Virus record (IMG/VR): IMGVR_UViG_3300028920_000032
Location: 1 to 64,000 of that record
Source: a virus
Length of the DNA: 64,000 bases
Direction: 5' to 3' (one strand)
The notes beneath the pieces are model-generated. The model was not told the DNA's origin. It was given only the letters and a program-made list of their open reading frames with translations, and searched no databases. Of the stretch, positions 1 through 64,000 are shown one piece after another (positions within the stretch are counted from its first letter, which is position 1; each line of letters begins with the position of its first letter). The position numbers and the translations under genes are program-made.

Positions 1-284
1 TCTAAAGCATTTCTAAAATCTGTATAATTAACTTCTCTATCAGTAGTGAAATTTCCAGCTAAATCATTTTGAAGATATTGGTTATTCTCTGCAGCTCTTT
101 CTGCAAAACAATTTTCTAAGTTAACAAAATCTGTTTGGTTTTGTGAAGAATCATGAGAAGTACAAAATTCAGGATCAACAAATGAATCGATTTTGTCACG
201 TATTTCTTTTACAATATTAAATTTAATTGCTTTTCTTCGACTTCTCCATTGAAAAACTCCTGGACTACTTGTATTTTTAGCCAT
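1..284 (-). CDS. Unknown phage protein, N-terminal part (runs off left edge)
   Basis: The ATG at 284 is preceded by GGAG and the frame stays open to the window edge, giving 94 codons of N-terminus. The product is not recognised. The start (MAKNTSSPGVFQWRSRRK) is basic, and the segment IKFNIVKEIRDKIDSF resembles the N-terminus of the next gene upstream (VISKDVVLELRKRIDLL), so the two may be distant paralogues. It follows the giant fibre gene in the same transcription direction, so a structural or fibre-associated role is possible but not shown. Confidence 0.75.
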   Translation of the reverse strand, partial: MAKNTSSPGVFQWRSRRKAIKFNIVKEIRDKIDSFVDPEFCTSHDSSQNQTDFVNLENCFAERAAENNQYLQNDLAGNFTTDREVNYTDFRNAL

Positions 285-295
285 AATTAACTCCA

Positions 296-760
296 TTATA
301 TATTATCATAATTAGAATCATATCCTTGATCATATCCACTTTTATATGTAGAATTATTGGTAGCATCAATAGTAGAATCTTTAGCACTTTCATATCCAAC
401 TTCTTGTGTATTATCTTCTGTGTTGTGTTCAGTTGCATTGTTAGTTATATACCTATTTGAATCTCTAGATTGTTCTACTGCCCCATAAAAAGTTGAATTA
501 TCACTTTTATACACCAAAGTACAACCAGTAGCGGCGTACTGTCGACAATAATTATTTTGTCTTAAAATGTCTAAATTGTTAATTATTTCTATATATGAAC
601 TTTCTTTAGTTAAGTCATCAATATCACTTTTCCATTGTAACTGCTCATCACTATTTAAAACTTCATGGGCTAATAAATCAATTCGTTTTCTTAATTCAAG
701 AACAACGTCTTTACTAATAACATTGTTGTTTTCTTTTAATGTTTTCCATTTAAAACTCAT
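296..760 (-). CDS. Unknown protein with Ser/Asn/Tyr-rich C-terminal tail
   Basis: I chose the ATG at 760 (MSFKWKTLKENNNV) because it forms a TAATG junction with the stop of the upstream gene and has GGAG just upstream. The frame also opens a few codons earlier. The product is 154 residues. The N-terminal half is helical and charged. The C-terminal half is low complexity, rich in Asn, Thr, Ser, Tyr and Asp, and ends in repeats of the type GYDQGYDSNYDN. No family is recognised. The N-terminus resembles the partial gene downstream. Position after the fibre gene and tight coupling suggest co-expression with tail fibre genes. Confidence 0.75.
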   Translation of the reverse strand: MSFKWKTLKENNNVISKDVVLELRKRIDLLAHEVLNSDEQLQWKSDIDDLTKESSYIEIINNLDILRQNNYCRQYAATGCTLVYKSDNSTFYGAVEQSRDSNRYITNNATEHNTEDNTQEVGYESAKDSTIDATNNSTYKSGYDQGYDSNYDNI

Positions 761-1452
761 TACAAAACTCCATTGAAACAAATGACACTATTTGGATATT
801 TAGATATAATTAGCTTTCTTGTTGTGTTTGTATAAATCATAGTATTGCCATCTTTTTCAAAACCAGATAAAGTTGATATATCATAATTTTTATTTAAACA
901 TATAATTAATAGTTCTTCAACATTTGAATCATCAAAGTAATTTTTTAATCCAGCAATATTTCCATTGAACTGACTCATTTTGTTTGAATTTTCTATAAAG
1001 TATAATACATTCTTAATATCACCCGTGAACGACTTTCTTATGTCATAATAATTATACAAACTATCTACTAACAAATAATAAGAGTCGATTGGTATTTCAG
1101 GATGTATTTCAATATCTAATTTTTTTGTAAATATTCTTATATCGAAATTAAATTTTAAATAATTATAATATTCTTCATTTAATTTTTTCATTTCGCTAAT
1201 TAAATGATCTACAATTTCATTTGTGATTCCATTTAAAAGATAACATGCTCTGAATCCTGTTTGCATCATTTTTTGTATTGTAACTCTCAAGCCTGGTTCA
1301 GTAGCAGCATTAAAATTTTTTAAAAAATCTTTGTCTATATCTTTTATTTTTATTGGATAATTTGTATCTATAGCAATGCAGTTATTTACTGCAATATCTA
1401 AATGATTTTCCCATGTTGCTATCAATAAATCATCAATGTTATTGAATTTCAT
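760..1452 (-). CDS. Unknown 230-aa protein downstream of giant fibre
   Basis: The ATG at 1452 has a good Shine-Dalgarno (AAGGAAG) that overlaps the stop of the fibre gene. The product is 230 residues, mixed alpha/beta, with an acidic N-terminus (MKFNNIDDLLIATWENHLD) and a Tyr-rich middle. No signal peptide, membrane segment or known catalytic motif is visible. Immediately after a fibre gene, phages often carry a fibre chaperone or assembly factor, so that role is a reasonable guess from context only. Its stop overlaps the next start (TAATG), which suggests translational coupling. Confidence 0.75.
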   Translation of the reverse strand: MKFNNIDDLLIATWENHLDIAVNNCIAIDTNYPIKIKDIDKDFLKNFNAATEPGLRVTIQKMMQTGFRACYLLNGITNEIVDHLISEMKKLNEEYYNYLKFNFDIRIFTKKLDIEIHPEIPIDSYYLLVDSLYNYYDIRKSFTGDIKNVLYFIENSNKMSQFNGNIAGLKNYFDDSNVEELLIICLNKNYDISTLSGFEKDGNTMIYTNTTRKLIISKYPNSVICFNGVL

Positions 1453-1462
1453 TTTAGCTTCC

Positions 1463-4400
1463 TTAAATTAGAATCCATATTCTCTTTGGTTTATTGTCAT
1501 ATGAAGATTCCAATACTTTACCTATAATTATGCCACGATCTTTTCTTTCTTCTTCTGTCGCTTTAGTTGCAAAACCATCATAATAAGAAACTAACATATC
1601 ACCAATTTCTAATGGTTCAGCAATCCAAACTTTTACTTTGCCAGACAGACCAATTGGTATTCTAGAATCTTTTATTCCTATTCCGCCAGAACCAAGACAA
1701 AATCCATATGTATCAGAGTAGACTCCTACTACTGCTTTGTCGGCTCTCTTCGAAGATAGCTCTATTCCTTGATCAGTCATTACATAAACATATCCAGGTT
1801 TATGGTCAGAGCTAGTTGGGGATATATCAAAACCCTCAGCCAAGTCATTCCATACCGCATTATAAATTCTATGTGCGGCGAATGCTCCTGCGACTCCAAC
1901 TCCATGTATTTTAGAATTTCCACTAGTTCCAGGTGTGGTAACATTGACACTTACTCCAGCATCTCTATCACTTGGTTCTAATATTTCACCTTTATGAGCA
2001 TTAGTTATAGTAATAATATTTGAATTTCTAGTTGCTCCAAAATCTGATAATGCATCTATTTCATCTTTAGTTTTTTCTGCTAGATTGATATTAGTTTCAT
2101 TTTCAATAATAGTTACTTGAATACCAGTTCCAACTGCTGTACCACCAGTACTTGGATTAATACCTTGTTGTGTGACATTGATTGTCCAAGCTAAACTTCC
2201 TCCAGTTGCATCCGTTACATCTGCAGGTGCCGCTGTTTCAGTATACAATGCCGCTCCAACTCTAGTTGCATTAAATTCATACATAGCATCTAATACATCT
2301 TTTGTTTTTTCTGCAACATTATCAGCAGTTTCATTTTCAATTATAACAACTTCTATACCAGATTTGTTTGCAACCTTTGGATCAGTTGAATCATCTACTC
2401 CTGGAGTTGTAACATTTGGTACTGCTACCCATGTTACATCTCCTGAATCAGGATTAGTCACATTTCCATTATAAATCATTGTAACTGTAAATACATCAGA
2501 TACATTACCAGAAGCAAAATCAGTAGAATAATTATCAATTGCTGTAGCTGTCTTAGCAGCCATATTAACTGCTGTTTCTGCATCAACTACTTCTACTCTT
2601 ATTCCATAAGCATCACTTATTTGTGGATCAGTATAAGTATATGATGAATCATCATACCAAACATAATATTTTATTTCTTGACCATTTGCATTGTTTGCAT
2701 AGAATACAAAATATTTACTAAATTGTTGTCCAGCAGCATTATCATCTGGTCTAGCATTAAATATTTCAACATTTCCTAAAATATTATACCATACATAATA
2801 TGTACCAGTCTTTGAGTTGAGCGTCCAATATTTGCCACTATGAGATTTGCTTGAATCAGCAGTACATGAAATTGTTGTCATTTCAACTTGTCCTGCAGTG
2901 CTTGGATCTCCTGGATCATATGATGGTGTTATTCCTTGTTGTGTAACATTAACACTTACTCCAGTTGTTTGATTTGTTGCGTCATCAATATGACCTTTGT
3001 AATTATTAGTAATAGTCACAACAGCTGAAAGGAAACTAGCTGTAAAATCAGCTAATGCTGTAATCGCTGTGGCTGTTTTGTTTGCCACATTAGTTGCTGA
3101 ATCAGTATAAGCTAAATCAACTTTTATACTAGTTCTTCCAGCAACATCTGGATCAACTGATTCATTTAAACCATTTGTAGTAACTGTTACAGAATCAACT
3201 GCTCCATCTCCAATAGAAGCATTTGTTACAGCTCCTTCTGTAATATTAGTTACTGTTATAACATCTGCTCCTGGTGCAGGAACTGAAAATTGTGGAGTTG
3301 CATTCAATATAGTAGCAGTCTGTGTAGCAACTTGACTTGCTGTCCAACCAGCAGTAATTTCAATTCTTATTCCAACTCTGTTTGGTAGCTGTGGGTCTGT
3401 ATAAGTTAATATAGAATCATCATACCATACATAATAATATCCTTCTGGTGCAGAAATTGTCCAATATTTTCCAAATGAATTAGTTGCATCTTTACAATCT
3501 ACTTGAGTTACCTCAGCCACTTCATCAACATGGTACCAAACATAGAATTCGTCATTTGGTGAATTCAAATACCAATATGTTTCAGAAAGTGCTCCGGCCG
3601 TACTTCCTGGACATGTAACTTCTGTTATTTCATATTGTCCGTCATCAATATAATACCATACATAATATTCTTCATTTACAGAACTTAAATTCCAATATTT
3701 ACCAGATAATGATCTAGCCGTGTCAGAAGGACATGAAATTTCAGCAATTTGTGCTACTCCATTTTGTGATTCGTTTGCATAATTTAGTGCATCATCTGTA
3801 TATTCAATTTTAGCATTAGTAAGGTCATCCTCCCAAGCTATATAATTTCCAGTTTTCATTTCTACTGTTGTGTCAACCTCTAGTGTTGTACATACTAGCT
3901 CAACAACATCTAAAGCAGAAATTTTTATATCATCACCTTGAATTATAAAGTTAGTTAATTCTGAAACTATTTCCCAAGTGTCAGATCCATTACCATTACC
4001 AATATAACCAGCTCTGTCGCCTGAATCATTTCTAAATTCAACATAACCATAACTCGCATCATCACCCTGTTGAACTGTTATTGCATGATTAACAACTAAA
4101 TTACCAGCTGTTAGCTCAGTTGTTCCTCTACCTATTAATATTCTATCATCAGCCGCATTAACAAATAACATATATTCTTCATTTTCTGATTCTATTCTAA
4201 AATCATAATCTAATCCATCTTCATTAAATATAGCAATTGTTGGTGTTAGTCGTAACCTTTCTGTGCCATCTGTTCTGTTTTGCGTTCCGTCGCCACTTCC
4301 ACCATCTGTACTTGATCCAGTAGAAAATGTTATTATTCCCGTTCCATTGGCTACTAAATTAAAATCTTGATCACTTTGCCAAGTACCAATATGAGTACCA

Positions 4401-7400
4401 TCAATACTGATATTGTTATTAGTTCCGTCTTTAATTATCCAAGCATCTTGTGATTCATCAAATCTAATTTCAGCATTAGTTTCAGTTCCTCTTTCTACTT
4501 CAAAATAACCATCATTAAATTCTGGTGGAGTTCCAGAAAATCCATAACGAACAGTTATATGATCATCAAATGTTGTCAATGTAGTAGTTGAATCAATTTC
4601 CATTACTGAAGCTTTTATTATTCCATTAATTTCTAAACAACCAGAACCAAATATTGCTAAATCACTACCTTGATGTCTAATAATAAATTTATCATCAAAA
4701 TCATCTGCAATCTCAACTATTAATGATGTATTACCAATGTCATCAACTTCAGTATATATAGTACCTTCATCTGATGCGTCAACTCCTGAAAATGTTATTT
4801 TATTAACTATAACATCACCAACATTATTATTATTAGATCTTAAGAAAGGATTCATTTTTCCTCTAAATATCTCAACTTCTTTTGATGTTATTGGTTCATC
4901 TCCAATTCTTATTAAACTATATAACGATTCAGCTTTTGCTGTACCATCTGGTCTTCCACCAATAAATGTCATAATACTTGGCTTAAAATCTACTAATGAG
5001 GCTGGGCTAAATGAAGCTTCATAAACAGTTTCATCAATATACATAGTTAATAAACCTTCATCAACATCCCAGTTGACTACTATTGTTTTTCTTTCATTTA
5101 GGTCGGTTAGCTTCTTTGTGACATCAGCTACTCCATAAGCTCCTGATTCTACTGATACTGTGTTTCCTGTATTATCTCTTAATAAGAACTTAAAATGATC
5201 GCTAGATGCTTCATAAAATAATTCATGAGTTACATATACTGTACCAGTATCATCAACTGCTCTACCTGCTACCAATGAATGATTGTTACTGTCATTATAT
5301 AAAAATTCAGGAGTAATTCTTAAGAATATATTTCCTTTTTTCTTCATAGACGTTGGATAATATAATAGACTTGTTTCATTAGCATCTATAGATGTTGGCC
5401 AATTGTTTGCTTCTATTTTTACATTATCAATTAAAAATTCATCAATTCTAGAGTCTTCATCACTATTCATTGATTTAATGTGCACATCAACATAACCTGT
5501 GTTATCAACTGTAAAACCAATAGCAAATCTTTTTATTCCATTAAAATTAATTTGTCTAATGTCAATATCTGTTAAGTTGTCATTTTCTGTTTCATGCGAA
5601 TATGTTCCATCTTCATTGAATTGTACTACTATGTCATCATCTAAAGCTGTACCAGTTAATTTCAATTCTATTGTTCCAATCTGTATAAATTGTACTCCGC
5701 TTATATAATGTTTTGAAGAAGAATTAGTTATAGTTGCCCTAGACCATATATCACCTTGTCCATATCCAACTGTAAATTCTCCAATATAATCATCTTCTGT
5801 TGAAAAAGCTTCTACTCTTACATCATCAATATAGAATTTAGATTCACTAGTTGGATTATGACTACCTGATTGACTACCAATAGAAATTTCAACTGGTGTT
5901 CCTAAGGCAGGCATTCCAGCTACTCCAGTTTGGTCAATTACTTCTACTCCATCAACTGCAATTTTATAACCACCATCTAGTGGGTGTATTGCATCAGCTA
6001 AATAAGCAATGTCAATATATTGTTCTACACCATAATTTATAACACTAGTAGCAGTAGTATCAGTTCCTGCAACACTATGTGAAGCTCTTAATTTGAATTT
6101 TCCATCGGCAGTATTGAGTTCTAATTCAACTATTACATTATTTACTCCACCTGGACCAAATTGACAAATTTCTATTCTCTTTGGATCAGATCCTCCGAGA
6201 ACAAAATTGCTATTAATTTTTATATAGAATCTTGCGTAAGTATAAGCATCACCTGAAATACCAGTTTTCTCTAAGTATAAGATAGGACCTGTTCCGTCAT
6301 ATTCAAATTCATAGCCATAATCACCATGCATTGCTGAACCAGCAGTTGCAGATATTGTTCCATCTGTTTGATCATTGCCACTAAACTGTGAAAGATCATT
6401 AGTTTCTGCATTACCTATAAATTCTCCAGTTTCATCAGCAGCTGCTGTATGATTAAATCTTACATGTAATGCATCACCAAATAAAGTCCTAGTTTCATAA
6501 GTTTCAGCAGTGAATTCGTCATAAGTTCCTGTAAAATCTCGGTACCAACCAATTGGTAATTCATTTTCTGAATTTACTAACCATCCTTCGCTATCTGTGT
6601 CTACTGCTCCAATTAATGTTAATTCATTTGTTATATATGAAGTACCTAATGCAAATGATAAAAAGTTCTTTTCTATAAAACTTCTAATATTGTCTGATTG
6701 ATTTAATTTAATTCCGTTTCCATCAAAAATACTATATGTTATTTCTTTTGAAGTATCATCTTGATTGACAAACATTATATTGCTACCTGGAACTAATCTC
6801 ATGTCATCAGTTCTGCTTTCTGGTGCATTAGTTGTAAATATACTCTCATTTGAAATGATGTCTTTTCCTTCTACCGTTTTAATTGAAAAATTAATTGGTG
6901 AATCTGTTCCAGCATTATAATCTTTCCATTTAATTACAAAATTACCATTGGGAAGTACTAGTGCTTGTAAATCTGTTGGTGTTTGAGATGATATAAGAGT
7001 ATCATGGCTTAATATTACTGTAGATAAATTAGAAGAATACATTGTGTAATTTAAATTATTAGAAGGATCTACAGTATAAAATATAGTGTATGTTTCATTA
7101 CCATTTTGATCTGTTGTTTCTGCAATTGCAACATAAGAAATATCATCTCCATCGCTTATTGCAGTTTTTGCATGTACATCAACCCCAGTTGTTATATTCA
7201 TTACTTTTGCATAGCCTTGATTTGCGATTGAATCGTGAAACGCAAAAGCAGCATAATCATTATCGTGTCCTCTACAAGCATACACATGATCAGCTGTATT
7301 AGAATCAATCGCATATTCTGAAGAAATTGCATGACCAGTAATTGCTATTGTTCTGAAGTAAGCTTTATTGTCTGAAGATTTAATATAAGTTATTATAACA

Positions 7401-10400
7401 TAAGATCCATATACTGCTAACCATCCTTCAAGTAGTGTATCAGAAGCAACAATCATTGTTGAGTCAGAGACAGCATATGTTGTGTAATTTACAAACTCTA
7501 CATAAACATTTCCATCGCGTTCTAATAAAACTATTACTAATTCATTAGTTGGGTCAGCTGTTGATATTGCCGGTTCGGCGTCCCATATTTTACTAACTAC
7601 TTGTCCAACAGAAGACCATTGGTGTGCTTCTCTTCTATCATACCAAGTATCAGAATCAAATTTTCCATAAGTTAATAGGTTAGTATGTTGATCTTCAATT
7701 GCAATTGCATGATTTTCTAATCCTTCGTAATAACGAGCATTAATTTTGTAATCTCTAAATGGTTCTACTCCATTATCAGAATATGGATGAGAATTATTAC
7801 ATTGTACTATTAATGTAGAATTTTTATCATCTAATCTTGGTACATTATAGTTTGTTTCTTTTATATCGATTATTGTTTTTGTACCAAATTCTTTGACAAT
7901 ATTAACTGGAATCAAATCTCTAGAAACTATTAATTTATCAACTAACATGCTGTATGTAGATGGTGTCCATGTTGACCATTCGTATCCAGAAATAGTTTGA
8001 GTCCAAGTAGATGTCCATCCACCACCCAAATTGAAATGAGTACTTAATATATTTCCTAAATGCCAATTGCTTGTTGTTATATCTGATCCTGCACTATCTT
8101 CAAATAAATTATTTTTTGGTGCATAAACTCTGTCTATATCTCTATCCCAAACAGTATATATTATTGTTTGTATTCTATTATAATCTCCTGCTCCATCACT
8201 TATGTCAACATAATCATATTTTGGATTATAAGTTTTACTTTGTTCTAATACAACTCCTAATTCATGCCATTGAGCATATTCAAAATTGTTGCTAGAATTA
8301 AAATATGGTCCAATTACTGATATTGTAGTTGTTAAACTGTTACTTATTATTAATTTAAAACAATAATTATCAGATGATAAATAATTTGTTCCATATGTTT
8401 TATTATCATATACTATTTGTATAAAATCAGCTCCATTCAAATTGAATGTACTTGTATCAGAATCATAATCTAAGCTATAACGTGAGTCAAATAAAATTCC
8501 AGATGTTTGATAAGAATCAGCTGGTTTAAAACGTAACCAATATGTAAAGTGATCAGAAACTAAATCACTTCTATATTCAATTCTTTGATCATCAAGTTTT
8601 AATATTGATTCTTCAGAAGAGTTCTCTTCATAGTTTTCAATACCTCTCTCAAATCTTTTCTCTATAAAAGCTCCGGCGTCATTTACTCTATCTACATATT
8701 TAAGAGCCAGTGAGTCAGCTGAATCACCTCTTGCTATTGATACAGAAGCTCCATTAGCATGTATATCTATTTCATCATTAGTTCCAAGTACTATAGTTGA
8801 ATCATTATTTACTATAGATCCTGTCCCAGCATTGTTTACTAAATAAAGCAATGATCTAGTTATTGTCACTATTGCATCACTATCAAACAATGTTTCATTT
8901 GCCGTTGGATCATATGGCAGTATAGAGTCAACAATTGAAATAGTTAGAGATGTTGAATATGGAGTAATTATTACTTTACGTCCACTTCCTAGTGTTGAAG
9001 TTTTTGCGTTAGTAATATTTGTGAATGTAAAAGTATTTGTTGCTGTCGTGTCATATGAATTTGGATTAAAATTTAATAATTGAGCATCATCACTTATATA
9101 TACATTATTAAAAGCTACTGATATTGCCCCATTAATATCATGAGTACCAGCATTACTTACTAATAAACCTTCTTGTTCAATAATAGAATTATCAACTCTT
9201 ACTATAATATTATCTAAAGCAACAGTAGTGTCTGTTATTATTTTTTTAAACTGACAATATTTTGCATTCAAATTATGATTGTTTGCTAATTTTAAATGAG
9301 TTGTAATTTTTATTCCTTGTAAATATACCTCACTACCAAGAGTTAATTGATCTATAATTGCAACATGTTCTGCAATTAATCGAATCCCAAATGTTTCGCT
9401 TATAGTTGCATTTGCTAATGTTGGAATAGTGAGATTAATATTTTTTATTATGACTATGTTTGGTCTAATTGCACTACATAATGTAAGAGCTTGTGCTAAA
9501 GTTTTTACTGGTGTTGATCTTGTTAAACCATCGCTAATGTCACTACCATTTACTGAGTCTAAGAAAATACATTCTGAATAATCTAAATTAGAATATTCTT
9601 GATTTCTTTTCCTATAATCATTTACTCCAACTGGATCTAATATTTTTACTAATTCATAGTCAGCATTTACTACTTCTTTTTTAGTTACTTCAATATCTTT
9701 TAATGGTGTCAAACCTCTTGTAGAAATTAATTCATTTTCTGATTTAAAATAATGAATATTACCATCTAAATATATTCTTCCTTTTTCGAATTCATCTGAG
9801 GAATAATATGGTGCTCTAGATATATTGTTTTGATTATAATCTTGAGAATTAACAAATATTGTATATAAAAAATTGTATTGATCTTGATCAAGTAAAGGTA
9901 AATTCACATATGGCAAATCTGGATCAGGTGCACCCTTTAATATATCAATTCTATTTCCTAAATCATTTATATTTTTATTAACTCTTACTAAGTCAATTCT
10001 TGGTAAAAAGAAAGAATAATCAGTTGTTATAGGATCGGTAGTATCTGTTGACCACAATGCTATGCCATAGTGCAATGCACCAATTCTTGCTAATGGTCTT
10101 GATAGTGATATTTCACTATTTGATAAGTTTTGTGGTTGACTTGCATGAAATTCATCACTTAATTCTGTTTGAGTTGTTGGTACTATAGTTCCCAAATCAA
10201 CTTTTTTTAAGACTTTTTCAGTTTTAATGTCAACAAAATATATATCTTCTGGAGTGATTGTATTAGGTGTATCTTTTACAACTATTCTTTTCCCTTCTAT
10301 TTCATATGTCCATTCTCCAGTTAGTGGTAAATTATCAGCTCCACCAACTTTAGCAGCGACTTTAGCAAGCATTTTCCACATCCAAAAATCTAGCCATATA

Positions 10401-13400
10401 GTATCACCAGTGTCTACTCTAGTTGTACCATTAGGGATATAAATTCTGAAGTCATGACTAGTTGGGTGATATGGTACTAAGAAATAATCTGCATTTTCCC
10501 ATGTAAACCCAAATGTTTGTGTTCCTTCTGTAACTAATGTTGTTGAACCTGGTATGGGTGTGTTTAGTATAATATCTAATCCATCTCTACTAAATAAATA
10601 AGTTCCAGATGAATCTTCTTCAATAAGTACTGATGAATCATCACCAGTTGTTGCTGAAGTAATTACTATATCACAATATTCAGCAGTTGCACCAATTGTT
10701 TGTAGTGAAGCTGTTCCACCTGTAAGATCTGTATTAATTGCTGATAATAAATCAGTCATAGTTTGTGCAGCTGAACCAGCAAAAGAAACATTATCAACAA
10801 CTGGTGTTCCACCAGCATCAAATGTTACTTTAAAAGTAAAAGTTGTTGAATCATTTGGTAATCCAGTTGCAGTAGATCCTGAAATAATTTGTCCTCTACC
10901 CTGTGAAAAACCTAATTCATTAGTAGAGTTTGTTTTTATTCTTAAACTTCCAGCAAGTATCTGATAACCTGTAGAAACTGCTGAATTAATAGATACATAT
11001 GTATTTCCGCCAAAACTAAAACTGCTTGAAGAAACTCTTCTTAGTTGATAACATTCAGCGCTATTCCAATCTAATAATTGTAAATTAGCTTCAGCATAAT
11101 CACCAATATCCATTTCTATTGTTCCGACACCAGTACCTAAAATGCTAGTTCCTTGTGTTGGGTTTAACAATTTAATTGCACAGTCTGTTTGTGTAGTTTC
11201 TTGAGTATTTGTGTGACCACTTCCTTCACCTGGATCAGCAGTCTTACTTTCAATTATTATTTTTTTAGTATTGTCTGAATAAGTGTCACCAAATTTTTCA
11301 TAATCAGTTATTGCTCTTGCTCTTATAACTGGTGTTAAGTCTACTTGTATACCAGAACCTTCTCTATATGCTGTTTTAAAACCATCTGCATTTATATCAT
11401 CACCATTGATCGCATCTACTACATCTTGTATTGTAGCTGCTGCTGATGCATCAAATACTATATTATATCCGCCAGAATCAGCATCTATGTCTCCATCATC
11501 ATAATCAACACCACCAACGTTAAATCCTTGAAGTATAATTCTAAATGATGAGTCACTATATAAATTAAATTGAAGTATACCTGACTTACTAGCTAATTGA
11601 CACCTTCCATCATCTAATTCTTCACTTACTTTTAAAATACATGGATCAGAATTTGCCAATGCTCCATTAGAAATTGTTGCATATAAAACATCTGCCGAAC
11701 TATCATAATAAGCACTATATGCATCTCTCTTAAAATATTTTTGTAATTTATTTAATGCATAGCTATAAAAACCACCATAAATAGTTGATGAGCTTCTAGT
11801 GCCACCTATGAAAATTCTATTATCAAATGCTTCAATATAATTTAATGTTGATATGTTGTCATCTATTTCTAAATGATCATTAGAATTTTCATAATTTGCT
11901 TCAACCCAACTAAATCTGGCAAATCTATCATCTCCTCCACCACCAATATCAGTATCATTATTTTGTGAATTACCAGTCCATATTTCTGGGCCATTTGCAT
12001 TATTTGTTATAAAAAGTTGGTATGTTTGTTCAGGATCTTCCCATCCATTATGTTTTACTATAGATTTTATATTATCAATTTGTGTCTTTTTATAAATTTC
12101 ATCTGCATACCAATCAAATGTTTGAGTACTATCATCATATAGTGCATATAATATAGGTGCATATATCCAATCAGTATATAAATTAGTAGTACTATCTCCA
12201 ACAAATATTAAATATTTGTTTGAAACCGATCCGCTTACATTAGCTTGCCAATCAATTGCATCATTAATTTGTGTAAACATTCGGTGAGTTAAATTAGTAA
12301 CCACTCCACCACTTTCACATTTTACTTCTGAAAAAACTGTTCCAGCCGCTAAGCCACTCCATACATCAGCAAAAAATATTCTATATGTGCTCATTATAAA
12401 TAAAAATCGTTTAGTATTAGCAACATCTTCATAAATAAAGAAATTATTAATTTGTTCACAGTTATTTAAGCTAGCATCAGTTAATTTCGTAAAAACTGTG
12501 TCTATATCTAAATCATCATTATATAAATTATTTGTGTCATCTGTAAAAAATAATTCACCTTCATTGTTTCCTATAATTAAATGTTCTTTTGAATTTGTTG
12601 TGAATGAATAGATTTTAGTAATATAAGCATCAGCTGTCCAACCTGAAGCATGTCCACTAAAATCTAATTGTATAACTCTGTCATGATGTGTTGACCATCT
12701 ATTATCACTTGTGTCAGATTTATAAGCATGTTCAGTATCTATATAATCTCTTATATCAGTTTCAGTGTCTGGAGTTATATATAATATATCATCACTATGT
12801 GAATAATAAGCTCTTTCTTTTTCTGAATCAGTATATATGGCAAATGTATTAATTTGTCTAGCTCTGGCAGTAATTGTATTACCAGTTCCTGCTACTGGTG
12901 AGGAGTGTGAAACGACTGGAGGAAAGCCAGCTGCTGGATATGCCGCACCAAATAAATTAGTTCCTGTTACTCCATCTCCTGTTTGTATAGAAGATTGTGG
13001 TCCATAAGAATCTGATACAAACTTTAAATCATTAGTTCCTGTAAATTCAAAATGAGCTTTACCTGATAATGCTGAATTAATTGCATTTACTACAGCAGCA
13101 TATGAAGTATCTGTAGAAGTCGTAAAATTAAATTCTTCTGCAGCTGCTCCATCTATTGTTAATTTAAAATAATAAGTACTTAATTGATTTAATCCTGAAT
13201 CATTATATGTAAATGGAATAGTTATTCCTAATTCTTGATATCCTTGAGTACTACTATTTGACATCACATATAATTCACAAGTATGATTATCATCTAATGT
13301 ATTATTTAATCCAACAGTAAAATTTCTAAAACCAGCATTAAACATTGCTTCAGTTAATTGTCGTCCTATTGTCTCAGCTTCAAAGTTAGATGTTGTAATT

Positions 13401-15034
13401 GAAGAACCATTAACTATTTCTTGATGATCTCCTGCTGAACTTGGATCTTGATATATAGGCCACTCACTGAATTCCCATCGAGTCTCTGCCCAAGTTGCGG
13501 CATCAACAGGAGTTTCAAAAGATGTACTAAGTGCTGTTTCTAAATAACCATTTGAAATATCAGTGTCATCAATTGCTATTTTTGAATAAGTACCACTAGA
13601 CTTTGAATATATTCTCATTTCCCAATTGCCACCATCATCAAATGTTCTAGTCCAAGCATAAACATCATTACTTGTAAATTCTGCATTTATCAAATCTCTT
13701 AGTTGATTCAATGTAGTAGTTCCAGTTACTGTAACTGTTATTATAACAGGAGTTCTATCTGGAGGATTTGTAGAATCGTTATTTAATATAATTCTAAAAT
13801 CATAATCATTTGCTGCTAAGCCTAAAGCAGCATCTGGATCTGCTACTGTTAAACCAAAGTCAATATATCCTCTAGTCTCTGGTGAATCAAATTCAATAAT
13901 TTTAAATGCTCCGCCAAATTGATCTGATTTTGCAATTTCAAATGAATAAGTTTGACTACCTAAAAAATCTCTATTGTCATATATAGGTAACAATATACTT
14001 AACGTAGTTTTGTGGTCATCAAAATATATTCTAGAAGTTTCATTATATTTTTTTAAACCGCCAATTACCCTTATAAAGTTAGTGTCGTTTTCTATTCTGT
14101 TAAAGTTAGTAGATTTTTGTTCTCTGAATACATCTGATTTTAGTTCAGCATGATATACTCCAGATTCTGCAAAAAAATCTGAAGCTAATAATTTATGACC
14201 AACTCTTCGTAAATTTTTAATTGTTTTAGTATCTTCACCAACTTCTAAAATTCCTAAATTGTTTGCTAATAATTGTACATATGAATCTGGATAGTGATTA
14301 TAACCTGGATATTCTACATCTTCACTAGTAAAATCAGTGGTTTCATCGTTTATGTCAAAAATAGAAGAAGAATATGGTACTACAAATTCATCACTTGAAT
14401 ATATTGGGAAATTATAAGAATCACTATCTGTATTAATTTGTCTGACGGTTATTATATATTCTTCATAATTAGCAGGTATTGAACTTTCGGAGACATCAGT
14501 ATAGATAGCTCTATAATATCCAGTATATGTTCCACTCGGATCATCTAATATAGGTGTAGTATCATAATTCCACGCATGTTCATCTGTCCATAAAGTAGTT
14601 CCATCATCTCTTTTAAAACCAATAATTTGTTTAAAATTACTAGTTATTGTTCCCTGTGTTTTGCTTAAAGCAATTCCTTTGCTTATTTTTAATGGTGTCA
14701 CGTCGATTACATTATAAAAATCTTCAGGATCTGTATAAGACTCTTCTGTACCTACTGTTAATTTCCAATCATCTTGAGTATTCTTTAATACAGCATTTAA
14801 ACCTTTATCAATATTTATTCCATTTATTGTATTGTTAACAACTTCATCATTAGATAAAAGGTTTATAATAGGTCTATTGTCATCCCAAGCACGTACTATA
14901 TCTTCATTTAAGTAGCCTTCAATACCGGGATCCCCATCAACATCTAATCCATAAGTATTAACATGATCAGTGCCTATATGTTCTGGGTGTGAATTCCCTA
15001 ATCGACCTGTACTCCATTTTTTCAAATCTGCCAT
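1463..15034 (-). CDS. Giant modular tail fibre/adhesin (4,523 aa) with C-terminal chaperone-like domain
   Basis: One unbroken frame starts at an ATG with AGGAG seven bases upstream. Modules seen, with rough residues: an unassigned head region (1-390); two IN-motif-like beta modules (395-720); a propeller-like region (730-1160); two more IN-like modules (1190-1510); a right-handed beta-helix (about 1825-2080) whose entry VNGSDISDGLTRSTPVKTL is typical of phage tailspikes; a LamG/concanavalin-like domain (2130-2385); a second propeller-like region (2480-2780); two more LamG-like domains (about 2855-3085 and 3215-3405); fibre motifs of the RFDESQDAW type (about 3518); five YYVWY-type modules (3760-4380); and a C-terminal domain (4385-4523). 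The last resembles the Peptidase_G2/intramolecular chaperone domains that end phage fibres and may be autocleaved. The protein probably binds cell-surface glycans. The domain calls are from pattern reading and are moderate; the tail-fibre call is strong. Confidence 0.9.
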   Translation of the reverse strand: MADLKKWSTGRLGNSHPEHIGTDHVNTYGLDVDGDPGIEGYLNEDIVRAWDDNRPIINLLSNDEVVNNTINGINIDKGLNAVLKNTQDDWKLTVGTEESYTDPEDFYNVIDVTPLKISKGIALSKTQGTITSNFKQIIGFKRDDGTTLWTDEHAWNYDTTPILDDPSGTYTGYYRAIYTDVSESSIPANYEEYIITVRQINTDSDSYNFPIYSSDEFVVPYSSSIFDINDETTDFTSEDVEYPGYNHYPDSYVQLLANNLGILEVGEDTKTIKNLRRVGHKLLASDFFAESGVYHAELKSDVFREQKSTNFNRIENDTNFIRVIGGLKKYNETSRIYFDDHKTTLSILLPIYDNRDFLGSQTYSFEIAKSDQFGGAFKIIEFDSPETRGYIDFGLTVADPDAALGLAANDYDFRIILNNDSTNPPDRTPVIITVTVTGTTTLNQLRDLINAEFTSNDVYAWTRTFDDGGNWEMRIYSKSSGTYSKIAIDDTDISNGYLETALSTSFETPVDAATWAETRWEFSEWPIYQDPSSAGDHQEIVNGSSITTSNFEAETIGRQLTEAMFNAGFRNFTVGLNNTLDDNHTCELYVMSNSSTQGYQELGITIPFTYNDSGLNQLSTYYFKLTIDGAAAEEFNFTTSTDTSYAAVVNAINSALSGKAHFEFTGTNDLKFVSDSYGPQSSIQTGDGVTGTNLFGAAYPAAGFPPVVSHSSPVAGTGNTITARARQINTFAIYTDSEKERAYYSHSDDILYITPDTETDIRDYIDTEHAYKSDTSDNRWSTHHDRVIQLDFSGHASGWTADAYITKIYSFTTNSKEHLIIGNNEGELFFTDDTNNLYNDDLDIDTVFTKLTDASLNNCEQINNFFIYEDVANTKRFLFIMSTYRIFFADVWSGLAAGTVFSEVKCESGGVVTNLTHRMFTQINDAIDWQANVSGSVSNKYLIFVGDSTTNLYTDWIYAPILYALYDDSTQTFDWYADEIYKKTQIDNIKSIVKHNGWEDPEQTYQLFITNNANGPEIWTGNSQNNDTDIGGGGDDRFARFSWVEANYENSNDHLEIDDNISTLNYIEAFDNRIFIGGTRSSSTIYGGFYSYALNKLQKYFKRDAYSAYYDSSADVLYATISNGALANSDPCILKVSEELDDGRCQLASKSGILQFNLYSDSSFRIILQGFNVGGVDYDDGDIDADSGGYNIVFDASAAATIQDVVDAINGDDINADGFKTAYREGSGIQVDLTPVIRARAITDYEKFGDTYSDNTKKIIIESKTADPGEGSGHTNTQETTQTDCAIKLLNPTQGTSILGTGVGTIEMDIGDYAEANLQLLDWNSAECYQLRRVSSSSFSFGGNTYVSINSAVSTGYQILAGSLRIKTNSTNELGFSQGRGQIISGSTATGLPNDSTTFTFKVTFDAGGTPVVDNVSFAGSAAQTMTDLLSAINTDLTGGTASLQTIGATAEYCDIVITSATTGDDSSVLIEEDSSGTYLFSRDGLDIILNTPIPGSTTLVTEGTQTFGFTWENADYFLVPYHPTSHDFRIYIPNGTTRVDTGDTIWLDFWMWKMLAKVAAKVGGADNLPLTGEWTYEIEGKRIVVKDTPNTITPEDIYFVDIKTEKVLKKVDLGTIVPTTQTELSDEFHASQPQNLSNSEISLSRPLARIGALHYGIALWSTDTTDPITTDYSFFLPRIDLVRVNKNINDLGNRIDILKGAPDPDLPYVNLPLLDQDQYNFLYTIFVNSQDYNQNNISRAPYYSSDEFEKGRIYLDGNIHYFKSENELISTRGLTPLKDIEVTKKEVVNADYELVKILDPVGVNDYRKRNQEYSNLDYSECIFLDSVNGSDISDGLTRSTPVKTLAQALTLCSAIRPNIVIIKNINLTIPTLANATISETFGIRLIAEHVAIIDQLTLGSEVYLQGIKITTHLKLANNHNLNAKYCQFKKIITDTTVALDNIIVRVDNSIIEQEGLLVSNAGTHDINGAISVAFNNVYISDDAQLLNFNPNSYDTTATNTFTFTNITNAKTSTLGSGRKVIITPYSTSLTISIVDSILPYDPTANETLFDSDAIVTITRSLLYLVNNAGTGSIVNNDSTIVLGTNDEIDIHANGASVSIARGDSADSLALKYVDRVNDAGAFIEKRFERGIENYEENSSEESILKLDDQRIEYRSDLVSDHFTYWLRFKPADSYQTSGILFDSRYSLDYDSDTSTFNLNGADFIQIVYDNKTYGTNYLSSDNYCFKLIISNSLTTTISVIGPYFNSSNNFEYAQWHELGVVLEQSKTYNPKYDYVDISDGAGDYNRIQTIIYTVWDRDIDRVYAPKNNLFEDSAGSDITTSNWHLGNILSTHFNLGGGWTSTWTQTISGYEWSTWTPSTYSMLVDKLIVSRDLIPVNIVKEFGTKTIIDIKETNYNVPRLDDKNSTLIVQCNNSHPYSDNGVEPFRDYKINARYYEGLENHAIAIEDQHTNLLTYGKFDSDTWYDRREAHQWSSVGQVVSKIWDAEPAISTADPTNELVIVLLERDGNVYVEFVNYTTYAVSDSTMIVASDTLLEGWLAVYGSYVIITYIKSSDNKAYFRTIAITGHAISSEYAIDSNTADHVYACRGHDNDYAAFAFHDSIANQGYAKVMNITTGVDVHAKTAISDGDDISYVAIAETTDQNGNETYTIFYTVDPSNNLNYTMYSSNLSTVILSHDTLISSQTPTDLQALVLPNGNFVIKWKDYNAGTDSPINFSIKTVEGKDIISNESIFTTNAPESRTDDMRLVPGSNIMFVNQDDTSKEITYSIFDGNGIKLNQSDNIRSFIEKNFLSFALGTSYITNELTLIGAVDTDSEGWLVNSENELPIGWYRDFTGTYDEFTAETYETRTLFGDALHVRFNHTAAADETGEFIGNAETNDLSQFSGNDQTDGTISATAGSAMHGDYGYEFEYDGTGPILYLEKTGISGDAYTYARFYIKINSNFVLGGSDPKRIEICQFGPGGVNNVIVELELNTADGKFKLRASHSVAGTDTTATSVINYGVEQYIDIAYLADAIHPLDGGYKIAVDGVEVIDQTGVAGMPALGTPVEISIGSQSGSHNPTSESKFYIDDVRVEAFSTEDDYIGEFTVGYGQGDIWSRATITNSSSKHYISGVQFIQIGTIELKLTGTALDDDIVVQFNEDGTYSHETENDNLTDIDIRQINFNGIKRFAIGFTVDNTGYVDVHIKSMNSDEDSRIDEFLIDNVKIEANNWPTSIDANETSLLYYPTSMKKKGNIFLRITPEFLYNDSNNHSLVAGRAVDDTGTVYVTHELFYEASSDHFKFLLRDNTGNTVSVESGAYGVADVTKKLTDLNERKTIVVNWDVDEGLLTMYIDETVYEASFSPASLVDFKPSIMTFIGGRPDGTAKAESLYSLIRIGDEPITSKEVEIFRGKMNPFLRSNNNNVGDVIVNKITFSGVDASDEGTIYTEVDDIGNTSLIVEIADDFDDKFIIRHQGSDLAIFGSGCLEINGIIKASVMEIDSTTTLTTFDDHITVRYGFSGTPPEFNDGYFEVERGTETNAEIRFDESQDAWIIKDGTNNNISIDGTHIGTWQSDQDFNLVANGTGIITFSTGSSTDGGSGDGTQNRTDGTERLRLTPTIAIFNEDGLDYDFRIESENEEYMLFVNAADDRILIGRGTTELTAGNLVVNHAITVQQGDDASYGYVEFRNDSGDRAGYIGNGNGSDTWEIVSELTNFIIQGDDIKISALDVVELVCTTLEVDTTVEMKTGNYIAWEDDLTNAKIEYTDDALNYANESQNGVAQIAEISCPSDTARSLSGKYWNLSSVNEEYYVWYYIDDGQYEITEVTCPGSTAGALSETYWYLNSPNDEFYVWYHVDEVAEVTQVDCKDATNSFGKYWTISAPEGYYYVWYDDSILTYTDPQLPNRVGIRIEITAGWTASQVATQTATILNATPQFSVPAPGADVITVTNITEGAVTNASIGDGAVDSVTVTTNGLNESVDPDVAGRTSIKVDLAYTDSATNVANKTATAITALADFTASFLSAVVTITNNYKGHIDDATNQTTGVSVNVTQQGITPSYDPGDPSTAGQVEMTTISCTADSSKSHSGKYWTLNSKTGTYYVWYNILGNVEIFNARPDDNAAGQQFSKYFVFYANNANGQEIKYYVWYDDSSYTYTDPQISDAYGIRVEVVDAETAVNMAAKTATAIDNYSTDFASGNVSDVFTVTMIYNGNVTNPDSGDVTWVAVPNVTTPGVDDSTDPKVANKSGIEVVIIENETADNVAEKTKDVLDAMYEFNATRVGAALYTETAAPADVTDATGGSLAWTINVTQQGINPSTGGTAVGTGIQVTIIENETNINLAEKTKDEIDALSDFGATRNSNIITITNAHKGEILEPSDRDAGVSVNVTTPGTSGNSKIHGVGVAGAFAAHRIYNAVWNDLAEGFDISPTSSDHKPGYVYVMTDQGIELSSKRADKAVVGVYSDTYGFCLGSGGIGIKDSRIPIGLSGKVKVWIAEPLEIGDMLVSYYDGFATKATEEERKDRGIIIGKVLESSYDNKPKRIWILI
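1880..3790 (-). repeat. Tandem YYVWY-type beta modules inside the giant fibre gene
   Basis: Five copies of a short unit ending in (E/Y)(Y/F)YVWY, usually preceded by GKYWxLxS. They alternate with about five copies of a roughly 75-residue unit of the form GIxVxIxxxxTAxNVAxKTxxAIxxxxxF, then ITNxxKG, then VSVNVTxxGxxP. The two unit types together fill about 600 residues before the C-terminal domain. One further copy of the pair occurs in the gpI-type gene at about 28,600-29,030. Confidence 0.8.
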
Positions 15035-15063
15035 TTTTATGCTCCTATATTATTGTCATATAT

Positions 15064-15120
15064 TTTATCTTGATTGTGGAAAATAAAACTTTAACTTTTC
15101 AAAAGAGAAAACAAGATAAA
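15064..15120. promoter_or_regulatory. Inverted repeat TTTATCTTG / CAAGATAAA between divergent genes
   Basis: The 124-bp gap between the giant fibre gene (minus) and the GIY-YIG gene (plus) holds TTTATCTTG at 15064-15072 and its exact complement CAAGATAAA at 15112-15120. A near copy, AAAGATAAA, follows at about 15139. The same pair brackets the divergent junction at about 17.16 kb. This could be a bidirectional promoter element or a binding site. The role is inference, and chance in AT-rich DNA is not excluded. Confidence 0.35.
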
Positions 15121-15158
15121 TCTATAAAATTTGACTAAAAAAGATAAAAGGATAAGTT

Positions 15159-15668
15159 ATGAATGGCGTATATGTTATTAAAAATATTAAAGAAAACAAA
15201 TTGTATGTTGGATCTTCAATGTATCCAGATTATAGAATACATACTCACTTTAAACAATTGAATGAAAAAACACACGTTAATAAAGAACTTCAAAACGATT
15301 ATAATAGACTTGGAAAAACTAACTTTTCATTTGAAATAATTATTGATGATTTAGAATATTCTGAATTAAAATCTAAAGAACAAGAATATATTGATTCTCT
15401 TAATTCTATAAATGAAGGCTATAATCAAAATAAAGCTAAAGGTTGCAGATTATATAAAAAGAAAAATAGTGAAAATTTTAAAAATGTAAAAATTGATTTT
15501 GATTTACATCATAAAATTAAAGAGATATCATTGAAAACTGGAATTAGCGTTGGGAAACTCATCAGTATGGGTGCTATTAAAATAATTGAAGAATTTCGAA
15601 ATGGAGAATTTGATAAACTAATAACAGTACAAAAAAAGATACGTCGAGATGGTACTATTATTCGCTAG
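15159..15668 (+). CDS. GIY-YIG endonuclease with ribbon-helix-helix-like C-terminus
   Basis: Plus-strand gene in a minus-strand landscape. The ATG has AAGGA six bases upstream. The N-terminus carries the GIY-YIG core (GVYVIKN, then KLYVGSS), the following Arg in a YRIHTHF helix, and a Glu in EQEYIDSLN, so the nuclease fold looks complete. Residues about 108-145 (VKIDFDLHHKIKEISLKTG and ISVGKLISMGAI) look like a ribbon-helix-helix DNA-binding segment, an unusual partner for a GIY-YIG nuclease. At 169 residues it is in the range of small Seg-type homing endonucleases. Its stop overlaps the end of the convergent downstream gene by 4 bp, which fits an inserted selfish gene. Confidence 0.85.
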   Translation: MNGVYVIKNIKENKLYVGSSMYPDYRIHTHFKQLNEKTHVNKELQNDYNRLGKTNFSFEIIIDDLEYSELKSKEQEYIDSLNSINEGYNQNKAKGCRLYKKKNSENFKNVKIDFDLHHKIKEISLKTGISVGKLISMGAIKIIEEFRNGEFDKLITVQKKIRRDGTIIR

Positions 15669-16684
15669 TTTTCTTTTTTCTCAAATATTTTCTCTATAAC
15701 AATATGATATGCGTCACTGCGACTTAATTCTTCATCTGGTTCAATTTTAAACTTATTGAACTTTTCCATAAAATTTTTCAATCTCTTATCATGCATTTCT
15801 TTTAATGGTATTAAAGATTTTTTTGAATAATCTTTTGAGTTACCAGATTCAATATCAATAAAAAAACCATCGTCATTACCCATTATGCCCATTCTAATAA
15901 TAAAATAATTATTTGCCACTAGTCTTGTGTCTAACAATTTTAAGAATTTTTTTGCTTCTTCAACTTGATATCTATATCTTATTTTTTTTTGGAAATCTTC
16001 TAACTCACTCAATATCAATAACATTGATCTAGTTTGCTGGAATGGCTTAATTAAATAATTTGTAAAATGTAAAGTCAAATAATATCTATCTTCATTACTA
16101 TATGAGCCATCAATTTTAAAATGATATTTTTCTGCTATTCTTTTTAATTTATTAAATATTTTTGGCTCTTCTTTGTGCAGTTTTTTTGAAAATTCTCTTC
16201 CTTTTTCATATTCTTCTCTATTTCTACCATATCTTTTACCAAGTTTTTTTGCTTCTGCAAGTTCTTCTATTATATTATCAAAAACAGTATTCAATGAAAT
16301 ATTAGTTAGTTTAATTGGTTTTGTTTCAGTAGTACCAACTCTAACTGGTCCAGCCATAAATCCCCAATATAATTTATTCTTTTTAACTTGAAATTCTATT
16401 TCTACTGGTTCTTTATTTTTTGCTAAATCAAATTCAATTTCAAATATGTTTGTAGAAAACATAGGATTATGTGGTCCTAATGAATCAGTCACTGATCTTC
16501 TTAAGCGATCTATTATTTTTTCTATATTGTTCTTGTTAACTTCTAATCCTACCTGTTTTAATTTACGAAAGAGTAATTTTATTGATTCTATTGGAAATTC
16601 TGCTAGTACATCAAGTGCATTTTCATTACCTAATTTTTCGAGTGATTTACTTCTAGCTTCTAACAATTGTTTTAGTTTAAACAT
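15665..16684 (-). CDS. Unknown 339-aa protein with leader MFKLKQLLE
   Basis: The ATG at 16684 follows AAAGGA. The product is Lys/Glu-rich and mixed alpha/beta, with no recognised domain. The first residues MFKLKQLLEARSKSLEKL form an amphipathic helix and contain L-L-E followed by Ala. This resembles the L/I-x-E sites at which the T4 prohead protease removes capsid-targeting leaders. Similar leaders occur at 17187, 17423, 55151 and 55302. If the analogy holds, this is an internal head protein; that is inference. The gene ends convergently with the GIY-YIG gene. Confidence 0.8.
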   Translation of the reverse strand: MFKLKQLLEARSKSLEKLGNENALDVLAEFPIESIKLLFRKLKQVGLEVNKNNIEKIIDRLRRSVTDSLGPHNPMFSTNIFEIEFDLAKNKEPVEIEFQVKKNKLYWGFMAGPVRVGTTETKPIKLTNISLNTVFDNIIEELAEAKKLGKRYGRNREEYEKGREFSKKLHKEEPKIFNKLKRIAEKYHFKIDGSYSNEDRYYLTLHFTNYLIKPFQQTRSMLLILSELEDFQKKIRYRYQVEEAKKFLKLLDTRLVANNYFIIRMGIMGNDDGFFIDIESGNSKDYSKKSLIPLKEMHDKRLKNFMEKFNKFKIEPDEELSRSDAYHIVIEKIFEKKEN

Positions 16685-16692
16685 TAAATCCT

Positions 16693-17151
16693 TTATAATT
16701 TCCCCATTATTATATTAACATTATCACATACTTTTTTCTTTATTGATTCATCTAAAAGATCTATGTGTCTCATTGCAAACTCGTTTAATATACCCCATTT
16801 GTATGACTGGTATACATTGCCAATTGGCCAAACTCCCAATAGATATTCATAAGCATTTTCATTCTCTTCCCAGTCTGTCAATACTTTTCCATAAGCGTCT
16901 ACGTCTGTAAAATAATATGGGCTGGAATAATCTACCCAATCACCCCAATGTCCAGGTCCTATGTCACTAATATTATCTTCTAAAATTTTTCTACTCCATT
17001 TTTTAACAACTGCTAACTTTGCAAGGCTAAATATTTCATCCATATATTCTGGGCCTTCATCATTTGTAATTCTAAATTTCTTATTTCTAGTTGAGACATC
17101 ATTTTTTGTAATTGCTTTAAAAATGATTTTGATTAGTATGTGACTATCCAT
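16693..17151 (-). CDS. Unknown 152-aa protein
   Basis: Starts at an ATG divergent from the plus-strand gene at 17187 and separated from it by only 35 bp. The ribosome site is weak (AAGATAAATCTAAG). The product begins with a basic/hydrophobic stretch and then has an aromatic, acidic middle rich in Trp, Tyr and Asp (GPGHWGDWVDYSSPYYF). There is no recognised family and no membrane segment. It is followed within 10 bp by the MFKLKQLLE gene, so the two are probably co-transcribed. Confidence 0.7.
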   Translation of the reverse strand: MDSHILIKIIFKAITKNDVSTRNKKFRITNDEGPEYMDEIFSLAKLAVVKKWSRKILEDNISDIGPGHWGDWVDYSSPYYFTDVDAYGKVLTDWEENENAYEYLLGVWPIGNVYQSYKWGILNEFAMRHIDLLDESIKKKVCDNVNIIMGKL

Positions 17152-17156
17152 CTTAG

Positions 17157-17184
17157 ATTTATCTTGCCTTAGAGAAAGATAAAT
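17157..17184. promoter_or_regulatory. Inverted repeat ATTTATCTT / AAGATAAAT at a divergent start region
   Basis: Nine-base perfect arms, ATTTATCTT (17157-17165) and AAGATAAAT (17176-17184), lie between the divergent starts at 17151 and 17187. The right arm also sits where a ribosome-binding site would be. The element matches the arms found at 15064-15120. It is a candidate shared regulatory site; function is not shown. Confidence 0.35.
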
Positions 17185-17186
17185 GT

Positions 17187-17426
17187 ATGAAGCTAGATAA
17201 AGTATTAGACTTGATAAAAGAAAAGAAATCCTCAGACAGTGGGTACAAAGCCATGGCGACTAGTGCAGGTGTAAAAGAATGGCCAAAAGTTAAAAAATAT
17301 CTTAAAAGCAAAAAAACTAAAGAGACTATGAAAGATGTCAAAAAAAGGGCTAAGAAAGCTAAAGATCCAGAAGCTTATGCTGCAGCTGTCGAAAGGAAAA
17401 TGGTATCAGGACATTTTAAAAAATGA
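17187..17426 (+). CDS. Small Lys-rich protein with leader MKLDKVLDLIKE
   Basis: 79 residues, very basic, on the plus strand. The start is an ATG preceded by GAAAGAT. It opens with MKLDKVLDLIKE, an amphipathic leader with I-K-E at residues 10-12, and continues with Lys-rich helices. The C-terminus, KDPEAYAAAVERKM, resembles a short conserved motif of small phage and plasmid hypothetical proteins (pattern KxPxAxAAxxxRK). The next gene starts in its stop (ATGA). A DNA-associated or internal virion protein would fit the charge and the leader; this is inference. Confidence 0.75.
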   Translation: MKLDKVLDLIKEKKSSDSGYKAMATSAGVKEWPKVKKYLKSKKTKETMKDVKKRAKKAKDPEAYAAAVERKMVSGHFKK

Positions 17427-17770
17427 AATTACATGAAGTTTTAGAAATGGGTGGATGGCGAAACATGGTTCATCCTTCAACATTTATAAAAACGCAAGTT
17501 GTTCAACCAATTACTCACCAAACTAATGAACCAGAGCAGACTGACTTTAACAAAGCAGCTAGAAAAAAGAAAGAGCAAGAACGAATAGATTGGACTGAAT
17601 ATAATAAAAAAAGTGAAGAACAATTAAAAAATTATTTTGACAATATACAAGATGCTGATTATGCTGATGAAAAGTTAGCCGCCATGGTTAAGAAATTAGA
17701 GAAGAATCAAGAACTCAACAAAAAGAGTGACTATCAAAAGTATACTAAAAAAATAAATAGAAAAATATAA
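17423..17770 (+). CDS. Small charged protein with leader MKLHEVLE
   Basis: Translationally coupled (4-bp ATGA overlap) to the Lys-rich gene before it. The product is 115 residues, mostly charged helix with coiled-coil character after residue 40, and no recognised domain. Its N-terminus MKLHEVLEMGGW resembles the leaders of neighbouring basic proteins. The pair forms a two-gene plus-strand unit that ends at a hairpin at 17795-17817. Confidence 0.75.
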   Translation: MKLHEVLEMGGWRNMVHPSTFIKTQVVQPITHQTNEPEQTDFNKAARKKKEQERIDWTEYNKKSEEQLKNYFDNIQDADYADEKLAAMVKKLEKNQELNKKSDYQKYTKKINRKI

Positions 17771-17794
17771 TAAAGCCAAATAAATTATATTTAT

Positions 17795-17817
17795 GCCATC
17801 TTACAACTATAGATGGC
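17795..17817. terminator. Hairpin between convergent genes
   Basis: GCCATCT (17795-17801) pairs with AGATGGC (17811-17817) around a 9-base loop. It is placed just after the plus-strand pair and overlaps the stop of the convergent minus-strand gene. On the plus strand it is followed by GATTTTGATG, a short T-run. It is probably a weak terminator that could serve both directions. Confidence 0.5.
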
Positions 17818-18022
17818 GATTTTGATGCAATAGTTTATATTCTTCAATTTGATGGAGATTATAATACTTGGGAAATAATATTTTACCATCTTTAGTACAA
17901 TCACCTCTTTTTTCGAACGATTCTTTATGCCATGATCTAACTGGTCTTGGTAAAATGCCTCTTTTTAATATAGAATTTCTATTATAAATAGGACTAATAT
18001 GATATACATTCATCATTTCCAT
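17807..18022 (-). CDS. Short protein resembling the N-terminus of ADP-ribosyltransferase-type folds
   Basis: About 71 residues. The start is uncertain: in-frame ATGs lie at 18022, 18016 and 18013, and a TTG at 18028. The segment VYHISPIYNRNSILKRGILP has the pattern 'YH-x-(S/T)-n-x-x-x-I-L-x-x-G-(I/L)' seen at the N-terminus of RNA 2'-phosphotransferase and ADP-ribosyltransferase families. The protein is much too short to hold the whole fold, so it is either a fragment or a small protein of another kind. It sits between the hairpin at 17.8 kb and the GC-rich island. The family link is weak. Confidence 0.45.
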   Translation of the reverse strand: MEMMNVYHISPIYNRNSILKRGILPRPVRSWHKESFEKRGDCTKDGKILFPKYYNLHQIEEYKLLHQNRHL

Positions 18023-18052
18023 ATACAAATATATGCACTAAGAAATCCCTGA

Positions 18053-18114
18053 GCCCGCAAAATTCCCGTCCGCGTACCCGCAAAATTCGGGTAGGGTACC
18101 CGAAAATTTACCGC
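18053..18114. repeat. GC-rich non-coding island with direct repeats and competing hairpins
   Basis: An unusually G+C-rich block in very AT-rich DNA. It holds two exact copies of CCCGCAAAATTC (18054-18065 and 18077-18088). It also holds the triplet TACCCG (18075-18080), CGGGTA (18088-18093) and TACCCG (18097-18102), in which the central element can pair with either flank. No gene overlaps it. Confidence 0.7.
18086..18104 (-). terminator. Probable terminator after the AAA+ gene
   Basis: On the minus strand TTCGGGTA-CCC-TACCCGAA forms an 8-bp stem with a 3-base loop, followed at once by TTTTG. It lies about 65 bases beyond the stop of the AAA+ gene, in the right direction for an intrinsic terminator. 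An alternative 6-bp pairing of CGGGTA with the neighbouring TACCCG would disrupt it. Confidence 0.55.
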
Positions 18115-18168
18115 CTATAAATAACATATATAAATAACACTATATAAGATTATTAATGCTTTTGTGGT

Positions 18169-18882
18169 TTAAGATTTGATTTCTCTCATTGACCATTTTT
18201 TCCAACGGCCATTATTAATATTGTGATCTTTATCCATTAGATAATTAGCTAAGCAATATTTAAAAACTCTAAAATCCATGCGAGTAATTTTAGATAAATT
18301 AGTATACATCCATTTTAGTACTTCTTCTTTAAATTCAAGTGGCACTCTTGGTAAATAATCTGGGAGTACTTCTTTTATTCTATCTAGAGTTTGTTTTATT
18401 GTTAAATCTATTTTTATTACTTTTGATCTACTTTTAATAGCAGGATCGATTCTCATTTTGTTTGTAATAAATATAACTCCAGAAGTAAATTGAAAACGTT
18501 CTGGTATTTCATCTTTTTTTCTTTTTCTTGTTGTGTCAACCCATGAAATTATTCTTTTTCTCTCATCTTGTAATGCTGTCATTAACAAATTCACTTGTGA
18601 TCTTGTTCTGCCAGCATTATCTATATCATCAAACACAATAATTATATTTTTTCTATGCTTATAGAGGATTTTTGCTAATTCATAACTTCCTTTTATACCA
18701 CCAGAATAAATTACATGTTTAAGATTATTTTTTTTCAAACAATCAATTACTACTCTTGTTTTACCTAAACCAGCTCGGCCATAAACTATAATCGAATTGA
18801 TAAGACTGCGTCCCATAACACTGATATAATTTTCGAGCATTTTAAATTGTTCTTGGTATGGTATTCTTGGAGTCTGAGCCAC
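18169..18882 (-). CDS. AAA+ ATPase
   Basis: A P-loop ATPase. Counting from the GTG start, there is a Walker A (GRAGLGKT, residues about 35-42), a Walker B (IIIVFDDID, about 80-88), a sensor-1 type FITN (about 138-141) and a downstream SRSK that may hold the arginine finger. At 237 residues it is a single AAA module with a small helical C-terminus. The start is uncertain: GTG at 18882 has AGGAGG four bases upstream, whereas the longer frame from 18912 (GTG) lacks a site. Possible roles include helicase loading or remodelling of a phage DNA complex; the sequence does not decide. It is isolated from replication genes, and a GC-rich terminator follows it. Confidence 0.85.
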   Translation of the reverse strand: MAQTPRIPYQEQFKMLENYISVMGRSLINSIIVYGRAGLGKTRVVIDCLKKNNLKHVIYSGGIKGSYELAKILYKHRKNIIIVFDDIDNAGRTRSQVNLLMTALQDERKRIISWVDTTRKRKKDEIPERFQFTSGVIFITNKMRIDPAIKSRSKVIKIDLTIKQTLDRIKEVLPDYLPRVPLEFKEEVLKWMYTNLSKITRMDFRVFKYCLANYLMDKDHNINNGRWKKWSMREIKS

Positions 18883-18927
18883 ATCTCCTCCTAGATATAT
18901 TATATGGCGCACACGAAACTTTATTTT

Positions 18928-18953
18928 AGAAGCGTAATATAAATATTACTTCT
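18928..18953. promoter_or_regulatory. Imperfect inverted repeat upstream of the AAA+ gene
   Basis: AGAAG-CG-TAATAT then AA then ATATTACTTCT: eleven paired positions with a 2-base bulge, centred about 60 bases upstream of the AAA+ start. It lies in the roughly 150-bp gap between that gene and the gene at 19040, which otherwise shows only AT-rich DNA. It may be an operator or the end of the upstream transcript. Role unknown. Confidence 0.3.
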
Positions 18954-19039
18954 AATAGTTCACTCAAATTCATTCAATAATTTAATATTAAAACCATGAA
19001 ATATTAAAATTTAGTATATTTTTTAGTAACTATTTCATA

Positions 19040-19258
19040 TTATGTTTTGCAAATTTCATCTATTATTTTGTGAAAATTGTTTTTTCCAATCATTGCAACA
19101 ATATCACGAATTGTTGCTGTTGAAAGTTTTCCAATTATTTCATTATCTTTTTTGTTTTGCACATAAAAATATGAAATAAAAGTATGTGGGTCAGTAATAT
19201 AACCAATATTGTGAAATGGGTGTTCTTTATTAATTTTTTCACATGTAGTTATTTTCAT
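19040..19258 (-). CDS. Small unknown protein (72 aa)
   Basis: The ATG at 19258 has a strong AGGAG seven bases upstream. The product is basic, and its C-terminal half, KLSTATIRDIVAMIGKNNFH, could be a short helix-turn-helix-like or helical packing segment. There is no known family. It sits alone between an 89-residue small gene and the AAA+ gene, with non-coding gaps on both sides. Confidence 0.65.
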   Translation of the reverse strand: MKITTCEKINKEHPFHNIGYITDPHTFISYFYVQNKKDNEIIGKLSTATIRDIVAMIGKNNFHKIIDEICKT

Positions 19259-19314
19259 ATTATTCTCCTACTAAATTTTATACATATAAATATGCTATTC
19301 TGAATTATATACAT

Positions 19315-19584
19315 TTAATGTTTGCCAAATATAAATATTATTGTTTTATGTTTTAATCTGTTAGGAAATGGCATCTTAAGTTTAATGATTTCTCTATCAG
19401 CAACGAATGTATATGCTGCAGAAATAGTATGCATATACATTTCACCTGTTTTAAAATTTATATCAAATGTTGCAACTAATTTCTTCCCATCAACTTGTTT
19501 TATATCTAAGATTTTAAAAATGCTATGTGGTAAACCAACTTCAGGTTTCCACTGGTACCATTTTCCTACTTCTTTTTTTGCCAT
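19315..19584 (-). CDS. Small unknown protein (89 aa)
   Basis: Starts MAKKEVGKWYQWKPEVGLPH. The ribosome site is weak (AAGAG, far upstream). The pattern of beta-strands (FKILDIKQVDGKKLVATFDI) suggests a small barrel. An overlapping plus-strand frame of similar length exists, but it begins without a ribosome site and has the hydrophobic bias of a reverse complement, so I prefer the minus strand. Function unknown. Confidence 0.55.
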   Translation of the reverse strand: MAKKEVGKWYQWKPEVGLPHSIFKILDIKQVDGKKLVATFDINFKTGEMYMHTISAAYTFVADREIIKLKMPFPNRLKHKTIIFIFGKH

Positions 19585-19681
19585 ATAATTAACTTAGCTC
19601 TTTTTCAGTCCACACTTCAAATATTATATTATGTTTTTCTTGTCAATTTGCAGTGAAATATTGGATATATTCAGCTTTGTG

Positions 19682-20623
19682 TCATTTCACCAGGCTCCAT
19701 TGCCAGTTTATACTTATTGTGTTTGTTTTCTGGATAGGGCTAAAATATCTTTTGGCCAGTAACATTCCATTAGCTTGATCATATAAACCACCAGTAGTAC
19801 CTGTAAAAGCTACATCATTAAATAGTCCAGCTTCATTCAATTGTTTCCCATCATAAATATATGAAGTTGCTGAAGCTGGCATTGTAACTTGGTATACTGT
19901 GATATTTTTGAATACAGAACCATAATCTGCATAGTATCCACTAGGAGATGATGTACTATATCCAGTAGTTGTAAAAGCTATATGTTGTGTTCGACTTATC
20001 ATTATAAAATTATTTTTAGTTACTGTTCCATGTTCACCGGCGCCTTGAGAATCGGTGTCTTCAAGTTCAATTTCTGAAGGATCAATTGGAGTAGTTATAT
20101 CAGTTGGACCTTGAGTTCCAAATCTCATTTTTGTTGGAAAAAATGGATATAATAAAGTGTTATTTGCAATATCTGTATTTATTGCTAAATCATCTTCAGA
20201 AGAATCCCAGGCATGTGTTGAATAAATATATTCACCACCTGAAAATAAATATTTCCACCCTACTGGCATCGATGTTTCATCTTCAGTACTTTCGCTTCCG
20301 TCTATGTAACCCATATGTTCGCCAGAATCAGAAAAGAATACTCCACTTTCTAACATGGCATATGCATGTTTTAACCAATACATTATTTGGTTTGGGCCAC
20401 CATTTTCATATATTTTTTTCCCACCTGAAATAATTAATTCATTGCTTTTTGGTTTTATTTGTTTGCTGTGATCAAAAGCAGTTATTTTTAAATATCCATG
20501 TGGTTTGTTTATTTTATCAATAAGTACATTATCTAGCCATTTTTTTGGAAATGGCATTTTATTCCAATTTATATCATTATAGAGCAAAAATCCCTTTCTT
20601 TTAGGTTTTATGATTCTTCCCAT
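19682..20623 (-). CDS. Phage structural protein of the fibre/baseplate region (313 aa)
   Basis: I chose the ATG at 20623 (MGRIIKPKRKGFLLYN) because GGAGG lies 8 bases upstream; a TTG five codons earlier overlaps that site. The C-terminus (LNEAGLFNDV, then MLLAKRYFSPI, then ISINWQWSLVK) has the pattern 'EAGLF ... ML(A/F)(K/R)(R/K)xFxPIxK ... SIxWxWxL' that I associate with virion proteins of T4-like phages. It is last in the tail gene run, after the four-CBM protein, so a tail-associated role is likely. No enzymatic motif is seen. Confidence 0.75.
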   Translation of the reverse strand: MGRIIKPKRKGFLLYNDINWNKMPFPKKWLDNVLIDKINKPHGYLKITAFDHSKQIKPKSNELIISGGKKIYENGGPNQIMYWLKHAYAMLESGVFFSDSGEHMGYIDGSESTEDETSMPVGWKYLFSGGEYIYSTHAWDSSEDDLAINTDIANNTLLYPFFPTKMRFGTQGPTDITTPIDPSEIELEDTDSQGAGEHGTVTKNNFIMISRTQHIAFTTTGYSTSSPSGYYADYGSVFKNITVYQVTMPASATSYIYDGKQLNEAGLFNDVAFTGTTGGLYDQANGMLLAKRYFSPIQKTNTISINWQWSLVK

Positions 20624-20681
20624 CTGTGAATCCTCCAATGTTATAATTAACTTGATATTACCACTTTCTTTTTACAGTTAT

Positions 20682-23600
20682 TTATGTTTCATATTCAGTA
20701 TCGGCTGCACCACTAATTATTAATTTTGGTGCTGCACTTGTAATAGAAAATTTGTCAATATATAATTTTGTGTTTAATGGTTCTGCAGTTGCTATATAAA
20801 CTTGTATACTAATTGCTGTTGCCGCGGCATCAATTGAAAACTCGATATTACTAAAATATTGCCATGAATTTACAATTGTTGAACTAATTGTTGCTGCTAT
20901 ATTCCATCCTTCAATATATTCTAATACATAAATTTTTGCATTAGTAGGAGTTGAAGCATTTGAATTCATTGCTACTGATAGTAAATATGTAGTATTAGCT
21001 TCTAAACCATGCATATCGCTTGTGTTTAAATTATCAGTAAGATATACAATTGCTGATCCTGCACCAGGTAGTGAATCTTTATTTAATTCCCAACTGTAAT
21101 TTCCTTCATAAACTCTATCTGTTGATCTAGTCCAGGTCGCATTTTCTGCATTACTATATCCACCATCAAGAGTAGGACTATTAATAGATTCACAATCACT
21201 ATGTTCTATGAAATTATATCTCATTATATCAAAACTATCTAAGTCAACATTTCCATCAATTGTCATACTAGCTGGTACAATTGGTATATAAAAATCATCA
21301 TCATCTGTTTGCATATGATGTATTGAACAGCCTGATATTAACATTGTTTCTGGTATAATATCTGTTATTAAATCTAATGGAGATTCACCAAATACTATAT
21401 CATTTACATTTGTTATTGTTAATTCATCAATATATATTTTTTTGCCACTTAGTTCATTTGTATGCATCCAAACATTTATTGAAAATCCTGTTGTGTTAGA
21501 GCCTATTGTAAATGTACCAGTAAAATGTGTCCAATCAGATGTTGACACTGTCCTAGCTACTGGTATTGTCCATTCTGAAGAATATTCTAAAATTTGAAAT
21601 TTAGCATTACTTAATGTATCAACATCAGTTTTAAACCATAAACTATAATAATATTCTTCTCCTGCTATGAATCCATGCATATCACTTGGATTAAATGTAT
21701 CAGACATTGCATTATATGCATATCCTCCCCCAGCTCCAGTTGTTTTAGTTAGTAACCAACTATAAACTCCATCATGTTTATCATTTGATGTTCTTCCCCA
21801 GGTAGCTCCAGTAAGCACACTATATCCATTATCAATTGTAGGAGAATTTGTAGATTCACAATCTCCATACTCAACATGTTCAGTACCAGAATATATCACA
21901 TTAGATATTTCAGGTTGTCCAATTATACCCGAGGTTATTATTGTATTTAGTATAATATCTGGTGTTAAATCTAATAATGTATCACCAATAGTTCCTGATA
22001 GAGGCATTTTAATTAAGCTCAAACTATCAATCCATAATTTTTTATTTGATAAACTGGTATAGCCCTCTAGTGATATATTTATACCAGTTGTAGACGGATT
22101 AATATAATAAATTTTTGTAAAAGTTTCCCAAGAATTTGGGTTATTTACTCTACATCTATCATTTTCTGTAGCATGCCAAGCTCCATCATAATACTGTTGA
22201 AATTCAAGAAACATTAATTCTGTAAAGTTTTCTTCGTCTGTTCTTAATGCAACATTTAGTTCATAATAACAGCTTGTTTCTAATCCATGCATATCACTTT
22301 CGTTTTTAGTATCAACTAAATCAATTTTAGCATTATTTACACTAGTAATAACATTAAATTCCCAACTATATATACCATTATAAACTTGGCCAGTTGTTCT
22401 TTCCCAAGTTGCATTTTCTAAATTACTATATCCACTATCAAGTGTGGGGCTGTTAGTAGATTCACAATCTCCATATTCTATTTCTTCAATTGTTGGCAAA
22501 ATAGAATCATATAAAAAACAACATAAACATTCATATTCTGTAGCTCCATTAATTAGCATAGTTGTTGGTATTATTTCTCTGTTTATTTCAAACATGTCGC
22601 TTCCATCGCCAGTTGTTCCAGAAGTCGTTAATGATCCACTTCCATCTCTCGCGATTTCAAAATTTAAATCAGCTAATCCAGTTGTAGTCACTTGTTCAAG
22701 TTCAATTGGTATATAGAAATCGTCATCATCTGTTTGCATATGATGTATGGCATATCCAGAAACAACAGTAGATCCTATAACTTCTCTTGTAAATTCTGTT
22801 TGATTTTCTGATGTTCCAGAAGTTGTTGCAAATCCTGTTGCTAACGCTATATATTCTGGTGCGGCTAAACTAGCTCCTCCAGATGTAATAGCACCATAAC
22901 TTCCTTCTCTCTCAATTTCAATTTCATATAGTCCGTCGCCACTTGTGACTAATGTATCAACAGCAACTTCTGTTATGCATTCTATTTGTTCACTTACTAT
23001 ACCACTTGATATTAATGCACCGTTACCTTCATAATCATGATCATCAGATTCAACTCCAGTTACTATATCGCCACCACTTAATACCATTCCACCACTAATA
23101 GTATCATTCGTATAGCTTCTTTCATTAGCTATGACTTCTCCACTAACTGTAGCTTGTCCATTATTAGTAGCAAAAAGATCTAATTCTATTTCACCAATAT
23201 AGCTTATGCTAAAATCATCTATATATACTTTTGTACCAACAGCTTCTGTAATAGGAGTAAATAATTTAATAAAAAATCCAGTAGTAGAAGCATTAATAGT
23301 ATGATCAGTACTTAAAATTTGCCAAGTGTCAGATGCACTAGGATGTAAATCTGTTGCGTGCCAACTACTGCTATAATATTCATATATTCTGAAATAACAA
23401 TTACTTGGTGTGACTACTGTTGTATAAATAGCTACTCGTATTTGATATATTTTACCTGGTATTATACCATGCAAATCAGTTGTAGATTCAGAATCGGCTA
23501 AAGTAACAAATGATTGTGCGCCAGAAATTTTTGTCATCACCCAACTATACGAATCGTTATAAACTTGGTCAGTTGTCCTCTCCCAGCTGGCACCTGATAG

Positions 23601-24011
23601 ATTTGTATATCCACCATCAAGAGTTGGGCTGTTTGTAGATTCACAATCACCATATTCTACTTCTTCAATTCTGCGGCTTAATTCTCCACTTATTTCAGCT
23701 CTACCTCTACTATCATAATCATGATCATCAGATTCAACTCCAGTTACTACATCTCCACCACTAATTATCATTCCACCGATGCCATCATAATCGCCTATTG
23801 CTTTTGTTATATTTCCAGATAATATTATAGCAGAATCACCAGTAGCTTCATAAGAAAAAATTGGATGTTCATATATTCCTTTACCTGTTGTATATATTAT
23901 ACCACCAATTGTTGGATAAAATGTATGTTCTTCCCAGATACTAGATGCTGTACCAGAAAGTATAACTGGATTTTCTTTTAATTCATTATATTTATACCAT
24001 TTTTTAATCAT
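20682..24011 (-). CDS. Tail adhesin with four tandem CBM-like domains (1,109 aa)
   Basis: The ATG at 24011 overlaps the end of the preceding gene by 8 bp and has GGGG 8 bases upstream. Four domains of about 160 residues (about 115-274, 509-670, 710-865, 934-1097) each begin with (Y/H)xDCESxNSPTxDxGY, contain WxRTxxxxxxGxYSW, and end in K(V/L/I)(Y/W)IDxxS(I/L). This is the architecture of CBM4/9-like jelly-roll carbohydrate-binding modules. Between them lie short repeats rich in SG and duplicated strings such as GGD(V/I)VTGVESDDHDY and IHHMQTDDDDFYIPI. The protein probably gives multivalent glycan binding at the tail. The family assignment is from pattern only. Confidence 0.8.
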   Translation of the reverse strand: MIKKWYKYNELKENPVILSGTASSIWEEHTFYPTIGGIIYTTGKGIYEHPIFSYEATGDSAIILSGNITKAIGDYDGIGGMIISGGDVVTGVESDDHDYDSRGRAEISGELSRRIEEVEYGDCESTNSPTLDGGYTNLSGASWERTTDQVYNDSYSWVMTKISGAQSFVTLADSESTTDLHGIIPGKIYQIRVAIYTTVVTPSNCYFRIYEYYSSSWHATDLHPSASDTWQILSTDHTINASTTGFFIKLFTPITEAVGTKVYIDDFSISYIGEIELDLFATNNGQATVSGEVIANERSYTNDTISGGMVLSGGDIVTGVESDDHDYEGNGALISSGIVSEQIECITEVAVDTLVTSGDGLYEIEIEREGSYGAITSGGASLAAPEYIALATGFATTSGTSENQTEFTREVIGSTVVSGYAIHHMQTDDDDFYIPIELEQVTTTGLADLNFEIARDGSGSLTTSGTTGDGSDMFEINREIIPTTMLINGATEYECLCCFLYDSILPTIEEIEYGDCESTNSPTLDSGYSNLENATWERTTGQVYNGIYSWEFNVITSVNNAKIDLVDTKNESDMHGLETSCYYELNVALRTDEENFTELMFLEFQQYYDGAWHATENDRCRVNNPNSWETFTKIYYINPSTTGINISLEGYTSLSNKKLWIDSLSLIKMPLSGTIGDTLLDLTPDIILNTIITSGIIGQPEISNVIYSGTEHVEYGDCESTNSPTIDNGYSVLTGATWGRTSNDKHDGVYSWLLTKTTGAGGGYAYNAMSDTFNPSDMHGFIAGEEYYYSLWFKTDVDTLSNAKFQILEYSSEWTIPVARTVSTSDWTHFTGTFTIGSNTTGFSINVWMHTNELSGKKIYIDELTITNVNDIVFGESPLDLITDIIPETMLISGCSIHHMQTDDDDFYIPIVPASMTIDGNVDLDSFDIMRYNFIEHSDCESINSPTLDGGYSNAENATWTRSTDRVYEGNYSWELNKDSLPGAGSAIVYLTDNLNTSDMHGLEANTTYLLSVAMNSNASTPTNAKIYVLEYIEGWNIAATISSTIVNSWQYFSNIEFSIDAAATAISIQVYIATAEPLNTKLYIDKFSITSAAPKLIISGAADTEYET
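20720..23665 (-). repeat. Four diverged ~480-bp repeats encoding CBM-like domains
   Basis: Copies lie at about 23180-23665, 22000-22485, 21400-21880 and 20720-21210. At DNA level each starts around a nearly identical AGATTCACAATC(T/A)CCATA string (at about 23639, 22457, 21854 and 21189). Spacing is uneven, with SG-rich linkers between copies 1, 2 and 4. Confidence 0.75.
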
Positions 24012-27000
24012 CGACTGTACCCCATAATGCTACTCTTCCTGAACCACCAGCAACTATTAAATCATCTTCATATGCTACTAAAGAATATATTGGTTCATTT
24101 CCAATTGCTGTCATATTGTCAAATGGCCCAATTCCACTTCCTGAGCCATCATAATTTTTCCAATTAGCTCCGTCATATGAAGCAAGCCTACCATTGTCAC
24201 TTCCGAATACTAAATAATTAGTGTATATTTCTACAGCTTGTATAGTAACCCCCGCTCCTAGTAAATTAGTTGAAGAGTTATATATACCTGTGCCAGTTCC
24301 AGATCCGTTATATAATCTCCAGTTAGTACCATCGTATGAAGATATTCTATTATATGGTCCAGCAACTATTAATAATGTGTTGAATTGTATTAATTCCCAT
24401 ATTCTTTCACTAGTACCAAGTACATTCTGTCCATATGGACCTGTTCCGCTTCCTGTTCCGTCTGAATTCTTCCAGTTTGTACCATCATATGAAAATATTT
24501 GACCTAATATTGTACCAAATATAATCATATTATTATATATTGTAATTGCTGTTATAATATCATTACTACATGTTGCACCACCGTCATTATATGGTCCAGT
24601 ACCAGTTCCCGATCCATCATAATACTTCCAATTAGTACCATCATATGATGAAACTCTACCATCATAACCAGCAACAATCAATATATTATTATAATCTATT
24701 GCAACTGTTATAATATTACTACCAAGAGTTGCTGAATTATATGGACCTGTGCCACTTCCTGAACCATCATAATTTTTCCAGTTAGTGCCATCATATGAAG
24801 CAAGCCTACTGTTATAACCTGCTACTATTAAGAAATCTGAAATCCCATCTGAATACTTAATTACTGGATATATCCTACCTGATCCAATCGCAGCACTATT
24901 ACTATATGGTCCTGTTCCGCTTCCTGTTCCATCATATTTTTTCCAATTGTTACTATCATATGAAGCAACTCTCCCACTCTCTCCACCTACAACATAAATC
25001 CCATTGTAGTCAGTAGCTCTCCATATAGTAGTATTTATTGTATTTGATCCATTATCATAAATAGAATTTTCTTCTTCAGCTCCAGAATAACTATAACCAG
25101 CAAGTAAAATCATTTCAACATCATCTGGTTGGGCAACTCCTGTTGTATATATTGAACCATATCCACTTCTAACAATTTCAGTCTCAACATCTGAACTACC
25201 AGTTGTTGTTAGTGTACCAGTTACTAAATGTTTTTCTATAGAAGTTAATGCAGCTCCACCAACAATTGCTGAACCTTCTGCATCATATGGTTCTTCATAA
25301 TGTACTTGTGGCTGGAAATAATCTAAAGCCATATTCCATGTTGACCAATCATCATCTGTTGTGTTCTCATTATTATAACTTGGCCAATTAATTTCTTTTT
25401 TTACTCTGTCTGAATCTGTTCTCAAGGCTTCACTAAAATCTTGATGTCTTGTATATTTTGACATATGACCATTTCTAGTAAGATCTTCACCTTCTTGTGC
25501 TCTGCTTATATAACCATTTCTTTGTATATAAAAATTTGCTCTATCAACAGATTCTACAGGATTATTTGTAACACTAACTAATATTGTAAATATTGTATTT
25601 AGTGTATCTTCAATTATTGGAATTACATCATCATTTGGTGTAATTGAAAAAAATGTATTAAATGCATTTCTTTCTCTAGTAAACATTTTATCTTCAAATG
25701 TTCTATAATAATTTGAATAATTGTCAAATTCATATTCAGTACCATCAATGGTAAATTTGTGACCTAAATCTGTAGTTTCTGCATAATTTTCGACATTATC
25801 ATCCCAAGTTGCTCCAGCTTCAATACTTTCGATTCGCAAATAACTGTTTGTAGTTAATGAAGCTACATCACCAAGATGATTATAATTCAAAAACACTCCT
25901 TTATTTGGGACTATTAAAGTTATTATCATATCAGAAGTAGATAGTATTTCTAAGCTAACTTCTGTAGCTGTCGTACTATCATATAATAGAAATTCTTTTT
26001 TTGCTAATGTCCCATCTGTTTTTCGTATTTGACAACATACTTCATCATCAGTAATTTTGTGGTATACAAGAATTATATTTTCATTAGTTGTTTCAATAGT
26101 TGCTAATACATTAATATCTTCAATAAATACTGAACTACTTACAATTTCATTTCCGCTAGCATCCCAAACTTCATAATATCCCTTATTATCATTTGTATCT
26201 CTCCAGGCAAGATATATTTCATTTGCTGAAGTTTCTACTAAGTTTGTTTCTACTATTGTAGTGCTAACATCAAAACCTTTTGTGGAATTAGTCATATTAC
26301 CAAATAAATAAGTTCCATCATTTTTCATATATACTAAAACACCACCAGATCCACCGACAGCACTTATTACTAAATCATCAGAAAGTGTAGTAACATCAAA
26401 TTGTGTTAAGCTAGAAGTTTGCCATTGATAGCCTGTGCCAACTTCTACTTCTCCATCTAAATCAAATATTTTCATATAACTATCTGACGAACGATCGTAT
26501 ATAATTACTACTCTATTATTTGTTAATGTAATAGATTGAATATCAGTTAATGAAGAGCCTTCACCTGGATCAGTTTCAATAGTATTTGAAGTGGTGAGTT
26601 TGTCTCCATCGTAATTAAAAATTAACCATTTTACATTATTAATATCTTTTTCCCTATATGCTACTAAAAACTTCTTAATTGTATCATTATTGCTTGATAC
26701 TACTGTTACTAAATCAACATCTACTAAACTAAAATTGATTCCTGATTTATATATCGTCCCATTTGGATTCATTATTATAATTCTTCCAGCCCCACTACTA
26801 ACATCACGATATACTATTACAATTTTATCATTTGTTAATCTTGCAGAATCTAAATATTGACAAGTAGTTGAAATTGCAAAGTTTGTGTTTACTGTTAAAT
26901 CATAATGATTATTAATTGCATCAATTATTTGTTGACCAGTTGTAGATGATATTGTTTCTCCTGACACATCTACTTCAGAAAAATCAGTATCATCTAAATT

Positions 27001-29205
27001 CATATAAAAACTATAATCATGAGCAAGTGTTAAGCTAGTAGAATCAGTTGGATCTGTAAAAGTTGCAAAATCTTGATAACCTTTAGTAGAAAAATTACCA
27101 TCTATGGGTGCTAAAGGTGACACACTTAAACTTGTAAATAAATCATCTACAATACCATTTGCCATATATACTTTAGATGACATACTTAAAGTGTCTGAAT
27201 ACACTCTTACTGTATATGTTTGTGGAGGTGGAAACAAAGTTGGGTCAGGATATATAGTAGCTGTTGCATCAATTGAATTTGCTACAAATTGAACATTGAT
27301 TGCATCTACTAAATCTTCAAAAGTTTGTGCATCTGTACCATTTACTGTTATTTTTGTACCTCGACCTTCATCAACTTTTAAATTAATTAAATTTGAATTT
27401 GTTAAATCACTTGGTGTACTTAAATCTATGCTTCCAGTAATAGTTATACCATGTGTTGGATTTCCAAATATTACAGGCATTGCTGAGTCTGACGTTCCAT
27501 TAAAATCTAAATCTTGTGTACCATTTATTGCAACAATAACTGCATCATCTGATGCTGGCATTAAATTTAATGGTATATAATCTCTTAATGTTACAAATAT
27601 AAATGGTAATAATATATCTACCCAATTAGGATCACCTGGATCTCCTTCAAGAGTTACTTCAGCAGCTTCGGGATTATAGTTTTCAAACTCTTCCTCCCAA
27701 GGTGTGGTGACAACATCAATAAAAGCTGATACATATATAGGTGTCAAGAATTTAACATATTTTAATATTGTGTCTGTATCTTTCGCTGTCAAATCTTGTT
27801 TGGTATAGAATTGTGTTAATCTAAAATTAATATAATTACTTTTAAAATAAGTAAATTTATCTTCATCAGTTATCTCAGATTTTTTAAATCCTAATATTTC
27901 CGACAAAGAATAAGTAGATTGTAAATCATCAAAATATCTCAGGTCTTTAGATTCTGTCCACAATTTTGGATCGATAGGTTGTTGTGCTCCAGAATTTGAC
28001 ATGTCACTTAGTTGATCACGATGTCTTGTTCTTGGATTTTGAGTAGTTAAATAATATAGAATATTAGTAGAATCAATAGCAGCAAATCCTTCTGGGTTTT
28101 GTGCATCCCTATCCCAATAATATTCTCTGACTTCTGCATCAAATCCCAATAATTTAAAAAATAATTGAAATGAATATTCTGTACCTTTCCTTTTATATAT
28201 TTCTGTAAGATTTTTAATTAATTCTCGGAATGAAATATTTTCAATTGAAAAGTCTTCTTTTTGATAACCTAATAAATGTGCCATATATTTTAAGAGGTTC
28301 TCATCAATTTCATCTATATTAGATAAAGTATTTAAATCTGTTATTTTTTGGTCAATTGTGTCTAATAATATTCCAAGACCATCAAAATATATTTTTAAAT
28401 TAGTTGTTGAACTAATAATTTCATTATCATAATTGGGTACATATGAATTTAACAAATTATGGAAAAAGAATTGTTCTTCATTAAAAAATTTGTAGCAATA
28501 ATATAACCATTTTAATAAGTAAATATATAATGTTCCTTCTGAAGAAGTATAAGTTCTATAATTGTCTTTATGTGGTGCAGCTATATTTCCTGGATATAAA
28601 CCAAGTACTGTTGAAACTTCTTCATTTAAAGCAGCAATAGATAATGTTGGTTCTAGACCCTGTTCAGTTATTTCAATTGTAAATCCAGTGGGTATAGAAC
28701 CATCACTGGCATCATCTACTTCACCATCAGAATCATTTGTAATTATGACTACTTCATCACTTACTGTTGCGCCTAAACCTGTTATAGCATCTACTGCAGA
28801 TTGCATTGCTGCAGCAACAGTATTTGCTGGATCATTGCTACTGATAGCAACTTCAATTGCAACGCGACCAACTGGAGAAGGATCTACACCAGCACCTGTA
28901 TTAAACCATATATAGTAATCAGTGATTGGTGTAGATAAATTAAAATATGAACCATTTAAAGAATGACCAACATCTCCTACACAAGTGATAGTAGTAATTT
29001 CAGCATTACCAATTACCTCATCTGGATCTTCTGCTAAATTATATACTGTATTTGCTTGAATTAGATCATCAAATTTAAATAATACATCATCTACTAATGT
29101 TCTTACTAAACTATCAAAATCTATATCAAACTCTACTAATAAATCTTGTAAAATAGTGTTAGAACTAAGAATGTTTATAAATTTTTGCAGATTTGATTTA
29201 ACCAT
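24004..29205 (-). CDS. gpI-type tail/baseplate protein fused to two beta-propeller adhesin domains (1,733 aa)
   Basis: The ATG at 29205 follows GGGAC. Residues 1 to about 540 hold a P2 gpI-like tail protein: LLKYMAHLLGYQKED, then EIYKRKGTEYSFQLFFKLLG and AEVREYYWDRD. This domain is interrupted at about 58-200 by a YYVWY-type module (here YYIWF). IN-motif-like modules follow (about 545-720). A propeller-like region (775-1125) repeats motifs such as KIVIVYRD and NRVVIIYDRS. The C-terminal 290 residues are a second propeller built from about six units of SYDGTNWKxYDGSGxGTGPY. gpI links baseplate wedges to fibres in P2-like tails, so this protein probably sits at the baseplate edge and carries its own receptor-binding head. 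The gpI call is good; the propeller calls are inference from repeat number. Confidence 0.85.
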   Translation of the reverse strand: MVKSNLQKFINILSSNTILQDLLVEFDIDFDSLVRTLVDDVLFKFDDLIQANTVYNLAEDPDEVIGNAEITTITCVGDVGHSLNGSYFNLSTPITDYYIWFNTGAGVDPSPVGRVAIEVAISSNDPANTVAAAMQSAVDAITGLGATVSDEVVIITNDSDGEVDDASDGSIPTGFTIEITEQGLEPTLSIAALNEEVSTVLGLYPGNIAAPHKDNYRTYTSSEGTLYIYLLKWLYYCYKFFNEEQFFFHNLLNSYVPNYDNEIISSTTNLKIYFDGLGILLDTIDQKITDLNTLSNIDEIDENLLKYMAHLLGYQKEDFSIENISFRELIKNLTEIYKRKGTEYSFQLFFKLLGFDAEVREYYWDRDAQNPEGFAAIDSTNILYYLTTQNPRTRHRDQLSDMSNSGAQQPIDPKLWTESKDLRYFDDLQSTYSLSEILGFKKSEITDEDKFTYFKSNYINFRLTQFYTKQDLTAKDTDTILKYVKFLTPIYVSAFIDVVTTPWEEEFENYNPEAAEVTLEGDPGDPNWVDILLPFIFVTLRDYIPLNLMPASDDAVIVAINGTQDLDFNGTSDSAMPVIFGNPTHGITITGSIDLSTPSDLTNSNLINLKVDEGRGTKITVNGTDAQTFEDLVDAINVQFVANSIDATATIYPDPTLFPPPQTYTVRVYSDTLSMSSKVYMANGIVDDLFTSLSVSPLAPIDGNFSTKGYQDFATFTDPTDSTSLTLAHDYSFYMNLDDTDFSEVDVSGETISSTTGQQIIDAINNHYDLTVNTNFAISTTCQYLDSARLTNDKIVIVYRDVSSGAGRIIIMNPNGTIYKSGINFSLVDVDLVTVVSSNNDTIKKFLVAYREKDINNVKWLIFNYDGDKLTTSNTIETDPGEGSSLTDIQSITLTNNRVVIIYDRSSDSYMKIFDLDGEVEVGTGYQWQTSSLTQFDVTTLSDDLVISAVGGSGGVLVYMKNDGTYLFGNMTNSTKGFDVSTTIVETNLVETSANEIYLAWRDTNDNKGYYEVWDASGNEIVSSSVFIEDINVLATIETTNENIILVYHKITDDEVCCQIRKTDGTLAKKEFLLYDSTTATEVSLEILSTSDMIITLIVPNKGVFLNYNHLGDVASLTTNSYLRIESIEAGATWDDNVENYAETTDLGHKFTIDGTEYEFDNYSNYYRTFEDKMFTRERNAFNTFFSITPNDDVIPIIEDTLNTIFTILVSVTNNPVESVDRANFYIQRNGYISRAQEGEDLTRNGHMSKYTRHQDFSEALRTDSDRVKKEINWPSYNNENTTDDDWSTWNMALDYFQPQVHYEEPYDAEGSAIVGGAALTSIEKHLVTGTLTTTGSSDVETEIVRSGYGSIYTTGVAQPDDVEMILLAGYSYSGAEEENSIYDNGSNTINTTIWRATDYNGIYVVGGESGRVASYDSNNWKKYDGTGSGTGPYSNSAAIGSGRIYPVIKYSDGISDFLIVAGYNSRLASYDGTNWKNYDGSGSGTGPYNSATLGSNIITVAIDYNNILIVAGYDGRVSSYDGTNWKYYDGSGTGTGPYNDGGATCSNDIITAITIYNNMIIFGTILGQIFSYDGTNWKNSDGTGSGTGPYGQNVLGTSERIWELIQFNTLLIVAGPYNRISSYDGTNWRLYNGSGTGTGIYNSSTNLLGAGVTIQAVEIYTNYLVFGSDNGRLASYDGANWKNYDGSGSGIGPFDNMTAIGNEPIYSLVAYEDDLIVAGGSGRVALWGTVDD
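24010..25080 (-). repeat. Tandem ~45-codon repeats encoding a predicted propeller
   Basis: Six units with the core SYDGTNWKxYDGSGxGTGPY, each preceded by a hydrophobic strand of the type LIVAGxxGR. A seventh LIVAGGSGRVALW strand closes the array at the protein C-terminus. The DNA of the units is also similar, for example repeated CCATCATA(A/T) and TTCCAATT(A/T)GT blocks. This suggests fairly recent expansion. Confidence 0.8.
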
Positions 29206-29207
29206 AT

Positions 29208-32200
29208 TTATTGTCCCACTTCCACATATGTAAATATTATTCCATGTAATTGAGAAGAAATAAGAGTGCTAGTACCATAGAAATAATCATTACTTAAATA
29301 TATAATTTCATTATATTTGGCTGGTATTTCAACTCTATAATTATATATATCTTCTTTATCGGCTAATGTTGGTTCATCTGGAGTTCCATATTCAGTTATA
29401 GGACTTCCAATATTTAATGTTCCATTAACTGCATCAGTTAAACAATCTGTATATCCCGCTGTTCCATCAACTGCTGTATCTGCACTAGTAAGTAATGCCA
29501 ATAAATTATTTGCTCCACCAGCTGTTATGTCTATTGTTGAAGAATATCCACCAAGTAATGAAGTAATTCTTATTTTCCCTTCATTATCAATTCCAGCAAG
29601 AGCAGTAGCTGGTAACTGAGCTTCAAGAAGATCAGCTATTTGATATAATGGCCAATCTCCAGATGCTGGTGAAGTAATTGTATATTCGGCTCCACCATCA
29701 CCATCTATTTCAACTGTTATTTTATAACTTGCACTTTTTGTATATTCTGTTTCTAAAATTAATGAAGTTCTAGTAAAAGTTTGATATCCTTTTGTTAGTA
29801 TTTGACCAGGTGACTCTAATTTAATCATTACACTTTGACCTTCATTAATAGTTGTAAATTTAAAAATTCCAGATGAATGACTAACTATTATTGCATTAGT
29901 AAGATCAGCAATTCCTTTACCCATTGCTAAATTAGTTGCATGTTGTAAACCACCTGTACTTCCATCTCCATGTTGTATGTAATCTAATAAGCTATCATAA
30001 TCTCTATCTGTCCATCCATTTCCAATTGTTACTAAATATTCGCCATCATAATTAACTCCACCAACAGTACATCCATCAAGTGTAATTTTAAAAGAAGAAT
30101 TTGATTCCCATCTTGTTTTTACATATTCAGCCGGAAGTGTTCCTTCTATAATTGCCGGTTTATCGTTGTCAATATATTTCTTATATAATTGGTAATCTTT
30201 ACCTAAATAACTAATTATTAATGAATCTATACCCTCAGTTTCTTTTACAACATCAATAATTGATGAAGATGTTAAATTTTCTGAAAACTCTCTTTCACTA
30301 ATTAAAAAAGCTGCTTCTAAATTAGCAATAACTTGGCTTTTTATAGTATCCGGATCAAAACCTTTTTCTAAATATACAGTACCCACTACATCAAAAGGTG
30401 TAAATGTTGGATCTTGAATTATATAATCTTGATGTATCAACCTGTTATCTACTAAATAATTAACTATTGAAGTTGATTCAGACGTGTCAGAATCTGCATC
30501 AGAAATATAATCACCATTGTAGTGTAAAATTATTGTTGAATGGTCTGACATTTTTCTTCCAATAGTAAAACCTAAAATGTCAATACATTTTTTATTTATT
30601 GTGGCATCATCATTATCATTAATTTCAACATCAGGTGGATTAGAAGCACTAGTGTCATAACTTATTAATCTGAATCTTATTTTATTTTCTCCTTCAACTT
30701 TTTCACATATTAATCTATCTGATATATCTGTTGGTGAACCACTTTTGTCAGCTGTAGTAAGAGCTGTATTAATTGCTACTACTAAAGAATCAATATTATA
30801 TGTCGCCGCTGGAATAGTTATTATATAATCACCATCACCTTCTGGTATACTTGTTATAGTTAAATTAAATCTATCATCTGTGTCTAAAGAAAATGTATAA
30901 GAACCATCTCCAATTAGATCTTTTTCACTCATTATTGTATTAGCTAAAATACCAGTACCATATGAAACTTGATCGTCTCCTAATTGCATAAGATCTAATG
31001 TGTTATTGTGAATTGCATTATTTGCTTTTACTTGGATTTTTGCTGTCGCACCAAATGCACCATATAATTTAAATCTTAAATAGTGATTGTTAACCATATC
31101 TGAATTTGGACTAACTTTTATTTCAACCAGATTATCATCATTAGTAGTTTGACCATCGCCAAACCTTAAAATATGAAGTCCACCAATAGTTCCATCAGCT
31201 GCTACCTCTTCAACCTTTATAGTTGGTGTTGAAGTCCAATCTACATCTAATAGTCTAAAACCTATTCTATAGTATCCATCTTCTGTTCTTAGCCATATGG
31301 CTTCGACTACTCCTGATCCATTAAATCCATTGCTAGCATCAGCTAGATCTAAATTCATATATTTAATTAGATCCATTCTGTCTTGTATATCTCTTAAGTC
31401 ATATGGTTCATAAGTCTCTACATTTGCAAATAGAACTTCTTTAGTAACATTATGAGATTGTGTACCTGATAAAGTAAATTTTACTTTTCTACCTATTGTA
31501 CTATTCATGTGAAAATCTGTATAGTCATATATATTTGCTCTAGAATATATTTCTGGATATTCAGCTGAACCTGAAACTATTTCTTGTCCTGTATATCCAT
31601 CACATAATCCTAATACATTTAAGACTGATCTGCATCTTGTTGCTAACTCAACAATACTAATATCTTCACCAAAATTATCTTGGTCATCTGAATCTAAATC
31701 CATAAATGATAAACTAAATAAGTTAGTTCCAGTAGTACCATCTGCTAATTGAATTCTAGAAGTTATTCCCGAAGTTTTTGACATAAATGTAAGTTTGGGA
31801 CTACTTGGATAATGCCAATAGTCAGCAAATAATTCTACAGTTGAAGTTGGAAATGCTGGAGAACATGCTAATATTTCAGTATATAAATCTGTCGCTGCAC
31901 TTTTGTCGCGAATTGGAACAGGATCATCTATTCCTCCAACATATGTAAAACTATATTCAACATAATCTCCACTGTCTACTGCCATTTTAAAAGAATATGT
32001 GATACCATTACTCATAGTTATATTTGAACCAGTGCCTGCTGCTGACCAGCCATTAAATGCCCCAAATTTAAAATCATGATCAGCATTTAATACTTCTCTG
32101 TTCAACCCATCAAATGAAATTATTAATTCATCATTTATTGCGCCTTTTACATTGATACTAGCTGTACTATTACTATATGGAAATGTTCCAACATCAGCTG

Positions 32201-33965
32201 CTTCATATAAAGTAAATTTGCTATCAATATAAGGATATACACTATTCCTTGTGATTGTGCCATTTAAATAGTCTATTATATAATCATTATTTGGATAATT
32301 ATAATCATTTGTTGATAGTGTATTTTCTTCATATGTGGCTCTAGTATCTAATGACCAAGCATAAGTTCTTTCACCTGGATATACTGGAGCTTGAGGTATG
32401 GATTGTTCATCTCCTGTCGCAAAATTGATTTGTACATATTCTTCTTGATTTGAATCTTCATAATATTGTACAAGAACAGTGTCAGTTGCCGCAATATTGC
32501 CACCAGTTAATCTAACTATAGTTCTTGATTCTAGATCAATAACAAAATCATTTCCAGGTGAATATAGTGTACCATGCATTAAATCACTTACTCTTAAGTT
32601 TGAATAATCATTATGATGTGCATTATCTTTTAATTTTGTTAATTCAATTTGTTGTTCACCAGACTGAAATGTAATAAACTCTTTGTCTCTTGGTCCATAA
32701 GGTTGGTATGGTCTACCAATTCTCATTGAGATTGGATAACTATATGTTTCAAAAGATTCCCATCCTAATTTATTTATTACTGGATATATCCAAGATTCAA
32801 ATGGAGGTATGTGATAACCAAAATCATCATATATTTCATCTGGCTCATTACTTTTCCCATATGTTATACTATTCATTATAGTTGAATTGTCTTGAAGTAA
32901 CACTACAAAATCTGTTGGGTTAACTGTTTTTTCAACAGTAGTCAAACTTAGTGGACCATACCTTCTAGCATGTTCTGTAGTTTCTGATTCAGATCCACCA
33001 CTACCAGATGTTAAATTGACAAAACTTATCTGTAGAGTATTGCCCGCGGCAGTAATATTTGTAGTATAATTTATAGAATTCAATGTAATATTTCCAACTG
33101 ATCCACTAGTAACTCTATACCAAACCATTATTTCATCTAAACCATTTGGGTTAAATGTTGCTACTACTGCTGATTCCCCAAAAACTAAATAAGCACTGTT
33201 TTCTTCAGTATTTTGTATTTTACATGGTGGCAAATCAATATCACTAGCGTCTTGCGCTTCGGGACTTATAAAAGATGTTACTATAGTTAATTCTTTTTTA
33301 GAAATTATATTACCATCACCATCTCTTGAAACTTTCCATACTCTGATTGATCCTTCTTCAATGCCAACTTTAGAAAGTTTTATATATTCATTATCAATAC
33401 CTGACATAGTGAAGAATTCACGATAACTTCTTCCTTCATAAAAAACTAAATCGCTATGAAACAGTGTTGGTGAAACTTGATAACCTGTATCAAATTCATA
33501 GGAACTACTTGTTCCTTCATATATATATTTATTGTTATCGTCTTTATTTAATAATTCAAAATATACTCTACTCCCATCTAAATCAGTTGCCGGAACTGTA
33601 TATCTCGCTGGAATAGCAAATGGATCTACCCAGCTATTTATTGTTGCTTTTACAGTACATGCTGCTGTTGTGGGAAGAGTCAATCTATAATTTATTAATT
33701 TTAGTATATTCATTAAATTAGTTTTTTGAGTTGCTGTCGGTTCAAAATTTTCATTAGCAACCCAATCAATTCTATCTGCTAATATAGACATTACAAATGC
33801 AACTACTTCAATTGTTACTCTGCCAGCATTACTGCTTAAAAAGTCATCTACATTGGAAAAATAGTCTGGATGATTTGTAATTAAATCACTAACTAATGAA
33901 ATTATACTATCATAATCGAGGCTAGTATAATCAATACGAGCTAATTCTGGTAATCTTACGCTCAT
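29208..33965 (-). CDS. Baseplate wedge protein, gp6/gpJ type, with long C-terminal extension (1,585 aa)
   Basis: The N-terminus (MSVRLPELARIDYTSLDYDS, then VTIEVVAFVMSILADRIDWVANENF and ILKLINYRLTLP) is the typical opening of the baseplate J/gp6 family, which forms the wedge ring around the hub. The start has GAGGGAAC upstream. At 1,585 residues it is far longer than usual. The extra length includes IN-motif-like beta modules (for example around TTGTNLFSLSF and ASGDWPLYQIADLLEAQL). It lies next to the gpI-type gene and close to gp25, the classic order of wedge genes. The J/gp6 call is good, and the extension is unassigned. Confidence 0.85.
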   Translation of the reverse strand: MSVRLPELARIDYTSLDYDSIISLVSDLITNHPDYFSNVDDFLSSNAGRVTIEVVAFVMSILADRIDWVANENFEPTATQKTNLMNILKLINYRLTLPTTAACTVKATINSWVDPFAIPARYTVPATDLDGSRVYFELLNKDDNNKYIYEGTSSSYEFDTGYQVSPTLFHSDLVFYEGRSYREFFTMSGIDNEYIKLSKVGIEEGSIRVWKVSRDGDGNIISKKELTIVTSFISPEAQDASDIDLPPCKIQNTEENSAYLVFGESAVVATFNPNGLDEIMVWYRVTSGSVGNITLNSINYTTNITAAGNTLQISFVNLTSGSGGSESETTEHARRYGPLSLTTVEKTVNPTDFVVLLQDNSTIMNSITYGKSNEPDEIYDDFGYHIPPFESWIYPVINKLGWESFETYSYPISMRIGRPYQPYGPRDKEFITFQSGEQQIELTKLKDNAHHNDYSNLRVSDLMHGTLYSPGNDFVIDLESRTIVRLTGGNIAATDTVLVQYYEDSNQEEYVQINFATGDEQSIPQAPVYPGERTYAWSLDTRATYEENTLSTNDYNYPNNDYIIDYLNGTITRNSVYPYIDSKFTLYEAADVGTFPYSNSTASINVKGAINDELIISFDGLNREVLNADHDFKFGAFNGWSAAGTGSNITMSNGITYSFKMAVDSGDYVEYSFTYVGGIDDPVPIRDKSAATDLYTEILACSPAFPTSTVELFADYWHYPSSPKLTFMSKTSGITSRIQLADGTTGTNLFSLSFMDLDSDDQDNFGEDISIVELATRCRSVLNVLGLCDGYTGQEIVSGSAEYPEIYSRANIYDYTDFHMNSTIGRKVKFTLSGTQSHNVTKEVLFANVETYEPYDLRDIQDRMDLIKYMNLDLADASNGFNGSGVVEAIWLRTEDGYYRIGFRLLDVDWTSTPTIKVEEVAADGTIGGLHILRFGDGQTTNDDNLVEIKVSPNSDMVNNHYLRFKLYGAFGATAKIQVKANNAIHNNTLDLMQLGDDQVSYGTGILANTIMSEKDLIGDGSYTFSLDTDDRFNLTITSIPEGDGDYIITIPAATYNIDSLVVAINTALTTADKSGSPTDISDRLICEKVEGENKIRFRLISYDTSASNPPDVEINDNDDATINKKCIDILGFTIGRKMSDHSTIILHYNGDYISDADSDTSESTSIVNYLVDNRLIHQDYIIQDPTFTPFDVVGTVYLEKGFDPDTIKSQVIANLEAAFLISEREFSENLTSSSIIDVVKETEGIDSLIISYLGKDYQLYKKYIDNDKPAIIEGTLPAEYVKTRWESNSSFKITLDGCTVGGVNYDGEYLVTIGNGWTDRDYDSLLDYIQHGDGSTGGLQHATNLAMGKGIADLTNAIIVSHSSGIFKFTTINEGQSVMIKLESPGQILTKGYQTFTRTSLILETEYTKSASYKITVEIDGDGGAEYTITSPASGDWPLYQIADLLEAQLPATALAGIDNEGKIRITSLLGGYSSTIDITAGGANNLLALLTSADTAVDGTAGYTDCLTDAVNGTLNIGSPITEYGTPDEPTLADKEDIYNYRVEIPAKYNEIIYLSNDYFYGTSTLISSQLHGIIFTYVEVGQ

Positions 33966-33991
33966 TTATTTGTTCCCTCACCATTAAAAAA

Positions 33992-33999
33992 TATTTATA
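33992..33999 (-). promoter_or_regulatory. Possible T4-type late promoter box (TATAAATA)
   Basis: On the minus strand TATAAATA lies 26 bases upstream of the ATG of the gp6/J-type gene, in one of the few short intergenic gaps of the tail module. This octamer is the T4 late promoter consensus. In DNA this AT-rich the octamer is expected by chance many times, and other tail genes lack it, so the call is weak. Confidence 0.25.
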
Positions 34000-34321
34000 A
34001 ATTCTTAAAGAATGTTATTATGAATTCATGTTTATTTTTAAATAAATTATTTAATTTATTTTTATTTAATTTAAATAATCCTGAAAATGGACTTTTTTGA
34101 TCACATTTTATAAAAGTTCCGTTCACTCCCATAGTATACCTATTGTTAAAATAATTATTTTCACTAAATATATATGTAAAATTATAATGTGGTATCAGAG
34201 GACCATACCCATCCTCCCTTGCGTCTATTATACCATTGTATCTCATAATTGTTATAGTGCCTCTACTGCGTCCGCCATCATAAAAATAATATAATTCACC
34301 TTTTTTAATATCTTTGATCAT
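33995..34321 (-). CDS. Unknown 108-aa protein between WG-repeat and wedge genes
   Basis: The ATG at 34321 has AGAGGAAG upstream. The N-terminal part (IKKGELYYFYDGGRSRGTITI) looks like a small beta-barrel, and the C-terminus is a Lys/Asn/Phe-rich helix. It lies between two WG-repeat genes and the gp6/J-type gene. No family is recognised. Confidence 0.65.
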   Translation of the reverse strand: MIKDIKKGELYYFYDGGRSRGTITIMRYNGIIDAREDGYGPLIPHYNFTYIFSENNYFNNRYTMGVNGTFIKCDQKSPFSGLFKLNKNKLNNLFKNKHEFIITFFKNL

Positions 34322-34339
34322 ATTATTCTTCCTCTCATT

Positions 34340-34816
34340 TTATTCAAATATACTCTTTATCAATTTATAATAATCTTTATGTTCAATAGGCCAACCATTT
34401 GTATTTATATAAAATTCAAAATTATTTATTCTAGCTAAAGCTCTGCCTTCTTTGAAATTGCCAACATCATCATAAATTATAGGCGTTGTCACTTTGCCAT
34501 TTAGATCAATATGGCCATATTTACCATTTTTCTGCTGGACCCAAGCTCTGCCTTCAGAGAAATAGCCAACATCATCATAAATTATTGGCGTTGTTATATT
34601 GCCATTTAGATCAACATGACCACATTTGCCATTTTTCTTAACCCAAGCTCTGCCTTCTTGGAAATAGCCAACACTATCATAAACTATAGGCGTTGTCACT
34701 TTACCATTTAGATCAACATGACCCTCTTTACCATTTTTCTGGACCCAAGCTCTGCCTTCATTGAAATAACCAATGTTATCTAAATTTAATTTTTTCTTTA
34801 TTTGTTCTTTAGTCAT
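34340..34816 (-). CDS. WG-repeat protein, four repeats
   Basis: 158 residues. It starts MTKEQIKKKLNLDNIGYF and has four WG-type repeats of about 33-40 residues with the pattern (V/I)GxFxEGRAWVxKNGKxGHVDLNGK(V/I)TTPI(I/V)YD. It ends in a conserved tail, EFYINTNGWPIEHKDYYKLI. WG (KWG) repeats form small beta modules and occur in many bacteria; their function is mostly unknown. This is one of six paralogues in the window. Its start overlaps the end of the paralogue upstream by 4 bp (ATGA-type). The nearby wedge genes suggest expression with the tail, but not necessarily a structural role. Confidence 0.85.
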   Translation of the reverse strand: MTKEQIKKKLNLDNIGYFNEGRAWVQKNGKEGHVDLNGKVTTPIVYDSVGYFQEGRAWVKKNGKCGHVDLNGNITTPIIYDDVGYFSEGRAWVQQKNGKYGHIDLNGKVTTPIIYDDVGNFKEGRALARINNFEFYINTNGWPIEHKDYYKLIKSIFE

Positions 34817-35184
34817 TTAAACAAACCTTTTATCAATTTATAAAAATCTTTGTGTTCAATAGGCCAACCATTTGTATTTATATAAAATTCAAAATCATTT
34901 ATTCTAACCCAAGTTCTGCCTTTATAGAAATTGCCAACATCATCATAAATTATTGGCGTTGTCATTTTACCATTTAGATCAACATGACCCTCTTTACCAT
35001 TTTTTTCAACATAAGCTCTGCCTTCATAGAAATCGCCAACATCATCATAAACTATAGGTGTTGTCACTTTACCATTTAGATCAACATGACCATATTTGCC
35101 ATTTTTTACAACTATTGCTCTGCCTTCTTGGAAAGAGCCAACGCCATCTAAATTTAATTTTTTCTTTATTTGTTCTTTGGTCAA
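34813..35184 (-). CDS. WG-repeat protein, three repeats, TTG start
   Basis: 123 residues, three WG repeats and the family tail (EFYINTNGWPIEHKDFYKLI). The aligned start codon is TTG (TTGACC AAA GAA), where the paralogues have ATGAC; AAGAGA lies just upstream. It is either a weak start or a recent mutation of ATG. It begins 5 bp after the gp25-type gene. Confidence 0.8.
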   Translation of the reverse strand: MTKEQIKKKLNLDGVGSFQEGRAIVVKNGKYGHVDLNGKVTTPIVYDDVGDFYEGRAYVEKNGKEGHVDLNGKMTTPIIYDDVGNFYKGRTWVRINDFEFYINTNGWPIEHKDFYKLIKGLFK

Positions 35185-35189
35185 ATCTC

Positions 35190-35555
35190 TTACATACCTT
35201 CTGGAATATCATAATTTAAAGTTATTTCTTCAGTTTCAGTGTTATCAATTCTTTGAGTATATAGATGTATTCTTAAAGCATGGTCTTCTTCTATATATTC
35301 AGTTTGAACTTCAATAATTTTTATTCTAGTTTCTATTTCAGCTAATTTACTATGTATTTCTACTGCTAAATCTTGTAAAGTATCTGCAGTTATTGGCATA
35401 AAGACTTTGTTTCTCATTCCTACACCAAATGTTGGCCTCATTACACGTTCACCTGGAGTAGTCATAAGTATTCTTATTATTGATTCATAAATTAAATCTT
35501 TGCCTTGTTTAATAGAAAACCAATTTTTGTTATAGAAGCCAATGCCCCTAGCCAT
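35190..35555 (-). CDS. 25: Baseplate wedge subunit, gp25 (lysozyme-like W) family
   Basis: 121 residues, the usual family length. It carries the hallmark TTPGERVMRPTFGVGM, with the conserved Glu-Arg and Pro-x-x-Gly, near residues 32-47. The N-terminus MARGIGFYNKNW and the C-terminal strands fit the T4 gp25 / P2 gpW fold. The protein joins wedge to sheath in the baseplate. The start has AGGAAG six bases upstream. A perfect 18-bp palindrome lies 14-31 bases upstream of the start. This is the clearest single family assignment in the tail module. Confidence 0.95.
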   Translation of the reverse strand: MARGIGFYNKNWFSIKQGKDLIYESIIRILMTTPGERVMRPTFGVGMRNKVFMPITADTLQDLAVEIHSKLAEIETRIKIIEVQTEYIEEDHALRIHLYTQRIDNTETEEITLNYDIPEGM

Positions 35556-35568
35556 TTTATCTTCCTTG

Positions 35569-35586
35569 AGAGTACAATTGTACTCT
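35569..35586. promoter_or_regulatory. Perfect 18-bp palindrome upstream of the gp25-type gene
   Basis: AGAGTACAATTGTACTCT reads the same on both strands and lies between the FN3 fibre gene stop and the gp25 ribosome site. As RNA it can form a 7-bp stem with an AATT loop directly before the Shine-Dalgarno. It could be a protein-binding operator, a processing hairpin or a translation-control element. Confidence 0.5.
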
Positions 35587-35633
35587 ACAATCAGTTTTAA
35601 TTATCTTTGAAGTTATTATAAATAGGTTTGTTT

Positions 35634-38600
35634 TTATGTCGGTAAATCTACTGGTCTTATCCCTTCAACTATATTAGAATATTCGCTTTCTCTAACAATT
35701 CTTCCAGCTACAACTTCTACGGCTTTTACTTTATAATATTCTGGAACTCCAATAAGAGCTCCAGTGCCAGAAGCTGCTTTTGCTAAGCCATCAGTGAATA
35801 AATCTAGCCAATTTGTACCAAATGTACCTTTTGTAATACTTATTGTTGCCCTTTCACCCTTAGCATTGCTAGTAAATTTAATTCGATAAAATATACCATC
35901 ATGAGGATGTTCTAATTCAACTAGTTCACAAGTTAGATTATTTAAACCATTTCCAAAAGCTGTATTAAGACTATTTACCATGTTTTGACAAGTCCATGTC
36001 CCCGATGCTGGTGATGTAATATAATATTGATAAATAGTTGGCAAATATGTATCTTCTGCTGTAACCATAACAATTAAATAATATCTTATATTTGCTGTAT
36101 AATCAGTATCAGCAATTCCATCGCTTGTTGAAGAAAAAGAATCTAATAAATATTGTTCAGCAGGATATTGATCTATAAAAGTTATATTAGTTTCTATATA
36201 TTCATTTCCATCATCCTGTGAAACATAACTAAATGGGGAAGTTTCAGCAGGAGCTTTATATATTACATAACCATTTGCGCCAGATAAAGAATTCCAATTT
36301 AGTGTAACTTTTTCTTTATCTGTTGTTGTAGCTGTTAATGTAATAGTTTGCCACAATCTTTTACCATTTGAATTTTCAGTTATTTCTGACATTTCTGATT
36401 CATATTCTATAGTTAAATTATTTGAATCATCATAGTATTCATATTCACTTGAATCAGCAACGGCTGTAATTCTATACCAGTATGCTAATCCTGGGAGAGC
36501 ATTTGTATCTTCATAATAAGTATTTGTCGTATTATCAATTAAAATATATCCACTAGTTCTTAATGTTGATCTATAAATATAATATTTAGATGCATTAACA
36601 GCAGCATCCCATTCTATTCTAGCATGTAAACTACTTGGGGTTACGCCATTATCGTGTATTCCGCCAACTTTTATATTTTCTGGAGGATTCCAAAGTATAG
36701 CTCCAGTTTCACCATGAGTTGTTTTATCTCCACTATATTCTTCACTATGCCACTGTGACATACTATCCCAATCTTTGTCATTTATTGTACCACCACCAAG
36801 TGTAACATCACCACTGGCACTCCATCCATTATCAACTTGTATACGATAATAATAAATTTTACCTTCTTCTAAATTAGTGACACCAGCAACTGCACTGTCT
36901 GGCGTTGTACTTAATGCTGTAAATAGATCAATTCCTACTGTACCAGCTGTTAATGCGATGGATGAGGAGCTTCCATATGTGTTGGATGTAATTCTTATAT
37001 CAGTACTTTCAATAGTCGAACTAAATCCATATTCTTCTTCTTCAGCAAGTTCATTTATTATATTTGCTAATGCTTCCCAAGATTGACAATCAGCTCCAAT
37101 CAATACTATTTCAATTGCACTAGCTCCATCAACTGAAACTTTAAAACTATATTGCGTCATATTATTATTAAGCGGAGGAGTAGCATTAAGATCTGCAAAA
37201 TTTAACCCAAATTCTTGATAACCTTGATAAGCCGCTATGTCTTCTAATATATTTCTAGGATTTTGGAAGAAATCATAATTTGGTGGATCACCTGGATCAG
37301 TATAATCATATTGTGATGAATTACCATAAGGAGTTGTAAATGTATTCCATGATCCATTTTGACCTTCTTTTCTTTCAATTCTATAGCTAGAAGCAGAAAC
37401 TACAGAATCCCACTCTAAAATAATCCTGTCTGATTCCGTCGTAGATATTGTTATATTTAATGGAGATATGTCATAAGTTTTAGCATTGGTTATTACATTA
37501 TCCATTAAATCTTCTAAATCTTGAATTTCATTATCTGGAGTTGTTCGTATTGCAGATACATAAGCATCATAATAACCACGATATGCCATAGATAGTGATC
37601 CACTAGTTCTATTTAATCTTTGATTAACAAAATACCATTTCCAATAGTATAATTTACTACCATAAAGTGTGCCAGAATTATTTTCATTAGCTGCTGAATT
37701 TGTTGTTGGTTTCCAAGATTCACTTGAACCAAGTTGGTACCAAGTATCATTTGTAGCATGTTTTCCAAGTAGTTGATATATTTCTTCTCTTCTGTCTGGT
37801 ATGTCCCCAGATTGTGCACCACTATATGAGCTTCCAGAGAAAGCAATTAAAGCATTTAAATGAGTTGTTATTAATGCATCTAAATCATCATCATCCCATC
37901 TTGAATCATTTTCATCCCAGTCATTTGTGGCGGGATCACCTACTGCTGATTTCCAGTTACTTAACCAAGAAGACCAACTTGTATTCATTGTATTTGCTGC
38001 ACTTTTTCCAGGATCTGTTAAGTTTGTTTTCTCGTTTATAACTTCATAATTATATCCAATAATATCATTTAAATCTGATTGAATTGTTGATATAAGGGAG
38101 CTAATTGCATCTATTCTAGTTTCAAATTCTTCATGATATTGACTATATACTGAGCTCCAAATATTTTCACGACCGTCAGAAGCTGTTCCTTTTTTAACTG
38201 TGTCAATCATTGTTGGGTTTTTTATGAATTCTCTTTCAGCATCAAGATCTTCATCACTAAGATCTCCATCACCAGGAGTTGGCCAATAAGCATCAGTATA
38301 TGTATAATTCCACTGATATGGACTAATTCCACTATATGATGCACTATCAATATATATTATCCACCCTTCATCTGTAGCAGATGCGTCATATACTGCATAC
38401 CACCCTTCTCCAGCTAAAGGGTCTGGATCTCCCGCTCCACATGATATATGAAAAGATCCAGTAGTTGTACCTGAATGACCGGCAATTATCTCTGTATATT
38501 CTGAAGATGTTCCATTACCTGTTCCCCAATATGTATATCTCATTCTTTCAAATGGACTTGGGCTAGTTTCTGGCGCGCCAGCATCAATATCATCTATACC

Positions 38601-39296
38601 ATAATCTCCTAATGTTGAATCTAATCTAGTAAAGCCTGCATCTACATGAGTTGTATATGAATCTATTAAAATATTTGTTCTATAAACCCATCTACCATCA
38701 TATATAATTTTTCCCCAAAGTAAATTATTCTCGTCACCATAATGTTCTAATGGTTCTTTCATAGTAAAGTTCGAACCTGTTTCAAATGGGTTGGCTGCAT
38801 TTGTATATACTGTGCTTGGTTCAGCATTAATCCAAGCTACATCATCATCTGAGCCTAAGCTACTATATTTTTGATTTAGCAATACAAATGGATGTCTTTG
38901 GTATGGAACTTCTTTAGCATTAAATCTCATATATTCATAAGTGCTTAAAGTAGATATGTCAGTAAAAAAGAATTCTTCTTGTTGTCTTGATGCATCTGCA
39001 TTTTGCCACCATGTATTTGTTGGTGGTATATTAGGAGGATCATTAGTTTCACTTGGAGATAAATTAGCGGCTGAATCATAAACATAACCAATCATATGTT
39101 TAAGTTCATCATAGTGTTCAACTATTAAATCATTTATATGTTTATAGCAAGCTTCTAACAAATATGTTTCTGGTTGTCCAGTTGAAATAGTTCCATCTCC
39201 GTCTATGATATCTGTATAATATTCATAATTAGTGATTCCATTATAATATTTTTGTATTAAGTTTGCGCGTTGTTCTTTTTGACTTTCAGCTTCCAT
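35634..39296 (-). CDS. Large baseplate/fibre protein with FN3 domains (1,220 aa)
   Basis: The ATG at 39296 follows AAGGAAAT. The N-terminal 600 residues are unassigned and rich in Trp, Tyr and Asp. Three fibronectin type III-like domains follow at about 605-670, 890-945 and 989-1065, with cores such as DRIILEWDSVVSASSYRIER, ARIEWDAAVNASKYYIYRS and KVTLNWNSLSGANGYVIYK. Two IN-motif-like modules (SFKVSVDGASAIEIVLIGAD, and one near SPASGTWTCQNMVNSLN) are interleaved. FN3 domains are common in phage tail proteins and are thought to bind cell surfaces weakly. It lies immediately upstream of the gp25-type gene. Confidence 0.8.
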   Translation of the reverse strand: MEAESQKEQRANLIQKYYNGITNYEYYTDIIDGDGTISTGQPETYLLEACYKHINDLIVEHYDELKHMIGYVYDSAANLSPSETNDPPNIPPTNTWWQNADASRQQEEFFFTDISTLSTYEYMRFNAKEVPYQRHPFVLLNQKYSSLGSDDDVAWINAEPSTVYTNAANPFETGSNFTMKEPLEHYGDENNLLWGKIIYDGRWVYRTNILIDSYTTHVDAGFTRLDSTLGDYGIDDIDAGAPETSPSPFERMRYTYWGTGNGTSSEYTEIIAGHSGTTTGSFHISCGAGDPDPLAGEGWYAVYDASATDEGWIIYIDSASYSGISPYQWNYTYTDAYWPTPGDGDLSDEDLDAEREFIKNPTMIDTVKKGTASDGRENIWSSVYSQYHEEFETRIDAISSLISTIQSDLNDIIGYNYEVINEKTNLTDPGKSAANTMNTSWSSWLSNWKSAVGDPATNDWDENDSRWDDDDLDALITTHLNALIAFSGSSYSGAQSGDIPDRREEIYQLLGKHATNDTWYQLGSSESWKPTTNSAANENNSGTLYGSKLYYWKWYFVNQRLNRTSGSLSMAYRGYYDAYVSAIRTTPDNEIQDLEDLMDNVITNAKTYDISPLNITISTTESDRIILEWDSVVSASSYRIERKEGQNGSWNTFTTPYGNSSQYDYTDPGDPPNYDFFQNPRNILEDIAAYQGYQEFGLNFADLNATPPLNNNMTQYSFKVSVDGASAIEIVLIGADCQSWEALANIINELAEEEEYGFSSTIESTDIRITSNTYGSSSSIALTAGTVGIDLFTALSTTPDSAVAGVTNLEEGKIYYYRIQVDNGWSASGDVTLGGGTINDKDWDSMSQWHSEEYSGDKTTHGETGAILWNPPENIKVGGIHDNGVTPSSLHARIEWDAAVNASKYYIYRSTLRTSGYILIDNTTNTYYEDTNALPGLAYWYRITAVADSSEYEYYDDSNNLTIEYESEMSEITENSNGKRLWQTITLTATTTDKEKVTLNWNSLSGANGYVIYKAPAETSPFSYVSQDDGNEYIETNITFIDQYPAEQYLLDSFSSTSDGIADTDYTANIRYYLIVMVTAEDTYLPTIYQYYITSPASGTWTCQNMVNSLNTAFGNGLNNLTCELVELEHPHDGIFYRIKFTSNAKGERATISITKGTFGTNWLDLFTDGLAKAASGTGALIGVPEYYKVKAVEVVAGRIVRESEYSNIVEGIRPVDLPT

Positions 39297-39307
39297 ATAT
39301 TATTTCC

Positions 39308-39772
39308 TTAAGAAGTTTTTACTTTATCTGAAGCAGTTGTAATTTTTCCTTTTACTTTTGTTGGAAGTAAAGGTTTAAGTGCACCGAATAATGCCGCAAC
39401 TACTGGGCTTGGTGCATTTGGCGGATGTGGAGTAGCTAAGTTTGTTTGAAGTGTACTAACTAAAGCTTCCATAAAAGACATGAATTGAGAATCTGTAGTC
39501 ATATCAATTGTTATCTCATCATCTTTTCTTGCAATGCCTTTTAATTGTCCGCCACAGTTTAATTTAATTTCGGGTGCTTTTATTTCTGCAGTCTTTGAAT
39601 TATCTTTAACTAATATATCATTAATGACAATTGCTATAGCTTCTAATAATTCTATGATAGTAGGCGCGTTTTTAGCCATCTCATTTCTTACTGGATTCAT
39701 GTTGAAACCTTTCTTCTCAGCTTCATCTTTTAATTTACTAAAAATGACATCTTTATCAAATATTTTAGCCAT
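39308..39772 (-). CDS. Unknown tail-region protein (154 aa)
   Basis: The ATG at 39772 has AAGGAG nine bases upstream. The N-terminus is helical (MAKIFDKDVIFSKLKDEAEK), followed by ELLEAIAIVINDILV and a strand region around KAPEIKLNCGG. The C-terminus is Pro/Ala-rich and then basic. It lies between the 306-aa unknown protein and the FN3 protein, in the core baseplate cluster, so a baseplate or tail assembly role is likely from position. No family is recognised. Confidence 0.75.
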   Translation of the reverse strand: MAKIFDKDVIFSKLKDEAEKKGFNMNPVRNEMAKNAPTIIELLEAIAIVINDILVKDNSKTAEIKAPEIKLNCGGQLKGIARKDDEITIDMTTDSQFMSFMEALVSTLQTNLATPHPPNAPSPVVAALFGALKPLLPTKVKGKITTASDKVKTS

Positions 39773-39784
39773 TATATTTTCTCC

Positions 39785-40705
39785 TTAATACTCACTCTCT
39801 ACTGAATCTAAAGCTTCCATTGCAGTTGATATACTATCAAGTGGAGTTGCCGCCACTGGGTAACCACCAAAGAAATCATAGACCGTACTACCAAATGCAG
39901 CCGGACCTAGTTTTTCTAACATGAATGATAAAAGTAACATTCCATATTTTACTGATGCTTCTTCAGGATTAGATACAAATTCTTGTAATATAGTTACTAT
40001 CAATGTTATCTGATCAACCTGTGGTTGAACACTAGCTAATTTTGTTGCTATGTCTGCTAACGCACTTTGTACTATAGGTGAATTAGGACCTAGAAATTTT
40101 GACAATATTGCTTTTGGTGTAGCAGCAATTGCTGATGGTAATTTAATAAGTGTCTCAATTAAATAACTAGCCATATCAATTAATGCAGTAGTAATAGCAC
40201 CAGTTTCTGTACCATTAAACCAGTATGCTAAAATGGTATCAGGTGTCATTGATTGTCTAGTCATTGAAAACGAATAAGCCCAAACATCATCCATATTTAT
40301 TGTTGTCACAGCAGTTGAACTTTTTCTACCCGATTCAGTAGTAGCTGACATTGTTACTTCTACTGGTGTTTCATCTTCAGTGTCATCTCTATCTGCCCAA
40401 CCATGTACTTGAGTAATTTCTGTTAGTGGAAACTTTTCATTATATATTTTATATGACATGCCATCAATTGTAGAGGTAGTCTTAAAATTATTCTCTTTAA
40501 TAAATCTAAATTCATAAACTCTTTCTGCAGGGTTATTAAGAGCGTTAGCAACTAGTTGTTGAACTCTTGGATCATTTCTTTCTAATGCTTCCATTTCTTC
40601 TGTTGGCGTATATCCTTTAATAACAAGTGTTAATCGGTCTGGAAATTGTTCTTCAGGAATTCGAATTATTAATTTTTTAAATTTATTTGTATTAACATTA
40701 GCCAT
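39785..40705 (-). CDS. Unknown tail-region protein (306 aa)
   Basis: Starts at 40705 after GGGGG. The N-terminal half (residues 1-150) is beta-rich, with IIRIPEEQFPDRLTLVIKGY and MTRQSMTPDTILAYWFNG. The C-terminal half is Ala/Leu/Ile-rich amphipathic helix (SAIAATPKAILSKFL, ITLIVTILQEFV) without clear charged flanks for true membrane spans. It directly follows the spike gene, where a hub or spike-associated role is plausible. Family unknown. Confidence 0.75.
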   Translation of the reverse strand: MANVNTNKFKKLIIRIPEEQFPDRLTLVIKGYTPTEEMEALERNDPRVQQLVANALNNPAERVYEFRFIKENNFKTTSTIDGMSYKIYNEKFPLTEITQVHGWADRDDTEDETPVEVTMSATTESGRKSSTAVTTINMDDVWAYSFSMTRQSMTPDTILAYWFNGTETGAITTALIDMASYLIETLIKLPSAIAATPKAILSKFLGPNSPIVQSALADIATKLASVQPQVDQITLIVTILQEFVSNPEEASVKYGMLLLSFMLEKLGPAAFGSTVYDFFGGYPVAATPLDSISTAMEALDSVESEY

Positions 40706-40711
40706 TAAACA

Positions 40712-41620
40712 TTAACCCCCAACAATAGTCTTTGTAGATCCTACATGTGTTTGCATGCATGTGAATGGACATATACAATTTGATGTTACTACACCGGCAG
40801 CTCCAAATTCACCAGGAGGCCCAACTACTAATGTTTCTCCATCGATTTTTACAACTAATCCATTTATATTAATTGATCCATTTTCTAAACTTTGAATATT
40901 TATTTGACACTTATCAGAACCTTTTATATTTATAAATCCTTCTTTAACTGATAACTCATCTCCCAATGCAGATTTCATTGTTATTCCACTGTCATCTATT
41001 GTGATCTCATGCACTCTTCCATCAGCTGTTCTAACTCCTAAAACAAGTGCACCATCTCTTAATGATACATATGAAGAAGATGATGTTGAAGTAGTAATTC
41101 CGAATGGTTCATACTCATAATCTAATTGATTTTTGTGGATGAGTTCCATCTTTGATTCATTTATAACAATTAAATTTTCTACCGAATTACTATCAGATTG
41201 AGTATCTGGATTGTCAATAGAAGGATACTGTGTTTTTAATATTATAGTTGTTGGATCGTTATTTGCTTCAGCAGGTATACTAGGTACTGTTTCAACAACA
41301 GGATATCCAACTGAATCACTTGCTTCTTCATTTATCTTTTTTAATGGTGCAAATGGATAAGCTCCAATCCATACTGGGAAATTAGAATTTCCATTTTCAA
41401 ATATAACATAACCATCAGCATGAATAGGTGGAAGCATGAAAAAACCCATACCAGACAAGCCACCATATGGTGTCAATACGGGACACCATGTATGTGATTC
41501 TTCGTTATAATTGAGTACACCATCTCTTTGATATATATGCACTAATATTTTATTCATTCCCGTTGGGTCATTGTTATCTAAACATTTTGCTCTATATATA
41601 CCAAACAATTTATTTTCCAT
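40712..41620 (-). CDS. Baseplate central spike protein, gp5 OB-fold type
   Basis: The N-terminal domain (MENKLFGIYRAKCLDNNDPT, then ILVHIYQRD, WCPVLTPYGG and GFFMLPPIHADGYVIFENG) is a gp5/VgrG-type OB-fold. A linker and a beta-helical spike segment follow (ITIDDSGITMKSALGDELSV, CQINIQSLENGSININGLVV). The C-terminus has Cys at CICPFTC and a His in QTHVGS, which may bind metal at a pointed tip. There is no lysozyme domain as in T4 gp5. The OB domain docks on the hub and the spike pierces the outer membrane or envelope. The ATG has AAGGA upstream. The tip interpretation is inference. Confidence 0.85.
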   Translation of the reverse strand: MENKLFGIYRAKCLDNNDPTGMNKILVHIYQRDGVLNYNEESHTWCPVLTPYGGLSGMGFFMLPPIHADGYVIFENGNSNFPVWIGAYPFAPLKKINEEASDSVGYPVVETVPSIPAEANNDPTTIILKTQYPSIDNPDTQSDSNSVENLIVINESKMELIHKNQLDYEYEPFGITTSTSSSSYVSLRDGALVLGVRTADGRVHEITIDDSGITMKSALGDELSVKEGFINIKGSDKCQINIQSLENGSININGLVVKIDGETLVVGPPGEFGAAGVVTSNCICPFTCMQTHVGSTKTIVGG

Positions 41621-41631
41621 ATTAACTATCC

Positions 41632-41964
41632 TTATATTAATATTCCTATTAAAGTATTATAATCTGGTATTAAAATTGACCTATCAACATAGAAATCTTT
41701 AGGATGCCACAAATAATTATATCCCATTATTACCCAAAATAAATATGGTGTACCATAATGAAGATTTGAGATATTGTCAGGCCTATATTCATATTTTGCT
41801 TCTATTTTCCAAGCTTCAGAAGCGACATTCGATCTTATACGATTTAGTAGTGTAAAATTCTTTTTACCAAGTCGCATTACTTTTATGTCACTATCATAGA
41901 TAGTAAAATATTGTCTTAATCTAGAATATATATTATTAGTAGGTACTTCGCCTTCTTTAGCCAT
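41632..41964 (-). CDS. Baseplate wedge subunit, gp53-like
   Basis: 110 residues. The pattern YEYRPDNISNLHYGTPYLFW followed by VIMGYNYLWHPKDFYVDRS and ILIPDYNTL matches the LysM-like gp53 family of T4-type baseplates (YRPDxIS ... YGxPxLWWxI ... NxIxxPxD ... LxIP). The ATG at 41964 has AAGGAG nine bases upstream. The position between the tube-initiator and spike genes agrees. gp53 joins wedges around the hub. Confidence 0.85.
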   Translation of the reverse strand: MAKEGEVPTNNIYSRLRQYFTIYDSDIKVMRLGKKNFTLLNRIRSNVASEAWKIEAKYEYRPDNISNLHYGTPYLFWVIMGYNYLWHPKDFYVDRSILIPDYNTLIGILI

Positions 41965-41982
41965 CTTTTACTCCTTGTTATA

Positions 41983-44520
41983 TTATTGTGGTGCCCATAA
42001 TAATACTTCATTATCTGTAACCGCTGGACCGATTTCAATAAGAGAAACTGAAATTACAATATTAGAATAATGTCTTTCATTTGCACCTATTATCCCACCC
42101 TTGTATTCAAAGCTAACGTTTTCACATAGCCACAATGATCTCATAGAATGAAATTTATAACCACCACTACTTAGTGAAAACCAATTTGTTCTGAATGTTG
42201 GATGTGATTCATTCAATTGACTATTATTTGAATCTTCAATCATTCCCGTAGAAGATCCTGTAGTATTCTCTAATCCTCCATACCAAACTTGTACAATTGG
42301 CGTCCCAAGTTTATATTTTGGATCTGACATGTTTGGTAATACCAAATTGCGAAAATTTCTTATTAGATAATTATAAATATATTCTTCAGTCCAATTTTTC
42401 ATTCCCATTGAGCTTATTGAATTACCAGATTCACCTAAATGATTATTGCCTGTTACTAGATATTCTAATTCTAAACCAATCTTTCTTTCATTACTATATT
42501 TATATACTTGAGCGGGAGTACTTCTTGCTAATGTAGAAATAGCAGAATAAGAAGCACCTTTGCTTTCTCCACTTATTTTAGGCTCAAACTGAAACGGTAA
42601 ATAGCAAATCTCATTTTGAGATGTTTGAAATTTCATACTTCTTTTAGTATATATTTTTAAATATCCAACATTTTCTGGATGATTAGATATACTTAAGTAA
42701 CTTCTATTTGAGTGATAATCACTTCTTTGATTTTCTCTATTTTTTTCTAAATCTGTTGTTTCTATTTTATTAGAATCTCTTTTATAATAATCAGATCTTC
42801 TATTTGATTCTGCTGTATTTAAAGCATCAGCAAGTTGAGCATTGGGTCTATCTGCTTCAAACGAATTGAAATCTTCTTTATTATACTGAGAGAAGTCTTT
42901 GTATGTTTCAACCATAGATAATTTATTTTGTAATTGTGCTCCGATATATTTTGTGGCAAATTCTTTTGCATATCTAAATGATTTAGCCGCTGAAAATAAA
43001 ATATCAACTATGGCACTTACAAGTGGCACATTTGGAGTATCGCCAATTACTCGTGAAATTATATTTGATGGTTTTACCTGAGTGACTATATTTTTTTCTG
43101 TTTTATTTATTTCTATGCCAACATCAATTTGATCTTTATTTACTTTTTCAGAAGGATTGTCTGATATTTGTATGATAGAAGAAGCTTCTTCAGGATCAGC
43201 AGTATTTATTTCGCCAGGCTCTTTAAAAACAGTTGGATTTAAAACTCCTGTTGATTTTGAGCTTTTGTCAATATCTGTATTGATGCTTGATCTAGTCTTT
43301 TCAGTCTTTTCGTCTGGTGAATCTAATTCGTTTATAAATTTCTCAACTACATCTTCAGCTGATTCAATATTATTAATATTCTTTTCATTTTTGTTTGCTG
43401 TTTCTTCTAAATTATTTATTAATTTAGAAGACTCTTGATCAGTTATGTCTAATTCTATTTGTTGCTTTGTTTCTTCAATTGCTGCTGTAGTAATTTCGTT
43501 TGGTGTTTTTTCATCACCTTTATCAGCAAGACTTATATTATTAACTAATTTATCATCTGTGTCTACTGAATCAATATTATTTCGTTCTTTTTCAGATTTA
43601 TTCAATTGGTTTTCTAAGACTTTGTTTTCATCTACATTTTTTCTGTTAATTAGTGAAGTATCATAACTATCGATTTTTGAAGCTTCATCATCCTTTAATT
43701 TTTTATTTACAATTGAAGATTCAATGTGTTCATTAATACTATCACTAGATTTATTAATGAAATCAGGAAATTCCCCTATTCCATAAACTCTTTTATCTGT
43801 TTTATCTTCAGATTCAGGGACGCTGCTTATATTCTTCTCATCTTTCTCAACTAATGTATCAACTGCTTGTTCACTCTTTCTTGTAGTAATATTTAGTTCT
43901 GCGATAGTTTGTGATTCTTTTTCATCTATAATAGTAGACGGTATAGATTCTATGTTTTTCTTTTGACTTAATGGTGTAATATCAATTTCTTGAGTACCTT
44001 TTTCTACTCTATCAGGGAAAATAAAATAATAATATTCTTTTAGTTGTTTTGCTAATAAAGAGAAAATAATATCAGTCATTATTTTTCTTGATGCGTCATT
44101 TGGCATATCAATTTGGTCGGATATTTTTTCTGTCCCTTTAATAACACTAATTGAATCATTAAGTAATTTAATTGTTTTGTCTAAGTTTTGATTACTTATT
44201 TCATTTATTTTTTTTCTGCTTATGTCTCCATAGTCTTGTGTTCTACTTGGAGTCTGTATGTTTAAAGATTCACCAGCTGCACTTGCTATAATACTACTAG
44301 CTTTTTCAATTTTATTAGACACATCATTGAATAAATATACAGAAGTTGTTTTATCAGCTTTACGTAAAGTATATAAAAGATTGCGTATTTCTGTTAAAGT
44401 TTTTATATTTGCTTGTTGTGGTGTGATAACAGCATCTGCAATTTTTTCTAATAAATTGTTTACAGTTGAGTTTACATCAATTATTTCTTTTGATTTAGTT
44501 GGTTCTTTTTTAATATCCAT
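41983..44520 (-). CDS. Tube-initiator/LysM-type tail protein with a very long disordered linker (845 aa)
   Basis: The start at 44520 has GAGGT upstream. Residues 1-150 are helical. Residues about 150-560 are a charged, Ser/Asp/Glu/Lys/Asn-rich low-complexity stretch with recurring ENK, DKS and INN motifs and no folded pattern. The C-terminal 250 residues contain YLPFQFEPKISGESKGASYS, then RSTPAQVYKYSNERKIGLEL. This matches the 'FxFNPxxIxxxKxxxxxxxxxxxRxxPxxxYxxGxRxIxFxL' pattern of contractile-tail tube-initiator/LysM proteins (T4 gp48/gp54 or XkdP-like roles). It lies between tape measure and gp53. The C-terminal call is moderate; the linker is clearly seen. Confidence 0.75.
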   Translation of the reverse strand: MDIKKEPTKSKEIIDVNSTVNNLLEKIADAVITPQQANIKTLTEIRNLLYTLRKADKTTSVYLFNDVSNKIEKASSIIASAAGESLNIQTPSRTQDYGDISRKKINEISNQNLDKTIKLLNDSISVIKGTEKISDQIDMPNDASRKIMTDIIFSLLAKQLKEYYYFIFPDRVEKGTQEIDITPLSQKKNIESIPSTIIDEKESQTIAELNITTRKSEQAVDTLVEKDEKNISSVPESEDKTDKRVYGIGEFPDFINKSSDSINEHIESSIVNKKLKDDEASKIDSYDTSLINRKNVDENKVLENQLNKSEKERNNIDSVDTDDKLVNNISLADKGDEKTPNEITTAAIEETKQQIELDITDQESSKLINNLEETANKNEKNINNIESAEDVVEKFINELDSPDEKTEKTRSSINTDIDKSSKSTGVLNPTVFKEPGEINTADPEEASSIIQISDNPSEKVNKDQIDVGIEINKTEKNIVTQVKPSNIISRVIGDTPNVPLVSAIVDILFSAAKSFRYAKEFATKYIGAQLQNKLSMVETYKDFSQYNKEDFNSFEADRPNAQLADALNTAESNRRSDYYKRDSNKIETTDLEKNRENQRSDYHSNRSYLSISNHPENVGYLKIYTKRSMKFQTSQNEICYLPFQFEPKISGESKGASYSAISTLARSTPAQVYKYSNERKIGLELEYLVTGNNHLGESGNSISSMGMKNWTEEYIYNYLIRNFRNLVLPNMSDPKYKLGTPIVQVWYGGLENTTGSSTGMIEDSNNSQLNESHPTFRTNWFSLSSGGYKFHSMRSLWLCENVSFEYKGGIIGANERHYSNIVISVSLIEIGPAVTDNEVLLWAPQ

Positions 44521-44534
44521 TTAATATACCTCAA

Positions 44535-47500
44535 CTATTTTTGTTTAACAAGAATTCCATTTCCAAGTGCAAGGTTTTTAATATTCTTTATGTATGACTC
44601 AGTTCTTGAAGATGCAGATTCTATAACTTGTAAATGCCCTTCTAATGCACTTAATTTATTCATTAATCTGTCTACTTCTTTTGCAAATGATTCTTGAATT
44701 GCAACATTTAATGATCTAGCTATAGACAGCTCTTCTTTTTTTTCTCCAAGTTCAGCATTGAATTCACTTTTTTTGCTTATAAGTCTAATAGGTTTAGCAT
44801 CTTCCATTTGTTTCATGAGTTTTGAAAATTGTTTAGCTGCACTACTTGCTTCACCATTAAATCCAACTAATACGGAAGTAATTGCAGCCATATCAACTGC
44901 AAGTTCAGAAAGTCTTGGAATAGTACTTGGTAATCTAGATAGTGATGTAAATAGTTGTGATAATCCTTGTCCAGCTTTTTGTATTGCACTACCTTTATAC
45001 ATACTCTTCATTATGATTAACAATGGTTCTTTGATATCATTAAGATTTTTTGCAACTGTTATTAAATCTGTTTTCCCGAGAATATATAATCCTATTGCTA
45101 ATTCACTGAAGCCTTGGCCCAAAGCAACTAATATTTTAGGATCCATTGAATACATACCCTCTTGTGCTTTAAGCATTTCAGATAAGAATTTTCCAATACC
45201 CTCAGCTGATTTTGACATAGTTCCGCTTAAACTTTCTAGTTGGTCAGCAGATTGTTGCAATACATATATACCAATTGCTAAAGCTTGAAATCCTTCACCC
45301 GTTCTTTGAATATTTTCAAACCAGCCTGTATGTGCTTTTAATGCTTCTAATAGTCCACTTACAAAATTAACAATTGGAATAAATCTTGAACCAGAAAAAG
45401 ACTCAATCATTCTAGTAAGATCTTCACTTGCTAATGTTTTTATACCTTCTGCTAATGCTTTAAACCCTTCTCCTGCATTTTTCATATTACCAATAAATGG
45501 CCCAACACTTATTGCTTCAATAGCTTTTTTAAGACCATCAAAACTAGCAGAGATTGCAGATGTTCTTTGAACTTCACTAAGAGTTTTTACAGCTTCTGAC
45601 AATATATAAAAACCTATTGCTAGATCTGTTAAATTTTGAGAAAACAATTTGAATTTACTTTTGTCTTTTACTGCACTTAACATTTCATTAATTGCTTCTC
45701 CAAATTCTTGAAGTGGTTTAATTAGTCCCACAAATTTAGTTTTTATTGTATCAGCAATTTCAGCAAAGAAAGCTAATCCTTTCCCCATTTCCATTATGTT
45801 GTCTGCTATTAACATAAATCCTAAACCAATTGCCGCTATTGCAATTCCTAAAACCAATAAAACACCTGCCATTGCTGCCATTCCTGCTAGTGCAATTGCA
45901 CCTACTGGTGTCATAAAGAAATAGCCTAATGCAACTAATCCTGCAACAAATATTGCAAGTATTGCAGCTGCTATTAATATTTGTTGCCATGGTTGTGAAG
46001 CTAAAAATCCAATACCAGTTGCAATTAAAAATATAGCAGCTCCTACTGCTAACATTACTAAAGCAGCACCAGCCATTTGTAGAAACATTTTTAAACCTGC
46101 GCCTACAGATTGAGTAAATGTTCCCATACCAGCAGCTGCTCCTCCGGCTACATTTCCCACGTTTGCAATTTTACTTGCTAAATTTCCAAGAAATCCAAGA
46201 ATTGGAGGTCCCAATTTCCATACAACTAAGAAAGCAATTATATATGGCACTGCTTTTTGTAAGAAGCTTATAACATTGCCAATTCCTTCACCTACGCTTT
46301 TGAAAAAATTGATTATCTTTTCTGGAGTCAAATTTCTAAAAAATTCCTGAAAACCTCTTGTTGCATTATCAAAAAATGCATCTATTGAATCAGCATTCTT
46401 TAGCCACCATTCGTTTAGCATTTCTAATATATCTGTTATAAATCCAATTATACCAGCAAGACGTTTCCCAAAGAATGCTCCTATCGTATTCATTAGTCTT
46501 TCTAGAGATCCTGACATAGTGGCCATACCTTCAGCAGCCTGCTTTTCAAAAGCTGCTTCACCACTGTCAATCTTTGCAAGCTGTTCACGTCCTTTTTTTG
46601 CTAATCTTAATGCTTCTTGCGCATTATTAAATCCCATCTGTTGAGCTCTAACATTTGCTGCGACGATATTTCCACCTTGTTCAAGAATTCTATTTATTTC
46701 ATCAGCGGCAGTAATCAACCCCTCTGTTAATTTTCGTAGATCAACAGGACCTCCACGTAACATGTCAAGATATTCATGCATATTCATTCCCATCTTCGCG
46801 ACTAATAATGCATTTTCTCCGATTCGTGATGCATCAAATAATTTTTCCATTATTTCATTAGCTCTTCCAGCTGTAAGTCCTAATGCTCCAAACATACCTG
46901 TTAATTTTGCAGTAGCCTCTGTCATGGCTACTATGTCTTGTTCGGCTGCGCCGAATGCTGACATTAGAAGAGTTAATTTACTGACTGTACCAATCATTGC
47001 ACTCATTTCTTGTTCAGTTAATCCAACTGCATCTTGGACTTTAGAAAATGTTCTTAATATACCGCCTGCTCCAACAATTAGTTCTTTACTAACTCCTCCC
47101 ATAACTCTTAGTCTAGCTATCATATCTGTTAATTGTTCTTGGTTGGCACCTAATGCTTTAGCTCCTAAGATTGCATATTTACTCAATTGCTTTAAATCAT
47201 CAAATGGTACTCTCTGTTGAGCTAAAGAAATATATTGGTCTTTTACTGTTTTAATACTTGCAGTAGTTTCAAATGCGACTTCATTTATATCAGACAATGC
47301 TTTAGCCACACGAGTGCCCATACTTTCTGCTTTACCCTCAGCACTTGCAAAACTGCTACTCATCATAGAAAACATGCGCACTAAATCTTTCTGCACGTCA
47401 AACACCATTTCTTTTATGTTCTTCCAGATAGATGCAAATATACCTATTATAGGTATAGCAGCTGCACCAAAAGCATCTTTCATTCTTGCAGCAGTCGTTT

Positions 47501-47723
47501 CAACTATGTTTCGTATACTTTCTATAGGTCTAGTCCAGTCCATTTCTTTTATAGCTTGTTGTATACTTTTTATCTGGTTGATAGCAGCATCGGCACCAGC
47601 TATGGCACCTTTCTCAAATGATTCTCTAATGCCTTTATCAATGCCTTTGGAAGCTTGCTTTAAAGCAGTAGGAGCAAGTTTTTCGAATTGTAATTTTATA
47701 TTTAAAATATGTTCACTAGCCAT
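44535..47723 (-). CDS. Tail tape measure protein (1,062 aa)
   Basis: Long helical protein with the normal features of a tape measure: an N-terminal coiled coil, a central block of hydrophobic helices (AVPYIIAFLVVWKLG, MLAVGAAIFLIATGIGFLA, ILIAAAILAIFVAGLVALG, MAGVLLVLGIAIAAIGLGF), and a second coiled-coil region after about residue 640. Repeated segments of the form GEGFKALAEGIKTLA / GEGFQALAIGIYVLQ / GQGFSELAIGLYILG occur at roughly 90-residue spacing in the C-terminal half. It sets tail length and passes through the membrane at injection. The ribosome site is weak (GCTTGG). Position after the hub gene agrees. Confidence 0.92.
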   Translation of the reverse strand: MASEHILNIKLQFEKLAPTALKQASKGIDKGIRESFEKGAIAGADAAINQIKSIQQAIKEMDWTRPIESIRNIVETTAARMKDAFGAAAIPIIGIFASIWKNIKEMVFDVQKDLVRMFSMMSSSFASAEGKAESMGTRVAKALSDINEVAFETTASIKTVKDQYISLAQQRVPFDDLKQLSKYAILGAKALGANQEQLTDMIARLRVMGGVSKELIVGAGGILRTFSKVQDAVGLTEQEMSAMIGTVSKLTLLMSAFGAAEQDIVAMTEATAKLTGMFGALGLTAGRANEIMEKLFDASRIGENALLVAKMGMNMHEYLDMLRGGPVDLRKLTEGLITAADEINRILEQGGNIVAANVRAQQMGFNNAQEALRLAKKGREQLAKIDSGEAAFEKQAAEGMATMSGSLERLMNTIGAFFGKRLAGIIGFITDILEMLNEWWLKNADSIDAFFDNATRGFQEFFRNLTPEKIINFFKSVGEGIGNVISFLQKAVPYIIAFLVVWKLGPPILGFLGNLASKIANVGNVAGGAAAGMGTFTQSVGAGLKMFLQMAGAALVMLAVGAAIFLIATGIGFLASQPWQQILIAAAILAIFVAGLVALGYFFMTPVGAIALAGMAAMAGVLLVLGIAIAAIGLGFMLIADNIMEMGKGLAFFAEIADTIKTKFVGLIKPLQEFGEAINEMLSAVKDKSKFKLFSQNLTDLAIGFYILSEAVKTLSEVQRTSAISASFDGLKKAIEAISVGPFIGNMKNAGEGFKALAEGIKTLASEDLTRMIESFSGSRFIPIVNFVSGLLEALKAHTGWFENIQRTGEGFQALAIGIYVLQQSADQLESLSGTMSKSAEGIGKFLSEMLKAQEGMYSMDPKILVALGQGFSELAIGLYILGKTDLITVAKNLNDIKEPLLIIMKSMYKGSAIQKAGQGLSQLFTSLSRLPSTIPRLSELAVDMAAITSVLVGFNGEASSAAKQFSKLMKQMEDAKPIRLISKKSEFNAELGEKKEELSIARSLNVAIQESFAKEVDRLMNKLSALEGHLQVIESASSRTESYIKNIKNLALGNGILVKQK

Positions 47724-47726
47724 AGT

Positions 47727-49679
47727 TTACCAAGCTTTAATTAATTTTAACGATGTTGTATATTCACCATCTGATATATTGTGACTACAACCTTTTATAC
47801 ATAGATAGTTGCCAGTAATTATATTACTTATTGCATTCTGATTATTTGGCAAAGGTCGATGTATAGTTATCTTAAAATAAGAGTTATATAAATTCACTAA
47901 ATAATCTTGATTTCTGAAATTATTTTGTCCATGAACATTCCATATTGAATTATCTAACCATGGATCTCCTGAAATACTAATACTTACATCAAATATTTCT
48001 TTAGCAAATTTATTCCATACATTTATAACTAATCTTCTACCATCATTTTCTATATCAACTTCATTCCCACCTCTAGAATCATAATTAAATTCTACCTCAT
48101 ATCCTCCGCTAATTCCATCTACATTTTTAACATAATTACCAGCACTTTCTGTTGGTAATGCATCTAAAGCTGTGTTTAAATCAGAGTATTTGGCGGTTAG
48201 TTTATTAGTTTTTGTGTTTTCTCCTTTTACACTGGGATCTGGAGTAGTACCCATACTCCATTTGAGTAGCTCAGAGCTGCTCAAATTTTCTTGGGCCTTT
48301 TTAGCTTCACTTGCTGCATCACCTGTGGACATGTAATATATACTTTTCTTTTCATCATCTGTAGTTTTTTCAAATTCAGTAGCTGTCGATATTACTTTTA
48401 GTTTACCTTCATTAGTAATTGTTATGGCATAAATTTGTGGCAGCCCAAACATATAATATCCTTTTGAAGACCATTCATATGATAAACTATTTATCATAGT
48501 TTGACCTTTAGCTATTTCTTCTTTATTTCCAGGACGATATATAAATGTTCTAGCTAGCCTAAATTTATCTTGAGCTTCTTTATCATCTATAGGTTTTGTT
48601 GGTGGCACTGGCTGCCAACCAAATACCATCCCTGGTTCTTTTGGATATACTCCGTCTCTACCCTCTAATCTAACACCAGCAATCATTACTGCTCTATATC
48701 CTTCTAATTCTAACATGCTAAGAAGTTTTTCTACAACTGATCTAATACCTTCTTTTGCTCCTATAACATATTTATCTTTTGTTTCTTGGTTTATAGGTCC
48801 ACCAATTTTAGTTCCTTCAATTGTTTCATCCCATGTTACTTTTAAATCTTCATTATTATTGTTTTTTGCCCACCATTTTCTTAATACAGTTCTTAACATA
48901 TACCATGGTGTTCTATTATAGAATACATTTTCAATTTCAATATCTGGCTCTGTAGTTGTGCTTTCATTGCTTGAAGCATCTTCAACATAAAAGCCTTTTT
49001 CTCCTAATGTGGTACCGACTGCAGTACCAGCTTTTAAGTCATCATAAAATGGATCTCCAGGTTTTTGACCAAACAATTTTTTTAGTGTTTCATCTAACAC
49101 ATCTTGTTTGGTTATAGTTTTTAATCCGCCTGACGATTGGTTTGCAGGCGGTGTATCTCTTAAATTTAAATTTCCAATTGATGGATCTGGTTCATTATGA
49201 CGACCATTGAATAAGCCTTCTCCTAAATCAATTAGTTCAAATGTAACTTTCAATTCTACTTCATCTAAATCATATCTTAGATCTTTTAATAAATAAGCAT
49301 GTATTCCAGAGTGTTTACCTTGCCCCTTTCCTCCATCGTGAAAATCCACTTGACGTCCATAATATGTCCATCCCCAAAATACTCTACAAAACCAATAACC
49401 ATTTGTTTTTGAAGTTCTATTGGCAATTACTTGAGCTTTAGCAAAGAAAGCTTCTAAATTTACAAAATCTGGATCTACTAAAGTAATTGAAGCTGTTGAA
49501 GATCCGGCATCACTTAATACTTCAAAATTTGCATTTCCAACATAAATTCTATTAGTTGGATTTGGGAAAGTATGTATATATGTAGACCCTCTAAATTGTA
49601 TAGATATAAATGGAGTCATTGGAGAACCAATGTTCTGCCAATCTAGAGTTTTATAAGGCCCAGTTGGTTTATTTGGCAT
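47727..49679 (-). CDS. Probable baseplate hub / tail protein upstream of the tape measure (650 aa)
   Basis: The start at 49679 has AAAGGAAAT and overlaps the end of a WG-repeat gene by 11 bp. Residues 1-180 (ISIQFRGSTYIHTF, ASITLVDPDFVNLEAFFAK) are beta-rich and resemble the first domain of gpD/gp27-like hubs. The C-terminus (YLCIKGCSHNISDGEYTTSL) has the 'xxxVxHxIxxGxFxTxLxL' ending common in such proteins. The middle is long and unassigned. Its place next to the tape measure and upstream of the spike supports a hub function, but the match is by pattern only and other tail roles are possible. Confidence 0.65.
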   Translation of the reverse strand: MPNKPTGPYKTLDWQNIGSPMTPFISIQFRGSTYIHTFPNPTNRIYVGNANFEVLSDAGSSTASITLVDPDFVNLEAFFAKAQVIANRTSKTNGYWFCRVFWGWTYYGRQVDFHDGGKGQGKHSGIHAYLLKDLRYDLDEVELKVTFELIDLGEGLFNGRHNEPDPSIGNLNLRDTPPANQSSGGLKTITKQDVLDETLKKLFGQKPGDPFYDDLKAGTAVGTTLGEKGFYVEDASSNESTTTEPDIEIENVFYNRTPWYMLRTVLRKWWAKNNNNEDLKVTWDETIEGTKIGGPINQETKDKYVIGAKEGIRSVVEKLLSMLELEGYRAVMIAGVRLEGRDGVYPKEPGMVFGWQPVPPTKPIDDKEAQDKFRLARTFIYRPGNKEEIAKGQTMINSLSYEWSSKGYYMFGLPQIYAITITNEGKLKVISTATEFEKTTDDEKKSIYYMSTGDAASEAKKAQENLSSSELLKWSMGTTPDPSVKGENTKTNKLTAKYSDLNTALDALPTESAGNYVKNVDGISGGYEVEFNYDSRGGNEVDIENDGRRLVINVWNKFAKEIFDVSISISGDPWLDNSIWNVHGQNNFRNQDYLVNLYNSYFKITIHRPLPNNQNAISNIITGNYLCIKGCSHNISDGEYTTSLKLIKAW

Positions 49680-50046
49680 TAAATATTTCCTTTATCAATT
49701 TATAAAAATCCTTATGCTCAATTGGTATACCATTTTTGTTTATATGAAATTCTACTTTGTTAATTCTAACACAAGCTCTTCCTACTTCGAAATCAAAAAC
49801 ATCATCATAAATTATAGGCGTTGTAACGTTGCCATTTAGATCAACATGACCCCACTTGTTGCCTTTTATAACCCAAGCTCTGCCTTCATTGAAAAATCCA
49901 ACACCATCATAAATTATAGGCGTTGTTACTTTACCATTTAGATCAACATGACCATATTTATTGTTTTTTAAAACTCGAGCCCTGTTTTCTGAGAAGTTGG
50001 CAATACCGTCTAAATCTAACTTTTTCTTTATTTGTTCACTAGTCAT
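49669..50046 (-). CDS. WG-repeat protein, three repeats
   Basis: 125 residues, starting MTSEQIKKKLDLDGIANFSENRARVLKNNK. It has three WG-type repeats with HVDLNGK(V/N)TTPIIYD cores and the family tail (EFHINKNGIPIEHKDFYKLI). Start and stop overlap both neighbours (8 and 11 bp), which implies strict translational coupling with the next WG gene and the hub-type gene. In the first repeat the usual EGRAW is SENRAR, a change shared with the next paralogue. Confidence 0.85.
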   Translation of the reverse strand: MTSEQIKKKLDLDGIANFSENRARVLKNNKYGHVDLNGKVTTPIIYDGVGFFNEGRAWVIKGNKWGHVDLNGNVTTPIIYDDVFDFEVGRACVRINKVEFHINKNGIPIEHKDFYKLIKEIFNAK

Positions 50047-50413
50047 TAAATATCTCTTTTATCAACTTATAATAATCTTTATGTTCAATGGGATAACCAT
50101 TTATATTTATATCAAATCCAAAATTTTTGATTTCAACCCAAGCCCTACCTTCATGGAAATTGCCAATATTATCATAAATTATAGGCGTTGTTACTTTACC
50201 ATTTAGGTCAACATGACCCTCTTTGCCATTTTTCTCAACATAAGCTCTGCCTTCATAGAAATTGCCGGCATCATCATAAATTATTGGTGTTGTTACTTTA
50301 CCATTTAGATCAACATGACCATACTTATTGTTTTTTAAAACTCGAGCCCTGTTTTCTGAGAAGTTTGCAATCCTGTCTAAATTTAACTTTTTCTTTATTT
50401 GTTCACTAGTCAT
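50039..50413 (-). CDS. WG-repeat protein, three repeats
   Basis: I chose the ATG at 50413 (MTSEQIKKKLNLDRIANF) because it aligns with the other family members; the frame opens upstream without a site. The product is 124 residues. The first repeat is nearly identical to that of the following gene, while repeats two and three resemble the 34.8-kb copies (EGRAYVEKNGKEGHVDLNGK). Such mosaic similarity suggests recombination or gene conversion between copies. Family tail: FDININGYPIEHKDYYKLI. Confidence 0.82.
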   Translation of the reverse strand: MTSEQIKKKLNLDRIANFSENRARVLKNNKYGHVDLNGKVTTPIIYDDAGNFYEGRAYVEKNGKEGHVDLNGKVTTPIIYDNIGNFHEGRAWVEIKNFGFDININGYPIEHKDYYKLIKEIFND

Positions 50414-50426
50414 ATGAATATACCAA

Positions 50427-51218
50427 TTATTTAGCAAGATCCCAATCATTACTAATTATATATTTAATAATACTATGATATCTTTGATGTTTGTTTCTTC
50501 CTTCAACAATATGTCCAGTAAGAGTATCAAATTTAATTTCTACATACAGATTATTAAATCTTTCATATCTCGAAAATTTTATTTTATCATCTCTTGTATA
50601 AACACATTCGTTAAAAAAATTAGTCTCAATAATCACTTTACCTTTTTTATCAATTAAGCCATAAAAACGTTGCCAATGTGCATATGCATGTCCTAATTCT
50701 TTAGTGATAACTGCAGTACCATTATAAAATTCTCCAATTTCGTCAAATTGTAAAGGTATTACTAATTTACCATTAAGATTGACACATCCTGTCTTACCAT
50801 CTTTTTTTACCTGTGCCAACCCTTCTTTAAATTCAGATGCAACTGAATCATAAATAAGAGGAGTAGTTACTTTACCATTTCTATCTACATGGCCTTCTTT
50901 TCCATCCTTCTCAACCCTTGCTCTGTCATACGAATAGAATTCACCAACATCATCATAAATTATAGGTGTAATTATTTCTTTAGTTTTTTTAATACAATGT
51001 CCATATTTCTTACCTTTTTGGACTATAGCTATACCATTTTTAGATCTGCCAATACTATCACCTTCACCTTCTATTTTCTTTATTAATTCTTTTTTACTAA
51101 TAGGATCAACTTGTTTCCATTTACGACTCTTACCGGGATTTCTGTTAGGACTCTTAGCTTCATTAATATATAAAATTTCACTTAAATTTAGTTTTTTCTT
51201 TATTTGTTCTCTATTCAT
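50427..51218 (-). CDS. Longer, diverged WG-repeat protein (263 aa)
   Basis: The start at 51218 follows AAGGAG. It begins with the family leader MNREQIKKKLNLSEI, then a basic insert (NRNPGKSRKWKQVDP), then at least four WG-type units with more divergence (GRSKNGIAIVQKGKKYGH, YDRARVEKDGKEGHVDRNGK, EGLAQVKKDGKTGCVNLNGK, YNGTAVITKELGHAY). The C-terminal 80 residues differ from the family tail and are Arg/Tyr/Asn-rich. It may be the oldest member of the cluster. Confidence 0.8.
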   Translation of the reverse strand: MNREQIKKKLNLSEILYINEAKSPNRNPGKSRKWKQVDPISKKELIKKIEGEGDSIGRSKNGIAIVQKGKKYGHCIKKTKEIITPIIYDDVGEFYSYDRARVEKDGKEGHVDRNGKVTTPLIYDSVASEFKEGLAQVKKDGKTGCVNLNGKLVIPLQFDEIGEFYNGTAVITKELGHAYAHWQRFYGLIDKKGKVIIETNFFNECVYTRDDKIKFSRYERFNNLYVEIKFDTLTGHIVEGRNKHQRYHSIIKYIISNDWDLAK

Positions 51219-51587
51219 TTAAAATATACTCCTTATCAATTTATAAAAATTTTCATGTTTTAATGGATAGCCATCTTTATTTATATAAAATTCAAAATTA
51301 TTTATTTTAGCCCAAGCTCTACCCTTATAGAAATGTTCAACATCATCATAAATTATAGGTACTACTACTTTACCATTTAGATCAACATGACCCTCTTTTC
51401 CATTTTTCCTAACCCAAGCTCTGCCTTCCTGGAAAGAGCCAACAACACCATAAACTATTGGTGTTGTTACTTTGCCATTTTTATCAACATGACCCATTTT
51501 ATCATTTTTCTGGATCCAAGCTCTGCCTTCATAGAAATTGCCAATACCGTCTAAATTTAACTTTTTCTTTATTTGTTCTTTGGTCAT
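51219..51587 (-). CDS. WG-repeat protein, three repeats
   Basis: 122 residues. The leader MTKEQIKKKLNLDGIGNF is the same as in the 34-35 kb copies. There are three WG repeats (EGRAWIQKNDKMGHVDKNGK and similar) and the tail EFYINKDGYPLKHENFYKLI. It abuts both neighbours without a gap. The ribosome site is GGGTG in the end of the upstream gene. Confidence 0.85.
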   Translation of the reverse strand: MTKEQIKKKLNLDGIGNFYEGRAWIQKNDKMGHVDKNGKVTTPIVYGVVGSFQEGRAWVRKNGKEGHVDLNGKVVVPIIYDDVEHFYKGRAWAKINNFEFYINKDGYPLKHENFYKLIRSIF

Positions 51588-52208
51588 TTATTCACCCATT
51601 TTTCGTCTAATAGTAATTTGATCGGCTCTATTAGTTGCTTCATTCATTTCATTAGTTAATCTGTCTGATTCGGCTTGAGAAAGAGTAACTTTGTTAATTA
51701 CTCTTGGTCTTATTAATTTATTTAATGCATGTACAAATGGTTCACCAATAAATAATGCTTTACCAGGTAGAGGAATTTGGCTTACACCATCTGAAACTAA
51801 TTTCCCATTCAAAAATTTAGTAAAATATTTTCTATATGAAACTTTGGGTATACCTGGTGCTCTCATCTTTAAAAACTGATACATTATCATGCCTGTCAAT
51901 GGTTTATTTGATTTTCTCATATTAATAATCATTCTCATCATAGTATGTTGAAATGCGCCCAAGTAATGAATATTCAGTGCATGAGTATAAAATGCATCAC
52001 TTGACAAGATAAATACAAGAGGTTTTGGATCATGTTTCCAGTTTCTATATATAGTTTTGTAAATCCTGCCAGGAGCAAACGGAATAGAAAATTCTGGAGC
52101 AGGCTGCATTGCATTTGCTTTAGCTTGTTGATGTGTCATTTTTCTAACTATTGGTATACCAGGAATTTTGCGTATGCGATTAATTATGGCTTGATACAAA
52201 CTGTTCAT
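51588..52208 (-). CDS. Conserved phage structural-type protein (206 aa)
   Basis: I start it at the ATG at 52208 (MNSLYQAIINRIRKIPGIP); an in-frame longer version would cross the divergent gene's start. The segment FAPGRIYKTIYRNWKHDPKP followed by LVFILSSDAFYTHALNIHYL matches the pattern 'G-x-(I/L)-Y-x-x-x-Y-x-P ... PLVxxLxxxxxxxxGxNxHYLxxxxR' of a protein family common in T4-like and cyanophage genomes. I know it as a conserved structural/tail-cluster protein without a firm function. It stands first in the tail module here. Confidence 0.7.
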   Translation of the reverse strand: MNSLYQAIINRIRKIPGIPIVRKMTHQQAKANAMQPAPEFSIPFAPGRIYKTIYRNWKHDPKPLVFILSSDAFYTHALNIHYLGAFQHTMMRMIINMRKSNKPLTGMIMYQFLKMRAPGIPKVSYRKYFTKFLNGKLVSDGVSQIPLPGKALFIGEPFVHALNKLIRPRVINKVTLSQAESDRLTNEMNEATNRADQITIRRKMGE

Positions 52209-52249
52209 AGTATTATCTTTATTGCATATATAATTATTGGGAGGTTTTT

Positions 52250-52477
52250 GTGGTAATATCAATTATAACAAAGAAAAATAAAAAAGAGATATTAGTCAAA
52301 TCATATAAAATTATAAATAAAAAAATTATTATAAATGGTGATTATACAATCAAACGAATGGACTATATTAAATATGAATGCAAAAAGTGTAAAAATATAA
52401 CAAAAGAAAAATTTAAGTTAAAAGTGAACTTTCTTGATGAGTTGTATATTTGCTCAAGCTGTAAAAGGAAGCTGTAA
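52250..52477 (+). CDS. Truncated zinc-ribbon protein, likely homing-endonuclease remnant
   Basis: Plus-strand GTG start with a very strong GGGAGG five bases upstream. The product is 75 residues, Lys/Ile-rich at the N-terminus, then YECKKCKNITKEKF and LYICSSCKRKL, a four-Cys zinc-ribbon pattern. The frame stops inside a 13-bp tandem duplication (52456-52487). Removing one unit opens the frame for another 29 codons, reading TCISKYGTDSINKV, which recalls the 'KxTxxxKYGxDN' motif of phage endonuclease-like proteins. It lies head-on to an HNH gene. Probably a decayed selfish gene. Confidence 0.6.
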   Translation: MVISIITKKNKKEILVKSYKIINKKIIINGDYTIKRMDYIKYECKKCKNITKEKFKLKVNFLDELYICSSCKRKL

Positions 52478-52487
52478 AAGGAAGCTG
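52456..52487 (+). repeat. 13-bp tandem duplication AAGCTGTAAAAGG
   Basis: Two exact units (52456-52468 and 52469-52481) plus a further AAGCTG. The length is not a multiple of three, so it shifts the frame of the plus-strand zinc-ribbon gene, and the stop TAA lies in the second unit. Confidence 0.9.
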
Positions 52488-52536
52488 ACTTGTATATCTA
52501 AATATGGTACAGATAGTATTAACAAAGTAACTGCAA

Positions 52537-52920
52537 TTATTCACTCTTATTCTCATTTAATTGTTTCCTAATTTGTGCTTTCTTTTCAATAAGAAACCTA
52601 TAAGTCATTCTTACAATATCTCTTCTATGCATTCCTTCTTTAAGCATCTTTAATGCCTTTTGTTCTAGTTTAATGTGGCACTCATCACATAAAGTAATAA
52701 GATTACGATCATTGTTTGTTTGACTTATTCTCAATAAAATAATATGATGCGCATTAAGCTTCTTAACTTGTGATTTATGTCTGCCACATGCTCTGCATCT
52801 ATAACCATCTCTTTTATAGACTAATTCACGTATATCATCCCAACGCGGACCATATCTTTTCTTTCTGTTTAAACGTTCCCAGCGCTTTTTTTGTTTGTTA
52901 GATACACGTTTCTTGTTCAT
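52537..52920 (-). CDS. HNH endonuclease
   Basis: 127 residues, very basic. It shows a complete HNH motif: CRACG (Cys42, Cys45), LNAHHI (His58, His59), RNLITLCDECH (Asn73, Cys78, Cys81, His82). The two CxxC pairs give the structural zinc. It opens with a Lys/Arg-rich stretch and WDDIRELVYKRDGYRC, the standard entry to the fold. Its position among unrelated genes and next to a decayed zinc-ribbon gene fits a free-standing homing nuclease. A packaging-associated HNH is less likely because no terminase is nearby. Confidence 0.88.
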   Translation of the reverse strand: MNKKRVSNKQKKRWERLNRKKRYGPRWDDIRELVYKRDGYRCRACGRHKSQVKKLNAHHIILLRISQTNNDRNLITLCDECHIKLEQKALKMLKEGMHRRDIVRMTYRFLIEKKAQIRKQLNENKSE

Positions 52921-52959
52921 TATTATTATCTTTAAGGTAAGTTGTTTATTTTAGAAGTT

Positions 52960-53385
52960 TTAGTACCACCAACCTTTTGGGTTTGCTTTCCAAAAAACAT
53001 TTTGTATTATAAGTTGTGGGTTCTTAGTTCTAAAAAAATGTTTTAATACTTTCTCACGAATTTCATTAAAAACTACAATATTATCTAAATTAAAATTTAA
53101 GACAATTTGAACTTTATATTTGTTATAAAATATGAAATTCAAATCTTTAATATCTTTTTTGTTGACTTTAATTTTTGTGTCACAAAGCTTGATTGACATA
53201 TATTTATGTTCCCAGTTTGAAAATTTATTTTTCCCTAAAAATATTTCAAACTGGCCAGTAATATATTCATCATCTATACAATATATATTACTATTTGGAC
53301 TAAATACAACATCACCAATTTTTGGTCTTTTTTTATTGCGTTCTCTTATACTATTATGTAGCTTTATTATTTGATCTCTTGTCAT
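52960..53385 (-). CDS. Unknown 141-aa protein
   Basis: Starts MTRDQIIKLHNSIRERNKKRPK, with weak AAGAAAA upstream, one base after the preceding stop. The middle is beta-rich with YSVxx-like strands (DVVFSPNSNIYCIDDEYITG) and the C-terminus ends in ANPKGWWY. No family is recognised. It is in a tight five-gene run (52.96-54.9 kb) of unknowns. Confidence 0.7.
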   Translation of the reverse strand: MTRDQIIKLHNSIRERNKKRPKIGDVVFSPNSNIYCIDDEYITGQFEIFLGKNKFSNWEHKYMSIKLCDTKIKVNKKDIKDLNFIFYNKYKVQIVLNFNLDNIVVFNEIREKVLKHFFRTKNPQLIIQNVFWKANPKGWWY

Positions 53386-53386
53386 G

Positions 53387-53605
53387 TTATTTTTCTTGAT
53401 ATTTAAAAAATAATTTTATTATCTTTCTCCTGTCTCTTATGACGTGATTATCTGCAATTTTGATGCGCTCAACACTTGAAAACTTACTTTCATAATATTT
53501 TTTCTTTATTTTAAAAAACACACTACCAATTAAATTAGAATAACCAACATCTAATTGAAACTCTCCTATTATTAAACGACTAGAAACTTCAACTGCACCT
53601 ATCAT
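53387..53605 (-). CDS. Small unknown protein (72 aa)
   Basis: Its ATG overlaps the stop of the preceding gene by 4 bp (ATGA). It is beta-rich at the start (SRLIIGEFQLDVGYSNLIGSV) and basic helical at the end. No recognisable motif. Confidence 0.65.
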   Translation of the reverse strand: MIGAVEVSSRLIIGEFQLDVGYSNLIGSVFFKIKKKYYESKFSSVERIKIADNHVIRDRRKIIKLFFKYQEK

Positions 53606-54207
53606 TCTTCAACCTCATTAAATGCAACATAAATCATTGCATGTTTGATAAAATCTATAAAATCTTTTATTTCTTCTTCTATTTTATCTAAATTAGTTAA
53701 ATATTTATTAAATTTATATTTGAATTCATGCTCATCTCTCCACTCCCATTGTTTAGCATCTTTTACAGCATCAAATAATTCACTATAATATTCATCTTCC
53801 CATAACATATTCCAATGAAGTTGTGATTCATCTTCCCAGTTTGCATAGTATTGTTTTGAATCTCTGAATTCTTCCCAGTCTTTAAATTCTTTAAATTTAC
53901 CTTCAGCCTTTTCTTCTTCAAACCATTCTTTTACACTAGCTTCAATATAATCATCTATATTAGCAGCATGTTTTAACAAATCACTTATAACTTTTTTGCA
54001 TTTATTTATTCTAGCTTGATGTTCTTTTAACATTTTAGTAAAATTGGGAGGCACCGCTGGATTCTTTGGTAATCCAAATGTATTTAAAAATGATTGCGCG
54101 ACAGGATATTGCTCATACAGACAATCTGAATCCAAATAATTATACTCTTCTTCCATATAACTAAGAGGATCTTCATAATCTTCCCAGTCATTATAAGGTT
54201 CATACAT
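53602..54207 (-). CDS. Acidic, Trp/Tyr-rich unknown protein (201 aa)
   Basis: Starts in a TAATG junction with the preceding gene. The product is strongly acidic and aromatic (MYEPYNDWEDYEDPLSYMEE), mostly helical, with repeated FKEFKDWEEFRDSKQYYANW-like segments. Such acidic small proteins in phages are sometimes DNA mimics or scaffolding proteins, but nothing here proves either. No catalytic motif. Coupled both up- and downstream. Confidence 0.7.
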   Translation of the reverse strand: MYEPYNDWEDYEDPLSYMEEEYNYLDSDCLYEQYPVAQSFLNTFGLPKNPAVPPNFTKMLKEHQARINKCKKVISDLLKHAANIDDYIEASVKEWFEEEKAEGKFKEFKDWEEFRDSKQYYANWEDESQLHWNMLWEDEYYSELFDAVKDAKQWEWRDEHEFKYKFNKYLTNLDKIEEEIKDFIDFIKHAMIYVAFNEVEE

Positions 54208-54551
54208 TATTTAACATCCATGTCATAATTAGTAATTACTCCGCCTTTGTCTAATTTGACAAATAACATAATATTATCACTAGTTTCTTTATCAGCACCT
54301 ATGAACTGAATGCTAATCACTTCATCTTTTTTTATAAAAATTTCAGCCCACTTAAACATATCAGTTGCACTTTTGATATTATCTAGAAATATATCTTGAC
54401 CGGTTTGATTCATATGGTCTTCTATCTTTACTTGAATAACTTTTTGCATTTCTGCTGACAATTGATCAGAAGCAATCATAACATTTTTGTTTTCTTTAGT
54501 CTCGCCTTTTTTATTAAATACAATGTCTATAATTTCATGTCTAAGATCCAT
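54207..54551 (-). CDS. Unknown 114-aa protein
   Basis: The ATG has AAAGGAA upstream. The N-terminal half is helical and the C-terminal half has beta-strands (VISIQFIGADKETSDNIMLF, VKLDKGGVITNYD). A compact alpha/beta protein of unknown family. It ends in the TAATG junction with the acidic protein. Confidence 0.7.
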   Translation of the reverse strand: MDLRHEIIDIVFNKKGETKENKNVMIASDQLSAEMQKVIQVKIEDHMNQTGQDIFLDNIKSATDMFKWAEIFIKKDEVISIQFIGADKETSDNIMLFVKLDKGGVITNYDMDVK

Positions 54552-54561
54552 AAAATTTCCT

Positions 54562-54915
54562 TTAAAATATTTTATCTAATAATTCTTCTTTTACAGAATT
54601 AATCTTGTCTTCTAATTCTCCAAATTCTTCAAAAGTTATGTCACTCCACTTCTTGCCTTGGCAATACCAAACAAGGTATATTATTTTTATACTATTCAAG
54701 TAATTTCTAAATGGTTTAGAATTCTTTTTAATCCAGTTGCTAATTTCTTTAGTGTCTTGTAAAGACAATCCATGATTTAATAAATGTTCATGAATTTCAT
54801 GTATTTGAATTTCATTATCTATTTCAACACTATCTTCATGATGTATGAAAGCTTGAATATATTTTTTAAAGTATTCAAAAGTTTTTCTATCTTTTTCTAA
54901 TTCACAGAAAAGCAT
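54562..54915 (-). CDS. Unknown helical protein (117 aa)
   Basis: I chose the ATG at 54915 (MLFCELEKDRKTFEYFKKY) because GGAGG lies 7 bases upstream; the frame extends 14 codons further without a site. All-helical pattern, with IHEIHEHLLNHGLSLQDTKE and a C-terminal helix. No known motif. Confidence 0.7.
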   Translation of the reverse strand: MLFCELEKDRKTFEYFKKYIQAFIHHEDSVEIDNEIQIHEIHEHLLNHGLSLQDTKEISNWIKKNSKPFRNYLNSIKIIYLVWYCQGKKWSDITFEEFGELEDKINSVKEELLDKIF

Positions 54916-54965
54916 AGTTAACCTCCAGAAATATAATTTTCTATATTTCCTCCGCAAAAAATATA

Positions 54966-55151
54966 TTATTCTGGTTTCTTTTTCTTAACTTTTTTCTTTT
55001 TATTCATCTTTCGTTTTTTATATTTAAAGTTTTTTCTGATTTCAGAATCTTCTTTACTTTTCAGCCAAAACTTTGAAACATGTCTTTTTGCAAAATGAGG
55101 GTCTAATTGTGTTAACATTTCAGTCAATTTAATTGCTTCATTTAACTTCAT
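54966..55151 (-). CDS. Small Lys-rich protein with leader MKLNEAIKL
   Basis: 61 residues. The leader MKLNEAIKLTEMLTQLDP is followed by a basic stretch ending in (K)-rich KMNKKKKVKKKKPE. It overlaps the preceding 54-residue gene by 14 bp. Leader and charge resemble the 17.2-kb pair and the gene at 55302. A DNA-binding internal head protein is a possibility from composition only. Confidence 0.65.
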   Translation of the reverse strand: MKLNEAIKLTEMLTQLDPHFAKRHVSKFWLKSKEDSEIRKNFKYKKRKMNKKKKVKKKKPE

Positions 55152-55302
55152 CTTTTTTCTTTTTCCTTTTTTTCTTTTTCGTGCTTTTAATAGCCGTATA
55201 TCCAGCTGGTACTTTTCTTCTAACTATTGGACTAACTCTTTTTTTGATACCTTCTACATCTGCTGCTTGTGTTGCTATTTCAAGCGCTTCCTGAAATTTC
55301 AT
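55138..55302 (-). CDS. Small Lys/Arg-rich protein with leader MKFQEALEI (54 aa)
   Basis: A short gene I read directly from the sequence. The ATG at 55302 has AAAGGAG upstream and overlaps the stop of the 433-aa gene (ATGA). The product is 54 residues. MKFQEALEIATQAADVEG is followed by KKRVSPIVRRKVPAGYTAI and a run of ten Lys/Arg (KKKKRKKKKD). It ends with TGA at 55138 inside the next gene. Very basic; probably binds nucleic acid. Confidence 0.7.
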   Translation of the reverse strand: MKFQEALEIATQAADVEGIKKRVSPIVRRKVPAGYTAIKSTKKKKRKKKKDEVK

Positions 55303-56600
55303 TTTTTTACTCCTTTCAATTTTGTTTGTTGCGTACCAAACTTTCTCCTTATTGCACCGTACTTTCTTTGTAGAAAGAATTTACCAGGAACATCATGGAC
55401 TCTGAATGTCCATGTGTCTAATTTTCTATTCAGCTCTCCAACTCTAGCATCAAACCAAGCTTCACCAACCATCCTTAGTTTACCAGATATAAGAACTTCA
55501 TTATCTTTTGATGATGTTATGTCGACTATTTCGAAATTTGCTTTTCTTGTTGCAAAGAACTCTAATACCGTTCCTTCGAATATTCTATTTGCTGTACTAC
55601 AAGTTATACCTTTTTCTCTGAACAGAGCTTTCATTCCTGTTGAATTTATATCTTTAGTTAATTGAATTGCCAATTCATCTTCAGGTATTTCTAACTCTTC
55701 ACCTTTTTCACTTTTTGGATATTTGTGAGCTGCTTTTTCTTTTTTAATCTCAACTAATAAAGTTTTTAAATATTTTTGTAAGTTTAATTCTTCAAATTTT
55801 CCTTTTTCAAAATCTCGGAAATGTTTTAGAGTTAATCTAGCCAATTGTTCATCACTTGTAATTTTATAATTATCTAATAACCATTTAGCAAATTTTGTAG
55901 CAATTCCTTTTTTAGCTTCGAATTTGTCTTGAACTATTTGTACTATATCAGCCTGACGTTTAAAGTTTTCTTCAGCTCCAGCTTCTAAAGTTTTTATATC
56001 ACTTAATGCATCAACAACTTCTTCATCAGTGGCTACTTTAAAACTAGTTTTTTTGTTTTTAAGACGAGTGTCACTAGCTTTTAATGTTATTTCCCCAGCA
56101 TATGGAGTACTTACGTCAAATTTATCAACGTTAAATCTTATATCGTTGTTGCTTTCTTTCATCTTTATTCTGAATGTAGTATCTGCCGTCAGTGTTCCAT
56201 GCAATATAACTCTAAATTGAAATGGTCTATATCTAGCTGCACCATGATGTGCATCAGCTGTTAATTTAAATGATTTACCCATAGACTTAGCTAGGTCATT
56301 CATTATCCTTCCATCCATCAATGGAAGTAACCATACTTTCTTATCTTTTTCTTGCGGCCAGTCAGCACTGTCAACTGGAGGTTTCATATAATACATAACA
56401 TTAGTTGCAAGATATTGTATCTTTTTTGTAGTTTGAACATCATCAGCGGCAATATTTTGTGTTGGTACTTGTTGCTGCACTTGTTGTGGTTGCTGCGCTA
56501 CATTAGTAGGAGGCGTTGGTGTTTCTTCTGGAGGCTCTTGTTCAATTAATAAATCAAGCATCTTTTTGACTCTATTTTCAAACTTCTTTTTTCTAATCAT
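55299..56600 (-). CDS. Unknown 433-aa basic protein with Pro/Gln-rich linker
   Basis: The start at 56600 has AAAAGGAAAT. The N-terminus MIRKKKFENRVKKMLDLLIE contains L-I-E at residues 18-20, a possible prohead-protease-type site. A Pro/Gln/Glu-rich linker follows (PPEETPTPPTNVAQQPQQVQ, to about residue 55), then a large Lys-rich alpha/beta part with strand-rich ends (VLISGKLRMVGEAWFD, RKLDTWTFRVHDVPGKF). It leads a block of three genes for basic proteins. Virion or DNA-associated protein is a guess from leader and composition. Confidence 0.7.
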   Translation of the reverse strand: MIRKKKFENRVKKMLDLLIEQEPPEETPTPPTNVAQQPQQVQQQVPTQNIAADDVQTTKKIQYLATNVMYYMKPPVDSADWPQEKDKKVWLLPLMDGRIMNDLAKSMGKSFKLTADAHHGAARYRPFQFRVILHGTLTADTTFRIKMKESNNDIRFNVDKFDVSTPYAGEITLKASDTRLKNKKTSFKVATDEEVVDALSDIKTLEAGAEENFKRQADIVQIVQDKFEAKKGIATKFAKWLLDNYKITSDEQLARLTLKHFRDFEKGKFEELNLQKYLKTLLVEIKKEKAAHKYPKSEKGEELEIPEDELAIQLTKDINSTGMKALFREKGITCSTANRIFEGTVLEFFATRKANFEIVDITSSKDNEVLISGKLRMVGEAWFDARVGELNRKLDTWTFRVHDVPGKFFLQRKYGAIRRKFGTQQTKLKGVKK

Positions 56601-56603
56601 TCT

Positions 56604-57194
56604 TTATTTCCTTTTTGTTATCGATTTATAGACTAAAGAACCAGCTCCAGCTAACGCTATCATAATGGAATATTTCATTTTAACAATGAATTTATTATAT
56701 TGCATATCAGCTTCATAGATAAACCAATTATAATTAACTTTTTTTAAAATTTTAAATTTATCTTTAAATAAAGTTTTTTGATTTTCTTTTAAGAATTTTT
56801 TAAATTTTTTTTCTATAAAACTTTTAAATGTTGCATGCGGAACTTTATTTGTTATAACAAGAGGCAATGATTTTTTCCATTTCCACTCTAATGTTCTTGG
56901 AAACTCATAGGAAACTTTTGGATTTTTTAGAAAATTATCTTTTAGCCATCGCATTGCTCTAAATGCCACTGTAATCCTACGACTTGTTATTTCTTTTACA
57001 AAAATATAGTCTTTCTTTATGTCATCACTGATAGTTTCTTCAATTTCTTTCTTTAACTCTTTTTCACTTATTTTGTCTTCACTCTTTGCAGTTACTGGCC
57101 AAATAGGGTTGACATAGAGAAGAAATTCATTTTTGTGTGATTCGTAATTATACCAATCAAAACTTTTAGGTTTGATTTTGTCTTTCTTCCCCAT
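56604..57194 (-). CDS. Unknown basic protein with C-terminal hydrophobic helix (196 aa)
   Basis: The start is uncertain. I prefer the ATG at 57194 (MGKKDKIKPKSFDWYNYE). The alternative ATG at 57227 would add MKKLLQEKDLK, which looks like the MK-leader family (L-Q-E) but lacks a ribosome site. The body is Lys/Trp/Tyr/Phe-rich alpha/beta. Near the C-terminus YSIMIALAGAGSLVY is a single hydrophobic helix followed by KSITKRK, as in a tail-anchored membrane protein. No family is recognised. Confidence 0.65.
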   Translation of the reverse strand: MGKKDKIKPKSFDWYNYESHKNEFLLYVNPIWPVTAKSEDKISEKELKKEIEETISDDIKKDYIFVKEITSRRITVAFRAMRWLKDNFLKNPKVSYEFPRTLEWKWKKSLPLVITNKVPHATFKSFIEKKFKKFLKENQKTLFKDKFKILKKVNYNWFIYEADMQYNKFIVKMKYSIMIALAGAGSLVYKSITKRK

Positions 57195-57591
57195 TTTTAA
57201 ATCTTTCTCTTGTAACAGTTTTTTCATAACTTAAATCAAAAATTCTTCTATATTTGAAATCTGAAAAGAATCCTTCACCAGCAATATTGCGTGAAGTAAA
57301 TATTATTGTCGGTTCTCGACCGCGTATGGCTGAAATTTCGTTAATAATAAATACACATGCAATAGGAAGTCCAGGTAGATTTACCACAAACGGCTGATCG
57401 CTTAATATATACTTCTTTTGCTTTACTACTATATCATGACATTGTAAATATGGATTCTTTGACAAGTCTAGATTTACTTTAACCATGATCTGTTCACATG
57501 TCTTTGCGTCGACTTCTTCTTCGATGCTTTTTAACACTTCGTCTCTTAATTTCGCTCCGAAATTAAGTAAATATACTTTTTCATGAGACAC
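57166..57591 (-). CDS. Csx15-like protein, possible counter-CRISPR factor (141 aa)
   Basis: GTG start with GGTGG upstream. The N-terminus VYLLNFGAKLRDEVLKSIEE and the central PFVVNLPGLPIACVFIINEI followed by GREPTIIF recall the CRISPR-linked Csx15 family (pattern 'LLNFxHxL ... PLLVNLPSLxxxAxLLLAELHGRxGxFPxIxRL'). Members are found beside type III CRISPR systems and are linked to cyclic oligoadenylate signalling. Size agrees with that family. There is no CRISPR locus here, so in a phage the natural reading would be a sponge or ring-nuclease-type antagonist. Recognised from memory of the motif pattern, not from a search. It may also be a Rossmann-like protein of other function. Confidence 0.45.
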   Translation of the reverse strand: MSHEKVYLLNFGAKLRDEVLKSIEEEVDAKTCEQIMVKVNLDLSKNPYLQCHDIVVKQKKYILSDQPFVVNLPGLPIACVFIINEISAIRGREPTIIFTSRNIAGEGFFSDFKYRRIFDLSYEKTVTRERFKNGEERQNQT

Positions 57592-57643
57592 AACTTACCA
57601 CCTTCATAAATAATATTTTAATTATCTTGATAAATTGCGTTAA

Positions 57644-58321
57644 TTACTCATAATATGCCCAATGATATTTCCCTGCTCTTTTATATTGTCCTCTACAACA
57701 TAAACAAATACTCGTATAATTAGTTTTTGTAATAATTGATGCTTCTTTCATGCTTTCAAAAATTTGGCCAGTGTCTAAATTTATAACTGATTTTGATAAG
57801 TTCTTTTTATGCTTTTCAGAAAGATGTTTACCATAATTAGGATGATTCTTACCCTTATTAGATTTAGATATCTTTCTCTTTGTTTTTTCAGAGCGACATT
57901 TTCCTTTAAGTGAATTGGATATTTTTTCTCTTGTTTCTGCAGAAGGATTTTTATTTGCATCTGATATTTTTTTCTTATGTTCATCAGAAAGTTTTACTCC
58001 CTTCTTAGCTTTGGACATCTTTTCTCTTGATTCTTTAGAATAATATTTATTTTTATTACCACCAGAATCTAGATTATAACCTTTAGGATGCATTGCATCT
58101 AATCTTTTTATCATTTCTTTTTCAAAATAATCAAGTAATTCTTCTGGTACTACAAAAACAAATATGCTAAAATTTTTAATACCATATTTTCTTAGCGCTC
58201 TATTAATTATTTGTTTTTTATTTCTTAAGTGGCTTTTTAAACGAATTGTAAAAGTTCGAGTCGTTTGACCTACATAACATTTATTGTTTATTTTATTTTC
58301 TAAAATATATATTTGAGGCAT
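57644..58321 (-). CDS. GIY-YIG homing endonuclease with NUMOD3 repeats (Seg-like)
   Basis: 225 residues. The GIY-YIG core lies at the start (IYILENKINNKCYVGQT, with Arg and His in the following IRLKSHL), and a Glu later in EKEMIKRLDA. The centre has four to five NUMOD3-type DNA-binding repeats (KESREKMSKAKKG, SDEHKKKISDANK, SAETREKISNSLKG, SEKTKRKISKSNKGKNHPNYG, SEKHKKNLSKS). The C-terminus is NUMOD1-like (VINLDTGQIFESMKEAS). All features of an active Seg-type nuclease are present. It follows the Csx15-like gene's upstream gap and precedes the exonuclease. Confidence 0.93.
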   Translation of the reverse strand: MPQIYILENKINNKCYVGQTTRTFTIRLKSHLRNKKQIINRALRKYGIKNFSIFVFVVPEELLDYFEKEMIKRLDAMHPKGYNLDSGGNKNKYYSKESREKMSKAKKGVKLSDEHKKKISDANKNPSAETREKISNSLKGKCRSEKTKRKISKSNKGKNHPNYGKHLSEKHKKNLSKSVINLDTGQIFESMKEASIITKTNYTSICLCCRGQYKRAGKYHWAYYE

Positions 58322-58340
58322 ATATACTTAGCTTTATAAT

Positions 58341-59339
58341 CTAGCTGAAAATTGCAGAAATTGTTGCAAACTCTTCTAATAAAGATAATAATTTATGTTT
58401 GAAATAGAATTTTTGGATTTCTTTCAGGTTGATTTTATCAACATCTACAAACAAAGATTTGTTAATAGTTAAATTTTTTAAGATTGGATTGTTGCTAATT
58501 TTGATAAGTGTCAAATTTCTTTTAATTATTTCTAAATTTTCTTTAACAATATTTAATTTATTTGATACATCTTTCTTTGTTTTCTTTGGAATAGCATTCT
58601 CTATTACATTAAGAATTTCTATGCCACTGGCTATCTCACGAGCTGCTTTAAGTGCTTTCTTTTCGCCAAAACCTGGAACACCTCCTATATCATCTGTTTT
58701 GTCACCCTTAAATGCTTTGTATATGACTACGTCATAATCTTTTGGTATGTTTACATAAATGTCTTTGATTGGGTGATATACTTTTACATTCTTAAATTCT
58801 TGAGCGATTTGTACAAGATCACTGTCAGATGAAACAATAATTACTGTATTATGTTTGCTTAAAAATTTAGAATATAAATATATAATGTCATCAGCTTCTA
58901 AGCCTTCGACACCAATTTGTGACATAGGATAATAATTTAAAACATTCTTAATTTCATTAATATTGTTAAAGAGAATTTCCCATATGGGATCATGTTCATA
59001 ATCGCGACGACATTTATAATCGGGATAAACTTGTTTTCTCCACTCATGTGAGTTTGGATTGTCCCAAGTCATTATAAATGTTCCTGTAAATTTTTTAAAA
59101 TGTTTGTGTAGCTTTCTAAAAAAAACTAGAAGCATCATCCCGCTAATTGCTTTATAATCTTCTTTTTCAATTTGAACATTTTGTTTTGCTTCTTTTTCTG
59201 CAACCCATACTGTCTTGCCTTTCTTTGTAAGAGACTCTACATATTGTTTAATTTTGTTTTTTAAGATTATTGATTTAGCTCTGTGAAATGCAATATGTGC
59301 AAGATTATTTCCATCTAATAATATATACTTTTCATCCAT
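58341..59339 (-). CDS. rnh: 5'-3' exonuclease, FEN / T4 RNase H family
   Basis: 332 residues, close to the T4 RNase H length. Conserved metal ligands are visible: Asp9 (ILLDGNN), Asp93 (TWDNPN), Glu148-Ala-Asp150-Asp151, Asp172 and Asp174 (SSDSDLVQ), and Asp213, Asp216 and Asp217 in GDKTDDIGGVPGFGEKKA, the helix-hairpin-helix region. The enzyme removes RNA primers and flaps during lagging-strand synthesis. It has no clear ribosome site. In T4 rnh sits beside dsbA and gene 33, and small unknown genes lie upstream here too, but I cannot match them. The rnh symbol is used by analogy. Confidence 0.92.
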   Translation of the reverse strand: MDEKYILLDGNNLAHIAFHRAKSIILKNKIKQYVESLTKKGKTVWVAEKEAKQNVQIEKEDYKAISGMMLLVFFRKLHKHFKKFTGTFIMTWDNPNSHEWRKQVYPDYKCRRDYEHDPIWEILFNNINEIKNVLNYYPMSQIGVEGLEADDIIYLYSKFLSKHNTVIIVSSDSDLVQIAQEFKNVKVYHPIKDIYVNIPKDYDVVIYKAFKGDKTDDIGGVPGFGEKKALKAAREIASGIEILNVIENAIPKKTKKDVSNKLNIVKENLEIIKRNLTLIKISNNPILKNLTINKSLFVDVDKINLKEIQKFYFKHKLLSLLEEFATISAIFS

Positions 59340-59370
59340 AATATTATATATGCTAGAAAAATTTTAATAA

Positions 59371-59529
59371 TTAGTCGTTTAATACTTGCAATTCATTGTT
59401 TAAATATTTCTTTGAGACTTCTTCTTCGCTACCATAAGCCTCTAATAAATATTCAACAGTAGTTCCTAATTGTTTGGCAACATACTCTATATTTAATGTT
59501 ACTTCTTTTTGGTTATTGCTACTTGTCAT
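59371..59529 (-). CDS. Small unknown protein (52 aa)
   Basis: Read directly in the 190-bp gap upstream of the exonuclease. ATG at 59529 with GGAGG six bases upstream, overlapping the preceding stop (TAATG). The product begins MTSSNNQKEVTLNIEYVAKQ and continues LGTTVEYLLEAYGSEEEV, a two-helix pattern that could be a small helix-turn-helix or coiled protein. It ends with TAA at 59371. Confidence 0.65.
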   Translation of the reverse strand: MTSSNNQKEVTLNIEYVAKQLGTTVEYLLEAYGSEEEVSKKYLNNELQVLND

Positions 59530-60293
59530 TATTTTCCTCCACTAACTATTTCATAAGTTTCTTTATTCGTAGTCTCAATTGTTTCAATTAAATAGCATTG
59601 ATCATCAATTTTTGGACTTACAAATAAACTTGCATCTATATAAAGCTCATTTTCTTTTTTAGAAATAAACATAGGTGCTACTACAACTGGTGCATTAAAT
59701 AAACATGCTTTTGTGTCCCAAGTTAATAAATATCTTGTTTTTTCTTTAGTTGTTTGTCTAACTACTATATTAGAGCCAAATGCACAACCTTTCATTTTTA
59801 CAAAAATATCATTTGCTCCATCTATCATTATTCTTTTTAATATGTCGCGTAAAAGACCTTTAGTTGTGTCTTTTCTTCCAAGTGTTTTTGATGGTTTTAT
59901 TTTGGAAAATATTAGTCTGTTGTGAATCAACCACATATCACCTAATTTATAATGTTGATTTTTAGTTATAGTTATAGTTGCGGCCTTAATTGAAACCATC
60001 ATTTCTGGTATACCATTACTTGTCATATTTTTTGATAAGTCATAATCTAAATAAAACACTTGGCCCGCAGAAGTTTTTGGAATTGGTTGCAATGAAAAAT
60101 ATATTGGACGAGCTGAATGCATTGCAATTAATTGATTTAAGTCATATTCATTTAATTCAAAAGTAGCACAATTTATAAGCAACAATAAATCTTCTTCGAT
60201 TTCTGTTGCTTTTTTATATTTTTGTTTTAGTATTGGTTGATTTTCACAAACCTCATCAAAATATTTTTCTTTATTAAATTTTCCCACTATCAT
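59529..60293 (-). CDS. Unknown 254-aa protein
   Basis: Start uncertain: I prefer the ATG at 60293 (MIVGKFNKEKYFDEVC), with AGAGGAAGAG upstream and a 20-bp overlap. An ATG at 60341 would overlap the preceding gene by 68 bp. The body is beta-rich with strands such as PEMMVSIKAATITITKNQHY and LYIDASLFVSPKIDDQCYLI. One Cys-containing region (MKGCAFGSNIVVRQ) is seen. No family is recognised. Confidence 0.68.
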   Translation of the reverse strand: MIVGKFNKEKYFDEVCENQPILKQKYKKATEIEEDLLLLINCATFELNEYDLNQLIAMHSARPIYFSLQPIPKTSAGQVFYLDYDLSKNMTSNGIPEMMVSIKAATITITKNQHYKLGDMWLIHNRLIFSKIKPSKTLGRKDTTKGLLRDILKRIMIDGANDIFVKMKGCAFGSNIVVRQTTKEKTRYLLTWDTKACLFNAPVVVAPMFISKKENELYIDASLFVSPKIDDQCYLIETIETTNKETYEIVSGGK

Positions 60294-60774
60294 CTCTAGC
60301 TCTTCCTCTGGCAAATGCTTCTTCAATTTTTTTGTTATCATATTGATCCATCAAAGGAAGCACTTTGCCATAATAGGTAATTAATAAATCGTCTAAATAC
60401 TCTCGATCAATATGTAGTCTATACATATTCTCAAGTTGAGTAGTAAAGAAATCTGGAACAGGACTTTTATCTTCAATGTTTTTTATATCATTGCCAACAA
60501 TAATTTTCTCTGCAGCTTGTGTGATTTCATTATTTTCTAATTCTAATTTCTTAATTTTTTCTTGAGTTTCTGGTTTAAGTAAGTTATATGTTTGTTTTGC
60601 TCTTTCTTTGTCACCATTTAGAAAAAAATCAGCACCTCTTACATGTATATATAATAACATCTGAGAATCTTCCATACTATAACCAAGATCATCGCATATT
60701 GCTCTTATTTTTAAACCAGCTTGTAAATATTGTTCAAATAATCTTTGTTGATCTAGCAAAATATCTTCATTCAT
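60274..60774 (-). CDS. Unknown acidic helical protein (166 aa)
   Basis: I chose the ATG at 60774 (MNEDILLDQQRLFEQYLQAG) because AAAGGAA lies six bases upstream. The N-terminal third has KIRAICDDLGYSMEDSQMLL, a helix-turn-helix-like pattern. The rest is charged helix. The C-terminus is Arg-rich (EEAFARGRARDDSGK). A DNA-binding or regulatory role is possible but not proven. Confidence 0.7.
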   Translation of the reverse strand: MNEDILLDQQRLFEQYLQAGLKIRAICDDLGYSMEDSQMLLYIHVRGADFFLNGDKERAKQTYNLLKPETQEKIKKLELENNEITQAAEKIIVGNDIKNIEDKSPVPDFFTTQLENMYRLHIDREYLDDLLITYYGKVLPLMDQYDNKKIEEAFARGRARDDSGKI

Positions 60775-60775
60775 A

Positions 60776-61255
60776 TTATATTCCTTTTTGTTTAAAGTCA
60801 TCACAATTCTTTTTTATTTTAATCCCAATTTCTCTAGAATACATACATATTCTATTTTTCTTTCTAAAATATTCACAACTGATGCAACCATTATTCATAG
60901 GTATATCAGTTGTTATATCAAAATTCTTTTCAGAATTGTCATATTCTATAGGATTTAATCTTTCATACATTATAACAACAAGATTGTTGAATATTGTCTT
61001 TTTTCGGAAAACAATATTTTCACCATCACCTATATAATACTTTTCCAGCTCTGAGTTTAAAGCATGATAACCAACATACTTGTCGTCTGTAAAATATTTT
61101 AGTAGAGTGCTATTACTTGTTACTAAACGGAAATTCTGGTAGATATTATTATAATCTTCTTGAGTTTCCAAGTATACTCTTATTTTGGCCTTTATAATTC
61201 CCTGAGTTCCGTTGTTCTCTTTCGAATTCTTCTGTTTCAAATGCTTCAGTATCAT
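60776..61255 (-). CDS. Unknown protein with four-Cys C-terminal motif (about 159 aa)
   Basis: Start unclear: ATG at 61255 (MILKHLKQK) or TTG at 61264, both more than 100 bp inside the preceding gene; TTG at 61171 has AAGAG five bases upstream but would cut the strand IIKAKIRVYLETQEDYNN. The C-terminus GCISCEYF ... RICMYS ... NCDDF is a compact Cys4 pattern, probably zinc-binding, that I know from many small phage proteins. The long overlap raises the chance of a programmed or real frameshift with the preceding gene. Confidence 0.6.
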   Translation of the reverse strand: MILKHLKQKNSKENNGTQGIIKAKIRVYLETQEDYNNIYQNFRLVTSNSTLLKYFTDDKYVGYHALNSELEKYYIGDGENIVFRKKTIFNNLVVIMYERLNPIEYDNSEKNFDITTDIPMNNGCISCEYFRKKNRICMYSREIGIKIKKNCDDFKQKGI

Positions 61256-61364
61256 ATTTCTCAAATAACCTTACTTGTTTTTCAATTAAAAATATGCTTT
61301 TTTCTAACAACTTTTTGATATCACACAATAAATTTATTAATTGTTCTTCTCTTTTTTCATCCAT
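61149..61364 (-). CDS. Small coiled-coil protein (71 aa)
   Basis: ATG with CAGGA upstream. MDEKREEQLINLLCDIKKLLEKS and what follows are a heptad-like helix, with acidic and then basic ends. The last 35 codons overlap the Cys4 protein in another frame. Function unknown. Confidence 0.55.
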   Translation of the reverse strand: MDEKREEQLINLLCDIKKLLEKSIFLIEKQVRLFEKYDTEAFETEEFEREQRNSGNYKGQNKSILGNSRRL

Positions 61365-61366
61365 TT

Positions 61367-61741
61367 TTAAATCCTGTCAATAATATTTTTTAATGCTTTA
61401 ACTTGCTCTTTTAACAAATTAATAATCGAAGCCTCGACATCTGCATATTCAAAATAATTATCGTCTCCTATTTGAGTACTATTTTGTGACATAGGTGCTG
61501 GACTCGGACAATTGTCTATACCATGTCTAGACATATTTATAGTGTTTCTAATATCATCACAAATACGATTGATTTTTGGTGCCACGTCTTCTAAATAAAG
61601 ATCAGATTCAATATCATCTCCTTGTACTGTTTGTTGAACGGCTTGATCTAATTCTTTATGTAAACTAGACATAGCGTCGTCTACATCAGATGTTTTGATA
61701 ATTTCAATTTCATCTTCTTTTACCATTTTTTTATTTAACAT
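61367..61741 (-). CDS. Unknown acidic protein (124 aa)
   Basis: ATG at 61741 with GGAG six bases upstream, overlapping the preceding gene by 11 bp. Asp/Glu-rich, with helical ends and a flexible middle (NCPSPAPMSQNSTQIGDDNY). The C-terminal helix EASIINLLKEQVKALKNIID is amphipathic and may oligomerise. No family is recognised. Confidence 0.65.
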   Translation of the reverse strand: MLNKKMVKEDEIEIIKTSDVDDAMSSLHKELDQAVQQTVQGDDIESDLYLEDVAPKINRICDDIRNTINMSRHGIDNCPSPAPMSQNSTQIGDDNYFEYADVEASIINLLKEQVKALKNIIDRI

Positions 61742-61964
61742 CTTCTACTCCATACTTTATTCTAGTTAGTATTGCATTCACTCTGTGAGCAATATATATG
61801 TATAATATATCTTCTTCTTTTTCATCTAAATCTTCAACTTTTTTATCACGCCAATTTACTGTTAATTGTTGGTCATTAAAGAAAACATAATATAAATCAC
61901 TTATTTTTTTAATTTCAAATTTGTTACCAGGAAATTCTTTATTCAGTCTGTCTAATAACATCAT
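61731..61964 (-). CDS. Unknown small protein (77 aa)
   Basis: I prefer the ATG at 61964 (MMLLDRLNKEFPGNKFEIKK), with AGAGAG upstream and a 26-bp overlap; the frame could start at 62015 but without a site. Compact alpha/beta: LYYVFFNDQQLTVNWRD followed by an acidic helix. Unknown function. Confidence 0.6.
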   Translation of the reverse strand: MMLLDRLNKEFPGNKFEIKKISDLYYVFFNDQQLTVNWRDKKVEDLDEKEEDILYIYIAHRVNAILTRIKYGVEDVK

Positions 61965-62232
61965 CCATACTCTCTTGAATTGACTGGATTGCATCAGCAT
62001 CTTCACGAAGTTCATCAGGAGTTATTTTCTTTTTAAAGTATACAAAAAGTTTTCTTATATCTTTTTTAGATATATCTGGAATTTTTCCTGCGACAACTTT
62101 AATTTGTTCTCTCTGAGCTATTCTTGTTTCTTTGATTTCTTTTTCATAACCAAGATATGTTTTTAAGCCATCTAAGAAATCTCTTTGCTCATCAGAATTA
62201 AATAATTCAAATTTTTTTGTTATATCAGACAT
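61939..62232 (-). CDS. Small helical, charged protein, possibly DNA-binding (97 aa)
   Basis: ATG at 62232 with GGAGGT four bases upstream; longer frames would overlap the site. It starts MSDITKKFELFNSDEQRDFL and has a basic helix-rich middle (KEIKETRIAQREQIKVVAGK, IRKLFVYFKKK). Its size and charge pattern weakly recall T4 DsbA, which lies beside rnh in T4, but the match is not firm. It overlaps its neighbours by 8 and 26 bp. Confidence 0.62.
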   Translation of the reverse strand: MSDITKKFELFNSDEQRDFLDGLKTYLGYEKEIKETRIAQREQIKVVAGKIPDISKKDIRKLFVYFKKKITPDELREDADAIQSIQESMDDVIRQTE

Positions 62233-62941
62233 TGCCACCTCCAATTATATTAGCCCATGTTTTTAATTTTAACTTAAACATAGGATCATAAATATTATAC
62301 TTATTAATAAAGTATGCCATTTCATCTTCAAAAATAATATTAGCTTTTTTATGCTCAATAGCGATATTATTACTATCAACAATATAATATTCATAAGGAC
62401 CAGCTTCTATATCAACAAAGCATACTTTCGTTGTTTTTACACCTTCTTCTGTAGAAGAGAGTTTGATTTTTCGTCGTCTCTTTGGTGTAACAGCAATCTT
62501 ATGCATACGTTTCCAGTAACTCCATTTTTTACATTCTTTCATAATTTTTACATAAGTATTTAAATATCTGAATGGTTTAAATATTAAATCATTTTTTTCT
62601 TTTGAATATGAACACAAAAATAATCCTTGCTGATCTCTTCTATGTACACTATTAAAAACACTAAAAAAGCGTACATCTATTTGACCTTCTGGGTGTCTTG
62701 AAGAAGTTTGTCGACTTTCTTGTGGCACTAAACAAAAATGTAATTTTTTAATTTGCATTCTAGTTTTTTTATATGGTTCTGGAACATTGATGAATACTGT
62801 ATATGTAGCTTCTGACCACTTAAGATCTAAATGAGAAATATTAGAAACTAATGGATCGTTGTATAAATAAAGTGCTTTATTGTCTTTTAAAAATTTTTCT
62901 AATCTTTCTCTAGCTTCTGTCAATATACCACTATTTGTCAT
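62225..62941 (-). CDS. Unknown basic protein (238 aa)
   Basis: Starts at the ATG at 62941 (MTNSGILTEARERLEKFLKD), directly after the stop of the preceding gene. A slightly longer frame without a site exists. Strand-rich and Lys/Arg-rich, with YTVFINVPEPYKKTRMQIKK, SSRHPEGQIDVRFFSVFN and HKIAVTPKRRRKIKLSS. It could bind nucleic acid. No known family. Confidence 0.7.
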   Translation of the reverse strand: MTNSGILTEARERLEKFLKDNKALYLYNDPLVSNISHLDLKWSEATYTVFINVPEPYKKTRMQIKKLHFCLVPQESRQTSSRHPEGQIDVRFFSVFNSVHRRDQQGLFLCSYSKEKNDLIFKPFRYLNTYVKIMKECKKWSYWKRMHKIAVTPKRRRKIKLSSTEEGVKTTKVCFVDIEAGPYEYYIVDSNNIAIEHKKANIIFEDEMAYFINKYNIYDPMFKLKLKTWANIIGGGNV

Positions 62942-62942
62942 T

Positions 62943-63191
62943 TTAGTCACTGAATCCAAATATAGCTTTAATTGTTTTGTTTATAACTTTTGATAATTGA
63001 CAAAAGTCATCTTCTGGCATTTGTATTGTAACATTGTTATACATTAAGAATATAACATCATCTTCTCTCCATGTATATATTTTTAAATTCTTATCTTCAA
63101 TACCTGCAAGAATTGCCGTTGTGTTTGCTTCATCGTTGGGGACGTTATCAAAATTTTCATCCATCATTTCTATTTCAGCATCTTTGCTCAT
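62943..63191 (-). CDS. Small unknown protein (82 aa), intact copy of a duplicated start
   Basis: ATG at 63191 with AAGGG upstream. MSKDAEIEMMDENFDN is encoded by a 43-bp stretch that also starts the short gene at 63743. The rest (KIYTWREDDVIFLMYNNVTI then DDFCQLSKVINKTIKAIFG) is a small alpha/beta fold. Function unknown. Confidence 0.7.
   Translation of the reverse strand: MSKDAEIEMMDENFDNVPNDEANTTAILAGIEDKNLKIYTWREDDVIFLMYNNVTIQMPEDDFCQLSKVINKTIKAIFGFSD
63149..63191 (-). repeat. 43-bp direct repeat, copy 1
   Basis: Identical to 63701-63743. Both copies encode the first 14 residues (MSKDAEIEMMDENF) of small neighbouring genes. The ribosome-site regions differ (AAGGG versus AAGGAG). Confidence 0.95.
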
Positions 63192-63221
63192 ATTATTCTA
63201 CCCTTCTATTGTGATTTTTTG

Positions 63222-63587
63222 TTAGTCATTTTTCTCCAGTTCGTTAGGATGATTTTCATCCATCCATTTATTAAATTCATCAGATCCGGTAGTTTCTGTA
63301 AGAGATGTTCCGGTGAAAACAAATGTTCTCTTTTCTTTCCAATATTGTTTTAATATAGGGATAAAAGATTCTTTTATATTACAATAAGGATATTTATTTT
63401 CTTTTTCCTGTTCCGGTGATCCCCATTTTAGTTGGTATGCAGTGCCACAAATAAGACATACTCCTTCTCCTGAATAATCTGTCCATCTGCATCTTAACGG
63501 ATTTCCACAGATGATACATACTTCAGTTCCCTTCAACTCTCTATTTGCTTCTAAATCATAATCAAATTTTATTCCTGCTTTTATCAT
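63222..63587 (-). CDS. Zinc-ribbon protein (121 aa)
   Basis: ATG at 63587 with GGAGG seven bases upstream. Two CxxC pairs, EVCIICGNPL and GVCLICGTAY, form a zinc ribbon of about 20 residues between pairs. The C-terminal half is aromatic and acidic (KQYWKEKRTFVFTGTSLTET). It might bind nucleic acid or a protein partner. No specific family. Confidence 0.75.
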   Translation of the reverse strand: MIKAGIKFDYDLEANRELKGTEVCIICGNPLRCRWTDYSGEGVCLICGTAYQLKWGSPEQEKENKYPYCNIKESFIPILKQYWKEKRTFVFTGTSLTETTGSDEFNKWMDENHPNELEKND

Positions 63588-63626
63588 TTGTTTACCTCCA
63601 AATAATTTAGGCTGTATATATTGTTT

Positions 63627-63743
63627 TTACAAACAATACCTATCTTTATCTCCTCCTGATATAGCTAAACATGAATTCTCCTTATCTATTATGGCGTTGG
63701 CAAAATTTTCATCCATCATTTCTATTTCAGCATCTTTGCTCAT
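63627..63743 (-). CDS. Short gene (38 aa) with duplicated N-terminus
   Basis: ATG at 63743 with AAGGAG. It shares the first 14 residues with the gene at 63191 and then differs: ANAIIDKENSCLAISGGDKD, ending RYCL. Probably a truncated or recombined duplicate. Confidence 0.55.
   Translation of the reverse strand: MSKDAEIEMMDENFANAIIDKENSCLAISGGDKDRYCL
63701..63743 (-). repeat. 43-bp direct repeat, copy 2
   Basis: Identical to 63149-63191; see the entry there. Confidence 0.95.
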
Positions 63744-63744
63744 G

Positions 63745-63888
63745 CTATTTCTCCTTTCTATTATGTTGTTCTTTAAGAAAATGTTTATAATATCCATCGT
63801 TACCAGCAATAACATGGCCTAAATATGTAAAACATGAGTTCCCATTACCTGGTAATTTTCTGCCACATATGCAGCAGTTATAACTCAT
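63745..63888 (-). CDS. Small Cys-rich protein (47 aa)
   Basis: Read directly from the sequence. ATG at 63888 with GGGG upstream, overlapping the preceding stop (ATGA). MSYNCCICGRKLPGNGNSCF has a CxxC and a further Cys, so a small zinc knuckle is likely. It continues LGHVIAGNDGYYKHFLKE and ends with TAG at 63745. Confidence 0.65.
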   Translation of the reverse strand: MSYNCCICGRKLPGNGNSCFTYLGHVIAGNDGYYKHFLKEQHNRKEK

Positions 63889-64000
63889 AATATTTCCCCT
63901 TCAAATATTTCTTTTGCAAAATTATATGCATATTCATTTATTCTCAATTGAACTCTAAAATTTTCAAGTTCTTTAGGGGTAATAATCTCACATTTAATAT
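63885..64000 (-). CDS. C-terminal end of an unknown gene (right edge)
   Basis: The frame enters from the right edge and ends in a TGA that overlaps the start of the Cys-rich gene. The visible end is IKCEIITPKELENFRVQLRI then NEYAYNFAKEIFEGEIL. Helical, not recognised. Confidence 0.6.
   Translation of the reverse strand, partial: IKCEIITPKELENFRVQLRINEYAYNFAKEIFEGEIL

Follow-up and report, generated by a model that had tools for sequence, protein, structure and literature searches.

What does a gene that resembles csx15 do in the genome of a phage? Csx15 (NCBIfam NF040560; PfCsx15, PDB 9TET, and CliCsx15, PDB 9TEU) acts as a cA4 sponge or slow ring nuclease in type III CRISPR loci. The gene studied here lies in a stretch of 64,000 nucleotides, denoted the window, which spans positions 1 to 64,000 of the 158-kb IMG/VR record IMGVR_UViG_3300028920_000032. 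A first-pass annotation, made from the letters alone, had pointed to Csx15 on the order and spacing of short motifs and had proposed a sponge or a ring-nuclease-type antagonist. The resemblance to Csx15 proved right as a remote homology in a phage setting. Descent, gene order, nucleotide-site residues, and possible functions are described below.

A csx15-like gene in a large phage

The open reading frame was confirmed as a genuine one. Its GTG start, with the identical AAGGTGGT ahead of it, recurs in the closest relative, L150. Codon differences between the two genes were 0.33/0.17/0.56 at positions 1/2/3, a pattern as in a gene under selection; dS was saturated, and a dN/dS value is therefore omitted. 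All motifs quoted in the first-pass annotation were found in the protein, namely VYLLNFGAKL (residues 6-15), FVVNLPGLPIACVFIINEI (residues 68-86), and GREPTIIF (residues 91-98). The gene is phage-borne, as indicated by baseplate wedge proteins in the window and by its homologues in six further distinct phages. It had been described as lying outside any CRISPR locus, and indeed we found neither a CRISPR array (simple repeat search) nor a csm1-family Cas10 in the 158-kb record, while cellular positive controls were detected in the Cas10 search.

Table 1 Features of the csx15-like gene and its neighborhood in the window.
Feature	Position	Strand	Description
csx15-like gene	57166..57591	minus	141 aa, GTG start; NCBIfam Csx15 E 1.7e-6; phage family alignment
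Shine-Dalgarno-like GAAGGTGG	57598..57605	minus	AAGGTGGT also precedes the GTG start of L150
Motif I NFGAKL, residues 10-15	57547..57564	minus	A13 at the Csx15 histidine position
NLPGLP, residues 71-76	57364..57381	minus	NLPG invariant across the phage family
EISAIRGREP, residues 85-94	57310..57339	minus	Corresponds to Csx15 ELHGRxGxFP; H90 -> S87, F96 -> E93
F112 and basic C-terminal stretch, residues 112-132	57196..57258	minus	K124, R128, R130, K132
Partner gene	56604..57227	minus	207 aa (first ATG) or 196 aa (ATG at 57194)
5'-3' exonuclease	58341..59339	minus	PF02739 E 1.8e-21; position occupied by homologues in L150, L152, L167
GIY-YIG/NUMOD3 homing endonuclease	57644..58321	minus	PF01541, PF07460, phrog_314
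Gene next in row, function unassigned	55299..56600	minus	433 aa; homologue in L150

Homology to Csx15

The best NCBIfam family of the window protein was Csx15, with residues 7-129 aligned to positions 1-123 of the 125 positions of the model, and the order and spacing of the motifs agreed over the full length of this alignment. The score, 28.2 bits, misses the curated cut-off of 35 bits, which L152 passes with 51 bits; Csx15 was likewise the best family for L153, L150, and L151. The sole PADLOC match was a weak one to the Csx15 model (E 0.017). The protein had no match in Pfam and none that was significant in PHROGs, and single-sequence searches in IMG/VR, phages, plasmids, and the PDB returned nothing useful.

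For profile comparisons, we collected cellular Csx15 from 22 loci in genomes of Chloroflexota, Chlorobiota, Bacillota, and others; a repeat search found CRISPR arrays at three of the loci checked. This collection was begun with a provisional Csx15-like sequence, which was compared with PDB 9teu and 9ylu and served solely to retrieve real sequences. In five loci of Chlorobiota type (L016, L018, L019, L020, and L022), the csx15 frame extends about 68 codons upstream. The extension includes a hydrophobic stretch, and a membrane anchor is therefore possible in the native protein.

Our own Csx15 profile, built from about 20 real sequences including two PDB chains, matched one of the 409 stop-to-stop ORFs in the window, the csx15-like ORF, at 20.6 bits (best of 5000 shuffled controls, 8.4 bits). 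When the model was restricted to cellular Csx15, all but one of the seven phage members scored above every one of the 14,000 shuffles; the exception, L151, reached 9.0 bits against 9.8 bits for the best shuffle. Profile-profile comparison, which the first-pass annotation had proposed as a check, bore out the assignment: hhalign aligned the phage family with cellular Csx15 at 96.9% probability (E 1.9e-10 for that pair). In the other direction, the phage-family profile recovered Csx15 in other phages with E values down to 1e-10. On the strength of these profiles, we regard the common descent of the phage family and Csx15 as established. A chance likeness, to which one could ascribe the score of the window protein under the cut-off and the PDB searches (no match by sequence, none below 1e-3 by fold), is largely refuted and scarcely credible, given that L152, with 40% identity to the window protein, passes the cut-off, that the profile matches are reciprocal, and that shuffled controls score far lower.

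Structure prediction, also proposed as a check, gave a divided answer. Csx15 has a CARF-like topology with a beta4-beta5 hairpin, forms dimers, and stacks head to tail. With an alignment, AlphaFold2 returned a model of pLDDT 85 with the order beta-alpha-beta-alpha-alpha-beta-alpha-beta-beta-alpha, which is compatible with the published Csx15 topology but is not independent evidence, since the alignment contained Csx15 sequences. Folding without an alignment failed (pLDDT 38.5). A Foldseek search of the PDB (library to 2026-04-08) gave no match below 1e-3 and did not have 9TET or 9TEU among its matches; weak matches to CARF/SAVED proteins (Cad1, Can2, Cap5, TIR-SAVED, and Cam1) occurred among other Rossmann-like folds. 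Against BFVD, one uncharacterized archaeal-virus protein was matched at 6.8e-4.

A phage clade with conserved gene order

We searched IMG/VR for relatives of the window protein with a degenerate pattern. Seven further records carry homologues and represent six distinct phages, two of the records (L165 and L166) having identical stretches and being counted as one; together with the window phage, there are seven. The gene is hence not the lone phage copy that had been supposed, and its gene order is shared. Identity to the window protein was 68% for L150, 44% for L165/L166, 41% for L151 and for L167, 40% for L152, and 34% for L153. In a phylogenetic tree, the seven distinct phage proteins form a single clade with a support of 100/100. 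This clade has a long stem and a composition unlike the rest of the tree, and its placement within the Csx15 tree is therefore unsettled.

A 5'-3' exonuclease gene is located upstream of the csx15-like gene in the window, L150, L152, and L167, although the exonucleases of the phages sharing this order are only 26-46% identical. The exonuclease is the probable ancestral upstream neighbor. The gap between the two genes holds a GIY-YIG gene in the window phage only and lacks it in L150, L152, and L167, which suggests that the GIY-YIG gene was inserted there in the window phage; L167 does have a GIY-YIG gene, located beyond the exonuclease as seen from the csx15-like gene. The homing-endonuclease neighborhood, which had been read as a sign of an anti-defense gene, is thus particular to the window phage. 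Since the homing endonuclease is missing at this place in relatives, the csx15-like gene looks like conserved phage content and not accessory cargo; among the relatives compared, which are those that carry the gene, it looks like part of the phage backbone. L150 shares many further genes with the window phage in unchanged order. A search with the exonuclease alone returned no relatives, and no Csx15 match was found in 18 distant Pol III phage records. Weak tblastn matches of L152 in 'Listeria' contigs were rejected as a NadA-like frame.

A partner gene is found downstream of the csx15-like gene in six of the seven phages, either immediately or separated from it by one or a few small ORFs. Searches of Pfam and PHROGs with the partner returned nothing above noise, and no hallmark function emerged from the databases. 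Its most hydrophobic 17-residue stretch was C-terminal in all six homologues, with a mean hydropathy of 1.26-1.8. The value in the window copy was 1.43; among 117 comparable ORFs of the record, only two attain 1.5 at this end. Judged by its composition, the C-terminal segment is a possible membrane tail.

Several side observations were also made. The window phage encodes two Pfam DHH-family phosphoesterases and a third protein that resembles one by eye (L076:4256-5257, L076:7117-8214, and L078:14741-15700), which are possible nucleotide-signal phosphodiesterases. A phage-borne GGDEF-EAL protein, with domains for cyclic di-GMP synthesis and breakdown, was found at L079:14512-15864, and a phage-borne Ro60/TROVE protein at L078:6789-8396. 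An anaerobic ribonucleotide reductase with a LAGLIDADG-type insertion (L080:10131-13433) hints at an anaerobic host. Pol III alpha is seemingly split, with its PHP and polymerase parts in separate frames (L077:2726-9871), and a homing-endonuclease-like frame lies on the opposite strand (L077:3958-4788). Several short WG beta repeat proteins are encoded at positions 34340-51587 of the window (one was checked: PF14903, E 1.3e-36), apparently as repeated gene copies among the tail genes.

Loss of conserved histidines

The residues on which Csx15 depends have been probed by mutation. In CliCsx15, which cleaves cA4 slowly, H13A abolished cleavage and only subtly affected cA4-induced oligomerization, whereas H90A abolished this oligomerization and nearly all activity (PMC13148439). 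PfCsx15 is a natural, non-cleaving sponge, and its H11A mutant neither assembles on nor sequesters cA4; R116, R120, and R123 are located at the phosphates, and Y113/F106 flanks the adenine (PMC13148439).

We found H13, P14, H90, G91, R92, G94, F96, and E117 to be near-universal in cellular Csx15 and in five aligned viral Csx15; the corresponding residues of the window protein are A, K, S, A, I, G, E, and R. By alignment, residues 112-132 of the window protein are the equivalents of the Csx15 adenine-contact and phosphate-contact residues. In this part F113 is kept as F112, R125 is replaced by K124, and R129 is kept as R128, while the C-terminal arginine set of PfCsx15 corresponds to K124, R128, and F131, the last flanked by R130 and K132. 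The motif-I histidine was missing in all seven phage members, and the whole clade is therefore expected to lack catalysis by the known Csx15 mechanism. The second histidine (H90/H82 of LHGR) was kept only in L152 (EIHGLTGAFP) and L167 (EIHALTGRFP) and lost in the other five. In sequence, L152 and L167 come close to the H13A state, which is competent for binding; the window copy appears to have drifted further. New conserved features, SLNLKKHS..Q.HD, FSxFKYKR, and RER..SREN, are specific to the phage members. The window protein is accordingly a member of a Csx15-derived family and not a Csx15 in the strict sense. With both histidines gone from the window copy, the label "ring-nuclease-type" does not fit, and ring nuclease activity of the known Csx15 type is unlikely on sequence grounds. 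The phage members form a natural mutant series, with the first histidine lost in all and the second kept in two, which could separate binding from cleavage.

Apparently intact Csx15 in other phages

When IMG/VR was scanned with Csx15 of cellular and viral origin, open Csx15-type genes were uncovered on ten contigs. A further contig, L162, was set aside; its frame runs into a transposase-like frame and it looks cellular. Four of the contigs encode a terminase large subunit along with a Csx15 that has both histidines: L064/G407 (100 kb), L067/G410 (135 kb), L068/G411 (54 kb), and L069/G412 (34.5 kb). L163/G838 has a terminase and a changed LHGR region. A repeat search found no CRISPR array in these four contigs or in G408 (G407 was covered except for its last 391 bases), and no csm1-type Cas10 was found in the four contigs, G408, or G409. 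Apparently intact Csx15 is thus encoded, to judge by sequence, in at least four terminase-bearing phage contigs. The viral sequences were scattered in the tree. Its well-supported branches require a minimum of five label changes, an indication of repeated transfer.

A survey of 28,114 phage genomes had reported AcrIII-1, Csx16, and Csx20, and no Csx15 (PMC12409355), and no phage Csx15 was observed in another study (PMC13148439). This absence was taken as a hint that Csx15 might be useless as an anti-CRISPR (PMC12409355, PMC13148439). The survey covered the Millard collection, while the present scan covered IMG/VR. The uncultured phages contradict the earlier absence, some by their apparently intact Csx15 and the large phages by retaining a Csx15 clade that has changed strongly.

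Possible functions of the phage protein

Our best explanation, held with somewhat less than even confidence, is that the csx15-like product is a catalytically dead, Csx15-derived, CARF-like sponge, vertically kept in a lineage of large tailed phages. The Csx15-like dimer would still form, and F112 and the basic C-terminal residues would bind a cyclic or other adenine-containing nucleotide without cutting it. A host alarm nucleotide would thereby be sequestered, perhaps near the membrane and jointly with the hydrophobic-tailed partner. This sponge step is tentatively the most likely single function. The phages with apparently intact Csx15 indicate that phages do use this fold, and the CliCsx15 H13A mutant, of which L152 and L167 look like natural variants, loses cleavage yet oligomerizes with cA4 (PMC13148439). 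However, the window copy has lost H90 and has no equivalent of H11, the residues whose mutation abolishes cA4-induced assembly in CliCsx15 and, together with sponging, in PfCsx15; the near-universal P14, G91, R92, F96, and E117 are altered too. Synteny and wide retention of this kind are also met more typically in structural or replication genes than in anti-CRISPRs.

A second reading is nearly balanced with the non-cleaving sponge, and we consider it a real possibility: the Csx15 fold may have been recruited, with the partner, for an ordinary phage job in replication/recombination or assembly, with no role in counter-defense. Consistent with this are the synteny across phages with such divergent exonucleases, the partner that follows in six of seven phages despite differing upstream genes, the loss of the nucleotide-contact histidines, and the new phage-specific features. 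On the other hand, F113 and R125/R129 (as K/R) of the nucleotide site are mostly retained, characterized relatives of the fold bind cyclic nucleotides, and the partner has no hallmark function.

Instead of a sponge, the gene pair could also be a sensor, in which the CARF-like protein and the partner with its hydrophobic tail form a nucleotide-triggered two-gene membrane effector of the phage, used for example against competitors or for timing lysis. The C-terminal hydrophobic maximum of the partner in all homologues agrees with this, as do the Csx15-type domains of SLFN_AlbA_2 fusion 'Cash' proteins, which are probably sensors. Nevertheless, the modest hydropathy of the tail, which makes a membrane segment uncertain, and the lack of a known effector domain render it improbable. 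A broader statement, that a syntenic module of a non-cleaving Csx15-type binder and its partner either sequesters or senses a defense nucleotide in large phages, seems to us rather doubtful. More improbable still than the sensor is that the protein is an active ring nuclease, degrading cA4 as an anti-CRISPR in the manner of AcrIII-1 or AcrIII-2; homology to the slow cA4 cleaver CliCsx15 (PMC13148439) and the intact Csx15 of other phages would favor it, but the catalytic histidine of motif I is missing in every phage member and the second histidine in five of seven.

Comparison with known systems

The window protein aligns with Csx15 over the full length and keeps N9-F10, G94, P97, F113, L121, and R129, with R125 as K. 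It differs in having lost H13, P14, H90, G91, R92, F96, and E117, in its score under the family cut-off, and in belonging to a separate phage clade without CRISPR linkage. The Csx15-like domain of CbCash (PDB 9ylu) likewise lacks both histidines (NFLQPL and EMQGRM) and shares the NLPG motif; CbCash, however, is a Schlafen-type fusion inside a type III CRISPR locus, whereas the phage protein stands alone. We observed a 297-aa protein with SLFN_AlbA_2 and Csx15-like domains in a Chloroflexota type III CRISPR locus (L014:7111-8004), whose C-terminal part equals CbCash letter for letter where shown; the two proteins are of the same length. Similar fusions occur at L147, L123, and L143, and csx15 adjoins the fusion in L014 and L123.

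AcrIII-1 (Crn2) and AcrIII-2 (viral SAVED ring nuclease) are phage-borne like the window protein, and AcrIII-2 is the closest reported fold to Csx15 (PMC13148439). Both are active ring nucleases, in contrast to our prediction for the phage clade, and the catalytic H128 of AcrIII-2, at the position of Csx15 H13, has no counterpart in the window protein. With the sponges Acb2 and Acb4 (PMC11722364, PMC12751052), the window protein would share only the proposed mode of action, the binding of an alarm nucleotide.
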